A stretch of DNA of 64,000 nucleotides from Massilia soli (GTDB lineage: Bacteria; Pseudomonadota; Gammaproteobacteria; Burkholderiales; Burkholderiaceae_D), in NCBI RefSeq assembly GCF_016809835.1, contig NZ_JAFBIL020000008.1, positions 1 through 64,000 of the forward strand. The letters are read 5' to 3'. Below the pieces are notes generated by a model. The model saw nothing but the letters and a program-made list of their open reading frames with translations. It ran no database searches and was not told the origin of the DNA. Shown here piece by piece: positions 1-64,000 of the stretch. Numbering within the stretch: position 1 is the first letter of the stretch; the number at the start of each line of letters is the position of its first letter. A program made the position numbers and the translations under genes.

Positions 1-78
1 AAGATTCGCACCTCTATCAAACCGGGTAACCCCACCCTTCGTACTGCGATGTGTCAGATCAGATCGGAACTACTACAC

Positions 79-675
79 TTAATCATCTTTCGCGAGTACG
101 TGGTCGAGGCGATCGTCAAATTCCCGCTGCAGGCGGTCCAACTTATAGCCTAACGACTTCTTTCGGTTGGCGTGTGATTTAACGCCCGGCTTTTTGCTTT
201 TGCGTCCATCCACGCTCGAAGATCCAGCACCGGCAATCTGCGGCCAACGAAACCGCTTGGAATCCATGTTCGCGGGTATGTACCACTTCTTCTCTTCAGG
301 GTCCCATCTGGCGCCCGCAGCTTTCGCCTCGTCTTTCTCCGCGTACTTCACCTCGATATATCGAACAGATCTAGATCTGGTTGGGACTTTCGATGCTCGG
401 GCTACTGGAACTCCAATTGGGAAGCTCGGCGCGCTTGTTCGCTTGGGAGGCCGAAGATCAGCTTCGAATCTACACCGATCGACGGCTCGCTCGAACATGT
501 CGGACCACAACAGCGCCCAATAAGCAACTGGGTATTGCGCCGGAGTGGACTTGCCGCTTCGCTTTTCCACCCCTCGCTTCGCTAGCAGCTGCCCAGGGAC
601 GGTTGGGGGAAATTCAAAGTGGGCATGCTCCTTGAACAAAACAGCTGCCTCTTGTGCGGTAAAGAACTCTTTCAC
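79..675 (-). CDS. Hypothetical protein with C-terminal DUF5710 domain
   Basis: This 198-residue protein has a DUF5710-like segment around residues 103-140 (RYIEVKYAEKDEAKAAGARW, then KKWYIPANMD). The family is common on plasmids and integrative elements; its function is unknown. Residues 1-65 form a separate helical-looking region (FFTAQEAAVLFKEHAHF) and the C-terminus is very basic (RKSKKPGVKSHANRKK), which would suit nucleic-acid binding, an inference. The start is GTG with no clear Shine-Dalgarno, so the N-terminus is uncertain. The gene is divergent from the XRE regulator at 797, and the 121-bp gap carries operator-like sequences, so the two are probably co-regulated. It is more AT-rich than the chromosomal genes to the right, as expected for island cargo. 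Confidence 0.7.
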   Translation of the reverse strand: MKEFFTAQEAAVLFKEHAHFEFPPTVPGQLLAKRGVEKRSGKSTPAQYPVAYWALLWSDMFERAVDRCRFEADLRPPKRTSAPSFPIGVPVARASKVPTRSRSVRYIEVKYAEKDEAKAAGARWDPEEKKWYIPANMDSKRFRWPQIAGAGSSSVDGRKSKKPGVKSHANRKKSLGYKLDRLQREFDDRLDHVLAKDD

Positions 676-729
676 TTTTTTTTGCAGCGGCGTGTTTGCG
701 CCACAGGCATGCGCACCGCGGACAAATTA

Positions 730-738
730 CCAATATAT
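730..738. promoter_or_regulatory. Half-site resembling the XRE operator
   Basis: CCAATATAT here repeats the left half of the palindrome at 773-790, 46 bp upstream, inside the divergent promoter region. A CATAAT at 747-752 is a possible -10 for the rightward gene. It could be a second, weaker operator for the XRE protein. The assignment rests on sequence identity only. Confidence 0.4.
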
Positions 739-772
739 GATGAAGACATAATACTACCCTAAGGCGACGATT

Positions 773-790
773 CTCCCAATATATTGGGAG
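773..790. promoter_or_regulatory. 18-bp perfect palindrome overlapping the RBS of the XRE gene
   Basis: CTCCCAATATATTGGGAG is a perfect 18-bp palindrome. Its right arm supplies the GGGAG Shine-Dalgarno of the regulator starting at 797. In the mRNA the left arm CTCCC would pair with that GGGAG. The site could therefore act as a DNA operator for autorepression and as a hairpin that hides the ribosome binding site. Confidence 0.65.
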
Positions 791-796
791 AAAAAA

Positions 797-1030
797 TTGG
801 ATCCTGCTGTCGCATTCGGTCGTGTTCTGAAGGCCGCGCGTAAATCTGCTCAATTAACGCAGGAGCAATTAGCACTCAAAGCTGGGGTCGAGCGAAATTT
901 TGTCAGCCTGATCGAGCGAGGAATCAATCAGCCGACAGTTAGGGTTCTATTCAAGCTCGCTCAAGCACTTGACGTGTTGCCCAGCACACTCATCGAACAG
1001 ACCGAACGCGAAGCTGCCGACACGCTCTAG
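797..1030 (+). CDS. XRE-family helix-turn-helix regulator
   Basis: This 77-residue protein is essentially one HTH_3/Cro-C1 domain: FGRVLKAARKSAQLTQEQLA, then AGVERNFVSLIERG, then PTVRVLFKLAQALDV. Size and layout resemble small autoregulators such as restriction-modification controller proteins and element immunity repressors. No restriction or methylase gene is visible, so an R-M role is not claimed. The start is TTG at 797, set by GGGAG at 786-790 with a 6-nt spacer; no in-frame ATG exists upstream. The SD lies within an 18-bp palindrome, the likely self-binding site. It is divergent from the DUF5710 gene. Its role is probably to regulate that pair or the island. Confidence 0.85.
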   Translation: MDPAVAFGRVLKAARKSAQLTQEQLALKAGVERNFVSLIERGINQPTVRVLFKLAQALDVLPSTLIEQTEREAADTL

Positions 1031-1224
1031 CAGCGATACGCCATTTGCCGCTCGATCTTCGATGGCGCCAGCGTCGTCACGGTCATTCGCCTCAAGCTGA
1101 CCTGATACCACTTGCGTAATAAGTACTGTTCGCGCTATCCGCCCGAAACGACCTCCAATCGCGTGTGTCATTAGCAGTGAATTGCCGCAAGATCAAAAAA
1201 CGGCAACCTAACAAGGCACGCGAC

Positions 1225-1482
1225 ATGAAGAATACGACGACGGCAGCAATCGCATCGGTCATCCCTGGAAAGGTCATCATCTCCAGGCGCCAACTGCTGC
1301 AAAAGGTGCCGATGTGTGAGCGAACCATTCTCGACATGGAAAAAAGGGGCGAATTCCCCCGCCGCTTCGCCATCACGCCGCGCCTCGTTGGCTGGGATTT
1401 GGACGAGGTGGATGAATGGATAGCGAAGCAGAAGGCCACCGCCATGCAGCTTGCTTCTCCGGGAAGTGGTGCTGCGGACTGA
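1225..1482 (+). CDS. AlpA-like prophage/island regulator
   Basis: This 85-residue protein has an AlpA/MerR-like winged helix: IISRRQLLQKVPMCERTILD, then MEKRGEFPRRFAI, then WDLDEVDEWIAKQKA. AlpA proteins typically activate excision of P4-like integrative elements or serve as their directionality factor. It is convergent with the integrase, whose stop lies 11 bp past this stop, so the pair forms the usual control module. I chose ATG 1225 because the protein then begins just before the conserved HTH and AAGG lies upstream; an in-frame GTG at 1165 would add 20 residues of poor similarity. About 195 bp between the XRE gene and this start hold nothing I recognise. Confidence 0.8.
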   Translation: MKNTTTAAIASVIPGKVIISRRQLLQKVPMCERTILDMEKRGEFPRRFAITPRLVGWDLDEVDEWIAKQKATAMQLASPGSGAAD

Positions 1483-1493
1483 AGTTCCAAGTA

Positions 1494-2696
1494 CTAGCCA
1501 GGTGAAACAGCAGTCAAGGTATCAATCATATCGGCCCACGCTTGCATCATGCTGCGCCGTTGGTCAGCGTACTCTGCCTTGTTGTACACCGCCCTCACCC
1601 CTCGCTGCTCATGTGCCAGGCATTTCTCGATCCAGTCCGACTGCCATCCCCCTTCGTGAAGGGTGGTGGAAGCCGTGCGCCGGAAGTCGTGCGGCGTGAA
1701 TGGCGCGAGCGGTACACCATCTGCTGCAGCCTCTTGCTCGATTGCTGCCGTAACGCGATTCAGAGTCGCCTTGCTCATCGGTTTATCGCTGTCATACCGG
1801 GAGGGAAATAGATACCTTGACGAGCCCGCGCAAGTCTTGAGCGCCACCAAAATATCAAGCGCCTGCTGCGACAGATAAACGTTATGCGGGTTACGCCGCT
1901 TCATCCGCGTTGCTGGAATTGTCCACACTGCCGAGGTGAAATTTACCTCACCCCACTCGCCCTCGGTCATTTCAGTCTTCCTAAGCATGGTTAGCAGAAG
2001 AAGCTTAATCGCCAGCCGAATCGTCGGAAGCGTTGGCACCTTCTCCAGGTAGCGAAACATCACACCAACCTCTTCGGGACTAAGAGATCGTTCGCGCGGC
2101 CTGAACTGGGCAATCGAAGACGGCCTTACCTCCAACGCCGGATTACTCACTTTATGCCCGTGTTCGCAGGCATATCGGAACACGAGCATGACGATCTCTC
2201 GCACATGAACCGCAGTCGCCGGAGCGCCGCGGGCCAGGATCTGGTCGCACAACTGCCGTAGTTCGTCGGCGCTGATTTCTTCAAGCTTAAGCCTGCCGAA
2301 CGGGCGCTCAAGGTCACGCCGGTAGACGGACCGGCGCATGTCCCTGGTCGATTCGGCCATCGTATATTTCGCCAGCCATTCCTCAGCCCAAGCGCCGAAG
2401 TTGCCCTGCTCTTCCCTGCGAGTCCGCGTCAGCGATTTCTGGCGCGCTGGGGATCGCCGTGCCGCCAGCATCTTCTTGGCATCTGAGAGAAGTTCGCGTG
2501 CCTCGCGAAGGACGATCCCATCTGGTCCGCCATAGCGGCCCAAGACGAGCGTCTCCTGGCGTCCATTGATCGCGTAGTTGTAGCGGAACGAAACCGTGCC
2601 GGACTTGAGCACGCAGACGTAAAGGCCATCGCGGTCTGCCACCTTGTATGCCTTGTCCTTCGGCTTGAGATTTCTGAGCGCTGCATCGGTCAGCAT
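1494..2696 (-). CDS. int: Tyrosine integrase of a guaA-inserted genomic island
   Basis: This 400-residue phage-type integrase has an N-terminal DUF4102-like arm-binding domain (LTDAALRNLKPKDKAYKVAD), a SAM-like core-binding domain (about 105-190) and a C-terminal catalytic domain. Catalytic residues visible are Arg in LLTMLRKTEM, Lys in ATRMKRRNPH, the HxxR box HDFRRT, His in LAHEQRG and the Tyr nucleophile in VRAVYNKAEY. It should integrate and excise the island at the adjacent guaA end. The annotated ATG at 2714 lies inside a CGATACCATGATTGG repeat. The ATG at 2696 has GAGG six bases upstream and gives the family-typical start MLTDAALRNLKP, so it was preferred. All catalytic residues are present, so the enzyme looks intact. 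Confidence 0.93.
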   Translation of the reverse strand: MLTDAALRNLKPKDKAYKVADRDGLYVCVLKSGTVSFRYNYAINGRQETLVLGRYGGPDGIVLREARELLSDAKKMLAARRSPARQKSLTRTRREEQGNFGAWAEEWLAKYTMAESTRDMRRSVYRRDLERPFGRLKLEEISADELRQLCDQILARGAPATAVHVREIVMLVFRYACEHGHKVSNPALEVRPSSIAQFRPRERSLSPEEVGVMFRYLEKVPTLPTIRLAIKLLLLTMLRKTEMTEGEWGEVNFTSAVWTIPATRMKRRNPHNVYLSQQALDILVALKTCAGSSRYLFPSRYDSDKPMSKATLNRVTAAIEQEAAADGVPLAPFTPHDFRRTASTTLHEGGWQSDWIEKCLAHEQRGVRAVYNKAEYADQRRSMMQAWADMIDTLTAVSPG

Positions 2697-2705
2697 GGGG
2701 CACCT

Positions 2706-2860
2706 CGATACCATGATTGGGAAGTCCTGTTTTGACAGTCATTTCCTCTTTAAATTCAAAGACTTACTTGAATTCGATACCATGATTGGTGACTCCTTGG
2801 CATCATGGTACTGATGGCGCGATAGTACCCGCCAAATATCGATACCATGTCCGATACCAT
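2706..2860. promoter_or_regulatory. Cluster of CGATACCAT repeats upstream of the integrase
   Basis: CGATACCATGATTGG occurs at 2706-2720 and again at 2775-2789. CGATACCAT recurs at 2840-2848 and 2852-2860, and an inverted partial copy ATCATGGTA lies at 2802-2810. The cluster fills the region upstream of the integrase start and touches its 5' leader. Such clusters are usually binding sites for the integrase, AlpA-like factor or a repressor; which one cannot be told from sequence. Confidence 0.6.
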
Positions 2861-2879
2861 CAAACTTTGTTGCTTGTCC

Positions 2880-2904
2880 TTGCCAGGCATTGCCTGATAT
2901 TGCC
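2880..2904. repeat. Triplet of TTGCC boxes phased at 10 bp (distal to guaA)
   Basis: TTGCC occurs at 2880, 2890 and 2900, exactly one helical turn apart, so all three present the same DNA face. A matching triplet lies at 2955-2979 on the other side of the guaA terminator. Arm-type integrase sites or an excision-factor array are the likely explanations. Confidence 0.55.
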
Positions 2905-2910
2905 GAGCCA

Positions 2911-2941
2911 AATAAGAAAAAGCCCCTGAAAATCAGGGGCT
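2911..2941 (-). terminator. Rho-independent terminator of guaA
   Basis: Read leftward, AGCCCCTGA and TCAGGGGCT form a perfect 9-bp stem with a 3-nt loop, followed by a T-rich run (the complement of 2911-2920). It sits about 50 bp after the guaA stop and should end guaB-guaA transcription before it reaches the island. Confidence 0.85.
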
Positions 2942-2954
2942 TCGGTCACTTCAA

Positions 2955-2979
2955 ATGCCTGAGCTTGCCAGCTCTTGCC
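2955..2979. repeat. Triplet of (T/A)TGCC boxes phased at 10 bp (guaA-proximal)
   Basis: ATGCC at 2955 and TTGCC at 2965 and 2975 repeat the 10-bp phasing of the triplet at 2880-2904, offset by exactly 75 bp. The guaA stop follows at 2990-2992, set in a small inverted repeat GGAAT-T-ATTCC (2986-2996) that could be part of a crossover core. Confidence 0.5.
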
Positions 2980-2989
2980 AAATCAGGAA

Positions 2990-4600
2990 TTATTCCCACT
3001 CAATCGTCGCAGGCGGCTTACCCGAAATATCATAAACGACGCGATTAATCCCGCGCACTTCATTAATAATCCGGTTCGACACTTTGCCCAGCAAGCTATG
3101 CGGCAAATGCGCCCATTGCGCCGTCATGAAGTCCAGCGTCTGAACTGCACGCAGCGCAACAACGTACTCATACGTGCGGCCATCGCCCATCACCCCCACC
3201 GACTTCACCGGCAGGAACACAGCAAACGCCTGGCTGGTCGCTTCGTACCAATTCTTCGGCGCCTCGCCCGCGTCGATGCTTTCCAGCGCAGGAATATCGC
3301 ACGGCGTCTTGCGCAGCTCCTCGATGAAGATCGCATCGGCGCGGCGCAGCAGGTCGGCAAAGTCCTTCTTCACTTCGCCGAGAATACGCACGCCCAGGCC
3401 CGGGCCAGGGAACGGGTGGCGGTAAACCATGTCATGCGGCAGGCCGAGCGCCACGCCCAGCTTGCGCACTTCGTCCTTGAACAGTTCGCGCAGCGGCTCG
3501 AGCAGCTTCAGGTTCAGCGTTTCCGGCAGGCCGCCCACGTTGTGGTGGCTCTTGATGGTCTGGCCCTTCTTGCCCTTGCCCGCGCTTTCGATCACATCCG
3601 GGTAGATGGTGCCCTGCGCCAACCACTTCGCGTTCTTCAGCTTGCCCGCTTCGACCTGGAACACTTCGACGAATTCGCGGCCAATGATCTTGCGCTTGGC
3701 TTCCGGGTCGGCAACGCCAGCCAGGTGGCCGAGGAACTGGTCTTCGGCATCGATGCGCAGCACTTTTACCCCGAGGTTCTTGGCGAACATATCCATCACC
3801 ATCTTGCCCTCGTCCAGGCGCAGCAGGCCGTGGTCGACAAACACGCAGGTCAGTTGGTCGCCAATGGCGCGGTGGATCAGCGCGGCAGCCACGCTCGAAT
3901 CGACCCCGCCCGATAGGCCCAGGATGACTTCATCCGTGCCGACCTGGTCGCGAATCTTCTGCACCGCTTCCGAAATGTAGTCCGGCATGTTCCAGTCCGA
4001 CTTGCAGCCGCAGATCTCGTGCACGAAGCGGCCGAGAATGGCCTTGCCCTGCGAGGTGTGCGTTACTTCCGGGTGGAACTGCAGCGCGTAGAAACGGCGC
4101 TCTTCGTCGGCCATCGCGGCGATCGGGCAGCTTTCGGTGTTACCCATGAGCTTGAAGCCCGGCGGCATTTCCAGCACCTTGTCGCCGTGGCTCATCCACA
4201 CCTTCAGCATGCCGTGGCCTTCGTCCGTGACGAAGTCGTTGATGCCCTTCAGCAGCGCGGTGTGGCTGCGCGCGCGCACCTCGGCGTAGCCGAATTCGCG
4301 CACCAGGCCGGATTCAACCTTGCCGCCCAGCTGGGCCGCCATGGTCTGCATGCCGTAGCAAATGCCCAGCACTGGCACGCCCAGTTCGAATACTGCCTGC
4401 GGCGCGCGCGGCGAGTCGCCTTCGAGCGTCGAATTGTGGCTGCCCGACAAAATTACGCCGGCGGCGCCGTAGTTGCGCACGAATTCGTCGCTGACGTCGT
4501 ACGGGAAAACTTCTGAAAACACGCCGGCGTCGCGAACGCGGCGCGCGATCAGCTGGGTTACCTGGGAGCCGAAATCGAGGATGAGGATTTTAGAATGCAT
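2990..4600 (-). CDS. guaA: GMP synthase (glutamine-hydrolysing)
   Basis: This 536-residue enzyme converts XMP to GMP using ATP and glutamine, the last step of de novo GMP synthesis. The N-terminal class I amidotransferase has the nucleophile Cys in [11 protein letters not shown] and the His-Glu pair in QFHPEVTHT. The ATP-pyrophosphatase domain has the PP-loop [15 protein letters not shown], and the C-terminal dimerisation domain ends PPATIEWE. Length matches the family (about 525). It lies 93 bp downstream of guaB in the same direction. Its 3' end is a well-known attachment site for integrative islands, and one abuts it here, with the reading frame left intact. Confidence 0.98.
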
Positions 4601-4662
4601 GGAGACCGATTAAATAAATGGCCGCGCGGGGCGGCGCATGAAACGATGGGGCGAATGCAAAC

Positions 4663-4683
4663 GTGGGCAGGAATCCTGCCCAC
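4663..4683. other. Strong hairpin between guaB and guaA
   Basis: GTGGGCAGG and CCTGCCCAC form a 9-bp perfect stem around an AAT loop in the 93-bp guaB-guaA gap. No T-run follows on either strand, so it is probably not an efficient terminator. It may stabilise or process the bicistronic mRNA, or partly attenuate guaA. Confidence 0.5.
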
Positions 4684-4693
4684 GCTTCTACTA

Positions 4694-6181
<1,488 letters not shown>

Positions 6182-6308
6182 TTATACAGAAGTTCGAGGC
6201 GACCGTCTGCAGCAGCCAACATTTCCACCGAAAAGCGCAGAGCTTCGTTGACAGGCAGGCTCAGGCATGAGGAAATCAGTACAAAGCTTCTTTAAGGAAA
6301 TACTTCAG

Positions 6309-6824
6309 ATGAAACGCACCACCGCTTTCTCGCTCCTGCTGGCAACCGTTGCACTTACCTGCGTCGCCGGCTTGGCACAAGCGCAATATGTATGGGTCGA
6401 CGCGAAAGGGATCAAGCAGTATTCCGACCGCTCCCCGCCCTCATCCATCCCTGACAGAAACATCCTGAAGGCGCCAGGGCGGCCGATGGTGGCGGTTGCC
6501 CCGGGCGACCTGCTGCCGGCAGCGCCCGCAGCACCGGCTGCTGAAAGTGCCAAGGCAGCGCCGCCGACGGTGGCTGACCGCAATGTCGAGTTCAACAAGC
6601 GCGCCAGCGACAAGGCCGCGGCCGACAAAAAGGCGGCAGCCGAGGCACAGGCGAAAGCCGCGATGGCCGACCAGTGCGCCGCGGCGCGCGAATACAAGGC
6701 GCAGCTCGAATCGGGCGAGCGCATCGGCACGGTAGGTAAAACCGGCGAGCGCGCATTCATGAGCGATGCCGAGCGGGCGACCGCCAGCGCCAAAACGAAC
6801 AAGGTGCTGAGCGCCTGCCGGTGA
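6309..6824 (+). CDS. Secreted DUF4124-domain protein
   Basis: This 171-residue protein has a cleavable signal peptide (MKRTTAFSLLLATVALTCV, cut near AQA-Q). A DUF4124 motif follows (YVWVDAKGIKQYSDRSPP), then an Ala/Pro-rich linker and a charged Ala/Lys-rich helix (about 100-140). DUF4124 proteins are small envelope proteins of unknown role, common in beta- and gammaproteobacteria. The ATG at 6309 begins the signal peptide and has AAGGA upstream. An upstream ATG at 6267 would put 14 extra residues before the signal sequence and was rejected. It is divergent from guaB with no obvious functional link. Confidence 0.85.
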   Translation: MKRTTAFSLLLATVALTCVAGLAQAQYVWVDAKGIKQYSDRSPPSSIPDRNILKAPGRPMVAVAPGDLLPAAPAAPAAESAKAAPPTVADRNVEFNKRASDKAAADKKAAAEAQAKAAMADQCAAAREYKAQLESGERIGTVGKTGERAFMSDAERATASAKTNKVLSACR

Positions 6825-6940
6825 TCATGCAGCGCTACGGCGGCGACAGCGTTAAAGTCCAGGCCAGTCCGCGGCCATGCGGGCACCCCTGCCATCCACA
6901 GACAGCCCGCACGAAACCGATGGCCAGGTAGCTCTACAGC

Positions 6941-7234
6941 TCAGGCAGCGGCGGCCTTTTTCTCGCTGCGCCTGCGGCGCGACTCTTTTGGATCGGCCAC
7001 CAGCGGCCGGTAAATCTCGATGCGGTCATGTTCGCGCAAAACGGTATCGAGCGGCCGCTTCTTGCCGAAAATACCCACTGGCTGGGCTGCCAGGTCGACG
7101 CCAGGGAGATCCTGCAGCACACCGCTCTGGCGTATCGCCTGCTCGATCGTGGTGCCGCGGGCGACGGAAAGCGCGCGAAAGTACTCCCGCAACGGCGCTG
7201 CGTAGCACAGCTGCACGTTGATGAGATCAGCCAT
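6941..7234 (-). CDS. rnfH: RnfH-family ubiquitin-like protein
   Basis: This 97-residue beta-grasp protein of the RnfH family opens INVQLCYAAPLREYFRALSV, with the later block VGIFGKKRPLDTVLREHDRI. The family is related to ThiS/MoaD, but its biochemical role is not settled. Here it has a basic C-terminal tail (ESRRRRSEKK) and lacks a terminal Gly-Gly. It overlaps the end of ratA by 8 bp, the conserved ratA-rnfH pair found next to smpB in many proteobacteria, which strongly supports the call. Confidence 0.9.
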   Translation of the reverse strand: MADLINVQLCYAAPLREYFRALSVARGTTIEQAIRQSGVLQDLPGVDLAAQPVGIFGKKRPLDTVLREHDRIEIYRPLVADPKESRRRRSEKKAAAA

Positions 7235-7658
7235 ACACGGTTTCGGCGCGCTTGCAGAAGGAATCGACCATACTATTGGCGATCATGCCGAACACCGGCC
7301 CGATGAGTTGCTCGAGGATAATGCTCGAAAACTCATAATGCAGGTCGAATTCGACTTTGCAGGCATCGGGGCGCAGCGCCTTGAAGGTCCAGGTGCCGTC
7401 CATGACTTTGAAAGGGCCATCGACCAGCTTCATTTTCATCTGGGTCGGACGCATATTGTGGTTGCGGGTAGTAAAGCTCTGGCGCACGCCGTGGAAATGG
7501 ATCGCCACGCAGGCGACCAGGGTATCCTCGGTCCGTTCAAGGACTTTCACCCCGCCGCACCAGGGCAGGAATTTCGGATAATCATCGACGTTCGCCACGA
7601 GGTCGAACATCTGTTCTGCGCTATAACCCAGAAAAACTGTTTTGTGCACTACTGCCAT
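7227..7658 (-). CDS. ratA: RatA/COQ10-like START-domain protein
   Basis: This 143-residue protein is a single SRPBCC/polyketide-cyclase domain, with VVHKTVFLGYSAEQMFDLVA and DYPKFLPWCGGVKVL at the front. The family includes E. coli RatA, reported to inhibit 70S ribosome assembly, and mitochondrial Coq10, a quinone-binding protein. Which activity applies cannot be decided from sequence, and no antitoxin is apparent, since neighbouring RnfH is a ubiquitin-like fold. It is divergent from smpB and translationally overlaps rnfH, the standard arrangement. Confidence 0.9.
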   Translation of the reverse strand: MAVVHKTVFLGYSAEQMFDLVANVDDYPKFLPWCGGVKVLERTEDTLVACVAIHFHGVRQSFTTRNHNMRPTQMKMKLVDGPFKVMDGTWTFKALRPDACKVEFDLHYEFSSIILEQLIGPVFGMIANSMVDSFCKRAETVYG

Positions 7659-7731
7659 GAGTCAGCCGTTTGTTATGATGTTGGATAAGTTGCATTAGTA
7701 GTTTAACCGAACCGCGCCATTTCGCTATTCC

Positions 7732-8181
7732 ATGAGCATTGCAGACAACAGAAAAGCATTCCACGACTACTTCATCGAAGACCGCTACGAGGCCGGCATT
7801 GTGCTGGAAGGATGGGAAGTCAAAGCCATCCGCGAGTCGCGAGTCCAGATCAAGGAAGCCTACGTCGTTGTACGTGGCGACGAACTGTACCTGTTCGGCG
7901 CACACGTCAGCGCCCTCAACACCGCGTCGGCCTTCAGCCACCCGGAAGCCATCCGCACGCGCAAGTTGCTGCTGCATCGCAGCGAGATCGACAAGCTGAT
8001 CGGCAAGGTCGAGCGCTCGGGCTACACCTTGGTGCCGCTCAATCTGCACTTCAAGGGCGGACGGGTCAAATGCGAGATTGGCCTCGCCAAGGGCAAGAAG
8101 CAGCACGACAAGCGCGCCACCGAGAAAGACCGCGACGCCAAGCGTGAAGTCTCCAGCGCGATGAAGCAAAACACCCGCTAA
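7732..8181 (+). CDS. smpB: SsrA-binding protein
   Basis: This 149-residue RNA-binding partner of tmRNA (trans-translation) loads SsrA onto stalled ribosomes. Family motifs include the N-terminal [40 protein letters not shown] and the basic C-terminal tail ([20 protein letters not shown]), which folds into the empty mRNA channel. Length is normal. The tmRNA gene itself is not seen in the window. It is divergent from ratA. Confidence 0.97.
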
Positions 8182-8219
8182 GCGCAAGCAGCTCCCCGAC
8201 GCGCGCAGTATTCAAAACA

Positions 8220-8252
8220 TTCCAAAATCGGGGACAGACCACCATTTTGGAA
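8220..8252. terminator. Hairpin between convergent smpB and the MFS gene
   Basis: TTCCAAAAT (8220-8228) and ATTTTGGAA (8244-8252) form a perfect 9-bp stem, ending one base before the complement of the MFS stop. The loop holds CGGGGACAGACCACC, which resembles a short motif that I recall being dispersed in betaproteobacterial genomes. It probably serves as a bidirectional terminator, or is a remnant of a dispersed repeat. Confidence 0.5.
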
Positions 8253-9464
8253 CTATTTCGGCGCGGCTTGTACCCGCAGGCTGAGGCGCCAGCAGGCGAA
8301 GCTGGCTACGAGCAAGGCCAGCACGCCCCACGCCAGCTTGAGCGCGCTTTCGAATAGCACCGGCGCCAGCAATCCAGATACCAGCGCGAACGCCATCATC
8401 TGGATGAACGACAGCATCGATGAGGCCAGCCCGCGGTTGTCCGGGAACAGCGCCAGCGCACCAACCTGGATCGCCGGCATCGCGACCGCCAGGCCAAACG
8501 TGTACACGATCAGCGGCAATACGGCCCACGGAATGTCCGCGGCGAACAGCGAGTTGTAGCCGACGTTGATCACGCTGGCCAGCGCCATCACGCCAAAACC
8601 AATCCAGACCATGTGCGCCGGCTTGATCTTGTCGGCCTTCTTGCCGCCCCACGCCGAGCCAATTATCATCCCGCTGATCAGCGGCACGAACAGCCAGCCG
8701 AACGCGGTCTCGGGCAAACGCAAAATCTCCAGCACGAAGTTCGCCGCCGAGCCAATGTAGAGCGACAGCCCGCCGAACGACAGCCCCACCGCCAGCGATA
8801 GCAGCAAAAACTGCGGATTCTTCAAGACCTTGAGATAGTTCCTGGCGATGGCCACGCCATGGAAGGCATGGCGCTGGGCTTTCGGCAGGCTTTCAGGCAG
8901 CATGCGATACACCAGCGCAATCAGCAGCGCGCCGAACACGGCCAGGAAGATGAACGTCGAACGCCAGCCAAACGTCACGTGCAGCCAGCCGCCGAGGATG
9001 GGTGCAATCGCCGGCGCCAGCCCGAATACCATCATGATGTGCGACATGATCCGCTGCGCTTGCGACTGGTCATGCGAGAACCGGTCCTGCACGATGGCCT
9101 GGCCAATCACCGACCCGGCGCCCGCCGCAAGCCCTTGCAGCGCGCGGCAGACCATCAGCCACCCGAAGGTCGGCGCAAACGCCGCGCCCAGCGACGACAG
9201 GGTGTACACAGTCAGCGCCACCAGAATCACCGGGCGGCGTCCGAACGAGTCGGACAGCGTGCCGTAGAACAGCATCATGAACGCGAAGGTGAACAGGAAC
9301 ACGCTGAGCGTCTGCTGCACGGCCAGCGATCCAACGCCGAACTCGCGGCCAATGGCGGGGAATGTTGGCAGGTAGGTGTCGATCGCCAACGCCCCCACCA
9401 TGCCGAGGAGAGCCAGAATTACGGTAAACAGTCGCTGCATGCCACGCCTTTTGGTATTCGGCAT
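8253..9464 (-). CDS. Bcr/CflA-type MFS drug exporter
   Basis: This 403-residue inner-membrane transporter has about 12 hydrophobic segments. Bcr/CflA features are visible at the N-terminus: ALAIDTYLPTFPAIGREFGV in TM1 and its loop, and the motif-A region FYGTLSDSFGRRPVILVAL between TM2 and TM3. AGAGSVIGQAIVQDRF follows in TM4-5. Homologues export drugs or small molecules with proton antiport; substrate cannot be predicted. ATG 9464 was kept; a second ATG 24 bp in is possible. It stands alone, convergent with smpB. Confidence 0.88.
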   Translation of the reverse strand: MPNTKRRGMQRLFTVILALLGMVGALAIDTYLPTFPAIGREFGVGSLAVQQTLSVFLFTFAFMMLFYGTLSDSFGRRPVILVALTVYTLSSLGAAFAPTFGWLMVCRALQGLAAGAGSVIGQAIVQDRFSHDQSQAQRIMSHIMMVFGLAPAIAPILGGWLHVTFGWRSTFIFLAVFGALLIALVYRMLPESLPKAQRHAFHGVAIARNYLKVLKNPQFLLLSLAVGLSFGGLSLYIGSAANFVLEILRLPETAFGWLFVPLISGMIIGSAWGGKKADKIKPAHMVWIGFGVMALASVINVGYNSLFAADIPWAVLPLIVYTFGLAVAMPAIQVGALALFPDNRGLASSMLSFIQMMAFALVSGLLAPVLFESALKLAWGVLALLVASFACWRLSLRVQAAPK

Positions 9465-9644
9465 CGCATCCGCGCGCCATTCGAGGGCAGGATTTTACCG
9501 GGAATTGGGAAATATTACTGACCGCCAAGCTATTTCTATCGGCAAACCGGAGTCGATTCTTATGCGATCTCAACGCGGCTTGGCGAATCGGGGACGATCA
9601 TCACGGATGTGTCCGTCTGACTTGATCAAGCAGGAGTAGCCAAA

Positions 9645-10757
9645 ATGAACGCCTTCCTCCGCCACCTGACCGGGACGCAGCCCTTGCCAGTCCGAGTCGA
9701 GTTGCCAATCGTGCATGTTCCCTACTATTACGAGGTGCGCAAGCTGGTGGCGGACGTTGCCGCTTTGGGTGCCGGGAACCTCGACCCGAACCTGGTCAAC
9801 GCCTGGGGCATCGCCTTCAATCCATTCGGCTTCGTGTGGGTTTCCGGCGAGGGCAGCGGCCTGTCGACCCTGTACGATGGCGACGGCCATCCTCAGTCGC
9901 TGGTGGTGGCGATCCCGCCGCCGGCCGGGTCCACCGCGCGCGGCCAGCCGACCGGCATCGTGTTCTATGGCGGCGGCGGTTTCGTGGTCAGCAACGGCAG
10001 TTCGTCGGGCCCGAGCCGGTTTATCTTCGCCGGCGAAGACGGGGTGATTTCCGGCTGGGCGCCCAACGTCGACTTCACCAACGCCATCCGGGTGATCGAC
10101 AACACGCCACTGGGCACGGTCTACAAGGGGCTGGCCCTCGGCGCCAACGGCCAGGGCGCCCTGCTCTACGCGACCGACTTCCACAACGCCCGCATCGACG
10201 TCTTCGACGCCGCGTTCCAGCCGGTCGTGCTGCCCGCGCGCGCCTTCCATGACCCGCACCTGCCGCACGGCTTCGCACCCTTCGGCATCCAAGCCATCGG
10301 CGGCGACATCTACGTGACCTACGCGAAGCAGGATGCCGATCACGGCCGCGAACTGGCCGGCCGCGGCCTCGGGCTGGTGTCGGTGTTCAGTCCCACCGGC
10401 GAATTCGTGCGCCGCCTGATCACGCGCGGCGCACTCAATGCGCCATGGGGATTGGCGCTGGCGCCGGCCAGCTTCGGTAAATTCGGCAACCGGCTGCTGG
10501 TGGCAAACTTCGGCGACGGCGCCATCAATGCCTACGACATCGCCAATGGCCGCTTCGCCGGCCGCCTGCGCGGCACCGACCGCGAGCCGCTGCGCATCGA
10601 TGGCTTGTGGGGCCTCGCGTTCGGCAACGGCGTCAATCACCAGCCACTCAACACGCTGTTCTTCACCGCCGGACCAGGCAACCAGGCGCACGGCCTGTAC
10701 GGCCGCATCGACGTGGCCCGGGATGACACCCAGGCCGACGTCCAGGACATCGAGTAG
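9645..10757 (+). CDS. TIGR03118-family protein
   Basis: This 370-residue protein matches the TIGR03118 pattern: NLDPNLVNAWGIAFNPFGFV at the front, repeated Gly/Asp-rich blades (GLALGANGQGALLYATDFHN; RLLVANFGDGAINAYD) and HGLYGRI near the end. The fold is probably a beta-propeller, an inference from the blade-like repeats. Function is unknown. Unlike many family members it has no obvious signal peptide. A clear SD (CAGGAG) precedes the ATG at 9645. Its stop codon directly abuts the stop of the convergent signal peptidase gene, with no bases between, so the transcripts must overlap. Confidence 0.82.
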   Translation: MNAFLRHLTGTQPLPVRVELPIVHVPYYYEVRKLVADVAALGAGNLDPNLVNAWGIAFNPFGFVWVSGEGSGLSTLYDGDGHPQSLVVAIPPPAGSTARGQPTGIVFYGGGGFVVSNGSSSGPSRFIFAGEDGVISGWAPNVDFTNAIRVIDNTPLGTVYKGLALGANGQGALLYATDFHNARIDVFDAAFQPVVLPARAFHDPHLPHGFAPFGIQAIGGDIYVTYAKQDADHGRELAGRGLGLVSVFSPTGEFVRRLITRGALNAPWGLALAPASFGKFGNRLLVANFGDGAINAYDIANGRFAGRLRGTDREPLRIDGLWGLAFGNGVNHQPLNTLFFTAGPGNQAHGLYGRIDVARDDTQADVQDIE

Positions 10758-11441
10758 TTAGTCCAGCGCCATCAGGAAGCGCGACCCGCGCGGCATCCAG
10801 TCGCCCTTGATGTCGGCCGAGACCAGCACGCGCTCGGCCCGTCCAATCAGCAGTTCGCGCGGCACAAAGCCGATGAAGCGCGAGTCCGAACTGTTATCGC
10901 GGTTATCGCCCAACATCATGTACTGGCCTTCGGGCACGGTCACCGGGCCAAACGTGCGCGCTGCGCTAATCTCCGGCATGACCAGGATCGCACGCTGCTC
11001 GCCGTCGGTGGTTTCGGTCAGCTGGAACGCGGTGGTGCGGGTCGTGGTCGACCCGACCTGCTCGGACACCGTTCCTACCATGTCGTATCCGGCCTCGCGT
11101 CCATTGATCACCAGGCGTTCATTGCGCATCTCGACCACGTCGCCGGGCACCGCGACAAGCCGCTTGATCATGCGCGTGCCGTCTTTCGGAGAGCTGAACG
11201 TCACCACGTCGCCGCGCGCCGGGTCCCCAAGCCGCACCAGCACCACGTCCGTCAGCGGGACTTTGAGGTTGTACGCGAGCCGGTTGACGAAGACCACGTC
11301 GCCCTCCAGCAGATTGGGCCGCATTGAACCCGACGGGATCGGATTCCAGTCCGCCACCGCGGTGCGAAACACACCGAAGAGGACGAGGAACATCAGGAAT
11401 CCCTTGTTTGCGGTGATCCAGCTTTTCATTTCAGGCCCCAT
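10758..11441 (-). CDS. lepB: Signal peptidase I
   Basis: This inner-membrane serine protease removes signal peptides. It has one N-terminal TM helix (KGFLMFLVLFGVFRTAVADW). The catalytic Ser is in PSGSMRPNL, the Lys in MIKRLVAVPGDVVE, and the conserved box GDNRDNSSDSR is present. At about 227 residues with a single TM it is shorter than the main Lep of gammaproteobacteria. It is not next to lepA/rnc, where the housekeeping copy of this group usually sits, so it may be a second peptidase. The start is ambiguous: ATG 11441 has no SD, while ATG 11429 has GGGG six bases upstream and starts right before the TM. Confidence 0.92.
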   Translation of the reverse strand: MGPEMKSWITANKGFLMFLVLFGVFRTAVADWNPIPSGSMRPNLLEGDVVFVNRLAYNLKVPLTDVVLVRLGDPARGDVVTFSSPKDGTRMIKRLVAVPGDVVEMRNERLVINGREAGYDMVGTVSEQVGSTTTRTTAFQLTETTDGEQRAILVMPEISAARTFGPVTVPEGQYMMLGDNRDNSSDSRFIGFVPRELLIGRAERVLVSADIKGDWMPRGSRFLMALD

Positions 11442-11504
11442 CTGTTGTTGGTATGCCGCAGTTATACGCAGTTAATCTTTAACCAAGCTTAAGACCCGCG
11501 CCGG

Positions 11505-11672
11505 TCAGCGCTTCAAGCCATACCAGGCGCACGCGGCGACCGGAATGCCAAGCGCCAGCGCCGACAGCGCATCCCATATGCCGTCGCCGAGCAGTGCGGA
11601 GATCAGCCCCACCGTGGTCAGCACACCGAATAGGATAGGTGCGCCCCAGATCCTTTGCGCCGGCTGCTTCAT
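11505..11672 (-). CDS. Small two-helix membrane protein in the PepSY operon
   Basis: This 55-residue protein has two predicted TM segments (GAPILFGVLTTVGLISALLG and WDALSALALGIPVAACAWYG). The start ATG at 11672 has a near-perfect AAGGAGG SD and overlaps the PepSY gene stop by 4 bp, so it is translationally coupled. Tiny membrane proteins often follow PepSY proteins in iron-regulated operons; their function is unknown. The call rests on the SD, coupling and hydrophobicity. Confidence 0.75.
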   Translation of the reverse strand: MKQPAQRIWGAPILFGVLTTVGLISALLGDGIWDALSALALGIPVAACAWYGLKR

Positions 11673-12829
11673 CGCGCCTCCTTGCGTGCGTAGGCCACTT
11701 GCGGCGCGGGCCCGGATGGCGCCGCGGCATTGGCCTTCGCGGTCCGCGAACGCTTCACCCACAGGTACAAGCCGCTGCCCAGGACAATGATGGTGGCGAT
11801 ATCGAGCATCGCCCACAGGAACTTCATCCACAGCCCGCCGTAGTCGCCGAAGTGCAGCGGCTGCGACACCAGCAGCGCGGTCAGGTACCACGGCAGCGTG
11901 CGGCGATCGGTCAACTCGCCGGTCTGCGCGTCGATCAGCACGGGCCTGTACAGGCGAGATGAAAACGCTTCATTCCCGCGCATGAAGACGCCGTAGTGAT
12001 GCGGCGTGGCGAACGGCGTGCCAGGGAACGCGACGAAGCCGACTTCCATGCCCGGCTCGGAGGCCAGCGCCAGCTTGACCGCGCGCTCCATCGACGCCAG
12101 CCTTGCCGGCGCGCCCATGCCCTGGTAAGGCTTGACCATCTCGGCCAGCTCGGTCGCCTGCCAGTACTTCAGGAGCACGTCAGCCCAGGTATTGATCATG
12201 CCGGTGGCGCCCACCACCAGCGCCCACACCAGCGTGACGATGCCAAGCATGTTATGCAGGTCGAGCCACTTGGTGCGCGCCGAACGTTCGCGCCGCACCG
12301 TGCCGAATTCGAGCTTGCGCATGAACGGCGAGTACAGCACCGTGCCAGATACCAGCGCCACCAGCAGCAGCAATCCCATCAACCCCAGGAACAGTTTGCC
12401 GTAGAGGCCAGCGAACAGGTCGACATGCAGGCGGAACATCGTCGACATGAACGGCCCGCCCTCGAATGCCGGCTCGGTGATCACTTTCGCTGTGCGCGCG
12501 TCGACCGCGATCGGCTTGTAGTTCTCGTCGTTCGGATGGTCGCCAAGGGTCACGTTCCAGATTTCTGGCTCGCCCATCTCCTGCGACATATACATCATGA
12601 TCTTCCCGGGATACATCGCCTTGCCGGCGGCGATGACGTCATCGAGGTCAGCCATGGCAGTGCCGGGCGGCATCGCCGGGGCTTCGACATCGTTACCCAG
12701 CAGGTGGCCGATCTCATGGTGGTAGATCAGCGGAAGCCCGGTCAGGCAAAGCAGCAGCATGAAAACGGTGCAGACCAGGCTGCTCCATTTGTGGATCCAT
12801 GCCCAGCGGCGGACGGTAACAGGAGTCAT
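11669..12829 (-). CDS. PepSY-associated TM-helix protein
   Basis: This 386-residue inner-membrane protein of the PepSY_TM (PiuB-like) family has an N-terminal TM (WSSLVCTVFMLLLCLTGLPL followed by HHEIGHLLG), a periplasmic PepSY region, and TMs near residues 145-165, 195-215 and 335-360. Conserved His residues occur in HKWSS, HVDLF and WLDLHNMLGI. Family members sit in siderophore operons, and some act as ferric-siderophore reductases. It is divergent from the TonB-dependent receptor, with two Fur-like boxes in the 112-bp gap, so an iron-starvation role is likely. It is coupled to the 55-residue membrane protein downstream. Confidence 0.9.
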   Translation of the reverse strand: MTPVTVRRWAWIHKWSSLVCTVFMLLLCLTGLPLIYHHEIGHLLGNDVEAPAMPPGTAMADLDDVIAAGKAMYPGKIMMYMSQEMGEPEIWNVTLGDHPNDENYKPIAVDARTAKVITEPAFEGGPFMSTMFRLHVDLFAGLYGKLFLGLMGLLLLVALVSGTVLYSPFMRKLEFGTVRRERSARTKWLDLHNMLGIVTLVWALVVGATGMINTWADVLLKYWQATELAEMVKPYQGMGAPARLASMERAVKLALASEPGMEVGFVAFPGTPFATPHHYGVFMRGNEAFSSRLYRPVLIDAQTGELTDRRTLPWYLTALLVSQPLHFGDYGGLWMKFLWAMLDIATIIVLGSGLYLWVKRSRTAKANAAAPSGPAPQVAYARKEAR

Positions 12830-12864
12830 CAGGGATATCGCAAGAATAGATCAGCAGATGTTAA

Positions 12865-12879
12865 TGCAAATCGTTCTCA
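12865..12879. promoter_or_regulatory. Fur-box-like site 1
   Basis: TGCAAATCGTTCTCA matches the 7-1-7 Fur pattern (TGATAATNATTATCA) imperfectly. It lies 36 bp upstream of the PepSY start, on that gene's side of the divergent gap. A perfect-symmetry box is 43 bp further right. Confidence 0.65.
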
Positions 12880-12907
12880 TTTACAAGCTAGCTTTTCCGG
12901 ATTACAA

Positions 12908-12922
12908 TGAGAATCATTCTCA
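12908..12922. promoter_or_regulatory. Fur box 2 (perfect 7-1-7 inverted repeat)
   Basis: TGAGAATCATTCTCA is a perfect 7-1-7 inverted repeat with strong resemblance to Fur consensus, 20 bp before the TonB receptor ATG. Iron-loaded Fur bound here should repress the receptor, and with box 1 the PepSY operon. Confidence 0.85.
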
Positions 12923-12941
12923 TCACTGTAAAGACACGTTC

Positions 12942-15122
12942 ATGCACACCCTGCCCTTCAAGCTCTCGCCTGTCGCCATTGCCGCCCTGATCGCCACCAG
13001 CACCATTGCCCACGCCCAAAGCGCACCTGGCGAGCCGGCCGTCATGCCAACGGTCGTGATCAGTGCGTCGGCCGACGCGTCGGCGCAAGGGCTGCCGTCC
13101 TCCTACGCGGGTGGCCAGGTAGCGCGCGGCGGGCGCCTTGGCTTGCTGGGCAACGTGGATGTGATGGACAGCCCGTTCAACACGACTAACTACACGCAGG
13201 CCCTGATCCAGGACCAGCAGGCGCGCAGTGTCGCCGACGTGCTGCAGAACGATCCGTCGGTCCGCGTGGCGCGCGGCTTCGGCAATTACCAGGAGCTGTA
13301 TGTGATCCGCGGCTTTGCGGTCAACTCGGACGACCTGGCCTACAACGGTTTGTACGGCCTGCTGCCACGCCAGTTCGTCGCCTCCGAGCTGCTCGAACGC
13401 GTCGAGGTATTCCGCGGCGCGAACAGCTTCGTCAACGGCGCCGCACCTGGCGGCGGCGGCATCGGCGGCTCGATCAATCTGCTGCCGAAGCGCGCTGCCA
13501 ACACGCCGCTGACCCAGTTCACGGCGGGCGTCGAAAGCGGCGGCCAGGCGTACGCGGCAGCCGACATCGGACGCCGCTTCGGCCCGCAAGACCGCGCCGG
13601 CATCCGCGTCAACGCGGCCAAGCGCAAAGGCGACACCGCGGTCGACCGCGAACAGCGTGAACTGAGCCTGTTCTCGGTTGGCCTGGACTACCGCGGCACC
13701 AACGTGCGCGTATCCGCCGACGCCGGCTATCAGGACCACACGCTCGACAACGCGCGGCCAAGCGTGACGCTCGCCGCAGGCATTCCGGTGCCGGCGGCGC
13801 CCAAAGGCACCAGCAACTGGGCGCAGCCGTGGACCACATCGACCGAGCGCGACACCTTCGGCACCCTGCGCGGTGAAATCGACGTCGGCACCGACACCGT
13901 GGCGTGGGGCGCGTTCGGCGTGCGTTCAGGCGACGAGTTCAATATTCTGGCCGCGCCGACGGTCGGCCGCGCCGACGGCAGCGCGATCATGTACCGCTTC
14001 GACAATGCGCGGGTCGATCATGTGCGCACCGCCGAAGTCGGCATCCGCGGCAGGCTGCGCACCGGCGCGATTGGCCACACGCTCAGCGCAACTGCGTCGG
14101 GCTTCTCGCAAAAATCGCGCAACGCTTATGCGATGAGCGACTTCTTCACCGGCTTCGCCACCAACCTGAATCGTCCAGTCGATGTTGCAGCGCCGGCAGC
14201 CAACTTCTTCACGGGCGGCGACATGAACAACCCGCTGCTGACGCAGAAGTCTGTTCTGTCCAGCTATGCCGTGGCCGACACCATGGAACTGGCGGGCGGC
14301 AAACTGCTGGTCACGGTTGGCGCACGCCATCAGACGATCAGGGCCTACAGCTACGACTACAACACCGGCGCCGAGAACGCCGCGTACGACCAGAGCGAGG
14401 TCACGCCGGTCGCCGGCATCGTCTACAAGCCGTGGCCGGGCGTCTCGGTTTATGCAAATTACATCGAGGGCCTGCAGCAAGGTCCGGTCGCATCCGGCAC
14501 CAACATCGACAATGTGGGCGAAGCATTTGCACCGTTCACCTCGAAGCAGAAGGAAGTCGGCGTCAAGTATGACTCGGGCAAACTGGGAATGAGCGCCGCG
14601 CTGTTCACCACGTCGCAGCCATCGGCGTACGTGATCGACCGCCGCTTTGGCGTGTATGGCGAACAGCGTAACCGCGGCTTCGAGCTGTCGGTGTTCGGCA
14701 CCCCGGCACGCGGCGTGCGCCTGCTTGGCGGCCTGACCCTGCTCGACGCCGAGCAGCGCGTGACGGCGGGCGCCGTCAACCAGGGCAAGGATGCCATTGG
14801 CGTGCCGGAAACGCAGCTGAACCTGGGCGCGGAATGGGATGTGACGGGCATCGACGGCCTGACGCTGACGGCGCGCACGCTGTACACCGCCAGCCAGTAC
14901 GCTGACGGCGCCAACACGCAGGAATTGCCGTCATGGGCGCGCCTTGACCTGGGCGCCAGCTACGCGATGCGCATTGCAGACCGCGCAGTGACCCTGCGCG
15001 CCCGCGTCGATAACGCTACCGGCAAGGACTACTGGGCATCGGCCGGCGGTTTCCCGGGTTCGGGCTACCTTGTGCAAGGCGCACCGCGCACGGTCGTCGT
15101 CTCCGCATCCGTAGACTTCTAA
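12942..15122 (+). CDS. TonB-dependent siderophore receptor
   Basis: This 726-residue outer-membrane receptor imports ferric siderophores with TonB energy. The signal peptide (LSPVAIAALIATSTIAHAQS) begins at the ATG at 12942; the longer frame from 12759 runs through the Fur region and was rejected. The plug domain (about 50-190) shows RSVADVLQNDPSVRVARGFG, ELYVIRGFAV and LLERVEVFRGANSFVNGAAP, followed by GGSINLLPKRA. The 22-strand barrel ends in the aromatic C-terminal signature VVVSASVDF. A TonB box is not certain; PTVVISAS near residue 35 is a candidate. The 3' end is the source of the TonB-derived part of the tandem array at 15123-15839. Confidence 0.95.
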   Translation: MHTLPFKLSPVAIAALIATSTIAHAQSAPGEPAVMPTVVISASADASAQGLPSSYAGGQVARGGRLGLLGNVDVMDSPFNTTNYTQALIQDQQARSVADVLQNDPSVRVARGFGNYQELYVIRGFAVNSDDLAYNGLYGLLPRQFVASELLERVEVFRGANSFVNGAAPGGGGIGGSINLLPKRAANTPLTQFTAGVESGGQAYAAADIGRRFGPQDRAGIRVNAAKRKGDTAVDREQRELSLFSVGLDYRGTNVRVSADAGYQDHTLDNARPSVTLAAGIPVPAAPKGTSNWAQPWTTSTERDTFGTLRGEIDVGTDTVAWGAFGVRSGDEFNILAAPTVGRADGSAIMYRFDNARVDHVRTAEVGIRGRLRTGAIGHTLSATASGFSQKSRNAYAMSDFFTGFATNLNRPVDVAAPAANFFTGGDMNNPLLTQKSVLSSYAVADTMELAGGKLLVTVGARHQTIRAYSYDYNTGAENAAYDQSEVTPVAGIVYKPWPGVSVYANYIEGLQQGPVASGTNIDNVGEAFAPFTSKQKEVGVKYDSGKLGMSAALFTTSQPSAYVIDRRFGVYGEQRNRGFELSVFGTPARGVRLLGGLTLLDAEQRVTAGAVNQGKDAIGVPETQLNLGAEWDVTGIDGLTLTARTLYTASQYADGANTQELPSWARLDLGASYAMRIADRAVTLRARVDNATGKDYWASAGGFPGSGYLVQGAPRTVVVSASVDF

Positions 15123-15839
15123 ACGTGGTTCCCGCGAGTGGGCATGGAACGCGACCTATGGGTTCCCGCCTGCGCGGGAACTGCGTTAGCGAGGTTTGGC
15201 GTCATGTCTTCGACCACACCCGGCGCGGTCTACCTCCTGCGAGGCGCACGGCTCATCCGTAGAACTCTTACCGTCGTTCCCGCGAAAGCGGGAACCTATA
15301 CTAAGTGCGCTAAGAACGCGAACTATGGGTTCCCGCCTGCGCGGGAACGACGTTAGCGAGGTTTAGCGCCATGTCTTCGACCACACCCGGCGCGGGTTAC
15401 CTCGTGCGAGGCGCGCTCCTCATCCGTAGAACTCTTGACGTCGTTCCCGCGAAAGCGGGAACCTATACTGAGTGCGCTAAGAACGCGAACTATGGGTTCC
15501 CGCCTGCGCGGGAACGACGTTAGCGAGGTTTAGCCACACCCGGCGCGGGCTACCTCGTGCAGGGCGCGCTCCTCATCCGTAGAACTCTTGACGTCGTTCC
15601 CGCGAAAGCGGGAACCTATACTGAGTGCGCTAAAAACGCGAACTATGGGTTCCCGCCTGCGCGGGAACGACGTTAGCGAGGTTTAGCGCCATGTCTTCGA
15701 CCACACCCGGCGCGGGCTACCTCGTGCGAGGCGCACTCCTCATCCGTAGAACTCTCGACGTCGTTCCCGCGAAAGCGGGAACCTACACTGAATGCGCTAA
15801 TAACGCGAACTATGGGTTCCCGCCTGCGCGGGAACGACG
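15123..15839. repeat. Tandem array of fused TonB-receptor tail, REP pair and SDR tail
   Basis: This 717-bp region holds no gene. It has five REP-like palindrome pairs (left hairpin GTTCCCGCGAAAGCGGGAAC, right GTTCCCGCCTGCGCGGGAAC). Copies of the SDR-gene end (TTAGCGAGG) lie at about 15184, 15352, 15519 and 15672, with the native one at 15840, giving spacings of about 168, 167, 153 and 167. After each copied SDR end comes CTTCGACCACACCCGGCGCG, also from the SDR gene, fused to GGGCTACCTCGTGCGAGGCG and CATCCGTAGA from the receptor end. Copies lack a 22-bp internal stretch of the SDR tail and roughly 17 bp of the receptor tail. One unit lost about 14 bp more. It probably also terminates both convergent genes. 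Confidence 0.88.
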
Positions 15840-16646
15840 TTAGCGAGGCTTGGCGTCGTCCTTCACGGCCGCAAGCGCCATATCTTCGACCACACCCGGC
15901 GCGACCAGCTTCAGGAACCGCCCAAGCTTCGCCTTGGCGGTCATCACCACCTCGCGCTCGCGCCGATTCATCCCGTCGATGATCAGGCGCGCGCATTCTT
16001 CCACGCTCATCGCGTCATCTTCTTTCAGCTTGCTCACGCCTGCGGGCTTGCCTTCCGCATTAAATCCCCGCACCCGTACCTTGGTCGCCACCACGCCTGG
16101 ATAGGCGGTCGTCACACTCACTCCAGCGCCCTTGAGCTCCATGCGCAGCGTCTCGAAAAACCCCGTCATCGCAAATTTGGTCGCCGCATATGCGGTCCTG
16201 CCAGGAACGCCGACCAGCCCGACAATCGACGACACGGCCACAATCGAACCTTTCGACGCCTTCAGGTGCGCCAACGCGGCGTGCGTGCACCATACGCTGC
16301 CCCACAGGTTGATGCGCATAAGCTCCTCATACCAGCCCAGGTCCGCCACCTCCTCGAACAGCGCGTGTGCGGATCGGCCAGCGTTATTGATCAATGCGTC
16401 GATGCGTCCAAAGCGCTCGATTGCCGCGGCCACCAGGCGATTGCACTGCTCTTGCACGGTGACGTCAGTTTGCACGACAAGCGACTGCGCGCCGAGCGCC
16501 TCGCATTGGCCGGACACTTGCGCCAGCATCGACTCGCTACGTGCCGCCAGTACGAGCGCCACGCCGCTGCCATGCGTATGGGCCAGCTGGCGAGCCATTT
16601 CGGCGCCAATTCCGTCCGACGCGCCGGTAATGACGATCACTTTCAT
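15840..16646 (-). CDS. SDR-family NAD(P)-dependent oxidoreductase
   Basis: This 268-residue short-chain dehydrogenase/reductase is a Rossmann fold with the cofactor motif VIVITGASDGIGAEMARQLA, NNAGRS, the catalytic Ser in VAVSSIVG and YxxxK in YAATKFAMTG. The C-terminal half resembles DltE/YqjQ-type SDRs acting on lipids or ketones; the substrate is unknown. ATG 16646 begins exactly at the Rossmann strand and has AGGGA upstream; a frame extension to 16697 adds a low-complexity lead and was rejected. Its last codons (PGVVEDMALAAVKDDAKPR) are the source of the SDR-derived part of the downstream tandem array. Confidence 0.9.
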   Translation of the reverse strand: MKVIVITGASDGIGAEMARQLAHTHGSGVALVLAARSESMLAQVSGQCEALGAQSLVVQTDVTVQEQCNRLVAAAIERFGRIDALINNAGRSAHALFEEVADLGWYEELMRINLWGSVWCTHAALAHLKASKGSIVAVSSIVGLVGVPGRTAYAATKFAMTGFFETLRMELKGAGVSVTTAYPGVVATKVRVRGFNAEGKPAGVSKLKEDDAMSVEECARLIIDGMNRREREVVMTAKAKLGRFLKLVAPGVVEDMALAAVKDDAKPR

Positions 16647-16665
16647 TGACGTTCCCTTTGAATGA

Positions 16666-17028
16666 CTATGCAACGGCCGCGCCAGCGATCGTGCCAAGCG
16701 CCGACGCGAGCGCTACCAGGACAATGAAGCCAAGCAGGCCAAAGATCGCTCGCACCCTGAATCCCTTAGGACGGCTGCGCAGCAGATAATATGCGACCGC
16801 AAAGGGGCCCAGCAGAATCACGGCGATATTCAGCCCGAGCGAGCGCCGGTAACCTGCGGCGTCGCTGTCGCGGCAATACCAGACGAACGAGACAAAGTTG
16901 AAAACCAGGCCTAGCAATACCATCACGGCCATGTTCGGCCGGTCTTTTGCCACTGTGGCGACAAAGCTCTCGGCTACCGTGATGAACAGCAGGAGTGACA
17001 GTATCGGCCATGCCTTCGCCGCGGCCAT
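16666..17028 (-). CDS. Small four-helix membrane protein of unknown function
   Basis: This 120-residue hydrophobic protein has about four TM segments: AWPILSLLLFITVAESFVAT, MAVMVLLGLVFNFVSFVWYC, LGLNIAVILLGPFAVAYYLL and FGLLGFIVLVALASALGTIA. No known domain was recognised. It starts 2 bp after the stop of the stomatin-like gene and ends 20 bp before the SDR start, so it is probably in the nfeD-stomatin transcript. Codon use is like its neighbours. A role linked to membrane microdomains is suggested by context only. Confidence 0.75.
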   Translation of the reverse strand: MAAAKAWPILSLLLFITVAESFVATVAKDRPNMAVMVLLGLVFNFVSFVWYCRDSDAAGYRRSLGLNIAVILLGPFAVAYYLLRSRPKGFRVRAIFGLLGFIVLVALASALGTIAGAAVA

Positions 17029-17030
17029 GC

Positions 17031-17948
17031 CTACTTCTGGGCTTTCGCGATCTGCATGGCACTTGCGATCAATCCGCTCATATCCGAGAGGTTCGCCGGC
17101 ACGATGATCGAATTGTTGGTCTTGGCGAGGTTCTCGAAGGCGTGCACGTACTGCTCCGCCACCTTCAGGTTGACCGCCTCGGCACCGCCCGGTTCGCGGA
17201 TCGCCGCGCCGATCTGGCGCAGCGCGTCGGCATTAGCCTCAGCCAGCGCCACGATGGCCTTGGCCTGGCCTTCGGCGCGATTGATCGATGCCTGCTTCTC
17301 GCCCTCCGAGCGGGCGATTGCCGCCTGGCGTTCGCCGGTGGCGATATTGACCTGCTCCTGCTGGCGCCCTTCCGACGCAGCGATCAGCGCACGCTTGCCG
17401 CGCTCCGCCGTGATCTGCGCCTGCATCGCGTGCAGGATCTCCTGCGGCGGCGTCAGGTCCTTGATCTCGTAGCGCAGCACCTTCACGCCCCAGTTCGCGG
17501 CCGATTCATCGATCGCATTGACGATCGTGACGTTGATGTGGTCACGCTCTTCAAACGTCTTGTCCAGCTCCATCTTGCCGATGACCGAACGCAGCGTGGT
17601 CTGCGCCAGCTGGGTGATCGCCTGCAGATAGTTGGACGAGCCGTACGACGCGCGCATCGCATCGGTCACCTGGAAGTACAAGATGCCGTCGACGTGCAGT
17701 TGCGTGTTATCGCGCGTGATGCAGACCTGCGGCGGAACATCGAGCGGAATCTCCTTGAGCGAGTGCTTGTAGGCGATGCGGTCGATAAACGGGATCACGA
17801 TGTTCAAACCAGGTGACAGCGTCGCATGGTACTTGCCGAGTCGTTCGACCACCCATGCGTGCTGCTGCGGCACCACGTTGATCGTCTTAAAAACAAATAC
17901 CAGTGCGACGACGAACAGCACGGTCGCTACGCTTCCAAAGACTTCCAT
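17031..17948 (-). CDS. SPFH/Band 7 (stomatin-like) membrane protein
   Basis: This 305-residue protein has one N-terminal TM (SVATVLFVVALVFVFKTINV) then a Band 7 domain (PQQHAWVVERLGKYHATLSP; IPFIDRIAYKHSLKEIPLDV). A long Ala/Glu-rich coiled coil follows (about 190-255), then VPANLSDMSGLIASAMQIA. The layout matches E. coli QmcA (YbbK) and slipin-2/paraslipin proteins, which oligomerise in membrane microdomains and may partner FtsH-like proteases. The gene follows nfeD by 21 bp, the classic YbbJ-YbbK pairing. Confidence 0.93.
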   Translation of the reverse strand: MEVFGSVATVLFVVALVFVFKTINVVPQQHAWVVERLGKYHATLSPGLNIVIPFIDRIAYKHSLKEIPLDVPPQVCITRDNTQLHVDGILYFQVTDAMRASYGSSNYLQAITQLAQTTLRSVIGKMELDKTFEERDHINVTIVNAIDESAANWGVKVLRYEIKDLTPPQEILHAMQAQITAERGKRALIAASEGRQQEQVNIATGERQAAIARSEGEKQASINRAEGQAKAIVALAEANADALRQIGAAIREPGGAEAVNLKVAEQYVHAFENLAKTNNSIIVPANLSDMSGLIASAMQIAKAQK

Positions 17949-17969
17949 GGTGACCTCTTTCAGTGATGA

Positions 17970-18392
17970 TTATGAATTTGCGACGATGAGCCGGCTGCCC
18001 CGCACTTCGACGATCTTGAAATTGCCGGCTTCGGCGATCGCGCCCTGCCCCAGTTCGACATCCCACAGCGCCCCGCGATACATCACGCGGGCCCGGCCGC
18101 CCTGCCATTGGTCGACGTCGAGGCGTTGGCCAATATCGATGTTCACGTTATGGTCGCGCGCGGGATCGCGCTTGGCAGGACTGCCAAAGCGGCTGCGGTG
18201 CAGCACGGCGGTTGCGATCAGGCCGACGACCGCCGCGATGATGATCTGCATTGGCAGCGACACGCCGGCCAGCGCCGCCAGCGCGCCAAACGCCAGCCCA
18301 ACCGCGATCATCAGCAAATAGAAAGTACCGGTGAACATTTCAAACACCACCAATACACCGGCTATGATCAGCCACCACACCCAGTCAGTCAT
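17970..18392 (-). CDS. NfeD-family membrane protein
   Basis: This 140-residue short NfeD protein lacks the ClpP-like protease domain of long forms. TM segments are WVWWLIIAGVLVVFEMFTGT, FYLLMIAVGLAFGALAALAG and QIIIAAVVGLIATAVLH, followed by a C-terminal OB-fold (VDQWQGGRARVMYRGALWDV to VRGSRLIVAN). Such proteins pair with stomatin-like partners, as here, and are thought to shape their assembly. It is the first gene of a leftward operon. A terminator-like hairpin at 18431-18462 lies in its leader. Confidence 0.92.
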   Translation of the reverse strand: MTDWVWWLIIAGVLVVFEMFTGTFYLLMIAVGLAFGALAALAGVSLPMQIIIAAVVGLIATAVLHRSRFGSPAKRDPARDHNVNIDIGQRLDVDQWQGGRARVMYRGALWDVELGQGAIAEAGNFKIVEVRGSRLIVANS

Positions 18393-18430
18393 TACAGCCT
18401 CCCTCGATTTCGGCTATTTCAAAACACAAA

Positions 18431-18462
18431 AGCCCCCGAAACCAGTAAAGGCAACGAGGGCT
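18431..18462 (-). terminator. Leader hairpin/terminator-like structure upstream of nfeD
   Basis: Read leftward, AGCCCTCG and CGGGGGCT make an 8-bp stem with one mismatch and a 16-nt loop, followed by TTTTGTGTTTT. It lies just upstream of the nfeD start and downstream of a promoter-like TTATAC region, so it would sit at the 5' end of the transcript. It may attenuate the operon or block read-through from further right. Confidence 0.4.
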
Positions 18463-18616
18463 CATGAAGCGATGGTATAAGTTTTTTATAATATTGGATT
18501 CGCTGGATTGATGTCTGTAGTGTATCGAATTTCGGCGAAGAGTCAATATCCCGGCTTTTGACCAAGAGATTGTTCTAAAGTGGCGCCATTCAATGGATAA
18601 GTTAAAAGGAAACGGA

Positions 18617-19612
18617 ATGCGGAATCGGCTGCTCGTCCAGGCACTCTTTGTCATGGCATTTGGAACCGGCGCTATCCAGACTGCGGTTGCCCGCGGCGAC
18701 ATGCAAGATGGAGCGGTCCCCGGCACCCCTTTCGCCCGCAAGACGATCCAGGATGATTCCGGGCGCAGCATCACCTATTACATCAGCCGTCCGCGGGCAG
18801 GCACCGCGCCAATACTTCTGATGGTCCAGGGTTCCGGCTGCGCTCGCGTTCTCAACAAGCAAGCCGGGGCTGCCTACAGCACCATTTTCAACCTCGTCCC
18901 TTTTGCAAGCGACGGACGATTTACGGTTGTCGCCGTAGAAAAGCCATTCTCCGGGGAGGAAACCACAGATTCCTCTGGAACAGCCACCGCCTGCAGTCGC
19001 CAGTTCAATGAGGATTTCACCGCCGAGGGCTGGCTGAAGGCATTGCAGGCAGGCCTGGCGGATGCGCGCCGGTCGCCGTGGGCGGATCAGCAGCGCACGC
19101 TGGTGCTGGGCATGTCCGAAGGGGCTGTCATGGCCACGATGCTGGCCGCCAGCGATAAGCGCGTTACCGATGTGATTGCGATCAGCGGCTCGGGCACCAC
19201 CCAGCTGTATGACTTTTTCGCCCAGGCGTACCGCACCTGTTTCGATGTGTCGCGCTGCCTTGCGGCGCTGGAGAGCACGGCGCGCGACATCAGTGCGGAT
19301 CCGCACAGTTCAACCAGGTTCGCGTGGGGACATCCGCACAAGCGGTGGACGTCGTTCTTTCGCGTCGATCCTGGCGAGCAGCTGCTAAGGAGCAGGGCTC
19401 GGATCTATCTCGCGCTGGGCACGAGCGATAGCGCGGTACCGGCGCTGTCCCAAGAGGTCGCAGTCGCCAAACTGCTCGGCGCGGGCCGCGATCTAACGGT
19501 CAAGCGGGTAGCGGACGGGGACCACAGCTTGCGCCCGGGCGGCGCGAGCACCCTCGATACGCTCGATGCGGTTCAGCGTACAGCCCTGGACTGGTTCGTC
19601 CAAGCCAAATAA
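18617..19612 (+). CDS. Secreted alpha/beta-hydrolase
   Basis: This 331-residue serine hydrolase has an N-terminal signal peptide (MRNRLLVQALFVMAFGTGAI, cut near AVA-R). The nucleophile elbow is LGMSEGAV (GxSxG). A plausible acid is the Asp in LGTSDSAVP, and the base is His in VADGDHSLRPGG. An early GSGCARV segment may form the oxyanion hole. It lacks sequence details that would assign it as an esterase, thioesterase or peptidase. ATG 18617 was preferred over 18593 because AAAGGA lies 6 bp before it and the signal peptide starts there. It is monocistronic and convergent with ppsA. Confidence 0.82.
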   Translation: MRNRLLVQALFVMAFGTGAIQTAVARGDMQDGAVPGTPFARKTIQDDSGRSITYYISRPRAGTAPILLMVQGSGCARVLNKQAGAAYSTIFNLVPFASDGRFTVVAVEKPFSGEETTDSSGTATACSRQFNEDFTAEGWLKALQAGLADARRSPWADQQRTLVLGMSEGAVMATMLAASDKRVTDVIAISGSGTTQLYDFFAQAYRTCFDVSRCLAALESTARDISADPHSSTRFAWGHPHKRWTSFFRVDPGEQLLRSRARIYLALGTSDSAVPALSQEVAVAKLLGAGRDLTVKRVADGDHSLRPGGASTLDTLDAVQRTALDWFVQAK

Positions 19613-19614
19613 TT

Positions 19615-19648
19615 AAAAAGCCCCGCGACCGTTACCGGCAGCGGGGCT
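19615..19648 (-). terminator. Terminator of ppsA (possibly bidirectional)
   Basis: AGCCCCGC (19619-19626) pairs with GCGGGGCT (19641-19648), an 8-bp perfect stem. The A-run at 19615-19619 gives the U-tract for leftward transcription, so it ends ppsA. It also lies right after the stop of the rightward hydrolase gene. Confidence 0.85.
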
Positions 19649-19669
19649 CTTGGCAGACACGCGGAATGC

Positions 19670-22108
19670 TTACATCGCCGCGAGCTTCTGCCAGGTCTCC
19701 ACCACCGAGTCAGGATTGAGCGACATCGACTCGATCCCTTCGTCCATCAGCCATGCGGCGAAGTCCGGATGGTCCGATGGGCCCTGGCCGCAGATGCCGA
19801 TGTACTTGCCCTGCGCGCGGCAGGCCTTGATCGCCATCGACAGCATCGCCTTGACGGCCGGGTCGCGCTCGTCGAAGTCGGCTGCCAGCAACGCCATCCC
19901 CGAGTCGCGGTCCAGGCCCAGCGTCAACTGGGTCAGGTCGTTGGAACCGATCGAGAAGCCGTCGAAGTGCTTGAGGAATTCGTCAGCCAGGATGGCGTTC
20001 GACGGCACTTCGCACATCATGATCAGGCGCAGGCCGTTCTCGCCGCGCTTCAGGCCATTTTTGCCCAGCAGGTCGACAACCTTTTCTGCCTGGCCAACGG
20101 TACGCACGAACGGCACCATGATCTCGACGTTGGTCAGGCCCATGTCGTTACGCACGCGCTTCATCGCCGCGCATTCCATTTCGAATGCGCCGGCGAAGTC
20201 GGCGGCCAGGTAACGCGCCGCGCCGCGGAAGCCGAGCATCGGGTTTTCTTCGTCCGGCTCGTAGCGCGAACCGCCGATCAGCTTCTTGTACTCGTTCGAC
20301 TTGAAGTCGGACAGGCGTACGATGACCGGCTTCGGCCAGAACGCCGCCGCGATGGTGGCGATGCCTTCGGCCAGCTTGTCGACGTAGAACGCCTTTGGCG
20401 AAGCATGGCCGCGCGCGACCGACTCCACTGCCTTCTTCAGGTCCGCATCGATGTTCGGGTACTCGAGAATGGCCTTCGGGTGCACGCCGATGTTGTTGTT
20501 GATGATGAACTCAAGGCGCGCCAGGCCAACGCCCGCATTCGGCACCGACTGGAAGTCGAATGCCAGCTGCGGGTTGCCGACGTTGAGCATGATCTTGGTC
20601 TTCAGCGGTGGCAGCTCGCCGCGCGCCACTTCCGACACTTCGGTCTCCAGCAAGCCGTCGTAGACCCGGCCTTCGTCGCCCTCGGCGCACGATACCGTAA
20701 CAAACGTGCCGTCCTTGAGCAGTTCGGTCGCGTCGCCGCAGCCCACAACGGCAGGCACACCCAGTTCGCGCGCGATGATCGCCGCGTGGCAGGTACGGCC
20801 GCCGCGGTTCGTCACGATCGCCGATGCGCGCTTCATGACCGGCTCCCAGTTCGGATCGGTCATGTCGGCCACCAGCACGTCGCCCGGCTGGACGCGTTCC
20901 ATCTCCGACGGGTCGGTGATCACGCGCACTGGCCCGGCGCCGATCTTCTGGCCGATCGCGCGGCCGGAGGTCAGCACGGTGCCGGTGCCTTTGAGCTTGA
21001 AGCGCTGCTGCGCGTCGGTCGCCTTCTGCTGCGACTTGACCGTCTCCGGGCGCGCCTGCAGGATGTACAGCTTGCCGTCGCGGCCATCCTTGCCCCACTC
21101 GATGTCCATCGCGCGGCCGTAGTGGTTCTCGATGATGACGGCATACTTCGCCAGCTCGACGACTTCAGCGTCGTTCAGCGAATAGCGGTTGCGCATCTCG
21201 ATCGGCACGTCGACGGTTTTTACCGAACGGCCAGCCTTTGCTTCGTTGGTAAATTCCATCTTGATCAGCTTCGAGCCGATATTGCGGCGGATGACCGGCA
21301 GCTTGCCCAGTTCGAGCATTGGCTTGTGAACGTAGAATTCGTCCGGGTTGACCGCGCCCTGCACCACCGTCTCGCCCAGGCCATAGCTGGAGGTGACGAA
21401 TACCACGTCCTTGAAGCCGGACTCGGTATCGATGGTGAACATCACGCCGGCGGCGCCGAGGTCCGAGCGGACCATGCGCTGCACGCCAGCCGACAGCGCC
21501 ACTTCGGCGTGGGTGAAGCCCTTGTGCACGCGGTACGAGATCGCGCGGTCGTTGTACAGCGACGCGAACACGTGCTTCATCGCTTCGAGGATGTTGTCGA
21601 TGCCGACCACGTTCAGGAAGGTCTCCTGCTGGCCCGCGAACGATGCGTCCGGGAGGTCTTCCGCGGTCGCGGAGGAACGCACGGCGAACGACATCTCGGT
21701 GCTGGAATCGGCGACCAGGCGGTCGTAGAATTCCTGGATCTCTTTCATGAGGCGCGGCTGGAACGGCGTTTCGACGATCCACTTGCGGATCTCGGCGCCG
21801 GCCACGGCCAGCGAGCGCACGTCGTCGATGTCGAGGCCTTCAAGGCGGGTGGCGATGCGCTCGCCCAGCGATGCGCCGCCGTCGATGCTGTAATGGAGGA
21901 AGTCGCGGAACGCCTGCGCCGTGGTGGCAAAGCCGCCCGGCACCCGCACGCCGGCGTGCGCCAGCTGGCTGATCATCTCCCCGAGGGAAGCGTTCTTGCC
22001 GCCGACGGATTCGACATCCGTCATGCGCAATTCTTCAAATGAAGCGACATATACGCTTGAATCGGCCTGACCGGGCTCCTTCAATGCAGCGTTAGACAAG
22101 TTGGTCAT
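19670..22108 (-). CDS. ppsA: Phosphoenolpyruvate synthase
   Basis: This 812-residue enzyme makes PEP from pyruvate and ATP for gluconeogenesis. The N-terminal ATP-grasp domain shows [11 protein letters not shown] and the loop [20 protein letters not shown]. The swivelling phosphohistidine domain has [20 protein letters not shown]. The C-terminal PEP/pyruvate barrel shows [34 protein letters not shown] and [16 protein letters not shown]. Length matches the family (about 792). It is divergent from ppsR, whose product switches it off and on by phosphorylating and dephosphorylating the conserved Thr next to the catalytic His (the T in RTCHA). Confidence 0.98.
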
Positions 22109-22300
22109 GGTAAATACCCTTACTGATGATAGAAATCTTCGCGTAAAGCAGTGCTACCCAACTCCGGGCCGCCCGGTATTCTTGTTATTCTTGGCGTCGT
22201 GCAGCACAATTGAATCCGTTGCAAAGCATTTTACAGCCTGTGCGGGTAATTTACAGCGCACAACCTTGAAACATTGGCAGCATCGGATGCAGATCACACA

Positions 22301-23149
22301 ATGACCACAGAAACCCGCCCCCCTCTGCCGACGTCGGCGCGCACCGTCTTTTTCGTCTCGGACGGCACCGGCATCACGGCCGAAACCTTCGGGCACGCCG
22401 TATTGACGCAGTTCGAAATGAAGTTCCGCCAGGTCCGCCTGCCGTTCATCGACACCCTGGACAAGGCCTACGACGCCAAGCGCAAGATCAACGAAGCGGT
22501 CAATCTTGATGGTCAGCGCCCGATCGTCTTTTCGACCCTGGTCAAGCACGACCTGTCGCAGGTGATCCGCCAGGCCGACGGCATGCATATGGACCTGATC
22601 CAGACCTTCGTGGCGCCGCTGGAGCAGGAGCTCGGGCTCAAGTCGACCCACACGGTCGGCCGCTCGCACAACATCGTCGACAGCGAGGAATACAAGAACC
22701 GCATCGAGGCGATCAACTTCTCGCTCGCGCACGATGACGGGCAGTCGCACAAGAACCTGTCGGACGCCGATGTGATTCTGGTCGGCGTGTCACGCTCGGG
22801 CAAGACGCCGACCAGCCTGTACCTGGCGATGCAGTACGGGATCAAGGCGGCCAACTACCCGCTGATCCCGGACGACTTCGAGCGCGGCAAGCTGCCGTCG
22901 TCGCTGCCGCCCTTCAGGCACAAGATTTTCGGGTTGAGCATCACGCCGGAGCGTTTGTCGGAGATCCGGCACGAGCGCCGCGCGGGCAGCAAGTACGCGT
23001 CGATTGAAAACTGCCGCTACGAGGTGAACGAAGCGGAGCTGATGATGAAACGCGAAGGAATCAGGTGGCTGTCGTCGACCACCAAGTCGATCGAGGAGAT
23101 CGCTACGACGATCCTGCAGGAGATCAAGCCGGATCGCCGCGACTACTGA
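22301..23149 (+). CDS. ppsR: PEP synthase regulatory protein (kinase/pyrophosphorylase)
   Basis: This 282-residue DUF299 bifunctional enzyme uses ADP to phosphorylate PEP synthase and phosphate to reactivate it. Motifs include [20 protein letters not shown] at the N-terminus and the P-loop-like [20 protein letters not shown]. The C-terminal block is [20 protein letters not shown] and [20 protein letters not shown] 22301 was chosen; the longer frame uses a TTG and adds nine residues. It is divergent from its target gene ppsA. Its last 160 bp have been copied twice downstream as part of the 372-bp array. Confidence 0.96.
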
Positions 23150-23360
23150 CGCTCCGTCGTTCCCGCGAAGGCGGGAACCCCTACTTCGCCGAATACTCGC
23201 ATGCTGCATGGGCTCCCGTTTTCAGGGGAGCGACGCGTCAGAAGAAATGCCGCCAATCCTCCAGCCAGCCCGAGGCGCCGTCGACAAAGCTGCGGTCGAT
23301 CTTCAGCTCGGAGAACGGCACTCGCCAGTCCGAAGCCCATCATCCGCAAGCGCACCAGCC

Positions 23361-23521
23361 GCAAGTACGCGTCGATTGAGAACTGCCACTATGAGGTTAA
23401 CGAAGCGGAGCTGATGATGAAACGCGAGGGAATCAGGTGGCTGTCGTCGACCACCAAGTCGGTCTAGGAGGTCGCGACGACGATCCTGCAGGAGATCAAG
23501 CCGGATCGCCGCGACTACTGA
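23361..23521 (+). pseudogene. Truncated ppsR 3' copy (second repeat)
   Basis: This segment encodes [20 protein letters not shown] onward, near-identical to the ppsR C-terminus, but ends early at TAG where the native gene reads GAG. It has no start, SD or N-terminal domain, so it is a non-functional duplicate of the gene end. Confidence 0.85.
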
Positions 23522-23732
23522 CGCTCCGTCGTTCCCGCGAAGGCGGGAACCCCTACTTCGCCGAATACTCGCATGCTGCATGGGCTCCCGTTTTCACGGG
23601 AGCGACGCGTTAGAAGAAATGCCGCCAATCCTCTAGCCAGCCCGAGGCGCCGTCGACAAAGCTGCGGTCGATCTTCAGCTCGGAGAACGGCACTCGCCAG
23701 CCCGAAGCCCATCATCCGCAAGCGCACCAGCC

Positions 23733-23893
23733 GCAAGTACGCGTCGATTGAGAACTGCCGCTATGAGGTGAACGAAGTGTGGCTGATGATGAAACGCGAA
23801 GGAATCAGGTGGCTGTCGTCGACCACCAAGTCGATCGAGGAGATCGCTACGACGATCCTGCAGGAAATCAAGCCGGATCGCCGCGACTACTGA
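23733..23893 (+). pseudogene. Truncated ppsR 3' copy (third repeat)
   Basis: This is a second fragment of the ppsR 3' end, retaining the frame through the native stop (ending [10 protein letters not shown]), with a few substitutions (VNEVWLMMK for VNEAELMMK). It has no 5' part and no promoter, so it is taken as a duplicate fragment. Confidence 0.85.
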
Positions 23894-23981
23894 CGCTCCG
23901 TCGTTCCCGCGAAGGCGGGAACCCCTACTTCGCCCAATACTCGCATGCGGCATGGGCTCCCGTTTTCACGGGAGTGACGCG

Positions 23982-25178
23982 TCAGAAGAAATGCCGCCAA
24001 TCCTCCAGCCAGCCCGGGAAGGCGTCCGCCTTCATCGGCTTGGCGATGTGATACCCCTGCGCGTAGGTGCACCCCAGCCCCTGCAAAAAGTCCCAATCCT
24101 GCTTGGTCTCGACGCCGACGGCCACCGACATCCGGTCCAGGCTGCGCGCCAGCCCGAGGCATGAACTCAGCACCGTCCCCAGCGCCCGCTTTTTCGAGGC
24201 GCCGTCGACAAAGCTGCGGTCGATCTTCAGCTCGGAGAACGGCACTCGCGCCAACAGCTGCAAATTCGACCTGCCGGTGCCGTAATCGTCAATCGCCAGT
24301 CCGAAGCCCATCATCCGCAAGCGCACCAGCCGCTCCAGGAAGGTTGGGTCAGTGGTCAGCACCGACGACTCGGGCATCTCGAAGGTTATATAGTCCGGCA
24401 GCACGCGGTGGCGCTGGATGCACGCGGTGATCTGCTGGATGAATCCTGCATGCGCCAGCGTCTCGTAAGCGAGGTTGATCGAAATCGGAATCGGCGTGCC
24501 CTTGTCCTGAAACTCGCGGCAGCGTTCGACCGACTTTTCGATCATGGTCCAGTCGAGGAAGTCGATGCGGTTGTGCTGCTCGAGCGCGTCGATGAACGCC
24601 AGCGGCCCCAGTACGCCGTGCTCCGGATGCTCCCAGCGCGCGAACGCTTCCAGGCCCTTGACCTGGCCGGTGGCCAGCTCGATCTTCGGCTGGAAAAACG
24701 GCTCGAACTGGCGCGCCTGCAAGCCAATACCGATATCGGAGAAGGAGAAGGTCGGACCGCGCGGACGCTCGCTGCGCTGCTTGGGCGGCACGTAATTTTC
24801 GATCAGCGCCTGCAAGCGAGCGACAGTCACCGGCTTGGCAATGGTTCCCAGCAGGTCAAGCCCGTACGCCTGCGCCATCGTCTCGACCGAGAACAGCAGG
24901 TTCGTTGGCTGCGCGCCGACCACAATCACACGGGTGCGGCAGTTCATTCCCGCCAGCGTGCGGATCAGTTCCAGCCCGTCCATGCCCGGCAGCGACAGGT
25001 CGACGACGGCGATATCCACCGCCGGCGCGAACGATTCATTCAAAAACCGCAGGGTTGAATGTCCGTCGGGAACCTCGGAAACCTGGCTTGCGCCCAGCTT
25101 GCCGAGCATGTCCACGACCGCGAGACGCTGGGCCTGATCCGCCTCGGCTACCAAAAAATGCAAATGGGCGATGTCCAC
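23982..25178 (-). CDS. Response regulator with receiver and EAL domains
   Basis: This 398-residue cytoplasmic protein has an N-terminal receiver (about 1-125): acidic residues near 12-14, phospho-acceptor Asp60 in VVDLSLPGMDG, and Lys in GTIAKPVTV. The C-terminal EAL c-di-GMP phosphodiesterase domain (about 150-395) shows GLEAFARWEHP (EAF in place of EAL), Asn in SINLAYETL, FEMPES, the metal-binding pair IDDYGTGRSN, Lys in LKIDRSFV, Glu in VGVETKQDW and AQGYHIAKPM. The residues needed for catalysis seem present, so it is probably active. No cognate kinase is adjacent. Its 3' end is the source of the EAL part of the 372-bp array. Confidence 0.92.
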   Translation of the reverse strand: MDIAHLHFLVAEADQAQRLAVVDMLGKLGASQVSEVPDGHSTLRFLNESFAPAVDIAVVDLSLPGMDGLELIRTLAGMNCRTRVIVVGAQPTNLLFSVETMAQAYGLDLLGTIAKPVTVARLQALIENYVPPKQRSERPRGPTFSFSDIGIGLQARQFEPFFQPKIELATGQVKGLEAFARWEHPEHGVLGPLAFIDALEQHNRIDFLDWTMIEKSVERCREFQDKGTPIPISINLAYETLAHAGFIQQITACIQRHRVLPDYITFEMPESSVLTTDPTFLERLVRLRMMGFGLAIDDYGTGRSNLQLLARVPFSELKIDRSFVDGASKKRALGTVLSSCLGLARSLDRMSVAVGVETKQDWDFLQGLGCTYAQGYHIAKPMKADAFPGWLEDWRHFF

Positions 25179-25233
25179 TCTTTACTCCACTGTTGCTCTA
25201 TCCCAAGAGGTTACCCTCAGATCAGGCCGTCGT

Positions 25234-26019
25234 CTATGCCTGAATCTGCCTGACCTGCTCAAAGAAGCAAACTGCTGCGCAAGCCGCAACATTTAGCGAT
25301 TCAATCTGGCCCAAATGCGGGATAACGACCTGCTGGGTGGCCATCGACAGCAGGTCGTCGGCGACGCCCTGCCCTTCGTGCCCGAAAATCCAGGCCACCG
25401 GCTGGCGCAAGTCGGCGTCGTAGACGCGCGTGGTGGCATAGCCGCTGGTAGCCAGAACGGCAATTGTCGATGGCGCGATCAAGGACGCGAGATCGACGTT
25501 TTCATGGATATCCACCACGAAGTGCGCGCCCATCGCCGCGCGCAGCACCTTGGGCGACCAGCAGAACGCGGTGCCGCTGCTGCAGAACACCTGCTTGATG
25601 CCGGCGGCGGCCGCGCTGCGCAGGATCGAGCCGACATTGCCCGGGTCCTGCACGTTGTCGAGCAAGACCGCATTGACGGTCAGGCTGGCCGGCATCTCGC
25701 TGGCCGGTGTCTCGATCAGGAACATCAGGCCGACGCCATGCTCGACCTGGCTGACGGCGTTGTACAGCGCGTCCGGCAGCGCGGTGACGTGCGCATGCTG
25801 GGTCTCGCAGCGCATGACGATGTCGGCTACCTCGGGGTTGGCCAGCGCGCTTTCGCTGACGATGCATTGCAGCGGCGCGCCGCGCATGTCGAGCCAGGCC
25901 TGGCTCAGGTGGACGCCGTCGAGCAGCGTGCGGCCGGCCTTGCGGCGCGCCTGCGAGCTCGTGGCCAGGTGCTTGAGTTCCTTGTACAGCGGGTTCTCGC
26001 GCGACGTAATGGTTTTCAT
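25234..26019 (-). CDS. TrmH/SpoU-family RNA methyltransferase
   Basis: This 261-residue SPOUT enzyme transfers a methyl group to a ribose 2'-OH of RNA. The N-terminal substrate-binding part (ITSRENPLYKELKHLATSSQ; KAGRTLLDGVHLSQAW) is followed by knot motifs 1-3: LLDNVQDPGNVGSILRSAAA, IFGHEGQGVADDL and VIPHLGQIESLNVAACAAVC. Whether it targets 23S rRNA or tRNA cannot be decided. It is 3 bp downstream of rnhB, so it is likely the last gene of the long envelope cluster. Confidence 0.9.
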   Translation of the reverse strand: MKTITSRENPLYKELKHLATSSQARRKAGRTLLDGVHLSQAWLDMRGAPLQCIVSESALANPEVADIVMRCETQHAHVTALPDALYNAVSQVEHGVGLMFLIETPASEMPASLTVNAVLLDNVQDPGNVGSILRSAAAAGIKQVFCSSGTAFCWSPKVLRAAMGAHFVVDIHENVDLASLIAPSTIAVLATSGYATTRVYDADLRQPVAWIFGHEGQGVADDLLSMATQQVVIPHLGQIESLNVAACAAVCFFEQVRQIQA

Positions 26020-26022
26020 GCG

Positions 26023-26697
26023 TCAGCCTTCCACTGCGAAGTCGAACGGGATGGTTTCGCCCGTCAGCGTGCCAGCCATGGCCGCGCGCACCGGTGCGAA
26101 CGAGCGGCGGTGCACCGGGCATGGGCCATGTTCGCGCAGGCGCTCCATGTGCATCGCGGTGCTGTATCCCTTGTGCTGGTCGAAGCCGTACTGCGGGTAC
26201 TGCGCGTGCAGCGCCACCAGCGCGGCGTCGCGCGCGGTTTTGGCGAGGATGGATGCGGCCGAAATCGCGTGCACCTTGTCGTCGCCTTCGATGATCGGAT
26301 GGCAGCGGATCGTCATCACCGGGCTGCGGTTGCCGTCGATGAGGGCGATCGTCGGCAGCGTCGACAAGGCTTCCACCGCGCGGCGCATCGCCAGCATGGT
26401 GGCCTGCAGGATGTTGATCGTGTCGATTTCCTCGTGCGAGCACTCGGCGATCGCCCAGGCGATCGCATTGGCCTTGATCAGCGGGGCCAGCTCGTCGCGC
26501 CGCTCGGCGGTCAGCTTCTTGGAGTCGCGCAGGCCGAGGATCGGACGGTCAGGGTGCAGGATCACCGCTGCGGCGAACACCGGGCCGGCCAGCGGGCCGC
26601 GGCCGGCCTCGTCGACGCCGCAGACGATATCGTCGGCCGTGAACGGCAACGCGTTCTTCTTCAGCCCAGGGTAAAAATTGACTTTCTTGGTTCTCAT
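26023..26697 (-). CDS. rnhB: Ribonuclease HII
   Basis: This 224-residue enzyme cuts RNA in RNA-DNA hybrids and at single ribonucleotides in DNA. The signature [20 protein letters not shown] gives the first catalytic Asp-Glu; further acidic residues occur in [25 protein letters not shown] and [11 protein letters not shown] 26697 overlaps the lpxB stop (ATGA); a longer frame to 26961 runs through lpxB and was rejected. The lpxA-lpxB-rnhB order is standard in proteobacteria. Confidence 0.96.
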
Positions 26698-27860
26698 GAT
26701 GCCTTGGACGATTGTATGACGCGCATGACGGCGGCGGCGCTTTCTTCCGCGCTGTTGCGCAGCAGGCTGTGGTGCATCTCGGTAAAGCGCTGGACCAGCT
26801 TCAGCCGGCCCGGCACGTCTTCCAGCTGCTGCCATACCGCCTCGGCCAGCGCCTGCGGCGTGGCGGCGTGCTGCAAAAATTCGGGTACCAGGAATTCGCG
26901 CGCCAGGATGTTCGGCAGCCCGATCCACGGCTGGTAGCCCATGTGGCGCATGATCTCCCATGAGGCGCGCATCACCTTGTAGGCGATCACCATCGGCTTC
27001 TTGAACAGCGCCACTTCCAGCGTCGCGGTGCCGGATGCGACCAGCACCGCATCGGCCGCCGCGATCGCGGTATGCGACTGGCCGTCGACCAGGTCGATCT
27101 GCACGTCCGACAGGCCCGCCTCGCGCACCAGCTGCATGAAGTACTGGCGCTGGCGCTCGCCGGCCATCGGCACCACAAAGCGCAGGCTTGGATCGCGCTT
27201 GGCCAGCAGGCTGACAGCGGCCACGAACGGCGCCGCCAGGTATTTGAGCTCGCCCATGCGGCTGCCCGGCATCACCGTGACCACCCGCGCATCTTCGGGG
27301 ATGCCAAGCTGGCGGCGCGCCGCCAGCTCGTCCGGCTCCATCGGGATCATCTCGGCCAGCGGATGGCCGATGTACGTCACCGGCACGCCAGCCTTCCGGT
27401 AGATCTCTTCCTCGAACGGGAAGATCACCAGCATGTGCGACACGGCCTTCTGGATCTTCTTGATGCGCCCGCCGCGCCAGGCCCAGATCTGCGGACTGAC
27501 GAAGTGCATGGTCGGGATGCCCGCTTCGCGCAGCTGCATCTCCAGCCCGAGGTTAAAGCCGGGATAATCGGCGCCGATGAATACATCCGGCTTGTCCGCA
27601 ATCAGGCGGTCGCGCAGCGTGTTCTGGATGGCCTTGATCTCGCGGTAGCGCGGGATGATCTCGAACAGGCCGCGCACGGTCAGCGTATCCATCGGTACGT
27701 CGGACACGAAACCCTGTTCGGCCATGCGCGGACCGCCAATGCCGTAAAAGCGTGCGTCGGGAAGATGCGGCCGCAGGCCTGCCAGGAGGCGCCCTGCGAG
27801 CATGTCGCCGGACACCTCGCCGGCGACGACGGCGACCGCTATGTCAGCGGACGATGCCAC
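26694..27860 (-). CDS. lpxB: Lipid-A-disaccharide synthase
   Basis: This 388-residue peripheral-membrane glycosyltransferase (GT19) joins UDP-2,3-diacylglucosamine and lipid X. Motifs: [20 protein letters not shown] at the front, [36 protein letters not shown], and the C-terminal [20 protein letters not shown]. Length matches (about 382). It overlaps lpxA by 17 bp and rnhB by 4 bp, so the three are translationally coupled. Confidence 0.97.
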
Positions 27861-28632
27861 GGGTAGCGCTACCCAGGAAGTCCAGCATCGCGCCGACCTG
27901 CGTGGCCGCTTCCGGCATGTCGGCCTGCAGCTTCGCCAGCTCCGCCTTGGCTTCGTCCAGCGTCAGGTTGTTACGGTAGATAAGCTTGTAGGCCGCGCGG
28001 ATGCCGTCGATCTGGGCGCGCGTAAAGCCGCGCCGCTTCAGGCCTTCGATGTTGACGCCGCGCGCACCGGCCGGGTTGCCCGAGACAAGCACAAACGGCG
28101 GCACATCCTGCGTCAGGCTGGTGTACATGCCGACAAACGCATGCGCGCCGATTTTGCAGAACTGGTGCACGCCGGCGTAGCCAGACAGGATCGCCCAGTC
28201 GCCCACTTCGACGTGGCCGGCCAGCTGCGCATTGTTCGAGAAGATCGTGTTGCTGCCGACCTGGCAGTCATGCGCCAGGTGGACGTAGGCCGAGATCCAG
28301 TTATCGTTGCCCAGGCGGGTGACGCCCTGGTCCTGGGTGGTGCCCAGGTTGAAGGTGCAAAACTCGCGCACGGTGTTGCGGTCGCCCACTTCCAGCCGGG
28401 TCGGTTCGCCCGCCCACTTCTTGTCCTGCGGCGCGGCGCCGATCGACGAGAACTGGAAAAACTTGTTGTCTTCGCCGATCGTCGTGTGGCCTTCGACGAC
28501 CACGTGCGGGCCAACGACGGTACGCGCGCCGATCTGCACGTTCGGTCCGATGATCGAATACGCGCCGATCTCGACGGTGCTGTCGAGCTGCGCCTTCGGA
28601 TCGACAATCGCGGTTGGGTGGATCGTACTCAT
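27844..28632 (-). CDS. lpxA: UDP-GlcNAc acyltransferase
   Basis: This 262-residue left-handed beta-helix trimer catalyses the first step of lipid A synthesis, 3-O-acylation of UDP-GlcNAc with hydroxyacyl-ACP. Hexapeptide repeats run from IHPTAIVDPKAQLDSTVEIG on. The catalytic His lies in LAHDCQVGSNTIF, and the C-terminal helical part includes RGVNIEGLKRRGFTRAQI. ATG 28632 gives the canonical [10 protein letters not shown] start and overlaps the fabZ stop by one base; the frame extension to 28683 lies in fabZ. Confidence 0.97.
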   Translation of the reverse strand: MSTIHPTAIVDPKAQLDSTVEIGAYSIIGPNVQIGARTVVGPHVVVEGHTTIGEDNKFFQFSSIGAAPQDKKWAGEPTRLEVGDRNTVREFCTFNLGTTQDQGVTRLGNDNWISAYVHLAHDCQVGSNTIFSNNAQLAGHVEVGDWAILSGYAGVHQFCKIGAHAFVGMYTSLTQDVPPFVLVSGNPAGARGVNIEGLKRRGFTRAQIDGIRAAYKLIYRNNLTLDEAKAELAKLQADMPEAATQVGAMLDFLGSATRGIVR

Positions 28633-29120
28633 TACTGCCCCGCTGCTGGCTTGCTCGCGTCGTCGGTGGCGCGAATTGTGCACATCAGTTCAGCTTCCAG
28701 CGCCACGGCGCCGTCCACTGTGCCGACTGCCTTGTATTTCCAGATGCCGCGCGAGACCCGCAGGATCTCGACGTCCATCTTGAGCTGGTCGCCAGGACCG
28801 ACCGGACGCTTGAAACGCGCGTTGTCGATGCCGACGAAATACACCACCGAATTCTCATCCGGCTTGACGCCCATGGTCAGGAACGACAGCAGCGCGGCGG
28901 TCTGCGCCAGCGCTTCGATCATCAACACGCCCGGCATGACCGGCTTGTGCGGGAAGTGGCCGTTGAAAAACTCTTCGTTGACGGTGACGTTCTTGATCGC
29001 GGTGATCGACTTGTTCGCTTCCCAGGTCAGCACGCGGTCCACCAGCAGCAGCGGATAACGGTGCGGCAGCAGCGCCTTGATCTGGCAAATGTCGAGGGTC
29101 TTGTTTTCGGTAGTGGTCAT
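28632..29120 (-). CDS. fabZ: 3-hydroxyacyl-ACP dehydratase
   Basis: This 162-residue hotdog-fold enzyme dehydrates (3R)-hydroxyacyl-ACP in fatty acid elongation and competes with LpxA for hydroxyacyl-ACP. Active-site His is in [20 protein letters not shown], with the Glu in that block. [18 protein letters not shown] is the usual N-terminus. It overlaps lpxD by 4 bp and lpxA by 1 bp, the conserved lpxD-fabZ-lpxA arrangement. Confidence 0.97.
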
Positions 29121-30166
29121 TTTTGTTCTGTCAGGGTTTTAATTGTTTTTTCCAGCGCGCGGATTTTATCGCGCATCGTGTCCAGGTTGCGAACAATCGC
29201 CGCGGTTTTTTCCCAGTCGGCGTTTTTCGCCAGCGGGTAGAAGCCGGTGTACTGTCCCGGCTCGGCGATCGAGCGCGACACCATGCTGCCCGACGAGATA
29301 TGCACGTGGTCTGCGATCGTCAGGTGGCCCAGCACCATCGCGGCGCCGCCGAAGGTGCAGTACTTGCCGATCTTTGCGCTGCCGGCCACGCCGACGCAGC
29401 CGGCCATCGCGGTATGCGCGCCGATGTGGCAGTTGTGGCCGATCTGGATCTGGTTGTCCAGCTTGACGCCGTCTTCGATGATGGTGTCGGCCAGCGCGCC
29501 GCGGTCGATGGTCGTGTTGGCCCCGATATCGACATCGTCGCCGATGACCACGCGCCCGGTTTGCGGAATCTTGATGTACACGCCGCCTTCATTGGCGAAG
29601 CCGAAGCCGTCGGTGCCGATCACCGCGCCCGAGTGGACGATGCCGCGCGCGCCGATCTGGCAGCCGGCATGGAAGGTCACGTTGGCGAACAGCTGTGTAT
29701 CGGCGCCGATGACGGCGTTCCGGCCGACGAAGCAGCCCGCGCCGATGACCGCGCCGGCGCCGATCCGCGCGCCCTCTTCCACCGTCGCATGCGGCCCCAC
29801 ATGGGCCGAAGGATCGACCGTGGCGCCGTCGGCGACATACGCGCTCGCATGCACGCCGGGCGCGGGCACGAACGCCGTCAGCGACTCGAAGTACTGCGCG
29901 GCGCGGGCAAAATAGGCGTACGGATTTTTGGTGACGATGCGCGCACCCGGGTAGGTCGCGCCAACGGTCTCGCTGTCGGCCGGCGACAGGATCAGGGCCG
30001 CGGCCCCGCTTTGCGCGGCTTGCGCGCGCAGTTTGCTATTGCTTAGGAAGCTGATGTGCGAAGCGCCTGCATCGGCCAGCGGCGCGATGCCCGTGACGTC
30101 GATATTCGGGTCACCCGCCAGCTCACCTCCCAAGCGTTCGACCAATTCACCCAGTCGAGTGCCCAT
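29117..30166 (-). CDS. lpxD: UDP-3-O-acylglucosamine N-acyltransferase
   Basis: This 349-residue enzyme adds the second hydroxyacyl chain in lipid A synthesis. The N-terminal uridine-binding domain ([40 protein letters not shown]) is followed by hexapeptide repeats. The catalytic His region is [20 protein letters not shown], and the C-terminal helix is [20 protein letters not shown]. It follows skp by 19 bp. Confidence 0.97.
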
Positions 30167-30185
30167 CTGGTAGTTCCTGTTTCTG

Positions 30186-30704
30186 TTATTTGTCGAGTTG
30201 CTTCAAGATCTTGTCGGTGATGTCGATGCGTGGATTGAACCAGCCGGCCTCGTAGATGACGACGTCAAGCTGGTCCTGCGCGGCGATCTGTTCGATGATC
30301 TTGTATGCCTTGGTCGCGATGTTGGCGCGTTCTTCGTTCTTGCGCTGCATCAGGTCTTCACGATACTCGCGCTGCTTGCGCTGCACGTCTTTTTCCATGT
30401 CGATCAGCTCGCGGGTGCGCCGGGTACGGTCGATCTCCGTCATCTTCGGCGCTTCGCGCTCGAACTTTTCGGCCAGCGAACGCACGTTGTCGATTTGTTC
30501 GTTGATCGACTTGTCGCGCTTGGAGAACTCGGCTTCGATGCGTTCGTCCGCCTTTTTCGCCAGCTTCGATTCGGTCATCAGGCGTTCGGTCGCGACGTAG
30601 GCGATGCGGCTTCCGGCCGCCTGCGCATGCGCCTGGGCCAGCGGAACGGCGCACAGCGCAAACAGCAGCAGCTGTTTCGACATTGAGGTAAAGGCAGTTT
30701 TCAA
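30186..30704 (-). CDS. skp: OmpH/Skp-family periplasmic chaperone
   Basis: This 172-residue chaperone holds unfolded outer-membrane proteins before BamA inserts them. The signal peptide is [20 protein letters not shown]. The mature part is a long coiled coil ([40 protein letters not shown]) with a C-terminal beta strand ([20 protein letters not shown]). The start is set at TTG 30704 because GGAG lies six bases upstream. The longer frame from 30743 lacks an SD, and ATG 30683 would leave only a short basic N-region. It is between bamA and lpxD, its usual place. Confidence 0.93.
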
Positions 30705-30758
30705 CTTATTCTCCGCAATCTGATTGAAACGTCGCTGTCGCAAAGCGTGAGCACTGCG

Positions 30759-33095
30759 TCAGAACCCGGTACCCATCTGGAACTGGAAGCGCTCCAGGCG
30801 ATCGCCCGGCTTTGCGTTCAAAGGCTTAGCATAACTCAACTTGAGCGGGCCCACCGGCGAAATCCAGCTGATACCCAGGCCAGTCGAGAAACGCAGCTCG
30901 TTGGCGCGGATGGTCTGGCCTTCCTGGTAGACCTGGCCTGCGTCGAGGAAGCCGAACCAGCGCAGGCTGCGGTCAGGACCGCCGCCAGGGAATGGCATCT
31001 GCAATTCGGCGTTACCGATCACGCGCACCGCGCCGCCCAGGGCGTCGTTGGTGTTCGGGTCGACGATACCGAGCGAGGAGCTGACGTAGCCGCGTACCGA
31101 ACCGATACCGCCGCCGTAGAAGTTCTTGAAGACCGGGTACTTGTTACCGCGCAGGCCATGGCCGTAGTCGAACTCGCCCTTCAACGCCAGCGTGATCTTG
31201 TTGGTCAGCGGCTTGTACCACTGCTGCTCGTAGACGGCGCGGTAGTACTTGGCATCGCCGACCAGGTCGACCTCGAGGTTGGCGCGCTGATAGCGGCCAT
31301 AGGTCGGGGTGATCGCGCTGTCGCGGCTGTCGCGGCCCCACGCTGCCGTCAGAGGCAAGGCGTTGGTGGTGGCGGTACCGATGCCGTCGCGCGAATTACC
31401 GAACTGCGCGACGTATTCCTTGAAGCGGGTCGGGCTGGTCACGTCGGTTTCGATCTGGGTACGCTCCAGGCCTGCGCCGAAGTACACGGTATCGTATTCG
31501 GAGAACGGCACGCCGAACGACAGGCGTCCGCCGGTCTGCTTGACGGTGTAGCTGCCGATGTTCAGTGCAGGCGGGCGCATGGTGCGCAGGTACAGTTCGA
31601 ACGAGCGCGACACGCCATCGTCCGTGAAGTACGGATTGGTGTGCGAGAACGCGATCGTACGCAGGTAGCGGCTGGTGTTCAGCTCAAGGCCGACGGTGTT
31701 GCCGCTGCCGGCGAAGTTGGCCTGCTGGATCGACGCGGTAAAGGTGAACTTCTCGGCCTGCGAGAACGCGCCGCCGATCATGAAGTTACCGGTCGGCTTT
31801 TCGACCACGGTCAGGTTGACGTCGACCTGGTCCGACGTGCCCTGCGCTTCCGGCGTGTCGATCGTCACGTCCTTGAAGTAGCCAAGGCGGTCGACGCGGT
31901 CGCGCGACATCTTGATCTTGTTCGCGTCGTACCACGAACCTTCGAACTGGCGGAACTCGCGGCGGATGACTTCATCGCGGGTAACGGTGTTACCGGCGAT
32001 GTTCATGTGGCGCACGTAAGCGCGCTTGCCCGGATCGACGAAGAAGGTAAACGCCACTTCGCGCTTCTCGCGGTTCAGTTCCGGATTCGCGTTCACGTTG
32101 GCGAACGCGTAGCCGAAGGTGCCCATGCGGTCGGCGATCAGCTTGTTGCTGAGGGTGAGCAGCTCGCCCGAGTAAGGCTTGCCCGGCTTGAGCAGGACCA
32201 GCGACTTGATTTCCTCTTCACGGCCGAACATCTCCCCTTCAACCTTCACATCGGAGACGGTGTACTTCTCGCCTTCGGTGATGTTGATGGTCAGGTAGAT
32301 GTCCTTCTTGTCCGGAGTGATCGACACCTGGGTCGATTCGACGTTCGCTTCGAGGTAGCCGCGGTTCAGGTAGAACGACTTGATCGCTTCGATGTCGCCG
32401 GTCAGCTTGGTCTTCGAATACTGGTCTGCCTTGCTGTACCAGGTGAACCAGCCGCTCGTGTCCAGTTGCAGCAGCTGGCGCAGCTCCTTGTCCGAGAAGG
32501 TCTTGTTACCGACGATGTTGATCTGGCGGATGCGCGCGACGTCGCCTTCGTCGATGTTGAACATGACGGTGACGCGGTTACGCTCGATCGGCGTAACGGT
32601 GGTGGTGATCTTGACGCCGTACAGGCCGTGCGACAGGTACTGGCGCTTGAGCTCCTGCTCGGCGCGGTCGACCGAAGCCTTGTCGAAAATTTTCGCATCG
32701 CCGACGCCGATTTCCTTCAGCGCCTTGATCAGGATGTCCTTCTCGAATTCCTTGGCGCCGGTGAAGTCGACGTTGGCGATCGCCGGACGCTCTTCCACCA
32801 GCACGACCAGCACGCCGTTTTCTTCTTCGAGGCGCACGTCCTTGAAGAAGCCGGTGGCGTACAGCGCCTTGATCGCTGCGATGCTCTTGTCATCGTTGAA
32901 GGTTTCGCCGACGCGAACCGGCAGGTAGCTGAAGACGGTGCCGGCTTCGGTGCGCTGGATACCTTCGACGCGAATGTCCTTGACCACGAACGGTGCAACT
33001 GCAAACGCAGGTCCGGCGCACAGCACCACAACGGCGGCGCCGATCAGGCTGCGGCGAAAGAAAGGCAATGCGGAACGATCAGATTGTAATTTCAT
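30759..33095 (-). CDS. bamA: Outer membrane assembly factor BamA
   Basis: This 778-residue core of the BAM complex folds beta-barrels into the outer membrane. A signal peptide (LIGAAVVVLCAGPAFAVA) is followed by five POTRA domains (about 28-425; first FVVKDIRVEGIQRTEAGTVF) and a C-terminal 16-strand barrel. The barrel has the lid-lock motif region GGIGSVRGYVSSSLG, and the end LERFQFQMGTGF carries the terminal Phe signature. Length matches the family (about 800). It sits between rseP and skp as usual; sigma-E-type control is common in the family but no promoter is claimed. Confidence 0.98.
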   Translation of the reverse strand: MKLQSDRSALPFFRRSLIGAAVVVLCAGPAFAVAPFVVKDIRVEGIQRTEAGTVFSYLPVRVGETFNDDKSIAAIKALYATGFFKDVRLEEENGVLVVLVEERPAIANVDFTGAKEFEKDILIKALKEIGVGDAKIFDKASVDRAEQELKRQYLSHGLYGVKITTTVTPIERNRVTVMFNIDEGDVARIRQINIVGNKTFSDKELRQLLQLDTSGWFTWYSKADQYSKTKLTGDIEAIKSFYLNRGYLEANVESTQVSITPDKKDIYLTINITEGEKYTVSDVKVEGEMFGREEEIKSLVLLKPGKPYSGELLTLSNKLIADRMGTFGYAFANVNANPELNREKREVAFTFFVDPGKRAYVRHMNIAGNTVTRDEVIRREFRQFEGSWYDANKIKMSRDRVDRLGYFKDVTIDTPEAQGTSDQVDVNLTVVEKPTGNFMIGGAFSQAEKFTFTASIQQANFAGSGNTVGLELNTSRYLRTIAFSHTNPYFTDDGVSRSFELYLRTMRPPALNIGSYTVKQTGGRLSFGVPFSEYDTVYFGAGLERTQIETDVTSPTRFKEYVAQFGNSRDGIGTATTNALPLTAAWGRDSRDSAITPTYGRYQRANLEVDLVGDAKYYRAVYEQQWYKPLTNKITLALKGEFDYGHGLRGNKYPVFKNFYGGGIGSVRGYVSSSLGIVDPNTNDALGGAVRVIGNAELQMPFPGGGPDRSLRWFGFLDAGQVYQEGQTIRANELRFSTGLGISWISPVGPLKLSYAKPLNAKPGDRLERFQFQMGTGF

Positions 33096-33157
33096 CGGCT
33101 AAATCAAAGGGTCGATCAATAGGCACAATACGTTATTCGGGACTGCAGGCAGGGGCT

Positions 33158-34498
33158 TTACAGCAGCCGTGCCACGTCGTTGAAGACGGCTAGCGCCATC
33201 AGCATCACCAGCATGGCGACACCAGCGCGCTGCGCAAATTCGGCGATCCGCTCCGGCAAGGGGCGGCCGGTCAAAACTTCCAGCGAATAATACAGCAAAA
33301 GGCCACCATCCAGAACCGGAATTGGTAACAGATTCATCACGCCAAGACTGATGCTGATAGAGGCAATGAAGATCAGGAAGGTCACCACGCCCATGCGCGC
33401 GGTCTGGCCCGCGTAGTCGGCAATCGTGATCGGTCCGGTGACATTCTTGAGCGAGACATCGCCCATGATCATCTTGCCGATCATCTTGACAGTCATCGCG
33501 CTGGTGTCCCAGGTCTTGCGAACCGCCCTGCCCACCGCTTCCAGCGGGCCGGAACTGACCGTCACCAACTCCGGCGCCAGCGCCACTTCCGCCTTGATGC
33601 GGCCGAAACCGCTCTGGGGATCGCGCTCGGGAGTGACCGGAATCGTAAACAGGCGCCCGCCGCGATTGACGTCGACCTGCACCGTGCGTCCGCCGGCGGG
33701 GCGCAGCGCCTCGATGAAGGCGATGCCATCAAGGATCGGCTTGCCGTCGACCGACACCACCAGGTCGCCGCTTTCCAGGCCTGCGCTTTCGGCAGCGCCG
33801 CCCGGCAGGATCTTGCCCAGCACGGGCGCCGGACGCGCGACCGAAATGCCGACGGCGCCCAGCAGGTCGGCATCCGGATCGAGTCCGTCGAACGACGCGG
33901 CAGGCAGCTCGAAGCCTACACGGCCTTGCGACGGGCGCTCGACTTCCAGGCGCACGTCCTGCTTGTCCAGCGCCGACGAAATGACTTCCCAATTGAGCTC
34001 GGACCAGGCGCCGATTGGCTCGCCGTTGACAGCGACGATCTGGTCGCCGCCGCGCAGGCCGGCCTGCCAGGCAGCCGTGGTTTCACCCATCGCGCGAACG
34101 CGCGTGCCAGGTTCGGCGATGCCGTGCATGAACAGGCCGGCGAACACCACGATGGCGAGAATGAAGTTGGCGATCGGACCGGCGGCCACGATGGCGATGC
34201 GGCGCCACACGCTCTTGCGAGTGAATTCGCGCTCTTCGTCGTCCGGCGACAGCGGCGCTGCGTCCGGATCGCGGCTGTCGAGCATCTTGACGTAGCCGCC
34301 CAGCGGCAGCATCGACACAGCCCATTCGGTCTGGTCCTTGCCGAAGCGGCGCGACCAAACCACTTTGCCCATGCCGACCGAGAAGCGCAGAACCTTCACG
34401 CCGCACAGCCGCGCGACCGCGTAGTGGCCGAGTTCATGGAAGATGATCAGCGGCCCCAGTGCCAGCAGGAACGCGAGCACTGTCGTGATGAAGTTCAT
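33158..34498 (-). CDS. rseP: Site-2 protease RseP
   Basis: This 446-residue inner-membrane zinc metalloprotease completes regulated intramembrane cleavage of anti-sigma factors. The HExxH motif is in [20 protein letters not shown] (TM1), the third ligand in [20 protein letters not shown], and two PDZ domains lie about 110-200 and 210-290 ([20 protein letters not shown]). Length matches (about 450). It overlaps the dxr stop by 4 bp. Confidence 0.96.
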
Positions 34499-35676
34499 CG
34501 TTGTATGCCTGAGATGATGGTTTCGGCGGCGCTGCGCGCCCTGGCATCCTGCGCCATGACGGCCTCGATGCTGCTGGCGGCGCCATGGTCGTTTTCGTGC
34601 ATGACGCGCGCGATCACGCGGTCGATGTCGCGAAAGCCGATGCGGTGTTCAAGGAAGGCCTGCACCGCCACTTCGTTGGCGGCATTGAGCAGCGCCGGCG
34701 CGGTGCCGCCAGCCTCGAGCGCTTCGAAGGCGAGCGCCAGGCACGGGAAGCGCTGGAAGTCGGGCTTTTCGAACTGCAGCGTGCCGATGGCGGTCAGGTC
34801 CAGCTGCGCGACGCCGGACTCGATCCGTTCCGGGAACGCCAGCGCGTTGGCGATCGGGGTGCGCATGTCAGGGTTGCCCAGCTCGGCGATCACCGAACCG
34901 TCGACATAGGACACCATCGAATGGATCACGCTTTGCGGATGGATCACGACCTCGATCAGGTTCGCCGGCGCGCCGAACAGCCAGTGCGCCTCGATCACTT
35001 CGAGGCCCTTGTTCATCATGGTGGCCGAATCGACCGAGATTTTACGGCCCATCACCCAGTTCGGGTGCTTGCAGGCCTGGTCCGGCGTGACCGCTTCCAG
35101 CGTCTCGACGGCGCGCGCCAGGAACGGGCCGCCCGATGCGGTCAGCAGGATCTTGGCGACGCCGGCGCCGCGCGGCGAACGTGCATACGACTGCGGCAAC
35201 GACTGGAAGATCGCATTGTGTTCGCTGTCGATCGGCAGCAGGGTCGCGCCGTTCTCTTCGACCGCGTCCATGAACAGCTGGCCGGACATGACCAGCGCTT
35301 CCTTGTTCGCCAGCAGGATCTTCTTGCCGGCGCGGGCCGCGGCGAGCGTCGGCGCGAGGCCGGCGGCGCCGACGATCGCGGCCATCACGGTGTCGGTGTT
35401 GGGGCTGGAGGCGACGGCGCACAGCGCTTCCTCGCCATATGCCACCTCAGTGCGCAGGCCCTTTTCGCGCAGCAGCGCGGACAGTTTCTGCGCCGCTTCA
35501 GCCGTGCCCACCACGGCGTGCGCCGGCAGGAACTGCGCGCACTGGGCGGCCAGTTCGTCGACCTTGGCATGCGCGGTCAGCGCGAAGACTTTGTATTTGT
35601 CAGGGTGACGCGCGAGCACGTCCAGCGTCGACACGCCGATCGAGCCGGTCGCGCCAAGGATAGTGATGCTTTGCAT
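34495..35676 (-). CDS. dxr: DXP reductoisomerase
   Basis: This 393-residue NADPH enzyme converts DXP to MEP, the committed step of non-mevalonate isoprenoid synthesis. The Rossmann start is [20 protein letters not shown], the metal/substrate block is [13 protein letters not shown] with LTASGGPF, and the flap includes [20 protein letters not shown]. Length matches (about 398). The isoprenoid product supplies UppS, two genes downstream. Confidence 0.97.
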
Positions 35677-35687
35677 AGTGCGCCTTT

Positions 35688-36518
35688 TCAGAGCCAGGCG
35701 TCGATCAGCGCAGCGAACGGCAGGACCGGGACCAGTGCGTCGATCCGGTCAAGCACGCCGCCGTGGCCAGGCAGCAGGTTGCTGCTGTCCTTGACGCCGG
35801 CGCGGCGTTTGAGCATCGATTCGAACAGGTCGCCGACCACGCTGGCGGCGACGATCACGACCAGGATCGCCATGGCGGCAAGCCAGCCACGCGACGATTG
35901 AAGTTTGACGACGAAGGTGTCAGCCACCATCGGGTTGTCGGACAAAATGAGCGCGGCGGAGAACAGCAGCACGGCGATGCCGCCGCCGATCGCGCCTTCC
36001 CACGATTTTCCGGGCGAGATCGACGGCGCCAGCTTGCGCTTGCCGAAGGCCTTGCCCGAGAAGTAGGCGCCGATATCGGCCACCCACACCAGCGCCATCA
36101 CCGACAGCAGATACATCGGCGAGTGCTGGTAGAACACCACGATCGCGGCGAAGCAGCCGACCAGCGACAGACCGTATACGGTGCCCAGCAGCGTGTTGCC
36201 GAGGCCTTGCGGCGGCGGCAGGCCATGGCCAAGCGCCGGCACGAAGCGCACCAGCCAGATGGCGGCGCACAGCGCGAACCAGAACTGGGTCGACTGGTTG
36301 GTCTGGAACAGGAAAGTGTAGGCGAACGCGGCGCCCCAGAACAGCGCGATTGCGAACGCCTGCTTCTTGGACGAGCCGAACAGCTGGAAGGTTTCCCATA
36401 CTGCGGCGACCAGGAACAGCACGATCGCGGCGGCGAACAACGGGTAATAGCCGCCGAACAGGATGCCGAGCAGCGCGACGAGCAGGATGATGGCGGTGAT
36501 GACGCGGGTCTTGAGCAT
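35688..36518 (-). CDS. cdsA: Phosphatidate cytidylyltransferase
   Basis: This 276-residue polytopic membrane enzyme makes CDP-diacylglycerol, precursor of all phospholipids. About eight TM segments are seen. The signature region is [32 protein letters not shown], and [20 protein letters not shown] with [18 protein letters not shown] 36518 starts directly at TM1 ([20 protein letters not shown]) and overlaps the uppS stop by one base; the extension to 36668 lies in uppS and was rejected. Confidence 0.96.
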
Positions 36519-37270
36519 TATGCGGTCTCTCCGGCCAGCTGGTCGCCGGTGCGGCCGAAGCGGCGCTCGCGCGACTGGTACGACGAAATGGCGGCGTCGA
36601 GGGCGTCGACGTCGAAATCGGGCCAGTAGGTATCGGTGAAGTACAGCTCCGAGTACGCCAGTTGCCACAGCAGGAAGTTGGAGATGCGCTCTTCGCCGCC
36701 GGTGCGGATGAACAGGTCGGGCTCGGGCGCGTAAGCCATCGCCAGGTGCTCGGCCAGCTGCTCTTCGGCGAAATCGGCCACGCCAGGGTTGGCGGCGACC
36801 ATTTTGTTGGTTGCCTGCATGATGTCCCAGCGGCCGCCATAGTTGGCGCAGATGGTGACGGTCAGGCGGGTATTGTTGGCGGTGCGGCGCTCTGCCGCGG
36901 CGATCATTTCTTGCAGCTTGGCATCGAAGCGCGACAGGTCGCCGACCACCTTCAGGCGGATGTTGTTCGCGTGCATTTTGGACACTTCGCGCTCGAGGGC
37001 GGTCACGAACAGGCGCATCAGCAGCGACACTTCTTCTTCCGGACGGCGCCAGTTCTCGGACGAGAACGCAAACAGGGTCAGGTACTCGATGCCGCGCAGC
37101 GCGCAGGCTTCCACCACGCCGCGTACGGCTTCGACGCCCTTGACGTGGCCAGCCACGCGCGGCATGAACCGTTTGGTCGCCCAGCGGCCGTTGCCGTCCA
37201 TGATGATGGCAACGTGGCGCGGCATGTTTGCCACTTCAGGGACTGCTGTCGTCGAACTCTTGAAAATCAT
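36518..37270 (-). CDS. uppS: Undecaprenyl pyrophosphate synthase
   Basis: This 250-residue cis-prenyltransferase elongates FPP to the C55 lipid carrier for peptidoglycan and O-antigen. Signature blocks: [16 protein letters not shown] (catalytic Asp), [15 protein letters not shown] and [23 protein letters not shown] 37270 has AGGAT just upstream; the longer frame to 37330 adds a low-complexity lead. A 122-bp gap separates it from frr. Confidence 0.96.
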
Positions 37271-37392
37271 AGATCCTGGGCCAGAAAAAACGTAGGGCGG
37301 GTAAGCGTGCCTGCCGCCGAGGCCGCGCACCTGCCGAGCATGCGTGCGTGGATGGCGGCACGTCCGTTCGGCGGGCCGCCAACCTGCAATTA

Positions 37393-37953
37393 TTACACGG
37401 TCAGGACTTCTTTCTCTTTTTCAGCGACGACCTTCTCGATGTCGAGCACGAACTTGTCGGTCAGCTTCTGGATCTCGTCCGATGCGCGGCGCTCTTCGTC
37501 TTCCGAAATGGCCTTGTCTTTCACCAGTTTCTTCAGCGACTCGTTCGCATCGCGGCGGATGTTGCGCACGGCGATTTTCGCATCTTCCGCTTCGCCCTTG
37601 CACAGCTTGACCATTTCCTTGCGGCGTTCTTCGGTCAGCGCCGGGGTCGGCACGCGGATCATGTCGCCCTGCGACGATGGGTTCAAGCCCAGGTCGGAGT
37701 CGCGGATCGCCTTTTCGATGGTGGCGGCCATTTTTTTCTCGAATGGCTGCACGCCGATGGTACGCGCGTCGACCAGGGTTACGTTGGCGACCTGGGTCAG
37801 CGCGGTTGGCGAACCATAGTATTCGACCGTGATGCTGTCGAGGATACCGGTGTGGGCGCGGCCGGTACGAACCTTGGCCAGATCGGCCTTGAGGGTGTCG
37901 ATCGACTTGTTCATGCGGTCTTGCGCGCTTTTCTTAACGTCAGCGATAGTCAT
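37393..37953 (-). CDS. frr: Ribosome recycling factor
   Basis: This 186-residue protein, with EF-G, splits post-termination ribosomes. It shows the usual three-helix bundle and domain [62 protein letters not shown] and [20 protein letters not shown]. Length is typical (185). It lies between pyrH and uppS, the standard order. Confidence 0.98.
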
Positions 37954-37992
37954 GCTGCTCTCCTGTGTTCGATGATTATTGTTGGTTGATGC

Positions 37993-38709
37993 TTAAACGT
38001 GTACCAGGGTGCCTTCGTCTTCGCCCATGACGACGCGCATCAGCGCGCCTGGCTTGACGATCGAGAACACCTTGATCGGCAGCTTCTGGTCGCGGCACAG
38101 TGCGAACGCGGTGGCGTCCATCACCTGCAGGTGCTTGGCGATGGCTTCGTCGAAGTTGATCGACTCGTAGCGGGTGGCGCTTGGGTCCTTCTTCGGATCG
38201 GCAGTATATACGCCATCGACCTTGGTTGCCTTGAGCACGATCTCGGCGCCGATCTCGGAGCCGCGCAGCGCAGCGGCGGTGTCGGTGGTAAAGAACGGGT
38301 TGCCGGTACCGGCGGCGAAGATCACGACCTTGCCTTCTTCCAGGTACTGCAGCGCCTTCGGGCGGACGTACGGCTCGACGACCTGCTCGATGCCGATCGC
38401 CGACATCACGCGCGCGACGATGCCGACATGGCGCATCGCGTCGGCCAGGGCCAGCGCGTTCATCACCGTGGCCAGCATGCCCATGTAGTCGGCGGTGGCG
38501 CGGTCCATGCCCTGCGCACCAGGCGCAACGCCGCGGAAGATATTGCCGCCGCCGATGACCACTGCCAGTTCCACGCCCGCTTTTGCCACTTCCGCCACAT
38601 CGGCGACCATGCGCTCGATGGTCGCGCGGTTGATACCGTAGGCGTCATCGCCCATCAGAGCTTCGCCGGACAGTTTCAGGAGGACGCGTTTGTAAGCTGG
38701 TTTCGACAT
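37993..38709 (-). CDS. pyrH: UMP kinase
   Basis: This 238-residue hexameric amino-acid-kinase-fold enzyme phosphorylates UMP to UDP; bacterial PyrH is typically activated by GTP and inhibited by UTP. Motifs: [52 protein letters not shown] and [20 protein letters not shown]. Length is typical. It is followed by frr after 39 bp and preceded by the tsf terminator. Confidence 0.98.
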
Positions 38710-38812
38710 GGGTGGGCTCCTAAAAATGACGGTTGTATTCGGGTCCGGGCGGCAAGCGGCTTGTGGCCGCCACCTCCGCCCTCACCTGTCCATGAGGATA
38801 GGTGGCACGAGT

Positions 38813-38837
38813 TAAAAAAACGGGCCTTCCGGCCCGC
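38813..38837 (-). terminator. Rho-independent terminator after tsf
   Basis: Read leftward, GCGGGCC-GGAA-GGCCCG is followed by seven T. It lies 9 bp after the tsf stop and 5' of the pyrH start, so it should separate rpsB-tsf from pyrH onward. Confidence 0.9.
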
Positions 38838-38845
38838 TTTCCAAC

Positions 38846-39754
38846 TTACTGCTTCGAAGCAGCCATTTGCGCAGCAACTTCTGCCGCGAAATCGTCTTGC
38901 TTCTTTTCAATGCCTTCGCCAACAACATACATCGTGAACGATTTCACGGTGGTGTTCTTTTCTTTCAGCATCTGCTCGATCGACTGCTTGTCGTTCTTTA
39001 CGAACGCCTGGTTCAGCAGCGACACTTCTTTCAGGTACTTCTGAACCGAACCTTCGAGGCGCTTGGCCAGGATTTCCGGCGACTGCGCTGGCTTGCCTGC
39101 AGCAGCAGCAGCGTCAGCATCTTCCTGAGCTTTCAGAGCGGCAACCGAACGCTCTTTTTCGATCAGTTCAGCTGGCACTTCGTTCGACGACAGTGCTACT
39201 GGCTTCATTGCAGCGATGTGCATCGCCACGTCCTTGCCAACCTGCTCGTCCGCGCCTTCGAACTCTACCATGACGCCGATACGGGCGCCGTGCAGGTACG
39301 CAGCCAGCTTGCCGGTGGTCTCGAAACGCTGGAAGCGGCGGATCGACATGTTTTCGCCGATTTTACCGATCAGTGCCGAACGCACTTCGTCCAGGGTCTT
39401 GCCGTCCAGCGGCAGTGCCAGCAGGGCTGCGACGTCAGCAGGGTTGTGCTCGGCGACCAGCTTGGCTGCATTCGCTGCCAGCGCCAGGAAGTCGTCGTTC
39501 TTTGCCACGAAGTCGGTCTCGCTGTTCACTTCTACCAGGGCGCCAACGCCGCCGGCGATGAACGATGCTACCACGCCTTCAGCGGTGATACGGGACGATG
39601 CTTTCGATGCCTTGCCGCCCAGCTTGACGCGCAGGATCTCTTCCGCACGGCCCATGTCGCCTTCGGCTTCGGTCAGTGCTTTTTTGCATTCCATCATCGG
39701 CGCATCGGTCTTGGCGCGCAGTTCGCCAACCATTGCTGCAGTAATCGCTGCCAT
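38846..39754 (-). CDS. tsf: Elongation factor Ts
   Basis: This 302-residue guanine nucleotide exchange factor serves EF-Tu. The UBA-like N-terminus ([20 protein letters not shown]) is followed by the core with the conserved TDF motif in [13 protein letters not shown], then dimerisation and C-terminal helical modules ([20 protein letters not shown]). It is 98 bp downstream of rpsB, with an attenuator-like hairpin between them. Confidence 0.98.
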
Positions 39755-39788
39755 AAGAATTCTCCTAAGTGTGTTTCGTATTCTGTTT

Positions 39789-39821
39789 AAAAAAAAGGGG
39801 GAGCAGATGCCACCCCTTTTT
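39789..39821 (-). terminator. Attenuator/terminator between rpsB and tsf
   Basis: Read leftward, AAAAGGGG pairs with CCCCTTTT around a 12-nt loop, continuing into a run of T. An intercistronic terminator between rpsB and tsf is known in other bacteria and sets the ratio of the two proteins; the same role is inferred here. Confidence 0.75.
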
Positions 39822-39852
39822 CTACTTGATCAGCAGGTTGCCCTGCCGCCAG

Positions 39853-40599
39853 TTATGCTTGCTCGGAAACTTCTACGAACTCGTCCGACGACTTGGCCAT
39901 CTGGACCACTTCGTTGGTCGCGTTAGCGCGGCCTTCGAGGATCGCATCGGCGACGCCGCGAGCGTACAGGGTGATTGCTTTCGACGAGTCATCGTTACCT
40001 GGGATGACGTGGGTCACGCCTTCTGGCGAGTGGTTGGTATCAACCACGCCGATGACTGGGATGCCCAGCTTGCCAGCTTCGGTGATCGCACCCTTGTGGT
40101 AGCCGACGTCAACGACGAAGATTGCGTCAGGAACGCCGCCCATGTCCTTGATACCGCCGATGGCCTTCTGCAGCTTGATCATCTCGCGCTGGAACATCAG
40201 GTTTTCTTTCTTCGACAGCTTCTCAGCCGAACCGTCTTCGATGGCCGCTTCCATGTCCTTCAGGCGCTTGATCGAGGTCTTGATCGTCTTGAAGTTGGTC
40301 AGCATGCCGCCCAGCCAGCGCTGGTCGACGAAAGGTACGCCAGCACGAGCAGCTTCAGCAGCGATGATGTCGCGTGCCTGGCGCTTGGTGCCAACCATCA
40401 GGATCGTGCCGCGGTTAGCGGAGATCTGCTTGATGGTCTTCATTGCTTCTTGATACATACCCATCGTCTTTTCCAAGTTGATGATATGGATCTTGTTGCG
40501 GTGACCGAAGATGAAAGGAGCCATCTTTGGGTTCCAGAAACGGGTTTGGTGACCGAAGTGGACACCGGCTTCCAGCATTTCGCGCATTGTTACGGACAT
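39853..40599 (-). CDS. rpsB: 30S ribosomal protein S2
   Basis: This 248-residue primary structural protein of the small subunit has typical S2 blocks: [77 protein letters not shown] and [22 protein letters not shown] 40599 gives the canonical MSVTMREML start; the extension to 40638 was rejected. S2 genes are often autoregulated through their leader, but no such structure was assigned here. Confidence 0.98.
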
Positions 40600-40938
40600 G
40601 TGATTCTCCAGGGTTGGGTCTGGAATCCGGCCAGTCACCTCGAGGGCACCCTTTGAGGCCGGATTCGCGATTTAACAAGTAATTTGACAACATTGCTTGG
40701 AACTGAATTCAAGCAACCCGAGATTCTAGCCGGTTTTGGCCATGTTTTCAAGTGTTGCGTGCACTGGAATGCATGCAGTCGCGGCCCGTCGTTCCCGCGC
40801 ATGCGGGAACCCATGCCCCTTGGGGCCGGCGCGCTATGGGTTCCCGCCTGCGCGGGAACGACGCGAAACCTATTGGCCTGCGATCACTTATAATGAGGCC
40901 ATTCCCGCTATAAACGCTTTTTGTCGATTGTGACCACT
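40600..40938. other. rpsB-map divergent intergenic region
   Basis: This 339-bp non-coding stretch should contain the promoters of rpsB (leftward) and map (rightward). The REP-like pair at 40787-40863 splits it in two. CACTTATAATGAG at 40886-40898 contains a good -10 (TATAAT) for map. Short frames over the REP pair encode phrases such as RMREP and PACAGT, typical of translated REP DNA, and are not genes. Confidence 0.6.
40787..40863. repeat. REP-like inverted palindrome pair
   Basis: Left element CGTCGTTCCCGCGCATGCGGG(AACCCAT) and right element (ATGGG)TTCCCGCCTGCGCGGGAACG(ACG) are inverted copies, each a hairpin, separated by about 20 bp. The same palindromes occur in the arrays at 15.1-15.8 and 23.2-24.0 kb. 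Here the pair is a single copy and lies between divergent promoters, not convergent ends. Confidence 0.85.
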
Positions 40939-41766
40939 ATGTCCACCATTTCCATCAAAACCGCAGAAGACATCGAAGGCATGCGCGTCGCTGGCCGCCT
41001 CGCTTCGGAAGTCCTCGATTACATCACGCCGTTCGTCAAGGTCGGCGTCACCACCGGCGAGATCGATCGCCTGTGCCATGAATACATGGTCAACGTCCAG
41101 GGTACGATCCCGGCGCCGCTGAACTACTGCCCGCCGGGCTACACCCCGTATCCGAAGGCCATCTGCACCTCGGTCAACGACGTGATCTGCCACGGCATCC
41201 CGGGCGACAAGGTCCTCAAGAACGGCGACGTGGTCAACCTCGACATCACCGTCATCAAGGATGGCTACCACGGCGACAACAGCCGCATGTTCTTCGCCGG
41301 CGAACCGTCGATCCTGGCGCGCCGCCTGTCGGAAGTGACGTACGAGTGCATGTGGCTCGGCATCGCCAAGGTCCGCCCTGGCGCGCACCTGGGCGACATC
41401 GGCCACGTGATCCAGCAGCACGCCGAAAAGAGCGGCTACAGCGTGGTGCGCGAATTCTGCGGCCACGGCATCGGCAAGGTCTTCCACGAAGAGCCGCAGG
41501 TACTGCACTATGGCCGTCCGGGCACGCTGGAAAAGCTCGAAGCGGGCATGATCTTCACCATCGAGCCGATGATCAACGCCGGCCGCCGCGACATCCGTGA
41601 AATGGGTGACGGCTGGACCATCAAAACCAAGGACCGCAGCCTGTCGGCGCAGTGGGAGCACACCATCCTGGTGACCGAAACCGGCTATGAAGTGCTGACC
41701 CTGTCGGCCGGCAGCCCGCCTCCGCCTGCCATCATTGGCGCCCCGGCTCAAGCCGTAGCGGCGTAA
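40939..41766 (+). CDS. map: Type I methionine aminopeptidase
   Basis: This 275-residue M24 metallopeptidase removes initiator Met. Metal ligands lie in NLDITVIKDGYHGDNSRMFF (two Asp), the His of GHGIGKVFHEEP, FTIEPMI (Glu) and QWEHTILVTETG (Glu). Substrate-pocket sequence is VNDVICHGIPGDK. ATG 40939 was chosen; GTG 40930 and TTG 40921 are in frame but lack better SDs. It is divergent from rpsB and 4 bp ahead of glnD, so the two are co-transcribed. Confidence 0.96.
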   Translation: MSTISIKTAEDIEGMRVAGRLASEVLDYITPFVKVGVTTGEIDRLCHEYMVNVQGTIPAPLNYCPPGYTPYPKAICTSVNDVICHGIPGDKVLKNGDVVNLDITVIKDGYHGDNSRMFFAGEPSILARRLSEVTYECMWLGIAKVRPGAHLGDIGHVIQQHAEKSGYSVVREFCGHGIGKVFHEEPQVLHYGRPGTLEKLEAGMIFTIEPMINAGRRDIREMGDGWTIKTKDRSLSAQWEHTILVTETGYEVLTLSAGSPPPPAIIGAPAQAVAA

Positions 41767-41770
41767 CGCC

Positions 41771-44353
41771 ATGCCAGCGGCGGCGCACAGGAGCAAAACG
41801 CGCGACCTTCTCAAGCAAAGGCTGAAGGCGGACCGTGCGCAGCTCATCGCCGCATTCAGCGAGGACAGCAAACCTGAAAAGCTGCTGCGCTCGCTGCGCC
41901 AGAGCGTCGACGCGATACTCACCGATGCCTGGGACGCCTCCAGCATGCCGCCCGACGCGGCGCTGGTGGGTGTGGGCGGCTACGGCCGCGGCGAGCTGTT
42001 TCCATTCTCCGACGTTGACCTGCTGATCCTGCTGGCCGAACCGGCCAACGCGCTGACCCAGGCGCGCCTGGAAGGACTGGTGCAGCTGCTGTGGGACCTG
42101 GGCCTGGAGATTGGCCACAGCATCCGCACCGTCGACGAATGCCTGGTCGAATCGGCCGCCGACATCACTGTGCAAACCAGCCTGCTGGAAGCGCGCCTGA
42201 TCACCGGCGCCGCACCGGTGTTTGAAGAGCTCGAGCAGCGCTACAGCGATGCGATGGACCCGCAGGCCTTCTTCCAGGCCAAAATGGCCGAGATGCGCCT
42301 GCGCCACGCCAAGTACGAAGACACCGCGTTCAGCCTCGAGCCGAACTGCAAGGAAAGCCCCGGTGGCCTGCGCGACCTGCAGGCCATCCTGTGGGTCGCC
42401 AAAGCGGCGGGCCTGGCCAACTCCTGGGGCCAGCTGGCCCTGCGCGGCCTGATCACGCAAACCGAAGCGCGCCAGCTGATGGAAAAGGAAAGCGCGTTCA
42501 AGGACATCCGCATCCGCCTGCACCTGCAGGCAAACCGGCGCGAAGACCGCCTGCTGTTCGACCTGCAAACGCCAATCGCTGAAACCTTCGGCCTGAAGAC
42601 CACCGGCGAAGGCGCCCACCTGCGCCGCGCCAGCGAATACCTGATGCAGCGCTACTACTGGGCCGCCAAGACGGTAACCCAGCTAAACACCATCCTGCTG
42701 CAAAACATCGAAGCGCAGCTGTTCCCGCAAGACTCGGTGCCGGAGGCGATCAACGAGCGTTTCGACGATGTCGGCGGCTTTATCGATATCGCCGACGACA
42801 ACGTCTTTGAGACCACGCCCTCCTCCATCCTCGAAATGTTCGTGCTGATGACGGAGCGCCCGCACCTGAAAGGCATGACGGCGCGAACCATGCGCGCGCT
42901 GTGGCACGCCCGCTCGCTGATCGACGCGGAGTTCCGCGCCGACCCGGTCAACCGTGCGTACTTCTTGCGCATTCTGCAGGCACCGGTCGGCCTGGTGCAC
43001 GCGCTGCGCCGCCTCAACGATACCGGCGTGCTGGGTCGCTACCTGCCGAGCTTCCGCCCGATTATCGGGCAGATGCAGCACGACCTGTTCCACGTCTACA
43101 CGGTGGACCAGCACATCATGATGGTGGTACGGAACATGCGCCGCTTCACGATGACGGAACACGCGCATGAATACCCGTTCTGCAGCCAGCTGATTGCCAA
43201 CTTCCCGCGCTCATGGCTGCTGTATGTGGCGGCGCTGTTCCACGACATCGCCAAAGGCCGTGGCGGCGACCACTCGCTCCTCGGCGTGGCCGACGTGACG
43301 CAGTTCTGCGAAGAACACCTCATCAGCGCCGAAGACACGGAGCTGGTGGCCTTCCTGGTGCGCGAGCACCTGATGATGTCGACCGTCGCGCAAAAGCAGG
43401 ACATGTCGGACCCCGACGTCATCCAGTCGTTCGCCAACCTGGTCAAGGACGAACGCCACCTTACCGCGCTGTACCTGCTGACGGTTGCCGATATCCGCGG
43501 CACCAGCCCGAAGGTGTGGAACGCGTGGAAAGCCAAGCTGCTCGAAGACCTGTATCGCATCACCCTGCGCGTGCTTGGCGGCGAGCCGCCCTCGGCCGAC
43601 CGCGAACTGAAAAACCGCCAGGTCGAGGCGATGGCCACGCTGCGCCTGTTTGGCCTGGCGCCGGACGCGCATGAAGCGCTGTGGTCCAGGCTCGACATGG
43701 CCTACTTCCTGCGCCACGACGCCTCCGACATCGCATGGCAAACCCGTTCGCTGTACGACCGCATCGACAGCGAGCGCCCGGTCGTCAAGTGCCGGCTGGC
43801 GCCGATTGGCGAAGGCTTGCAGGTGACGGTCTACACGAAGGACCAGCCCGACCTGTTCGCGCGCATCTGCAGCTACTTCGACCGCAAGAACTTCAGCATC
43901 CTCGACGCCAAGATCCACACCACGCGGCACGGCTATGCGCTCGACACCTTCCTCGTCACCGAGCAGAACTTCGCCAAGAGCTACCGCGACATCATCAACC
44001 TGATCGAGCACGAGATCTGCGAACTGCTGGTATCGCAGTCGCCGCTGCCGGTGCCCACGCGCGGGCGCCTGTCGCGCCTGTCGCGCACCTTCCCGATCGC
44101 CCCGACGGTCGACCTGCGGCCGGACGAGCGCGGCCAGTACTACCTGCTGTCGATCGCCGCCAATGACCGCACCGGCCTGCTCTATTCGATCGCCAACGTC
44201 CTCACGCGCTACCGCATCAACGTCCACACCGCCAAGATCATGACGCTTGGCGAGCGGGTCGAAGACGTGTTCCTGATCGACGGCGCGGCGCTCAATAACG
44301 CGCGCAACCAGATCCAGCTCGAGACCGACCTGCTCGATGCCCTCAAAGTTTAA
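41771..44353 (+). CDS. glnD: PII uridylyltransferase/uridylyl-removing enzyme
   Basis: This 860-residue nitrogen sensor uridylylates PII when glutamine is low and removes UMP when it is high. The nucleotidyltransferase domain has GVGGYGRGELFPFSDVDLLI. The HD hydrolase domain shows ALFHDIAKGRGGDHSLLG. Two C-terminal ACT domains sense glutamine (ARICSYFDRKNFSILDAKIH; AANDRTGLLYSIANVLTRYR). Length is typical. It is linked to map, the usual rpsB-map-glnD neighbourhood. Confidence 0.97.
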   Translation: MPAAAHRSKTRDLLKQRLKADRAQLIAAFSEDSKPEKLLRSLRQSVDAILTDAWDASSMPPDAALVGVGGYGRGELFPFSDVDLLILLAEPANALTQARLEGLVQLLWDLGLEIGHSIRTVDECLVESAADITVQTSLLEARLITGAAPVFEELEQRYSDAMDPQAFFQAKMAEMRLRHAKYEDTAFSLEPNCKESPGGLRDLQAILWVAKAAGLANSWGQLALRGLITQTEARQLMEKESAFKDIRIRLHLQANRREDRLLFDLQTPIAETFGLKTTGEGAHLRRASEYLMQRYYWAAKTVTQLNTILLQNIEAQLFPQDSVPEAINERFDDVGGFIDIADDNVFETTPSSILEMFVLMTERPHLKGMTARTMRALWHARSLIDAEFRADPVNRAYFLRILQAPVGLVHALRRLNDTGVLGRYLPSFRPIIGQMQHDLFHVYTVDQHIMMVVRNMRRFTMTEHAHEYPFCSQLIANFPRSWLLYVAALFHDIAKGRGGDHSLLGVADVTQFCEEHLISAEDTELVAFLVREHLMMSTVAQKQDMSDPDVIQSFANLVKDERHLTALYLLTVADIRGTSPKVWNAWKAKLLEDLYRITLRVLGGEPPSADRELKNRQVEAMATLRLFGLAPDAHEALWSRLDMAYFLRHDASDIAWQTRSLYDRIDSERPVVKCRLAPIGEGLQVTVYTKDQPDLFARICSYFDRKNFSILDAKIHTTRHGYALDTFLVTEQNFAKSYRDIINLIEHEICELLVSQSPLPVPTRGRLSRLSRTFPIAPTVDLRPDERGQYYLLSIAANDRTGLLYSIANVLTRYRINVHTAKIMTLGERVEDVFLIDGAALNNARNQIQLETDLLDALKV

Positions 44354-44379
44354 ACAGCACTCCAATAGTAAAGAACACG

Positions 44380-45126
44380 ATGACTGAATTAGTACGCCTT
44401 TCGAAACGCATGTCCGAACTCGGGCTATCTTCGCGCCGCGAAGCAGATGAATGGATCGCCCGCGGCTGGGTGCGGGTTGATGGGCAGGTTGTGTCCGAAC
44501 TTGGCAGCAAGGTCCTGCCGCACCAGAAGATCACGGTCGAACGCCAGGCCGCCGCCGAGCAGTCCAAGCGCGTGACGATCCTGATCAACAAGCCGATGGG
44601 TTATGTCAGCGGCCAGGCCGAAGACGGCTACACGCCGGCGGTCGCGTTGATCAAGCCGGAGAACCGCTGGGAAGAAGACCCGTCGCCCGAGACCTTCCAC
44701 CCGACCCAGCTGCGCAGCCTGGTGCCGGCCGGGCGCCTGGACATCGACTCGGTCGGCCTGTTGATCCTGACGCAGGACGGCCGCGTGGCAAAGACGCTGA
44801 TCGGCGAAACCACCACCGTCGAAAAAGAATACCTGGTGCGCGTCGAATACACCAAGGAAGGCAAGCTGCCGGAATCGGACCTGAAGAAGCTGTGCTTCGG
44901 CCTCTGGATGGACGGCAAACCGCTGCTGCCGGCCAAGGTACGCTGGCAAAACGACGACCAGCTCAGCTTCACCCTCAAGGAAGGCAAGAAGCGCCAGATC
45001 CGCCGCATGTGCGACATGGTCGGCCTGAAGGTGGTTGGGCTGAAGCGCGTCCGCATCGGCAAGGTCAAGCTGGGCGACCTGCCGGTCGGCAAATGGCGCT
45101 ACCTGCGCCCTGACGAACAATTCTAA
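44380..45126 (+). CDS. RsuA/RluB-E-F family pseudouridine synthase
   Basis: This 248-residue RNA-modifying enzyme has an N-terminal S4 RNA-binding domain (RLSKRMSELGLSSRREADEW; GWVRVDGQVV). The catalytic motif is PAGRLDIDSVGLLILTQDG, with the catalytic Asp in GRLD. KKRQIRRMCDMVGLKVVGLK is the usual C-terminal block. It resembles RluF/RluB, which act on 23S rRNA, but the exact target is not assigned. It lies 26 bp after glnD in the same direction. Confidence 0.92.
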   Translation: MTELVRLSKRMSELGLSSRREADEWIARGWVRVDGQVVSELGSKVLPHQKITVERQAAAEQSKRVTILINKPMGYVSGQAEDGYTPAVALIKPENRWEEDPSPETFHPTQLRSLVPAGRLDIDSVGLLILTQDGRVAKTLIGETTTVEKEYLVRVEYTKEGKLPESDLKKLCFGLWMDGKPLLPAKVRWQNDDQLSFTLKEGKKRQIRRMCDMVGLKVVGLKRVRIGKVKLGDLPVGKWRYLRPDEQF

Positions 45127-45150
45127 CGACAGTTTTATAACGGAGACCTG

Positions 45151-46764
45151 ATGCGCCAATTCCCTGTACTTGCTGCCGGCTTGATCCTGGCCAGCCACAC
45201 CGCTATCGCTGCGGCCCAATCCGTCGCCGAGGTACCGCTGCGCGCGCACCTCGCCTTCCTGGCGGACGACCTGCTCGAAGGTCGCGGCACCGGCCAGCGC
45301 GGCGGCGAACTCGCCGTCAAGTACATCGAAACGCAGGCGGCCATCATCGGCCTCAAGCCAGCGGTTGGCAACAGCTACCGCCAGCCGGTCAAGATCGTCG
45401 GTAGCAAAACGCTGCCAACGAGCTCGGTGAAATTTGAAGCGGGTGGCAAAGCTTTCGCTCCGGTACTCGGCAACGACATCGTGTTCGGGAACGCGAACGA
45501 TGCCCCGCAAACGCGGTTCGAAGCGCCGATGATCTTTGTCGGTTACGGCATTGACGCGGCGGACGAAAACTGGAATGACTACGCGGGCCTCGACGTCAAG
45601 GGCAAGGTCGTCGTCATGATGGTCAACGACCCGAAGCCGACCGCCCAGGAACCGAACCGCTTCGCGGGCAAATCGCTGACCTGGTACGGCCGCTGGATTT
45701 ACAAGTTTGAAGAAGCCGTGCGCCAGGGCGCTGCTGGCGTGCTGCTGATTCACACCGCCGAATCGGCCTCGTACCCGTGGAGCGTGCCGGCCAACGGCTT
45801 CGCGCGCGAGCAGTTCCGCCTTGCCGGCAAGGGCAATGCGATGCAGGGCTGGATTCATGAGGACACCGCGCGCAGCCTGTTCGCCGCCGGCGGACATGAC
45901 CTCGATGCGCTGCGGGCGAAAGCCGAAGTACGCGGTTTCAAGCCGGTCGACCTGAACGCCAGGGCGACGGTCGCCATCGACAGCCAGCACCGCAACATTG
46001 AAGAGACCAATGTCGCGGGGATCGTGCCAGGCACCGATCCGAAGCTGAAGGAAGAAGCGGTGATCTACTCATCGCACTGGGACCACCTCGGCAAGCTCGA
46101 AGTTCCGGGCCAGCCGGACCACATCTGGAACGGCGCGATCGACAACGCATCGGGCAGCGCCGCGCTGCTGGCGATGGCCCAGGCGGCAGTGGCCAAGCCG
46201 GCCAGGCGCACGCAGATCTTCCTGTGGACGGCAGCCGAAGAACAAGGGCTGATCGGCGCCACCGGCTACACTCGCAATCCGCTCTGGCCGCTGGCGAAAA
46301 CCGCGGCTGACCTGAACCTCGACAGCCTGAACTTCGTTGGCCGCACGCGCGACATCGGCGTGGCGGGTTCCGAGCGCAGCAGCCTGCACGCCAGCGCCGC
46401 CAAGGTGGCAAAGGCGATGGGCCTGCGCCTCGCTCCGACGGTACCCGACCTTGGCGGCGCCTTTTTCCGCGCCGACCACTTCGCGTTCGCCAAAGCCGGC
46501 ATCCCGGCGTTCAATGTCGGTTCTGCGGTATTCTCGGGCGACGGCTCGTTCGACTTCGAACATGACCACTCGGCGTCGAGCCAGAAGATGGTTGGCTTCA
46601 CCAAGCACTATCACCAGGTCAGCGACGAGTACAACCCGGCGTGGAACCTGTCGGGCATGGTGCAGCAGGCCCAGTTCACGCTGAACCTCGGCTACGAAGT
46701 GGCGAACGCGCCGACGATGCCGACCTGGAGGAAGGGTGAGGCGTTTGGGGCTGTGAAGCGGTAG
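45151..46764 (+). CDS. M28-family metallopeptidase with PA domain
   Basis: This 537-residue secreted aminopeptidase-like protein has a signal peptide (MRQFPVLAAGLILASHTAIA). A PA insert lies about 120-230 (VGYGIDAADENWNDYAGLDV). Zinc ligands are His and Asp in SSHWDHLG, Asp in GAIDNASGSAALLAMAQ, the Glu pair in LWTAAEEQGLIGA, Asp in LDSLNFVG and a late His in FTKHYHQVSDEY. All appear intact. Substrate is unknown. It starts 24 bp after the pseudouridine synthase gene. Confidence 0.92.
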   Translation: MRQFPVLAAGLILASHTAIAAAQSVAEVPLRAHLAFLADDLLEGRGTGQRGGELAVKYIETQAAIIGLKPAVGNSYRQPVKIVGSKTLPTSSVKFEAGGKAFAPVLGNDIVFGNANDAPQTRFEAPMIFVGYGIDAADENWNDYAGLDVKGKVVVMMVNDPKPTAQEPNRFAGKSLTWYGRWIYKFEEAVRQGAAGVLLIHTAESASYPWSVPANGFAREQFRLAGKGNAMQGWIHEDTARSLFAAGGHDLDALRAKAEVRGFKPVDLNARATVAIDSQHRNIEETNVAGIVPGTDPKLKEEAVIYSSHWDHLGKLEVPGQPDHIWNGAIDNASGSAALLAMAQAAVAKPARRTQIFLWTAAEEQGLIGATGYTRNPLWPLAKTAADLNLDSLNFVGRTRDIGVAGSERSSLHASAAKVAKAMGLRLAPTVPDLGGAFFRADHFAFAKAGIPAFNVGSAVFSGDGSFDFEHDHSASSQKMVGFTKHYHQVSDEYNPAWNLSGMVQQAQFTLNLGYEVANAPTMPTWRKGEAFGAVKR

Positions 46765-46771
46765 GAATCGG

Positions 46772-47221
46772 CTAACGGCGACGCGGATCAGCTGGCGTAC
46801 ACGCTATCCGCATCGCCGTTATTGCATTTCCCTCGCGCGTGCTCACAATGGTGCAGCTGCGGGCACTCACATCGACTTGCCTGAGTAGTTCGATGGCTTC
46901 ACCGTACTCGCAGAAGTACCATCGTTCATAGTGCGGCGGCGGAGCAAAATCCCATATCGAGGTGAACTCCTCCTGGCCGCCAGCCTTGCGGACTTTAGTT
47001 ACCGTTGGCTTTAAATATCCCGAGCCGTCATATGCTCCATGGAGCATTCCCACTGCCGACAGGGTAAGTTCTTGCTTACGCAGCAATGGCGTCCAACCTT
47101 TCGGTACTGCGTTCAACTGGAGTACGTCTTTCGACAGGCGAAGTGGACACGCTTCGGCTTTGGCAGGCAATCCGATTACGGTCAGTGCAATCACAAGGAA
47201 TCCCACATTGTTGAGGTGCAC
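46772..47221 (-). CDS. STY0301-like secreted protein of unknown function
   Basis: This protein of about 149 residues has an N-terminal hydrophobic signal (VGFLVIALTVIGLPAKAEAC). The mature part has CPLRLSKDVLQLNAVPKGWT, WDFAPPPHYERWYFCEYGEA and a C-terminal IACTPAD. This resembles the STY0301 family (unknown function), in which paired Cys residues are conserved. GTG 47221 with GAGGG upstream is the preferred start; the frame stays open to an ATG at 47251 without a good SD. It is convergent with the M28 gene, only 7 bp from its stop, and divergent from the dienelactone hydrolase gene. Confidence 0.72.
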   Translation of the reverse strand: MHLNNVGFLVIALTVIGLPAKAEACPLRLSKDVLQLNAVPKGWTPLLRKQELTLSAVGMLHGAYDGSGYLKPTVTKVRKAGGQEEFTSIWDFAPPPHYERWYFCEYGEAIELLRQVDVSARSCTIVSTREGNAITAMRIACTPADPRRR

Positions 47222-47391
47222 AGTGCCCTCGTTGCTAGTGCAAAGGGGCATTTTGAGTCAGATCACGCTGCCTGCCGTTGAGTTGCAGCAAATAGCGTCC
47301 TGCGGGGAAGACCTCTTTCTTCCATCGGGAACCGTCCGGCGTGGTCAAGTGTGACAAAATGTCTACTGACATTTACCCATTGGAGACCGCA

Positions 47392-48087
47392 ATGAATGAA
47401 CGCATCACGATTAGCACGCCTGACGGCAGTTTCGGCGCTTACGTAGCAAAGCCCGCGACGCTCCCAGCTCCCGCCATTGTCGTCATCCAGGAAATTTTCG
47501 GCATTAACGCCGACCTGCGGGCGACCTGCGACGAATTGGCGGCGCAGGGTTTCATTGCGATCTGCCCTGACCTGTTCTGGCGCTTGCAACCGGGTGTCGA
47601 CCTGACCGACCAGAGCCAGGAAGAGTGGAAGCAGGCGATGGCGCTGTACCAGGCCTTCGATCTCGATAAGGGCGTGGAGGATGTTGGCGCGACGTTGCAG
47701 GCCGCGCGCGACTATGACGGCGCCAACGGCAAAGTAGGGGTAATGGGCTTTTGCATGGGTGGGTTGCTGACGTTCCTCACGGCGGCGCGCAACGCCCCGG
47801 ATGCGGCGGCGGCATACTACGGCGGCAGGACGAACGAGTTTGTGGCCGAGATGCAGTCGGTGTCATGCCCGATGATCATGCACCTGGGCGAAGCCGACGA
47901 GTATATTCCACCGCCAGCGCGCGAGCAGATTACCAAGGCGGCAGAGGGACATGCGAATGTGACGGTGTACACGTATGCGGGGCAGAACCATGCGTTTGCG
48001 CGGCATAACGGGTCGCATTACGATGCGGCGTCGGCGAAGCTGGCGAATCAGCGCACGTATGAGCTCTTTAAGAAGCGGTTGGGCTGA
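47392..48087 (+). CDS. Dienelactone hydrolase family protein
   Basis: This 231-residue alpha/beta-hydrolase has IVVIQEIFGINADLRATCDE at the oxyanion region. The nucleophile is Cys in VGVMGFCMGGLLTF (GxCxGG, the DLH signature), with Asp in LGEADEYIPP and His in AGQNHAFARHNGSHYD. Family members open the lactone ring of dienelactone in aromatic degradation; many paralogues act on other esters. No aromatic-catabolic genes are nearby, so substrate is open. ATG 47392 was chosen because the longer frame adds 17 residues before the conserved start. Confidence 0.92.
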   Translation: MNERITISTPDGSFGAYVAKPATLPAPAIVVIQEIFGINADLRATCDELAAQGFIAICPDLFWRLQPGVDLTDQSQEEWKQAMALYQAFDLDKGVEDVGATLQAARDYDGANGKVGVMGFCMGGLLTFLTAARNAPDAAAAYYGGRTNEFVAEMQSVSCPMIMHLGEADEYIPPPAREQITKAAEGHANVTVYTYAGQNHAFARHNGSHYDAASAKLANQRTYELFKKRLG

Positions 48088-48097
48088 TCTTGGGATT

Positions 48098-48166
48098 CGG
48101 CGGATGACGCGCTGCGCGCTCTTCCGCCCTACCAGTACTACCGTCAACGTAGGGCGGAAGAGCGCG
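48098..48166. repeat. Dispersed GTAGGGCGGA-type repeat forming an 18-bp stem
   Basis: CGCGCTCTTCCGCCCTAC (48115-48132) and GTAGGGCGGAAGAGCGCG (48149-48166) are perfect inverted copies with a 16-nt loop. The left copy continues into GGCGGATGACGCGCTG, giving the familiar proteobacterial intergenic repeat GTAGGGCGGA...ATCCGCC. It separates the convergent hydrolase and PagP-like genes and may terminate both. Confidence 0.8.
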
Positions 48167-48171
48167 TACTT

Positions 48172-48654
48172 TTAGAACAGCTTAAACTTCAACTGCAGCG
48201 ATATCCCGCCGTGCAATCGGTTCTTGTATGTCGGGATCACCGCCAGGTTGACACCCACCCGCTTGTACTCGTACGTCGCCGCGGGAATCAGGGCTGGAAA
48301 CCAGCCACCATCGCGCATCTCCGGATAGCCGTCGAACGCCCCAATCACCGCGCCGAGCTTTACGCCCTTGTACGTCCACGGCTGGTAATACAAACCCACA
48401 TACTTCGAGTGTTCGCGGTCGCTGTTATAAAACCGCCCCGCCGTCACCGATGCTTCATCCGAAAACCGGTACTCGATCCCGACGCCGGGGTTACGGCCAT
48501 TGAGGTCCTTGTCGCTCTGGAAGTGGTACGTCGCAAAGCCGGTCGAGAGCCACAGCTCGCTGCGTTTGCCGCTGTCCGGCGCTGGCGCCTGCTCTTGTGC
48601 CTGGGCCTGGGCGCACAGCAGCAATGCCAGCGCGAGGGCGGATGTCTTGATCAT
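48172..48654 (-). CDS. PagP-like outer-membrane beta-barrel protein
   Basis: This 160-residue protein has a signal peptide (IKTSALALALLLCAQAQAQ). The mature part has alternating hydrophobic strands: ATYHF, GVGIEYRFSDEASVTAGRFY, VGLYYQPWTYKGVKLGAVIG, LIPAATYEYKRVGVNLAVIP, and a final ISLQLKFKLF ending in Phe, typical of outer-membrane barrels. Size and the TYHF and IPTYKN regions recall PagP, which palmitoylates lipid A. The Asp-Ser pair of PagP is not obvious; NSDRE may replace it. Enzyme activity is therefore uncertain. It lies 8 bp after def. Confidence 0.6.
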   Translation of the reverse strand: MIKTSALALALLLCAQAQAQEQAPAPDSGKRSELWLSTGFATYHFQSDKDLNGRNPGVGIEYRFSDEASVTAGRFYNSDREHSKYVGLYYQPWTYKGVKLGAVIGAFDGYPEMRDGGWFPALIPAATYEYKRVGVNLAVIPTYKNRLHGGISLQLKFKLF

Positions 48655-48662
48655 GGATTGTC

Positions 48663-49199
48663 TTAGTCGTCGTCGTTTGGATCGAGATCCGGGAACATCA
48701 CTTCGGTGTAGCCGAACTGGGAGAAATCACGGATCCGCATCGGATACAGGATCCCGAGCAGGTGATCGACTTCGTGCTGCACCACGCGCGCGTGGAAGCC
48801 GTCAACGTCGCGGCTGATCTTGTTTCCGAACTGGTCGAAGCCCTCGTAACGCAGCTCGCTGAAGCGCGGGACCAGGCCGCGCAGTCCAGGCACCGACAGG
48901 CAGCCCTCGAAGGCGTCGTCCGTTGCTTCGGACAGTGGCGTCAGCACCGGATTGATCAAGACCGTCTCGGGCACCTGCGGTGCGTCCGGGTAGCGCGCGT
49001 TCTGCTTGAAGCCGTAGATCACCAGCTGCAGGTTGACGCCGATTTGCGGCGCCGCCAGGCCGGCGCCGTTCGCATCATGCATGGTGTCGAACATGTCTGC
49101 GATGAGCGCATGCAGCTCGGGCGTGTCGAATTCAAGCACCGGTTCGGCGACGCGCAGCAAGCGCGGGTCGCCCATTTTGAGAATTTCACGGACTGTCAT
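48663..49199 (-). CDS. def: Peptide deformylase
   Basis: This 178-residue metalloenzyme removes the formyl group from nascent proteins. Motif 1 is [19 protein letters not shown], motif 2 [11 protein letters not shown] (metal Cys) and motif 3 [16 protein letters not shown] (HExxH). It has an acidic C-terminal tail (PDLDPNDDD). It is not paired with fmt here, the usual site of the main copy, so another def may exist elsewhere. It overlaps galU by 4 bp. Confidence 0.96.
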
Positions 49200-50089
49200 T
49201 TCGGGTCGAGTCTTTCACAAACGTCGTTAAGGAACTGGCGCAGCCCTGGGCCGGTCTCCGGGTGTTTCAGGCCCATCGCAGTCATCGCCTTCAGGTAGCC
49301 AAGTTTGGAGCCGCAGTCGTAGCGCTGGCCGGCGTATCGATACGCCAGCACCCGTTCGGCAGCCATCAAGGCCGCGATGCCGTCGGTAAGCTGGATCTCG
49401 CCGCCAGCGCCAGTGCCGAGATTTTCCAGGTAGTCGAAAATGCGCCCGGTGAGCACGTAGCGACCGACCACGGCAAGCGTCGATGGCGCCACCTCCGGCT
49501 GCGGCTTTTCGACGATGCCCGACACCAGTTCGATGCCCGGACGGTAAGGCGCAGCGCTGACAATGCCGTACTGTTTGGTGTTCTCTCGCGGTACGTCCTG
49601 CACCGCCAGCACGCTGCAGTTTTCGTAATCGTACACCTCGGTCATCTGCTGCAATACAGGCTTGTAATCCGGGCTGGTGTCCATGAAGTCGTCGGCCAGC
49701 AGCACCGCAAACGGTTCATTACCGACAACCGGGCGCGCGCACAGAACCGCGTGGCCGAGGCCCAGCGGTTCCGACTGGCGGATGTAGATGCAGGTGATGT
49801 TCTTGGGGATGACGCCGCGGATCACTTCCAGCAGTTGCGCCTTGCCGGCCGCTTCCAGCTCGGCTTCAAGCTCGTAGGCCTTGTCGAAGTGGTCCTCGAT
49901 CGCGCGCTTGTTGCGGCCGGTGATGAAGATCATCTCGGTGATGCCGGCGGCCACAGCCTCCTCGACCGCGTACTGGATCAGTGGCTTGTCGACGATCGGG
50001 AGCATTTCCTTCGGCTGCGCCTTGGTAGCCGGGAGGAAGCGGCTGCCTAAACCGGCCACCGGGAATACTGCTTTTCTGATGCGCTGCAT
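49196..50089 (-). CDS. galU: UTP-glucose-1-phosphate uridylyltransferase
   Basis: This 297-residue enzyme makes UDP-glucose for LPS, exopolysaccharide and trehalose. The nucleotidyltransferase signature is [49 protein letters not shown] is the metal-binding region, with [10 protein letters not shown] and GEIQLTDGI further on. ATG 50089 was chosen; the frame extends upstream into ligA without similarity. It sits 20 bp after ligA. Confidence 0.96.
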
Positions 50090-50109
50090 CCTGCCCCCTG
50101 TTTGTTCGT

Positions 50110-53296
<3,187 letters not shown>

Positions 53297-53300
<4 letters not shown>

Positions 53301-56300
53301 GCTGCTTGGGCCTCAGTAGCAAAATTTGCGGCGGACTCCATGTCCACCGCCACAATGCGCGATACACCTTGTTCCTGCATCGTCACACCGATCAGTTGAT
53401 TGGCCATTTCCATCGCAATTTTATTATGCGAGATGAAAAGGAATTGAGTATGTTCGGACATCCGCTTGACCATCCGGCAGAAGCGCTCGGTGTTGGCATC
53501 GTCGAGCGGCGCGTCCACTTCGTCGAGCAGGCAGAATGGCGCGGGGTTGAGCCGGAACATGGAAAACACCAGCGCTGTCGCGGTCAGGGCCTTTTCGCCG
53601 CCCGACAGCAGGTGGATGGTCGCGTTCTTTTTACCCGGCGGCTGCGCCATGACTTGCACGCCGGAGTCGAGGATTTCGTCGCCGGTCATGACCAGCCTGG
53701 CGTTACCGCCGCCAAACAGGATCGGGAACAGCTCCGAGAAGTGATGATTGACGCGGTCGAAGGTGTCCTGCAGCAGGTCACGCGTCTCCTTGTCGATTTT
53801 CTGGATGGCGTCTTGCAGCGTGTTGATCGCCTCGGTCAGGTCGGCATTCTGCGAGTCGAGGAAGTTCTTGCGCTCGGAAGCCTGCGCCAGCTCGTCGAGC
53901 GCGGCCAGGTTGACCGCGCCGAGCGCCGTGATGGCGTTGGTCAGGCGCGTGACCTCGCCCTGCAGGTACGAAGCCTTCATGTCCGGGTGGAGCTTCTCGT
54001 TCAGCGCCGCCTCGTCGGCCTCCACGGCTTTCAGCGCGTCGTTGAACTGCTCCTGGTTCAGGCGCGCGGCCTGCTCCTTGAGCTGCATCTCGGTGATCTT
54101 GTCGCGCTGCGGCTGAAGGCTACGTTCGGCCTGCATGCGCGATTCCTCGGCGCTGCGCAGCTGCTGCGTGATCTGGTCAAGCTCATGGCGCGCATCGGAC
54201 AGCGCGCGTTCCTGGCCGGTGCGCCGTTCAAGCAGGTCCTGCAGGCCGTCGTTGGCGGCGCCGGCTTCCAGCGATTCGAGTTCCTGCTGTCCGAGCTCAA
54301 TGCTCTCGCCGACCTGCGAAGCCTGCTGCGTGGCGGTGGCGATATTGCGGCGCAGTTCCTCGATCTTGCTGCGCTGTGATTTCTCGGCGAACTGCGCTTC
54401 CTGCGCCGCGCGTTCCATCTCGCGCAGCTGTTGGCGCGCGTCGGCCAGCGCCTGCTCTTTTTCGAGGAACACGGTCTGCCCGTCTTCATGCGCGCCTTGC
54501 AGTTCGGCCAGCTCCATGTCGAGCTGTTCAAACTTCTCTTCAGCCTCGGCCTGGATCTGCTGCTGCTCGGCTTCCTGCGCTGCGATCTCGGCCAGGTCGG
54601 TGGCGATCTGGGTGCTGCGCTGGTTGAAGCGCGCTTCGACTTCGGACTGCTTGACGACGTCGATCTGCAGGCCGTGCACGTGCTGCGTCAAACCTGCGAT
54701 GCGCTGGCGCGCGTCCTGCAGGCGGCGCGACAGGTCGGTTGCGGCAGCGTCGGCGCGCACCGAGCGGGCGCGCGCTTCGTCGGCCAGCAGTGCTTGTGCG
54801 CGCAGCTGGCGGGTGATGTTTTCGATTTCCTGCTGGCGCCCGAGCATGCCGTCCTGCTCCGAATCGGCGGCGTAAAAGCGCACGCTCGACTGGGTGACAA
54901 CGTGGCCCTGGCGCGTGATGAATGATCCGCCCGTTGGCAGCTTGCCCCGTTCTGCGAATGCGGTTGCCGTGTCATCGGCGGCGAACACATTGTGCAGCCA
55001 GTCGTGCAGCAGGCCGCGCAGGCCCGTTTCGTTCAGCTTGAGCAGGTTGGCGAAGGGCTTGAGCCCATTGACTTCCAGCGGCGCCTCCGTGTTCTGCAAG
55101 GTCGGAGCGTACAACGCCAGCTTGGCCGGCGGGGCATCGCTGAAGAAGGCCTTGGCCCAGTCGATGTTCGACATCTCCAGCGCGCCGGTGCGCTCGCGCA
55201 GCACCGCTTCCATGGCGGTTTCCCAGCCCTGCTCGATGTGCAGCTTCTGCCACAAGCGCGGCAAGCCGTCGAGCTCATGCTTCTGCAGCCAGGGTTGTAC
55301 CTTGCCCTGGGTTTGCACGCGTTCCTGCAGCTGCTTCAGCGCAGACAGGCGCGCTTCAAGCTGCGCGTTGGCGGCGCTTTCCGCATTCACCTGCGACTGT
55401 GCGGCGGAGCGCTCTTCTTCCACGCGCTGCTGCTGTTCGGACGCCTCTTCGAGCATCATGGTCTGCTCTTCCAGCGCCTGCTGCTTTTCCTCGAGCTGCA
55501 TCTTGAGGTTGGCGAGGTGGCTGCTGTCGGGCAGGTTCAAGCCGTTCTTTTCCAGCTGCAGGCGCTCGCGCCGCGTGGCCAGGCCTTGCAGGATGTTCGA
55601 TGCGTTGCGCTGGTGCGCCGAGGACAGCTCGATCTGCTGCTGCGCCTGCATGATCTTCTGACGCGACTGCGTGGTCTTTTCCTGCGCTTCGCGCCATGCC
55701 GTTTCCAGCGATGGAATGCGTTCGCTCTGCGCTTCGGCCGACATCTGCGACTGCTCGACACGCCCACCCAGCTCTTCAAGCAGGTACTCGGCTTCTTCGA
55801 TCTGCTCCTGGTACTCCTGCGCCTGCGTTTGCCACTGGTTGCGCTGCGCGGTCAGGGTGCCGATCTGGTTCTGCAGGCGCGAACGCGATTCGATGACGAA
55901 CTTGATCTGCGCTTCAAGGCTGCCGATTTCCGAATTGGTCTGGTACAGGTGGCCCTGCGCCGTGTGCAGGCGGTCGCCGACGGCGAAGTGGGCCTGGCGC
56001 ATGCGTTCGAGGTCCAGTTCAACGTGGCGCAGCTTGGCGGTCTGTTCTTCGAGGTCGGTCTGGGCCTGCTCCATCTCGCGGAAGTACCTGGTCTGCTCGG
56101 CCTTCGCTTCGTTCTTACGCAGCAGCCAAAGCAGCTTTTGCTTTTCTTCCTGGTCGGCCTGCAGCGAGTGGAACTTGTTGGCGACGACCGCCTGCGCTTC
56201 GAGCTTCTCGAGGTTGGCGTTCAGCTCGCGCAGGATGTCTTCGACGCGCAGCAGGTTCTCGCGCGTGTCGTTCAGGCGGTTTTCGGTTTCGCGGCGGCGC

Positions 56301-56824
56301 TCCTTGTACTTCGATACACCCGCCGCCTCTTCCAGGAACACGCGCAGTTCTTCAGGGCGCGACTCGATGATTCGCGAGATCATGCCCTGGCCGATGATGG
56401 CGTAGGCGCGCGGACCGAGGCCGGTGCCGAGGAAAATGTCCTGGATGTCGCGCCGGCGTACCGGCTGGCTGTTGATGTAGTAGGTGGAGGTGCCGTCGCG
56501 CGTGAGCGTGCGCTTGACCGCGATCTCGGCGTACTGGCCCCACTGGCCCGCGGCCTTGCCGTCGTTATTGTCGAACACCAGTTCCACCGAGGCGCGGCCG
56601 GCCGGTTTGCGGTGCGTGGAGCCGTTGAAAATCACGTCCTGCATCGACTCGCCGCGCAGTTCGGATGCCTTCGATTCGCCCAGCACCCATCGCACGGCGT
56701 CGATGATATTCGACTTGCCGCAGCCGTTAGGGCCGACCACGCCCACCAACTGACCCGGGACCTGGAAATTGGTGGGATCTACGAAAGACTTAAATCCCGA
56801 CAATTTTATGGAAGATAGACGCAC
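53297..56824 (-). CDS. smc: Chromosome segregation protein SMC
   Basis: This 1175-residue condensin ATPase has Walker A VVGPNGCGKSNIIDAVRWVL. A long coiled coil (about 170-500) leads to a hinge (about 510-660) and a second coiled coil (about 665-1010). The C-terminal ABC signature is HLLSGGEKALTATALVFSMF, with Walker B PFCLLDEVDAPLDDANTERF. Length is typical (about 1170). The 288 bp upstream (56825-57112) hold no gene that I recognise and should contain the promoter of the smc-zipA-ligA-galU-def operon. Confidence 0.98.
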
Positions 56825-57112
56825 GTTGTTGAACTGTTCTTCGCCTTGCTCGGCTCTTGGTTACCCGGAGATCGGAAAGGCCACCATCATACCATCTGTT
56901 GCTTGCAATATGGCCAAGTACGGAGCCAGGACAAGCGGACTTTCTCAGGGAAACACGGGACGATGCAAGCAGGCGGCGCTGGTTGCCAAGAAGCATGTCG
57001 GTAGCCACGGTGGGAAGAAAGGCGAGTTTGCCGGCGGCTGGAAGACGCCCAGCGAGGCGGCGATGGACAGCGAGAACGAGCAAAACGTCGCCCACCCGGC
57101 ATCATTGCGGAA

Positions 57113-59497
57113 TTATGCGCTCAAGACGGCGCCGGCCGAATCATTCATGGCTTCGGACAACACGCGCGCGACGACGCCACTGTCCTGGATCACCCTCGCC
57201 TTGCCTTCGCGGCAGGCCTGCGCGAGCGCTTCGCTTTGCAGCGAGAACGCTTCTTGCCGCGCGCCGGTCGAGAAAATGTACAGGCTGCGCAGCGGGCTGA
57301 CCCACGCCAGCTTGACCTTGCGAACGCTCTCGTCGGGCTGCACGAACTCGAGCCACATGCCGCGTTCCAGCCCGTCGACGGTGATCACCGCCTCGTCCGC
57401 GCTCGCTTCCTGCTCGAGCGCGGCGGCTGCCTGCTCCTTTTCCATGCGGCGAATCGCATCCTGCTGCGCCACCTCCACGGCGATTTCCAGCTGGCGCTCC
57501 GGCGACAGGTCCAGCGGCGCACGCACGATCGAGGCATGGCATTCGGCCAGTCCGGCGAAGAACTGCAGGCGGTCCGCGTCCTTCCACTTGATGACGTCGA
57601 GCCATTGGTTCAATGTCGTCAGCAGCCCCGGCAACTTGCCAATGAGCTCCTTGCGCTGCTCGGTGGTGACCTTCGGCTTCACACTCCACAGCAAATCGTC
57701 CATGGTGCGCGTGGCGTTGGCGACCGCACCGGGCTTATCGTCTTCCACCGTGTAGGCAACGGTCAGCACCGTCGTCCATTTCTTTTCGAGGAAATTGTCG
57801 ACGATGTCGACCGCGCCATTGCCGCCAATACGCATGGCCACCGCCACCCGGGCGCTGCGGTTCGCTTCGGCAGACTTTTCCTGCTTGAGCGCCTTGGCGA
57901 TCGGGCCGGCGATGTCGCTGTCGGTGATGGACTCGTCCGCCGCAATCGATGCTTCCAGGTCGGCGACCGCTTCGGCGAAGGCTTCCTGCTCGCGGTCGGC
58001 GTCGCGGCCGACCAGGTCGACGTTGCGGCGCATCGCCTGGAACAGCGGGTCGTCGGCGTGCTTGCGTTGCTCCCAGCCCATACGCGAGAGCAAGTCGATC
58101 ATGCGCCGCGCCGGGTGCGCTTCCTCGAAGAAGAAATTCTTGTCCGACAACGCCGCTTTCAGCACCGGGATTTGCAGGAACTGGATCAGGTCGCGGATTT
58201 CGGCGGGGATACTGTCGTCGAGGAAAACGGTTTCGAAGATGCGCGACAGCAGGTCGATGGTGCCCTCGTCGCCGCGCGACAGGCTGCCCTGGGGCAGGCT
58301 TTCTTTCAGGCGCGGCAGGTAAAACACATTGTGCGCGGGCGCACCTGCCTTGTCCGAAGCGCTGGCCATGCCTGATGCCGGCATCGGCGGCATGCGCTTC
58401 TGCATTTCCCCGAGTATGCCCAGCAATCCGCCGCCGACACCGGCAGCGTGCCCGGCGCCGGACGCAAGGCCTGCAGGAGCAAACCCACCGGCGCCGACAG
58501 CCTGCGCGCCAGCGCCATCGCCGGAGGCCGGCGCGAACCCACCGGCACTGGTCGCAGGCTGCAGCACGGCGCCACGCTCAAGGAAGCCGCCGCGCGTCTG
58601 TTCGACAGGCGGCACGAACGGCGTATCGAAGCCCGCGGCAGTGCTTGGCCGCCAGCCGCCGCTGCCTTTCGGCATCGACGGCAAGTCAGGAATGAGCGGA
58701 ATGCCGTCATCGGCTTCAGGGCCGGACTTGAAGAAATCCTGCAGCCGGCGCGACAATGCCGCCTTTTCCGCTGCCCGCGCCGCCTTGGCCGCCGCAGCGT
58801 TGTCGGTTTTCTGAATGCGGTAAGAATCCACGGACCCCGGCAACACGCCTTTGCGCAGCATTGCCAGGTTCAGCGCTTCATACATTGGCGCGAATTCAAA
58901 CAGCATGCCCGGCCGGAGCATCGGCACGATCAATGCATGCCCGGCGCGCTCCGGCTCGAAGTCTATCCATGCCTGCTGCAGCGCCATCAGGAACACCTGC
59001 GGACGGAACGGATTCTGATTCATGCGCAATACATCGCGTTCGAGCATGTGGCCGAGGCGCACGTTCAGCATCGCAAGGGCGTCGGAGTTGGCGACATCGA
59101 ATGGCCGGCTGACGCCCTCAAAGGTCACCTGGTTGTCCATCTCCTCCAGCGAAACCAAACTGAGCGGGATAGGCGATGCTGCGGATTTGACCGGGACCGG
59201 CGCAAGCGCCACCAGTTCCGTGCGCGCGGCGTCGGCGAGTGCCTGGCAGGCAAGGTGGAAGAAGGCGTAACTGTTTTCTTTGAGGAGATTGCCGGATTTA
59301 ACGCGCTGGAACATGGTGCTGCCGTCCGCCGATGCGGCGGTGGCATCGAGCAATTCGGCAATCATGCGGTTGATCACCGCCATCAGGTTGTCGTTAACGT
59401 GGCTAGAAACGATACCGGCGAGCTTTTCCAACAGGTCCTGGCGGATCTTGGCGCCAGATGCCTGCGGTAGAGCTGCTTCCGATTGTCGACTCGCCAT
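57113..59497 (-). CDS. DUF1631-family protein
   Basis: This 794-residue protein of the DUF1631 family is found mainly in beta- and gammaproteobacteria; its function is unknown. N-terminal helical part (RQDLLEKLAGIVSSHVNDNL), a Gly/Ala/Pro-rich linker (about 330-390), then a long helical region (FLDDSIPAEIRDLIQFLQIP; AHPARRMIDLLSRMGWEQRK). The C-terminus is a small beta domain (GLERGMWLEFVQPDESVRKV; PLRSLYIFSTGARQEAFSLQ), PilZ-like in appearance but without a clear c-di-GMP RxxxR motif. ATG 59497 is set by GGAG five bases upstream; the preceding ATG at 59500 is nearly as good. It is monocistronic. Confidence 0.85.
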   Translation of the reverse strand: MASRQSEAALPQASGAKIRQDLLEKLAGIVSSHVNDNLMAVINRMIAELLDATAASADGSTMFQRVKSGNLLKENSYAFFHLACQALADAARTELVALAPVPVKSAASPIPLSLVSLEEMDNQVTFEGVSRPFDVANSDALAMLNVRLGHMLERDVLRMNQNPFRPQVFLMALQQAWIDFEPERAGHALIVPMLRPGMLFEFAPMYEALNLAMLRKGVLPGSVDSYRIQKTDNAAAAKAARAAEKAALSRRLQDFFKSGPEADDGIPLIPDLPSMPKGSGGWRPSTAAGFDTPFVPPVEQTRGGFLERGAVLQPATSAGGFAPASGDGAGAQAVGAGGFAPAGLASGAGHAAGVGGGLLGILGEMQKRMPPMPASGMASASDKAGAPAHNVFYLPRLKESLPQGSLSRGDEGTIDLLSRIFETVFLDDSIPAEIRDLIQFLQIPVLKAALSDKNFFFEEAHPARRMIDLLSRMGWEQRKHADDPLFQAMRRNVDLVGRDADREQEAFAEAVADLEASIAADESITDSDIAGPIAKALKQEKSAEANRSARVAVAMRIGGNGAVDIVDNFLEKKWTTVLTVAYTVEDDKPGAVANATRTMDDLLWSVKPKVTTEQRKELIGKLPGLLTTLNQWLDVIKWKDADRLQFFAGLAECHASIVRAPLDLSPERQLEIAVEVAQQDAIRRMEKEQAAAALEQEASADEAVITVDGLERGMWLEFVQPDESVRKVKLAWVSPLRSLYIFSTGARQEAFSLQSEALAQACREGKARVIQDSGVVARVLSEAMNDSAGAVLSA

Positions 59498-59714
59498 CAT
59501 GACTCCATTCTGACACGATATTGCCGCTTGGCAATAGCCAATCTGCATATTCGCCACGCTTTTGCACGCAAATTGTCGGAACTTGTCGATTTTGCATCAC
59601 CTGGAAGGGCCGCGCTGACCGCCATAGCTTGATGTCGCGCAAAAGTTTCAACATGGACTTCCCTACGATGGCAGAGATGTCCCGTCTGGAATTGCCACCG
59701 AGAAGGAAGTCACC

Positions 59715-61085
59715 ATGAAGCGCATCCGTAACCTCGACACCACCCTCAAAATCCACGCCTGCCTCGCCATTGTGCTGGTCCTTGGGGTTGCACTGGCGGC
59801 CGTGCTGCTGTCCCGGCTGGGACAACTGAGCGAGCTGGCCGCGCGGGTGCTGGAGACCAGCGGCGCGGCTGGCGGCGCCCAGGCCGCCGAACTGCTGCGC
59901 TCCGGCTACGAACAGACGCGCAACTGGAGCATCGTCCTGATCATCGCCGGCCTGACGCTGGCCGGCACCCTGGCAGCGTGGCTTGCGGGCGAAGTTTCGC
60001 GGCCAATCCACAGCGCCATGCTGGTGGCCCGGCGCATCGCCAGCGGCGACCTGGGCGTCCGGATCGCGCAGCAAGACCGCGGCGAAGCCGGCTTGCTAAT
60101 GATCGCCATGCAAGAGATGAACGACAAGCTGGTGACGATGATCGACGGTGTCCGTGCCGGCGCCGATACCCTGTCCAGCGGCGCCGGCGAGATCGCCAGC
60201 AGCAGCATGAACCTGTCGGCGCGCACCGAACAGCAGGCGGCGGCGCTGGAAGAGACCGCGACGTCGATGGAAGAACTGACGGCGACCGTCAAGCAGAATG
60301 CCGATCACGCGCACCAGGCCAGCAAGCTGGCGGTGTCAGCGTCGGAAGTGGCAGTCAAGGGCGGCGAAGTGGTCTCCGAGGTGGTCGGGACGATGGCCTC
60401 GATCAACGAGTCATCGCGCCGGATTGCCGAGATTATCGGTGTCATCGACGGCATCGCCTTCCAGACCAATATTTTGGCGTTGAACGCGGCGGTCGAGGCG
60501 GCGCGTGCCGGCGAACAGGGTCGCGGCTTCGCCGTCGTCGCCTCCGAGGTGCGCAACCTGGCGCAGCGCTCGGCGTCGGCCGCGCGCGAAATCAAGGAGT
60601 TGATCGACGACTCGGTCAACAAGGTGTCCGCCGGCACCCACCTGGCTGACAAGGCCGGCAGCACCATGAATGAGGTGGTGGCCAGCGTCAAGCGCGTCAC
60701 CGAGATCATAGGCGAGATCGCGGCGGCCAGCGCCGAACAGACGACCGGCATCGAGCAGGTCAACCAGGCGATCGCGGCAATGGACCAGGTAACCCAGCAA
60801 AACGCGGCGCTGGTGGAAGAGTCGGCAGCGGCCGCGGCCTCGATGCGCGAGCAGGCTGGCACGCTGAAGCACGCCATCACATCGTTCGGGGTGGAAGCCG
60901 AACCCATGCGCGCGGCGGCGCAGATTCACCTCGTCGCCAGCAATCCCGGCATGACAGCGCCCGCCAAGGCGACCATGGTCAAGCGCCCTCGCCCGGCGCC
61001 GGTTCCCGCAGCGCCAATCGCACGCAAGCCAGTGGCGGCACGGCGCGCCGCAAGCAAACCCGAATCCGATTGGGAAGAGTTCTAA
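59715..61085 (+). CDS. Methyl-accepting chemotaxis protein with very short periplasmic region
   Basis: This 456-residue chemoreceptor has TM1 about 14-33 and TM2 about 72-93, leaving a periplasmic segment of only about 37 residues, so there is no room for a normal sensor domain. A HAMP domain (about 94-145; [20 protein letters not shown]) is followed by methylation helices and the hairpin tip [40 protein letters not shown]. The last residues DWEEF match the xWxxF pentapeptide that tethers CheR/CheB. It probably senses the membrane, pH or energy state, or an accessory protein. It has a strong SD (AAGGAAG). Confidence 0.93.
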
Positions 61086-61104
61086 CCCATCAGTTTGTTG
61101 CAAT

Positions 61105-61127
61105 CCTGTAGGAGTCAATCCTACAGG
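61105..61127. other. Perfect hairpin after the chemoreceptor gene
   Basis: CCTGTAGGA and TCCTACAGG form a 9-bp perfect stem with a 5-nt loop, 19 bp after the chemoreceptor stop. No T-run follows. It may stabilise the mRNA end or be part of a weak terminator. Confidence 0.5.
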
Positions 61128-61259
61128 GGTACGAGGAATGTTCCGATACCGATTCAACAGTGCGGATCGCATGATTGCTTCACCGGAAACGCAGACGGGA
61201 ACGTTTTCTCAGATGCAAAACCGGCGAGCACAGCATCCCAACTCTAAAAAGGAATGAAC

Positions 61260-61613
61260 ATGAACTCGAATCAAAAAAACCAGAGCAACAACAAACAAGC
61301 GCCAAACCAGCAGCCGGGCAACCAGCAAGCGGGCAACCAATCGGGCTCGCGTTCGGGCAGCATGCAGGACAACCAGCAATCGGACATTAATTCCGGTTCG
61401 CGTGCCGGCAACCAGGGCGGCACCCATGAGCAGCACGTCGAATCCGGCCGTCAAAGCCACAAGAACGACGCCTCGCGCCAGTCGGACGCTAGCGGTTCGG
61501 GCTCCAAGGCGCAACCGGGCAACAACCAGTCGAGCGGCGGCGGAACCCGCGGCGGCACGCCTGAGCAACACGCTGAAGCTGGCCGTCAAAGCCACAAAAA
61601 CGACAAGCGCTGA
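61260..61613 (+). CDS. Small hydrophilic KGG/YciG-like repeat protein
   Basis: This 117-residue, Asn/Gln/Gly/Ser-rich, Cys-free protein has two copies of GGTxEQHxExGRQSHKND (about residues 53-71 and 99-115). The motif resembles the bacterial stress-induced KGG repeat (GGT-PEQHAEAGRKGG type), with SHKND replacing the final glycines. Such proteins are cytoplasmic, disordered, hydrophilin-like and induced by desiccation or stationary phase, an inference here. ATG 61260 with AAAAGGA six bases upstream was chosen over ATG 61254. It has its own terminator at 61686. Confidence 0.78.
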   Translation: MNSNQKNQSNNKQAPNQQPGNQQAGNQSGSRSGSMQDNQQSDINSGSRAGNQGGTHEQHVESGRQSHKNDASRQSDASGSGSKAQPGNNQSSGGGTRGGTPEQHAEAGRQSHKNDKR

Positions 61614-61685
61614 TAACGTAGTCGCCTGCTGGACGGCGCCGTGTTTCCGGGCCCCGTCATCACAGTAGCCAAACAGGAAGCAAAA

Positions 61686-61732
61686 GAAAGAGTCTGCGCC
61701 GGACATTCCGGTCGGCAGGCTCTTTTCCTTTT
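61686..61732 (+). terminator. Terminator after the KGG-like gene
   Basis: GAAAGAGTCTGC pairs with GCAGGCTCTTTT (one G-T wobble) around an inner GCCGGA/TCCGGT stem, followed by CTTTTCCTTTT. It lies about 70 bp after the stop of the small repeat gene and suits rightward termination. Confidence 0.75.
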
Positions 61733-61783
61733 GGGTGCGACGAACGGGCGGTGCCATCACTAAGAGCGAAAAGCTGCCAACCC

Positions 61784-61888
61784 CGTCGTGCCCGCGAAAG
61801 CGGGCACCCATCCTGAGGATGATGCGATGGCGACAATCAGATTCACCACCCAGCTACGGCATGGATTCGCGCCTGCGCAGGAAGGACG
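61784..61888. repeat. Degenerate REP-like palindrome pair
   Basis: Left element CGTCGTGCCCGCGAAAGCGG(GCACCCAT) is well kept. The right one, ATGGATTCGCGCCTGCGCAG(GAAGGACG), is decayed. They are about 50 bp apart, between the small repeat gene and the convergent ClpP-like gene. No tail duplication is seen here. Confidence 0.65.
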
Positions 61889-61959
61889 AGTTGAGTCAAC
61901 GCTTAACGGCGACAATGCCGCAAAATTACATAAAAAAACCGGCGCCAGGCCGGTTTCGT

Positions 61960-62520
61960 TTAAATATTGTGCAGGTGGAAGCCCTTGGGCGGGGCGAAGT
62001 CGCGGATGGCATTCACCACGCCGGCGACCTCGGCGTCGCGCGCGGTCAGGTGGAGGTCGGAATACTGGTGGATGGCCCACTGCTCCGGCGACAGGGTGAC
62101 ATGCTTGCGCAGGATCGACTCGGTACGCGCATCATCGGCGCGCAAGCCTTCGACGATGATGTTCAGCGCGTCGGGACGCGCGCCCGGCGATGCGGTCGCG
62201 TGCGACTTGTGCACCATGAACCGCGCCGTCTCGCTGGCGTATCGCTCGGTGCCCGACAAATAAAGTATCACCGCGATCGACGCTACCGCGCCGCCGTTGT
62301 ACATCACAAACTTGATCGGCGAATTCGACAGGAAGTTATACAGGCACAGTCCATCGCTGACGTAGCCGCCGTTCGACTGGATCAAGACATGCGCGGTGTC
62401 GATGCCGCGCTCGGTCATTTCGGCGACTGCCTCGAACACGCGATGCACCATATCGCTGTTAACATCACCCGACAAGGTGTAATAGGCGTCCGTTTCTTTC
62501 GTTACGGGTTCTTGGCTCAT
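61960..62520 (-). CDS. ClpP-like serine protease with altered catalytic triad
   Basis: This 186-residue protein has the ClpP/crotonase fold: YTLSGDVNSDMVHRVFEAVA, then VLIQSNGGYVSDGLCLYNFL (SNGG for SPGG), and MYNGGAVASIAVILYLSG with Ser81 at the ClpP nucleophile position. His104 lies in RFMVHKSHA, the His position. The Asp of the triad (GLVD in ClpP) is Asn170 in AGVVNAIRD. There is no propeptide-like N-terminus and it is shorter than housekeeping ClpP. It is not next to clpX, so it is not the main ClpP. It could be a weak or non-proteolytic paralogue. Confidence 0.85.
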   Translation of the reverse strand: MSQEPVTKETDAYYTLSGDVNSDMVHRVFEAVAEMTERGIDTAHVLIQSNGGYVSDGLCLYNFLSNSPIKFVMYNGGAVASIAVILYLSGTERYASETARFMVHKSHATASPGARPDALNIIVEGLRADDARTESILRKHVTLSPEQWAIHQYSDLHLTARDAEVAGVVNAIRDFAPPKGFHLHNI

Positions 62521-62671
62521 GGTTATTAGCTCACGTTATTGATAGCCGATTCTAACAAATTAGATGAGAGCAAGCCTTTCCCCGCGCACCATTCGTGCGC
62601 GCCCCACCCTACTGAAGAGCACGGCGCCGAGTTGACACAACTGCCCTGGTGGCATATCCTCCACAGTCTTG

Positions 62672-62866
62672 ATCGGGAGAGGGCAGCGCACAGCTGCCGC
62701 CGAAGGGGCATCACCCAAAAACTCTCAGGCAAAAGGACCGGTCAAGGGTCGACGCGCATGGCGCATCGGCTCAACTCTGGAGAGCGGCCGCGGCACATGC
62801 AAGCGGCCCACCGAAGGGGCAGGCGGATCATTCCGCTATCTCTCAGGTATCGAGGACAGAGGGGCG
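62672..62866 (+). ncRNA. Tandem glycine riboswitch
   Basis: Two similar aptamers lie upstream of gcvT. The first (about 62672-62742) has GGGAGAGGGCAGCGC, CGCCGAAGGGGCATCACC, CTCTCAGGCAAAAGGACCGG. The second (about 62775-62866) has CTGGAGAGCGGCC, CACCGAAGGGGCAGG, TCTCAGGTATCGAGGACAG. The CCGAAGGGGCA and TCTCAGG blocks are the conserved glycine-riboswitch cores. Tandem glycine aptamers ahead of gcvT usually switch the gene on when glycine is high. Upstream 62521-62671 holds the promoter region with nothing else seen. Confidence 0.93.
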
Positions 62867-62940
62867 CGAACAAACACGGACGGCTGCGAGGCTTCCCGCG
62901 TCTGCTCGGCAGTCCCCTATTCACTTGTCCCGAGGATTCC

Positions 62941-64000
62941 ATGACGCTCAAAACGACCCCGCTCAATTCCGCACACCGCGCCGCCGGCGCCAAGATGGTC
63001 GATTTCGGCGGCTGGGACATGCCCGTCAATTACGGCTCCCAGATCGGAGAACACCATGCGGTGCGCACCGACGTCGGCATGTTCGACGTTTCGCACATGT
63101 GCGTCGTCGACATCGAAGGCGCCAACGCGCGCACCTTCCTGCGCGGCCTGCTGGCCAATAACGTCGACAAGCTGCAGGTGCCGGGCAAGGCGCTTTACTC
63201 GTGCATGCTCAAGCCTGAAGGCACCGTCATCGACGACCTGATCGTCTACTTCTTCGCCGAAGACTGGTTCCGCCTGGTGGTCAACGCCGGCACCGCCGAA
63301 AAAGACCTCGCCTGGATCAATGCGCAGAACGAAGCCACCAACAGCGGCGTCACCGTGACCCAGCGCCGCGATGGCGACAACGCAATGGCGCTGATCGCCG
63401 TGCAGGGCCCGAACGCGCGCGCCAAGGTGTGGGAAGTGCTGCCGACCGCGAAGCAGGCATCCGAGCCGCTCAAGCCATTCAACGCCGTCATCGTCAAAGA
63501 CACCGCGTTCGGCGAAGTGATGGTCGCGCGCACCGGCTACACCGGCGAAGACGGCTTCGAACTGGCCTTCCCTGCATCGCAAGCCGACGCGCTGTGGAAC
63601 GCGCTCGTCGCCGCCGGCGTCAAGCCTGCGGGCCTGGGCGCGCGCGACACGCTGCGCCTGGAAGCCGGCATGAACCTGTACGGCCAGGACATGGACGAAA
63701 CCGTCAACCCGCTCGACGCCGGCCTGGCCTGGACCGTCGACCTGGTCGCCGAGCGCGACTTCATCGGCAAGGCAGCGCTGCAAAAGGATGGCCAGCATCA
63801 GCAGTACATGGGCCTGATCCTGCGCGAAAAAGGCGGCGTGCTGCGCGCGCACCAGAAAGTCATCAGCGCGTCGGGCAGCGTCGGCGAGATCACCAGCGGC
63901 ACCTTCAGCCCGACCATGCAGCAAGCCATCGCGCTGGGCCGCCTGCCAATGGACGTCGCTGTCGGCGACACCGTGCACGTCGAGATCCGCGACAAGAAGC
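62941..64000 (+). CDS. gcvT: Aminomethyltransferase (glycine cleavage T protein), partial
   Basis: The first 353 codons of the T protein are present; the gene runs off the right edge. It transfers the aminomethyl carbon of glycine to tetrahydrofolate. Motifs: [73 protein letters not shown] and [20 protein letters not shown]. The usual length is about 365-375, so only a few codons are missing. It is preceded by a tandem glycine riboswitch, and gcvH and gcvP probably follow. Confidence 0.96.

Follow-up and report, generated by a model that had tools for sequence, protein, structure and literature searches.

The intergenic regions of two convergent gene pairs in Massilia soli raise a question: how do the 3' ends of two unrelated genes come to be repeated, joined to one another and to a pair of REP palindromes, in a single tandem array? 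Both regions lie in a 64,000-nucleotide stretch of the genome (positions 1 to 64,000 of contig NZ_JAFBIL020000008.1), which we call the window. The original prediction for this DNA was an undescribed process that amplifies convergent gene tails around an intact REP pair. The results presented here favor tandem duplication in situ, with the capture of gene ends depending mostly on geometry.

Structure of the two arrays

Repeat finding and alignment confirmed two arrays between convergent genes, composed of units that unite a tail, a REP pair and another tail. Internal tail deletions at short homologies, also foreseen, are present in both. Array 1 (15147..15855) is bordered on the left by the ORF of a TonB-dependent siderophore receptor (12759..15122, + strand; over the TIGR01783 cut-off), whose stop codon is intact at 15120-15122 in the ORF list, and on the right by the gene for an SDR family oxidoreductase (15840..16655, - strand; over the NF004825 cut-off). 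It contains about four units (4.3 copies, 90% match) with a period of 167 bp, except for one unit of 153 bp. Each unit joins the SDR tail (15838-15903, of which about 22 bp are missing) to the TonB-receptor tail (15061-15126, shortened by about 17 bp) and a REP pair. The first pair, recognized from the sequence and the inverted-repeat list, spans 15123..15189, and its left REP (about 15123-15150) is damaged by a deletion. The chimeric tail segments of units 1 to 4 (15190..15268, 15354..15437, 15521..15590 and 15674..15757) then alternate with further REP pairs. Three of these pairs (15269..15353, 15591..15673 and 15758..15842) are in the inverted-repeat list, and the last one adjoins the SDR stop; the other pair, at 15438..15520, was predicted to fold as DNA into one hairpin (-34.8 kcal/mol, z -8.7). 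The segment of unit 3 carries an extra 14-bp deletion.

Array 2 (22989..24016) has a period of 372 bp, 2.8 copies and a match of 95%. Its left parent is ppsR, encoding the PEP synthase regulatory kinase/phosphorylase (22301..23149, + strand; over the NF049928 cut-off), and its right parent encodes a response regulator with an EAL domain (23982..25178, - strand) that resembles PvrR and scores below that model's cut-off. The units hold the ppsR tail (22986-23158), a REP with a degenerate partner (23152..23235 in the first copy), and the EAL-gene tail. Because the latter is present as three pieces (to 24016, 24197-24249 and 24297-24333), 180 and 47 bp are absent from the units. The chimeric tail segments between REP copies 1 and 2 and between copies 2 and 3 occupy 23239..23523 and 23611..23895, respectively, with approximate ends. 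As the second REP is degenerate, the pair does not form a single hairpin (predicted folding: -18.7 kcal/mol, z -2.3). The hairpin of array 2 is now poor. Both arrays are bounded by undamaged parents, the left gene being complete at one edge and the right gene at the other, so all of these genes remain whole; they retain their own stops there, contrary to the suggestion that the arrays supply new C-termini.

The REP element and its distribution

The palindrome has the form CGTC-GTTCCCGC-N4-GCGGGAAC-CCA/T and occurs in pairs and singles. Its CGTC tag, stem of 8-9 bp, loop of 4-5 nt and CCA-type tail place it among the CGTC-tagged REPs. We found 165 perfect matches to GTTCCCGCN4GCGGGAAC in the genome and none to the reversed control. 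In the window, 32 strand matches with at most one mismatch were counted vs. 1.3 expected, a number that none of 100 shuffles reached. There are 36 inverted pairs in the genome, array copies included. Such a pair, about 81 bp long, folds as one hairpin (z -8.7) and is dispersed genome-wide as matches of about 81 bp; a single unamplified pair of the same family is located in the window (40787..40863). We use the term "REPIN" for the form of this pair only, because no RAYT gene was encountered with this REP beside it: none of the three Y1-transposase genes in the genome has this REP in its 3.3-kb locus, a result at odds with the proposed mobilization by RAYTs. Two of the three adjoin other repeats.

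Elsewhere in the genome, array 1 was matched only across the ~81-bp REP pair (40 of 194 first-look candidates scored) and array 2 only across REP or REP-flank parts (40 of 183 scored). No captured gene tail was found away from its own locus among the scored matches of both arrays. Transposition of whole units was rejected as a candidate, since only REP or REP-flank parts were matched elsewhere.

Between copies, the REP pair varies less than the rest of the unit (31/1237 vs. 92/1508 positions in five arrays of this genome and one from another species, the last unit of array 1 being counted with the SDR gene's own end). The difference holds in all six arrays and is significant singly in three. 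The notion of a REP pair kept intact is thus borne out as lower variation, whereas taken literally it is contradicted by the damaged first REP of array 1 and the degenerate second REP of array 2.

Recurrence of REP arrays

The 1.94 Mb sampled from the 4.99-Mb genome contain eight REP arrays among 90 REP clusters. One more was detected elsewhere in the genome, and an eight-unit REP array with one tail is present in another species of the genus. The outcome therefore recurs, as predicted, and with nine arrays known the contrary case, that the two in the window are the only ones, fails. The arrays consist of head-to-tail units of REP and flanking DNA. Six of the nine include 18 bp or more of flanking coding sequence (weakly in one case), and both gene tails are clearly captured in four. 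The yicC>gmk pair is codirectional, yet has the same tail-REP structure as arrays 1 and 2. Because TRF by itself misses irregular arrays (the one at ~371 kb of contig C36 gave no TRF row and was detected by self-comparison), these counts are lower bounds.

Tandem-like repeats were present in 6 of 81 REP-bearing intergenic gaps vs. 8 of 788 REP-free gaps (p = 0.0009), a comparison in which array 2, split by a spurious ORF, contributes two counts, contig-end arrays are outside the set, and one REP-side case has a repeat without a REP in it. Arrays with a period of at least 100 bp and a match of at least 90% numbered seven at REPs and one elsewhere in the 1.94 Mb. A stricter self-comparison detected repeats at 10 of 93 REP rows vs. 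2 of no more than 400 random REP-free points. The first scan, over 400 kb of contig C11, gave no array at 20 REP clusters; two of these showed weak repeats (75-81%), which also occur at 17 of 150 random points.

Other species hold zero or one copy at the window sites (one genome per species). At site 1, M. agrisoli carries a lone REPIN without an array, and its site 2 lacks any REP of this core; in M. polaris the single REPIN is at site 2, and site 1 has no REPIN. No yicC-gmk array was found in 15 relatives; in six of them a REP lies no more than 230 bp away. At the loci checked, other matches of three-REP patterns in genomes G001, G002, G007, G010 and G016 had no TRF array. The relatives' ppsR loci (1.54 Mb) contain six tandem arrays with a period of at least 60 bp, just one of them at a REP-like palindrome. 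One of the other five is inside a gene, beside an N.

Gene orientation and tail capture

Arrays were present in 5 of 26 convergent clusters, compared with 3 of 53 codirectional ones and none of the 6 that are divergent (convergent vs. others, p = 0.053). Convergence is thus only weakly enriched and is not a requirement. Tail capture is mostly geometry, occurring where the unit length exceeds the intergenic gap: by hand arithmetic, gene ends are present in all seven arrays whose unit is longer than the single-copy gap (weakly in one), and the three with a gap longer than the unit contain no gene end beyond, at most, a stop codon. When a REPIN occupies a gap of about 60-180 bp and the unit is longer than the gap, gene ends are necessarily included, and no special process is needed. 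The rule is simple and testable, and it predicts when REP arrays take in gene ends.

Origin of the arrays

We consider it probable (roughly 0.72) that the arrays are in-situ tandem duplications centered on the CGTC-tagged REPIN of about 81 bp. A REPIN first settled in the gap between two genes, just behind their stops, as the species comparison demonstrates for the two window sites. A segment across it would then be duplicated, with breakpoints in or beside the flanking genes at homologies of 0-7 nt; this outcome is evident in the arrays, and its likely cause is a fork that stalls or DNA that breaks at the hairpin, with template switching afterwards. Copy number may then have risen to 3-8, and the units may have been homogenized, through slippage or unequal exchange among them. 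Being free of coding constraint, the copied tails have since accumulated point changes as well as deletions at short repeats, some common to all units and others private to one.

Homology at the 15 junctions, which were placed by hand from alignments and of which several come from one array, averages 2.5 nt vs. 0.74 nt in random joins (0 of 20,000 resamples). The junctions sit tens to hundreds of bases off the REPIN, and none is inside it. Since the joins fall in the tails, recombination of REP with REP was rejected as the initial event.

Could the REPIN be a bystander? Duplications would then arise anywhere and be selected out of genes, with REPINs merely occupying the surviving gaps. By sequence logic, a duplication that crosses a gene boundary spares both genes, so survival is biased to gaps, and five of the six tandem arrays in the relatives' loci are indeed away from REPs. 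We nevertheless regard this explanation as unlikely, given that REP-free gaps are about sevenfold poorer in repeats and that the long, well-matched arrays number seven at REPs vs. one not. That the arrays are retained as transcription stops, their additional hairpins acting between the convergent genes, is improbable. In its favor, 16 of the 21 convergent clusters without an array have REPs less than 20 bp from one stop or both (from both in 7 of 21; crude gene calls), and REPIN copies are less divergent than tails. However, no T-run terminator was found in 15000-16000, the region of array 1, which tells against the suggested supply of extra terminators, and in sister species one REPIN or none suffices.

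The process originally predicted, distinct to convergent gene tails and mobilized by RAYTs, strikes us as very improbable. Arrays do occur in 5 of 26 convergent clusters vs. 3 of 59 others, but with p = 0.053; moreover, codirectional yicC>gmk shows the same structure, and this REP flanks no Y1-transposase gene, two of the three adjoining repeats of other kinds. It is scarcely credible that the arrays are an assembly artefact: although three are at contig ends, real arrays themselves break assemblies, and the units are distinguished by point changes and private deletions.

A small GIY-YIG nuclease gene near CGTC REPs

The in-situ duplication explanation would gain a named trigger if a nuclease cut the REPINs. 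This genome has a small GIY-YIG gene within a six-REP cluster (C37:327491-327775). Across Pseudomonadota, a CGTC REP lies within 400 bp of the small GIY-YIG gene at 17 of 30 loci (16 of 29 minus this genome's own) and at 9 of 20 further loci; CGTC REPs are on both sides at 12 of 30 and 5 of 20, and in 31 of 43 cases the tag of the nearest REP faces outward from the gene. Five translations with stops were excluded from the locus comparison. Within the genus, a CGTC REP was that close to 8 of 13 small GIY-YIG genes vs. 0 of 16 GIY-YIG genes whose long frames led us to take them as UvrC, and vs. 0 of 3 Y1 transposases (this genome). The genus set had 30 GIY-YIG loci, of which L363 (frame of 2735 aa) was dropped; its members are not independent, since 9 of the 10 that were compared have flanks in common with another.

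The strict finder detected no REP at 24 of 50 phylum loci, several of which show CCTC/TGTC-type variants by eye. In sampled stretches of three genomes, REPs numbered 0 in 80 kb (G275), 1 in 80 kb (G235) and 9 in 100 kb (G111), with other stems; these were too few to match the REP type beside the GIY-YIG gene with the genome's commonest REP. No REP was present in 80 kb of G236 or in 60 kb of G232, two genomes in which the strict finder saw the gene without a REP. Among the matches listed in a literature search (15 of 44), none pairs GIY-YIG with another of the terms sought, one mitochondrial paper excepted.

The small GIY-YIG nuclease is accordingly put forward as a candidate partner for CGTC REPs; the breaks from which the arrays arose may also come from it. 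By analogy, we tentatively suggest that CGTC REPs may belong to this gene (~97 aa) as GTAG REPs do to RAYT genes. The complete element would then be REP-nuclease-REP, from which REPINs would derive as short forms, and cuts at REPINs plus short-homology repair would also yield arrays. That the enzyme, as partner of the CGTC REPs, does cut REPINs, and that short-homology repair leaves the tail-REPIN-tail units, is possible yet somewhat doubtful. The gene's place in a six-REP cluster, the 17/30 and 9/20 loci and the genus contrast (8/13 vs. 0/16) speak for it; the 24 of 50 loci without a REP speak against it, and association alone does not establish action on REPs or in arrays. If true, a common class of Pseudomonadota palindromes gains a purifiable, testable enzyme.

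Comparison with known systems

To call the process undescribed was too strong, because tandem REP copies "including the flanking sequences" are already in print; the arrays reported here are a variant of that phenomenon. They indicate that chimeric minisatellites can arise from single REPINs, with related species keeping the one-copy and empty states. Pseudomonas fluorescens SBW25 has 16 tandem REPIN clusters (Bertels and Rainey 2011, PMC3116915). As here, the units consist of flank, REPIN and flank; unlike the CGTC REPs, those of SBW25 are tied to RAYT genes. The passages on these clusters are silent on coding ends, flank deletions and a capture rule, all of which the present arrays exhibit. 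The SMAG arrays of Stenotrophomonas maltophilia likewise hold REP monomers or dimers in tandem with flanks of variable length, and their copy number differs among strains (Roscetto et al. 2008, PMC2613905). That REP family is a different one, and the flanks at the two loci described are short (26 and 31 bp). Where those authors discern no pattern rule, unit length vs. gap length predicts gene-end capture here.

The REP studied here shares its tag, stem, loop and tail with the CGTC-tagged REPs described by Di Nocera et al. (2013, PMC3733652), which are also mostly dimers, prefer positions behind genes and are described without transposase association. For convergent genes, the description places those REPs under 20 bp from each of the two 3' ends; here such proximity to both stops was seen in 7 of 21 non-array clusters, and to one or both in 16. 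Clusters are rare in that account except in Neisseriae and Wolbachia, whereas 8 of 90 clusters here are arrays, several with gene ends. The GIY-YIG association bears on a question that the same account leaves open, namely whether, and by what, CGTC REPs move. Finally, as a precedent for the likely cause suggested above, amplifications in starved E. coli also have microhomology junctions (40 of 40 sequenced), and their REP hot spots were ascribed to secondary structure (PMC3161906). Part of those junctions (16) fall within REPs; the junctions here are in the flanking genes, and the units measure about 70-600 bp.

Arrays built from gene tails and a REP pair

Contig C38, whose beginning forms the window, belongs to a genome of 4.99 Mb in 39 contigs; by PpsR, Massilia agrisoli (99%) and M. 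polaris (98%) are its closest named relatives. On the left of array 1 (15147-15855) stands a TonB-dependent siderophore receptor gene (+), and on its right one for an SDR oxidoreductase (-); array 2 (22989-24016) has ppsR (+) on its left and the gene for an EAL response regulator (-) on its right. In both, the repeating order is REP pair, right-gene end, left-gene end, REP pair, and the parent genes' own stops are intact at the outer array edges. To place the breakpoints, the stretches between REPs were aligned with both parent genes. The right tail of array 1 reaches 15903 and lacks about 15852-15873; its left tail starts at about 15061 and lacks about 15085-15101, and one of the four segments has lost an extra 14 bp. 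The right tail of array 2 comprises three pieces (to 24016, 24197-24249 and 24297-24333), and its left tail starts at about 22986. Some deletions are private to a single unit, which shows that the tails continue to shrink.

The original prediction that such tail-REP-tail arrays are real and recurrent was borne out: nine REP arrays are known in the genome, six of them with a captured coding end of at least 18 bp, and a congeneric genome (G004) has its own, whose roughly eight 165-bp units include the 3' part of the gene on the right (by eye, helicase-like). The third array is broken across two contigs, at the right end of C1 and the left end of C37, and combines a yicC tail lacking about 107 bp with DNA upstream of gmk (the names yicC, gmk and, below, glmM are putative). 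The fourth (C36, about 152.8 kb), between convergent MYG1-like and DUF4272 genes, consists of four units, each with the two tails and without a clear deletion; the fifth (C36, about 371 kb) adjoins a gene for a UvrD-like helicase and includes both tails, with deletions on both sides. An array at the C37/C34 ends, adjoining a DEAD-box helicase gene, includes some 18 bp from a coding end, a weak case judged by eye. Coding ends are absent from the arrays at the C22/C7 ends and at about 405 kb of C22, and the array after glmM and before tRNA-Pro (C33, about 202.7 kb) includes a stop codon at most.

In one array (L195:18826-19464), the right-gene tail of the units is near-identical to the gene itself (60, 60 and 59 of 60), and the left tail differs from its gene at 4-7 of 44-45 positions. 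One possibility is that the left gene end was replaced through recombination. Five 48-bp REP units in G004 (L203; C2, about 122.7 kb) lie inside an apparent open frame (by eye), encoding protein repeats.

The palindrome

The REP has the form CGTC-GTTCCCGC-N4-GCGGGAAC-CCA/T. Perfect 20-bp cores number 165 genome-wide (reversed control: 0), and 36 close inverted pairs occur, array copies included. One entire pair of array 1 forms a single hairpin (-34.8 kcal/mol, z -8.7), unlike the pair of array 2 (-18.7, z -2.3). Elsewhere in the genome, array 1 matched only in its ~81-bp pair (a REPIN, in form) among the 40 of 194 first-look candidates scored, and array 2 only in REP or REP-flank parts (40 of 183 scored). 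Between copies, REPIN positions diverge by 2.5% vs. 6.1% for the rest of the unit; REPINs were the less divergent part in 6/6 arrays, singly significant in three. This difference could be due to selection or to other REPINs acting as donors in conversion. At about 29.5 kb of C48 in genome G010 (L201), inverted ends of the AGGCTGTCTCAAAA type enclose a REP pair, and a broken REP stands on either side (by eye).

Gene orientation and REP enrichment

A sample of 1,944,118 bases, aimed partly at REP pairs and contig ends, yielded 93 REP rows, or 90 clusters once three contig-end-split arrays were merged; eight clusters contain tandem arrays. The ninth array, found outside the sample by an array-directed search, was excluded from these counts. 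Arrays occurred in 5/26 convergent, 3/53 codirectional, 0/6 divergent and 0/5 undetermined clusters (Fisher's test, convergent vs. 59 others, p = 0.053; vs. codirectional, p = 0.107), with genes called by a crude GC3 method, and with hand decisions on which rows to merge and on how the glmM array and the split arrays are oriented. With these values, and with the yicC and gmk genes codirectional, the proposed tie of amplification to convergent genes is not supported.

Across gaps of 30-900 bp, tandem-like repeats were found in 6/81 with a REP vs. 8/788 without (p = 0.0009), array 2 being counted twice, one REP-side repeat excluding the REP, and the REP-free cases including copies that resemble tRNA genes as well as repeats next to Y1 transposases. 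As counterevidence to REP enrichment, only one of six arrays of period at least 60 in relatives' ppsR loci (1.54 Mb) had a REP-like palindrome. Three near-identical tRNA-like genes stand in tandem at C35:59371-59822 of M. soli (by eye).

How units form and why gene ends are captured

At fifteen joins, made up of duplication joins and internal deletions, the shared sequence is 0-7 nt long, with a mean of 2.5 vs. 0.74 for random joins (0/20000 resamples); positions were hand-set, five joins come from one array, and the right-to-left join of array 2 counts as 0 at the position entered but as 2 when judged by eye. Such values are in keeping with template switching or end joining at short homologies, and not with REP-REP recombination.

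Of 21 array-free convergent clusters, 16 have a REP less than 20 bp away from one stop or both, and in 7 it is that close to both; the gaps are therefore short or nearly filled. By hand arithmetic, 7/7 arrays whose unit exceeded the single-copy gap have captured coding ends (gap vs. unit: 63 vs. 167; 88 vs. 372; about 178 vs. 195; about 100 vs. 134, weak; 68 vs. 160; about 88 vs. 235-382; and, in G004, about 148 vs. 165). The three arrays with the larger gap (about 230 vs. 119; about 410 vs. 105 or 292; 184 vs. 68) captured a stop codon at most. Since a unit longer than its gap must run into the genes, tail-REP-tail structure is accounted for without a special process.

Comparison with relatives

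Site 1 carries a single REPIN in M. agrisoli and none in M. polaris; site 2 carries a single REPIN in M. polaris and none of this core in M. agrisoli. No array with this REP core was found behind ppsR in 80 relatives, some of whose contigs stop within about 0.6 kb. Behind yicC, none of 15 relatives has an array, and six have a REP within 230 bp. The gene pair of the C36 152.8-kb array has no REP in genome G001. Insertion therefore precedes amplification, and each amplification is an event of its own.

Two of the 80 relatives have other tandem repeats behind ppsR. In one of them, M. psychrophila, a variant CGTC palindrome with a GTCCTCGC stem (by eye) forms an array of two 147-bp units (L109:10888-11174); here the orthologous site was amplified independently.

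A candidate partner gene

CGTC REPs are reported to lack an associated transposase (PMC3733652). In this genome, a small GIY-YIG gene (C37:327491-327775; L339/L364) lies inside one of the REP clusters. Within the genus, a CGTC REP lies within 400 bp of 8/13 small GIY-YIG loci vs. 0/16 long-frame loci (taken as UvrC), most loci sharing flanks and so representing few events. In the phylum sample, 81/299 genomes had a GIY-YIG match at 1e-8. Among the 30 loci listed, 17 had a flanking REP (12 on both sides), or 16/29 without this genome's own locus, the source of the idea. Twenty further loci, one per other genome and chosen from the list before flanks were viewed, gave nine (five on both sides); the loci other than this genome's own are L365-L413. 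REP density was 1.68 and 1.44 per kb (first and further loci) up to 400 bp from the gene, and 0.07 and 0.00 beyond 700 bp. The 26 REP-flanked phylum loci span 13 families of Pseudomonadota (hand count). REP stems vary between genomes, and in about 13/17 two-sided loci the stems to the left and right of the gene look alike (by eye); the nearest REP's tag is directed away from the gene in 31/43 cases, as in REPINs. Several of the 24 loci negative by the strict finder have CCTC or TGTC variants (by eye). Conserved residues of 45 GIY-YIG proteins include the GTLYxGVT core, R...H and the REK helix; because these residues are conserved, the domain looks active, judged from sequence. The link between gene and REP is an association only.

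Relation to known REP systems

Mobilisation by RAYT had been proposed, and it is not supported. Two of three Y1 transposase genes (L001, C37:28575-28901; L002, C11:313540-313866) adjoin tandem copies of other repeats. These carry GGGGACAG or GGGGTCAG motifs, those beside L001 lying at C37:28095-28182 and 28992-29121; L002 overlaps a 374-bp tandem duplication and contains a stop. In this they resemble the TIR-flanked transposases of PMC3733652, and the REP has the same form as the CGTC REPs described there. The claim of an undescribed process goes too far. REP arrays with flanks are known; coding-end capture and the unit-vs.-gap rule, which do not appear in the passages covered, may be a new variant of such arrays.
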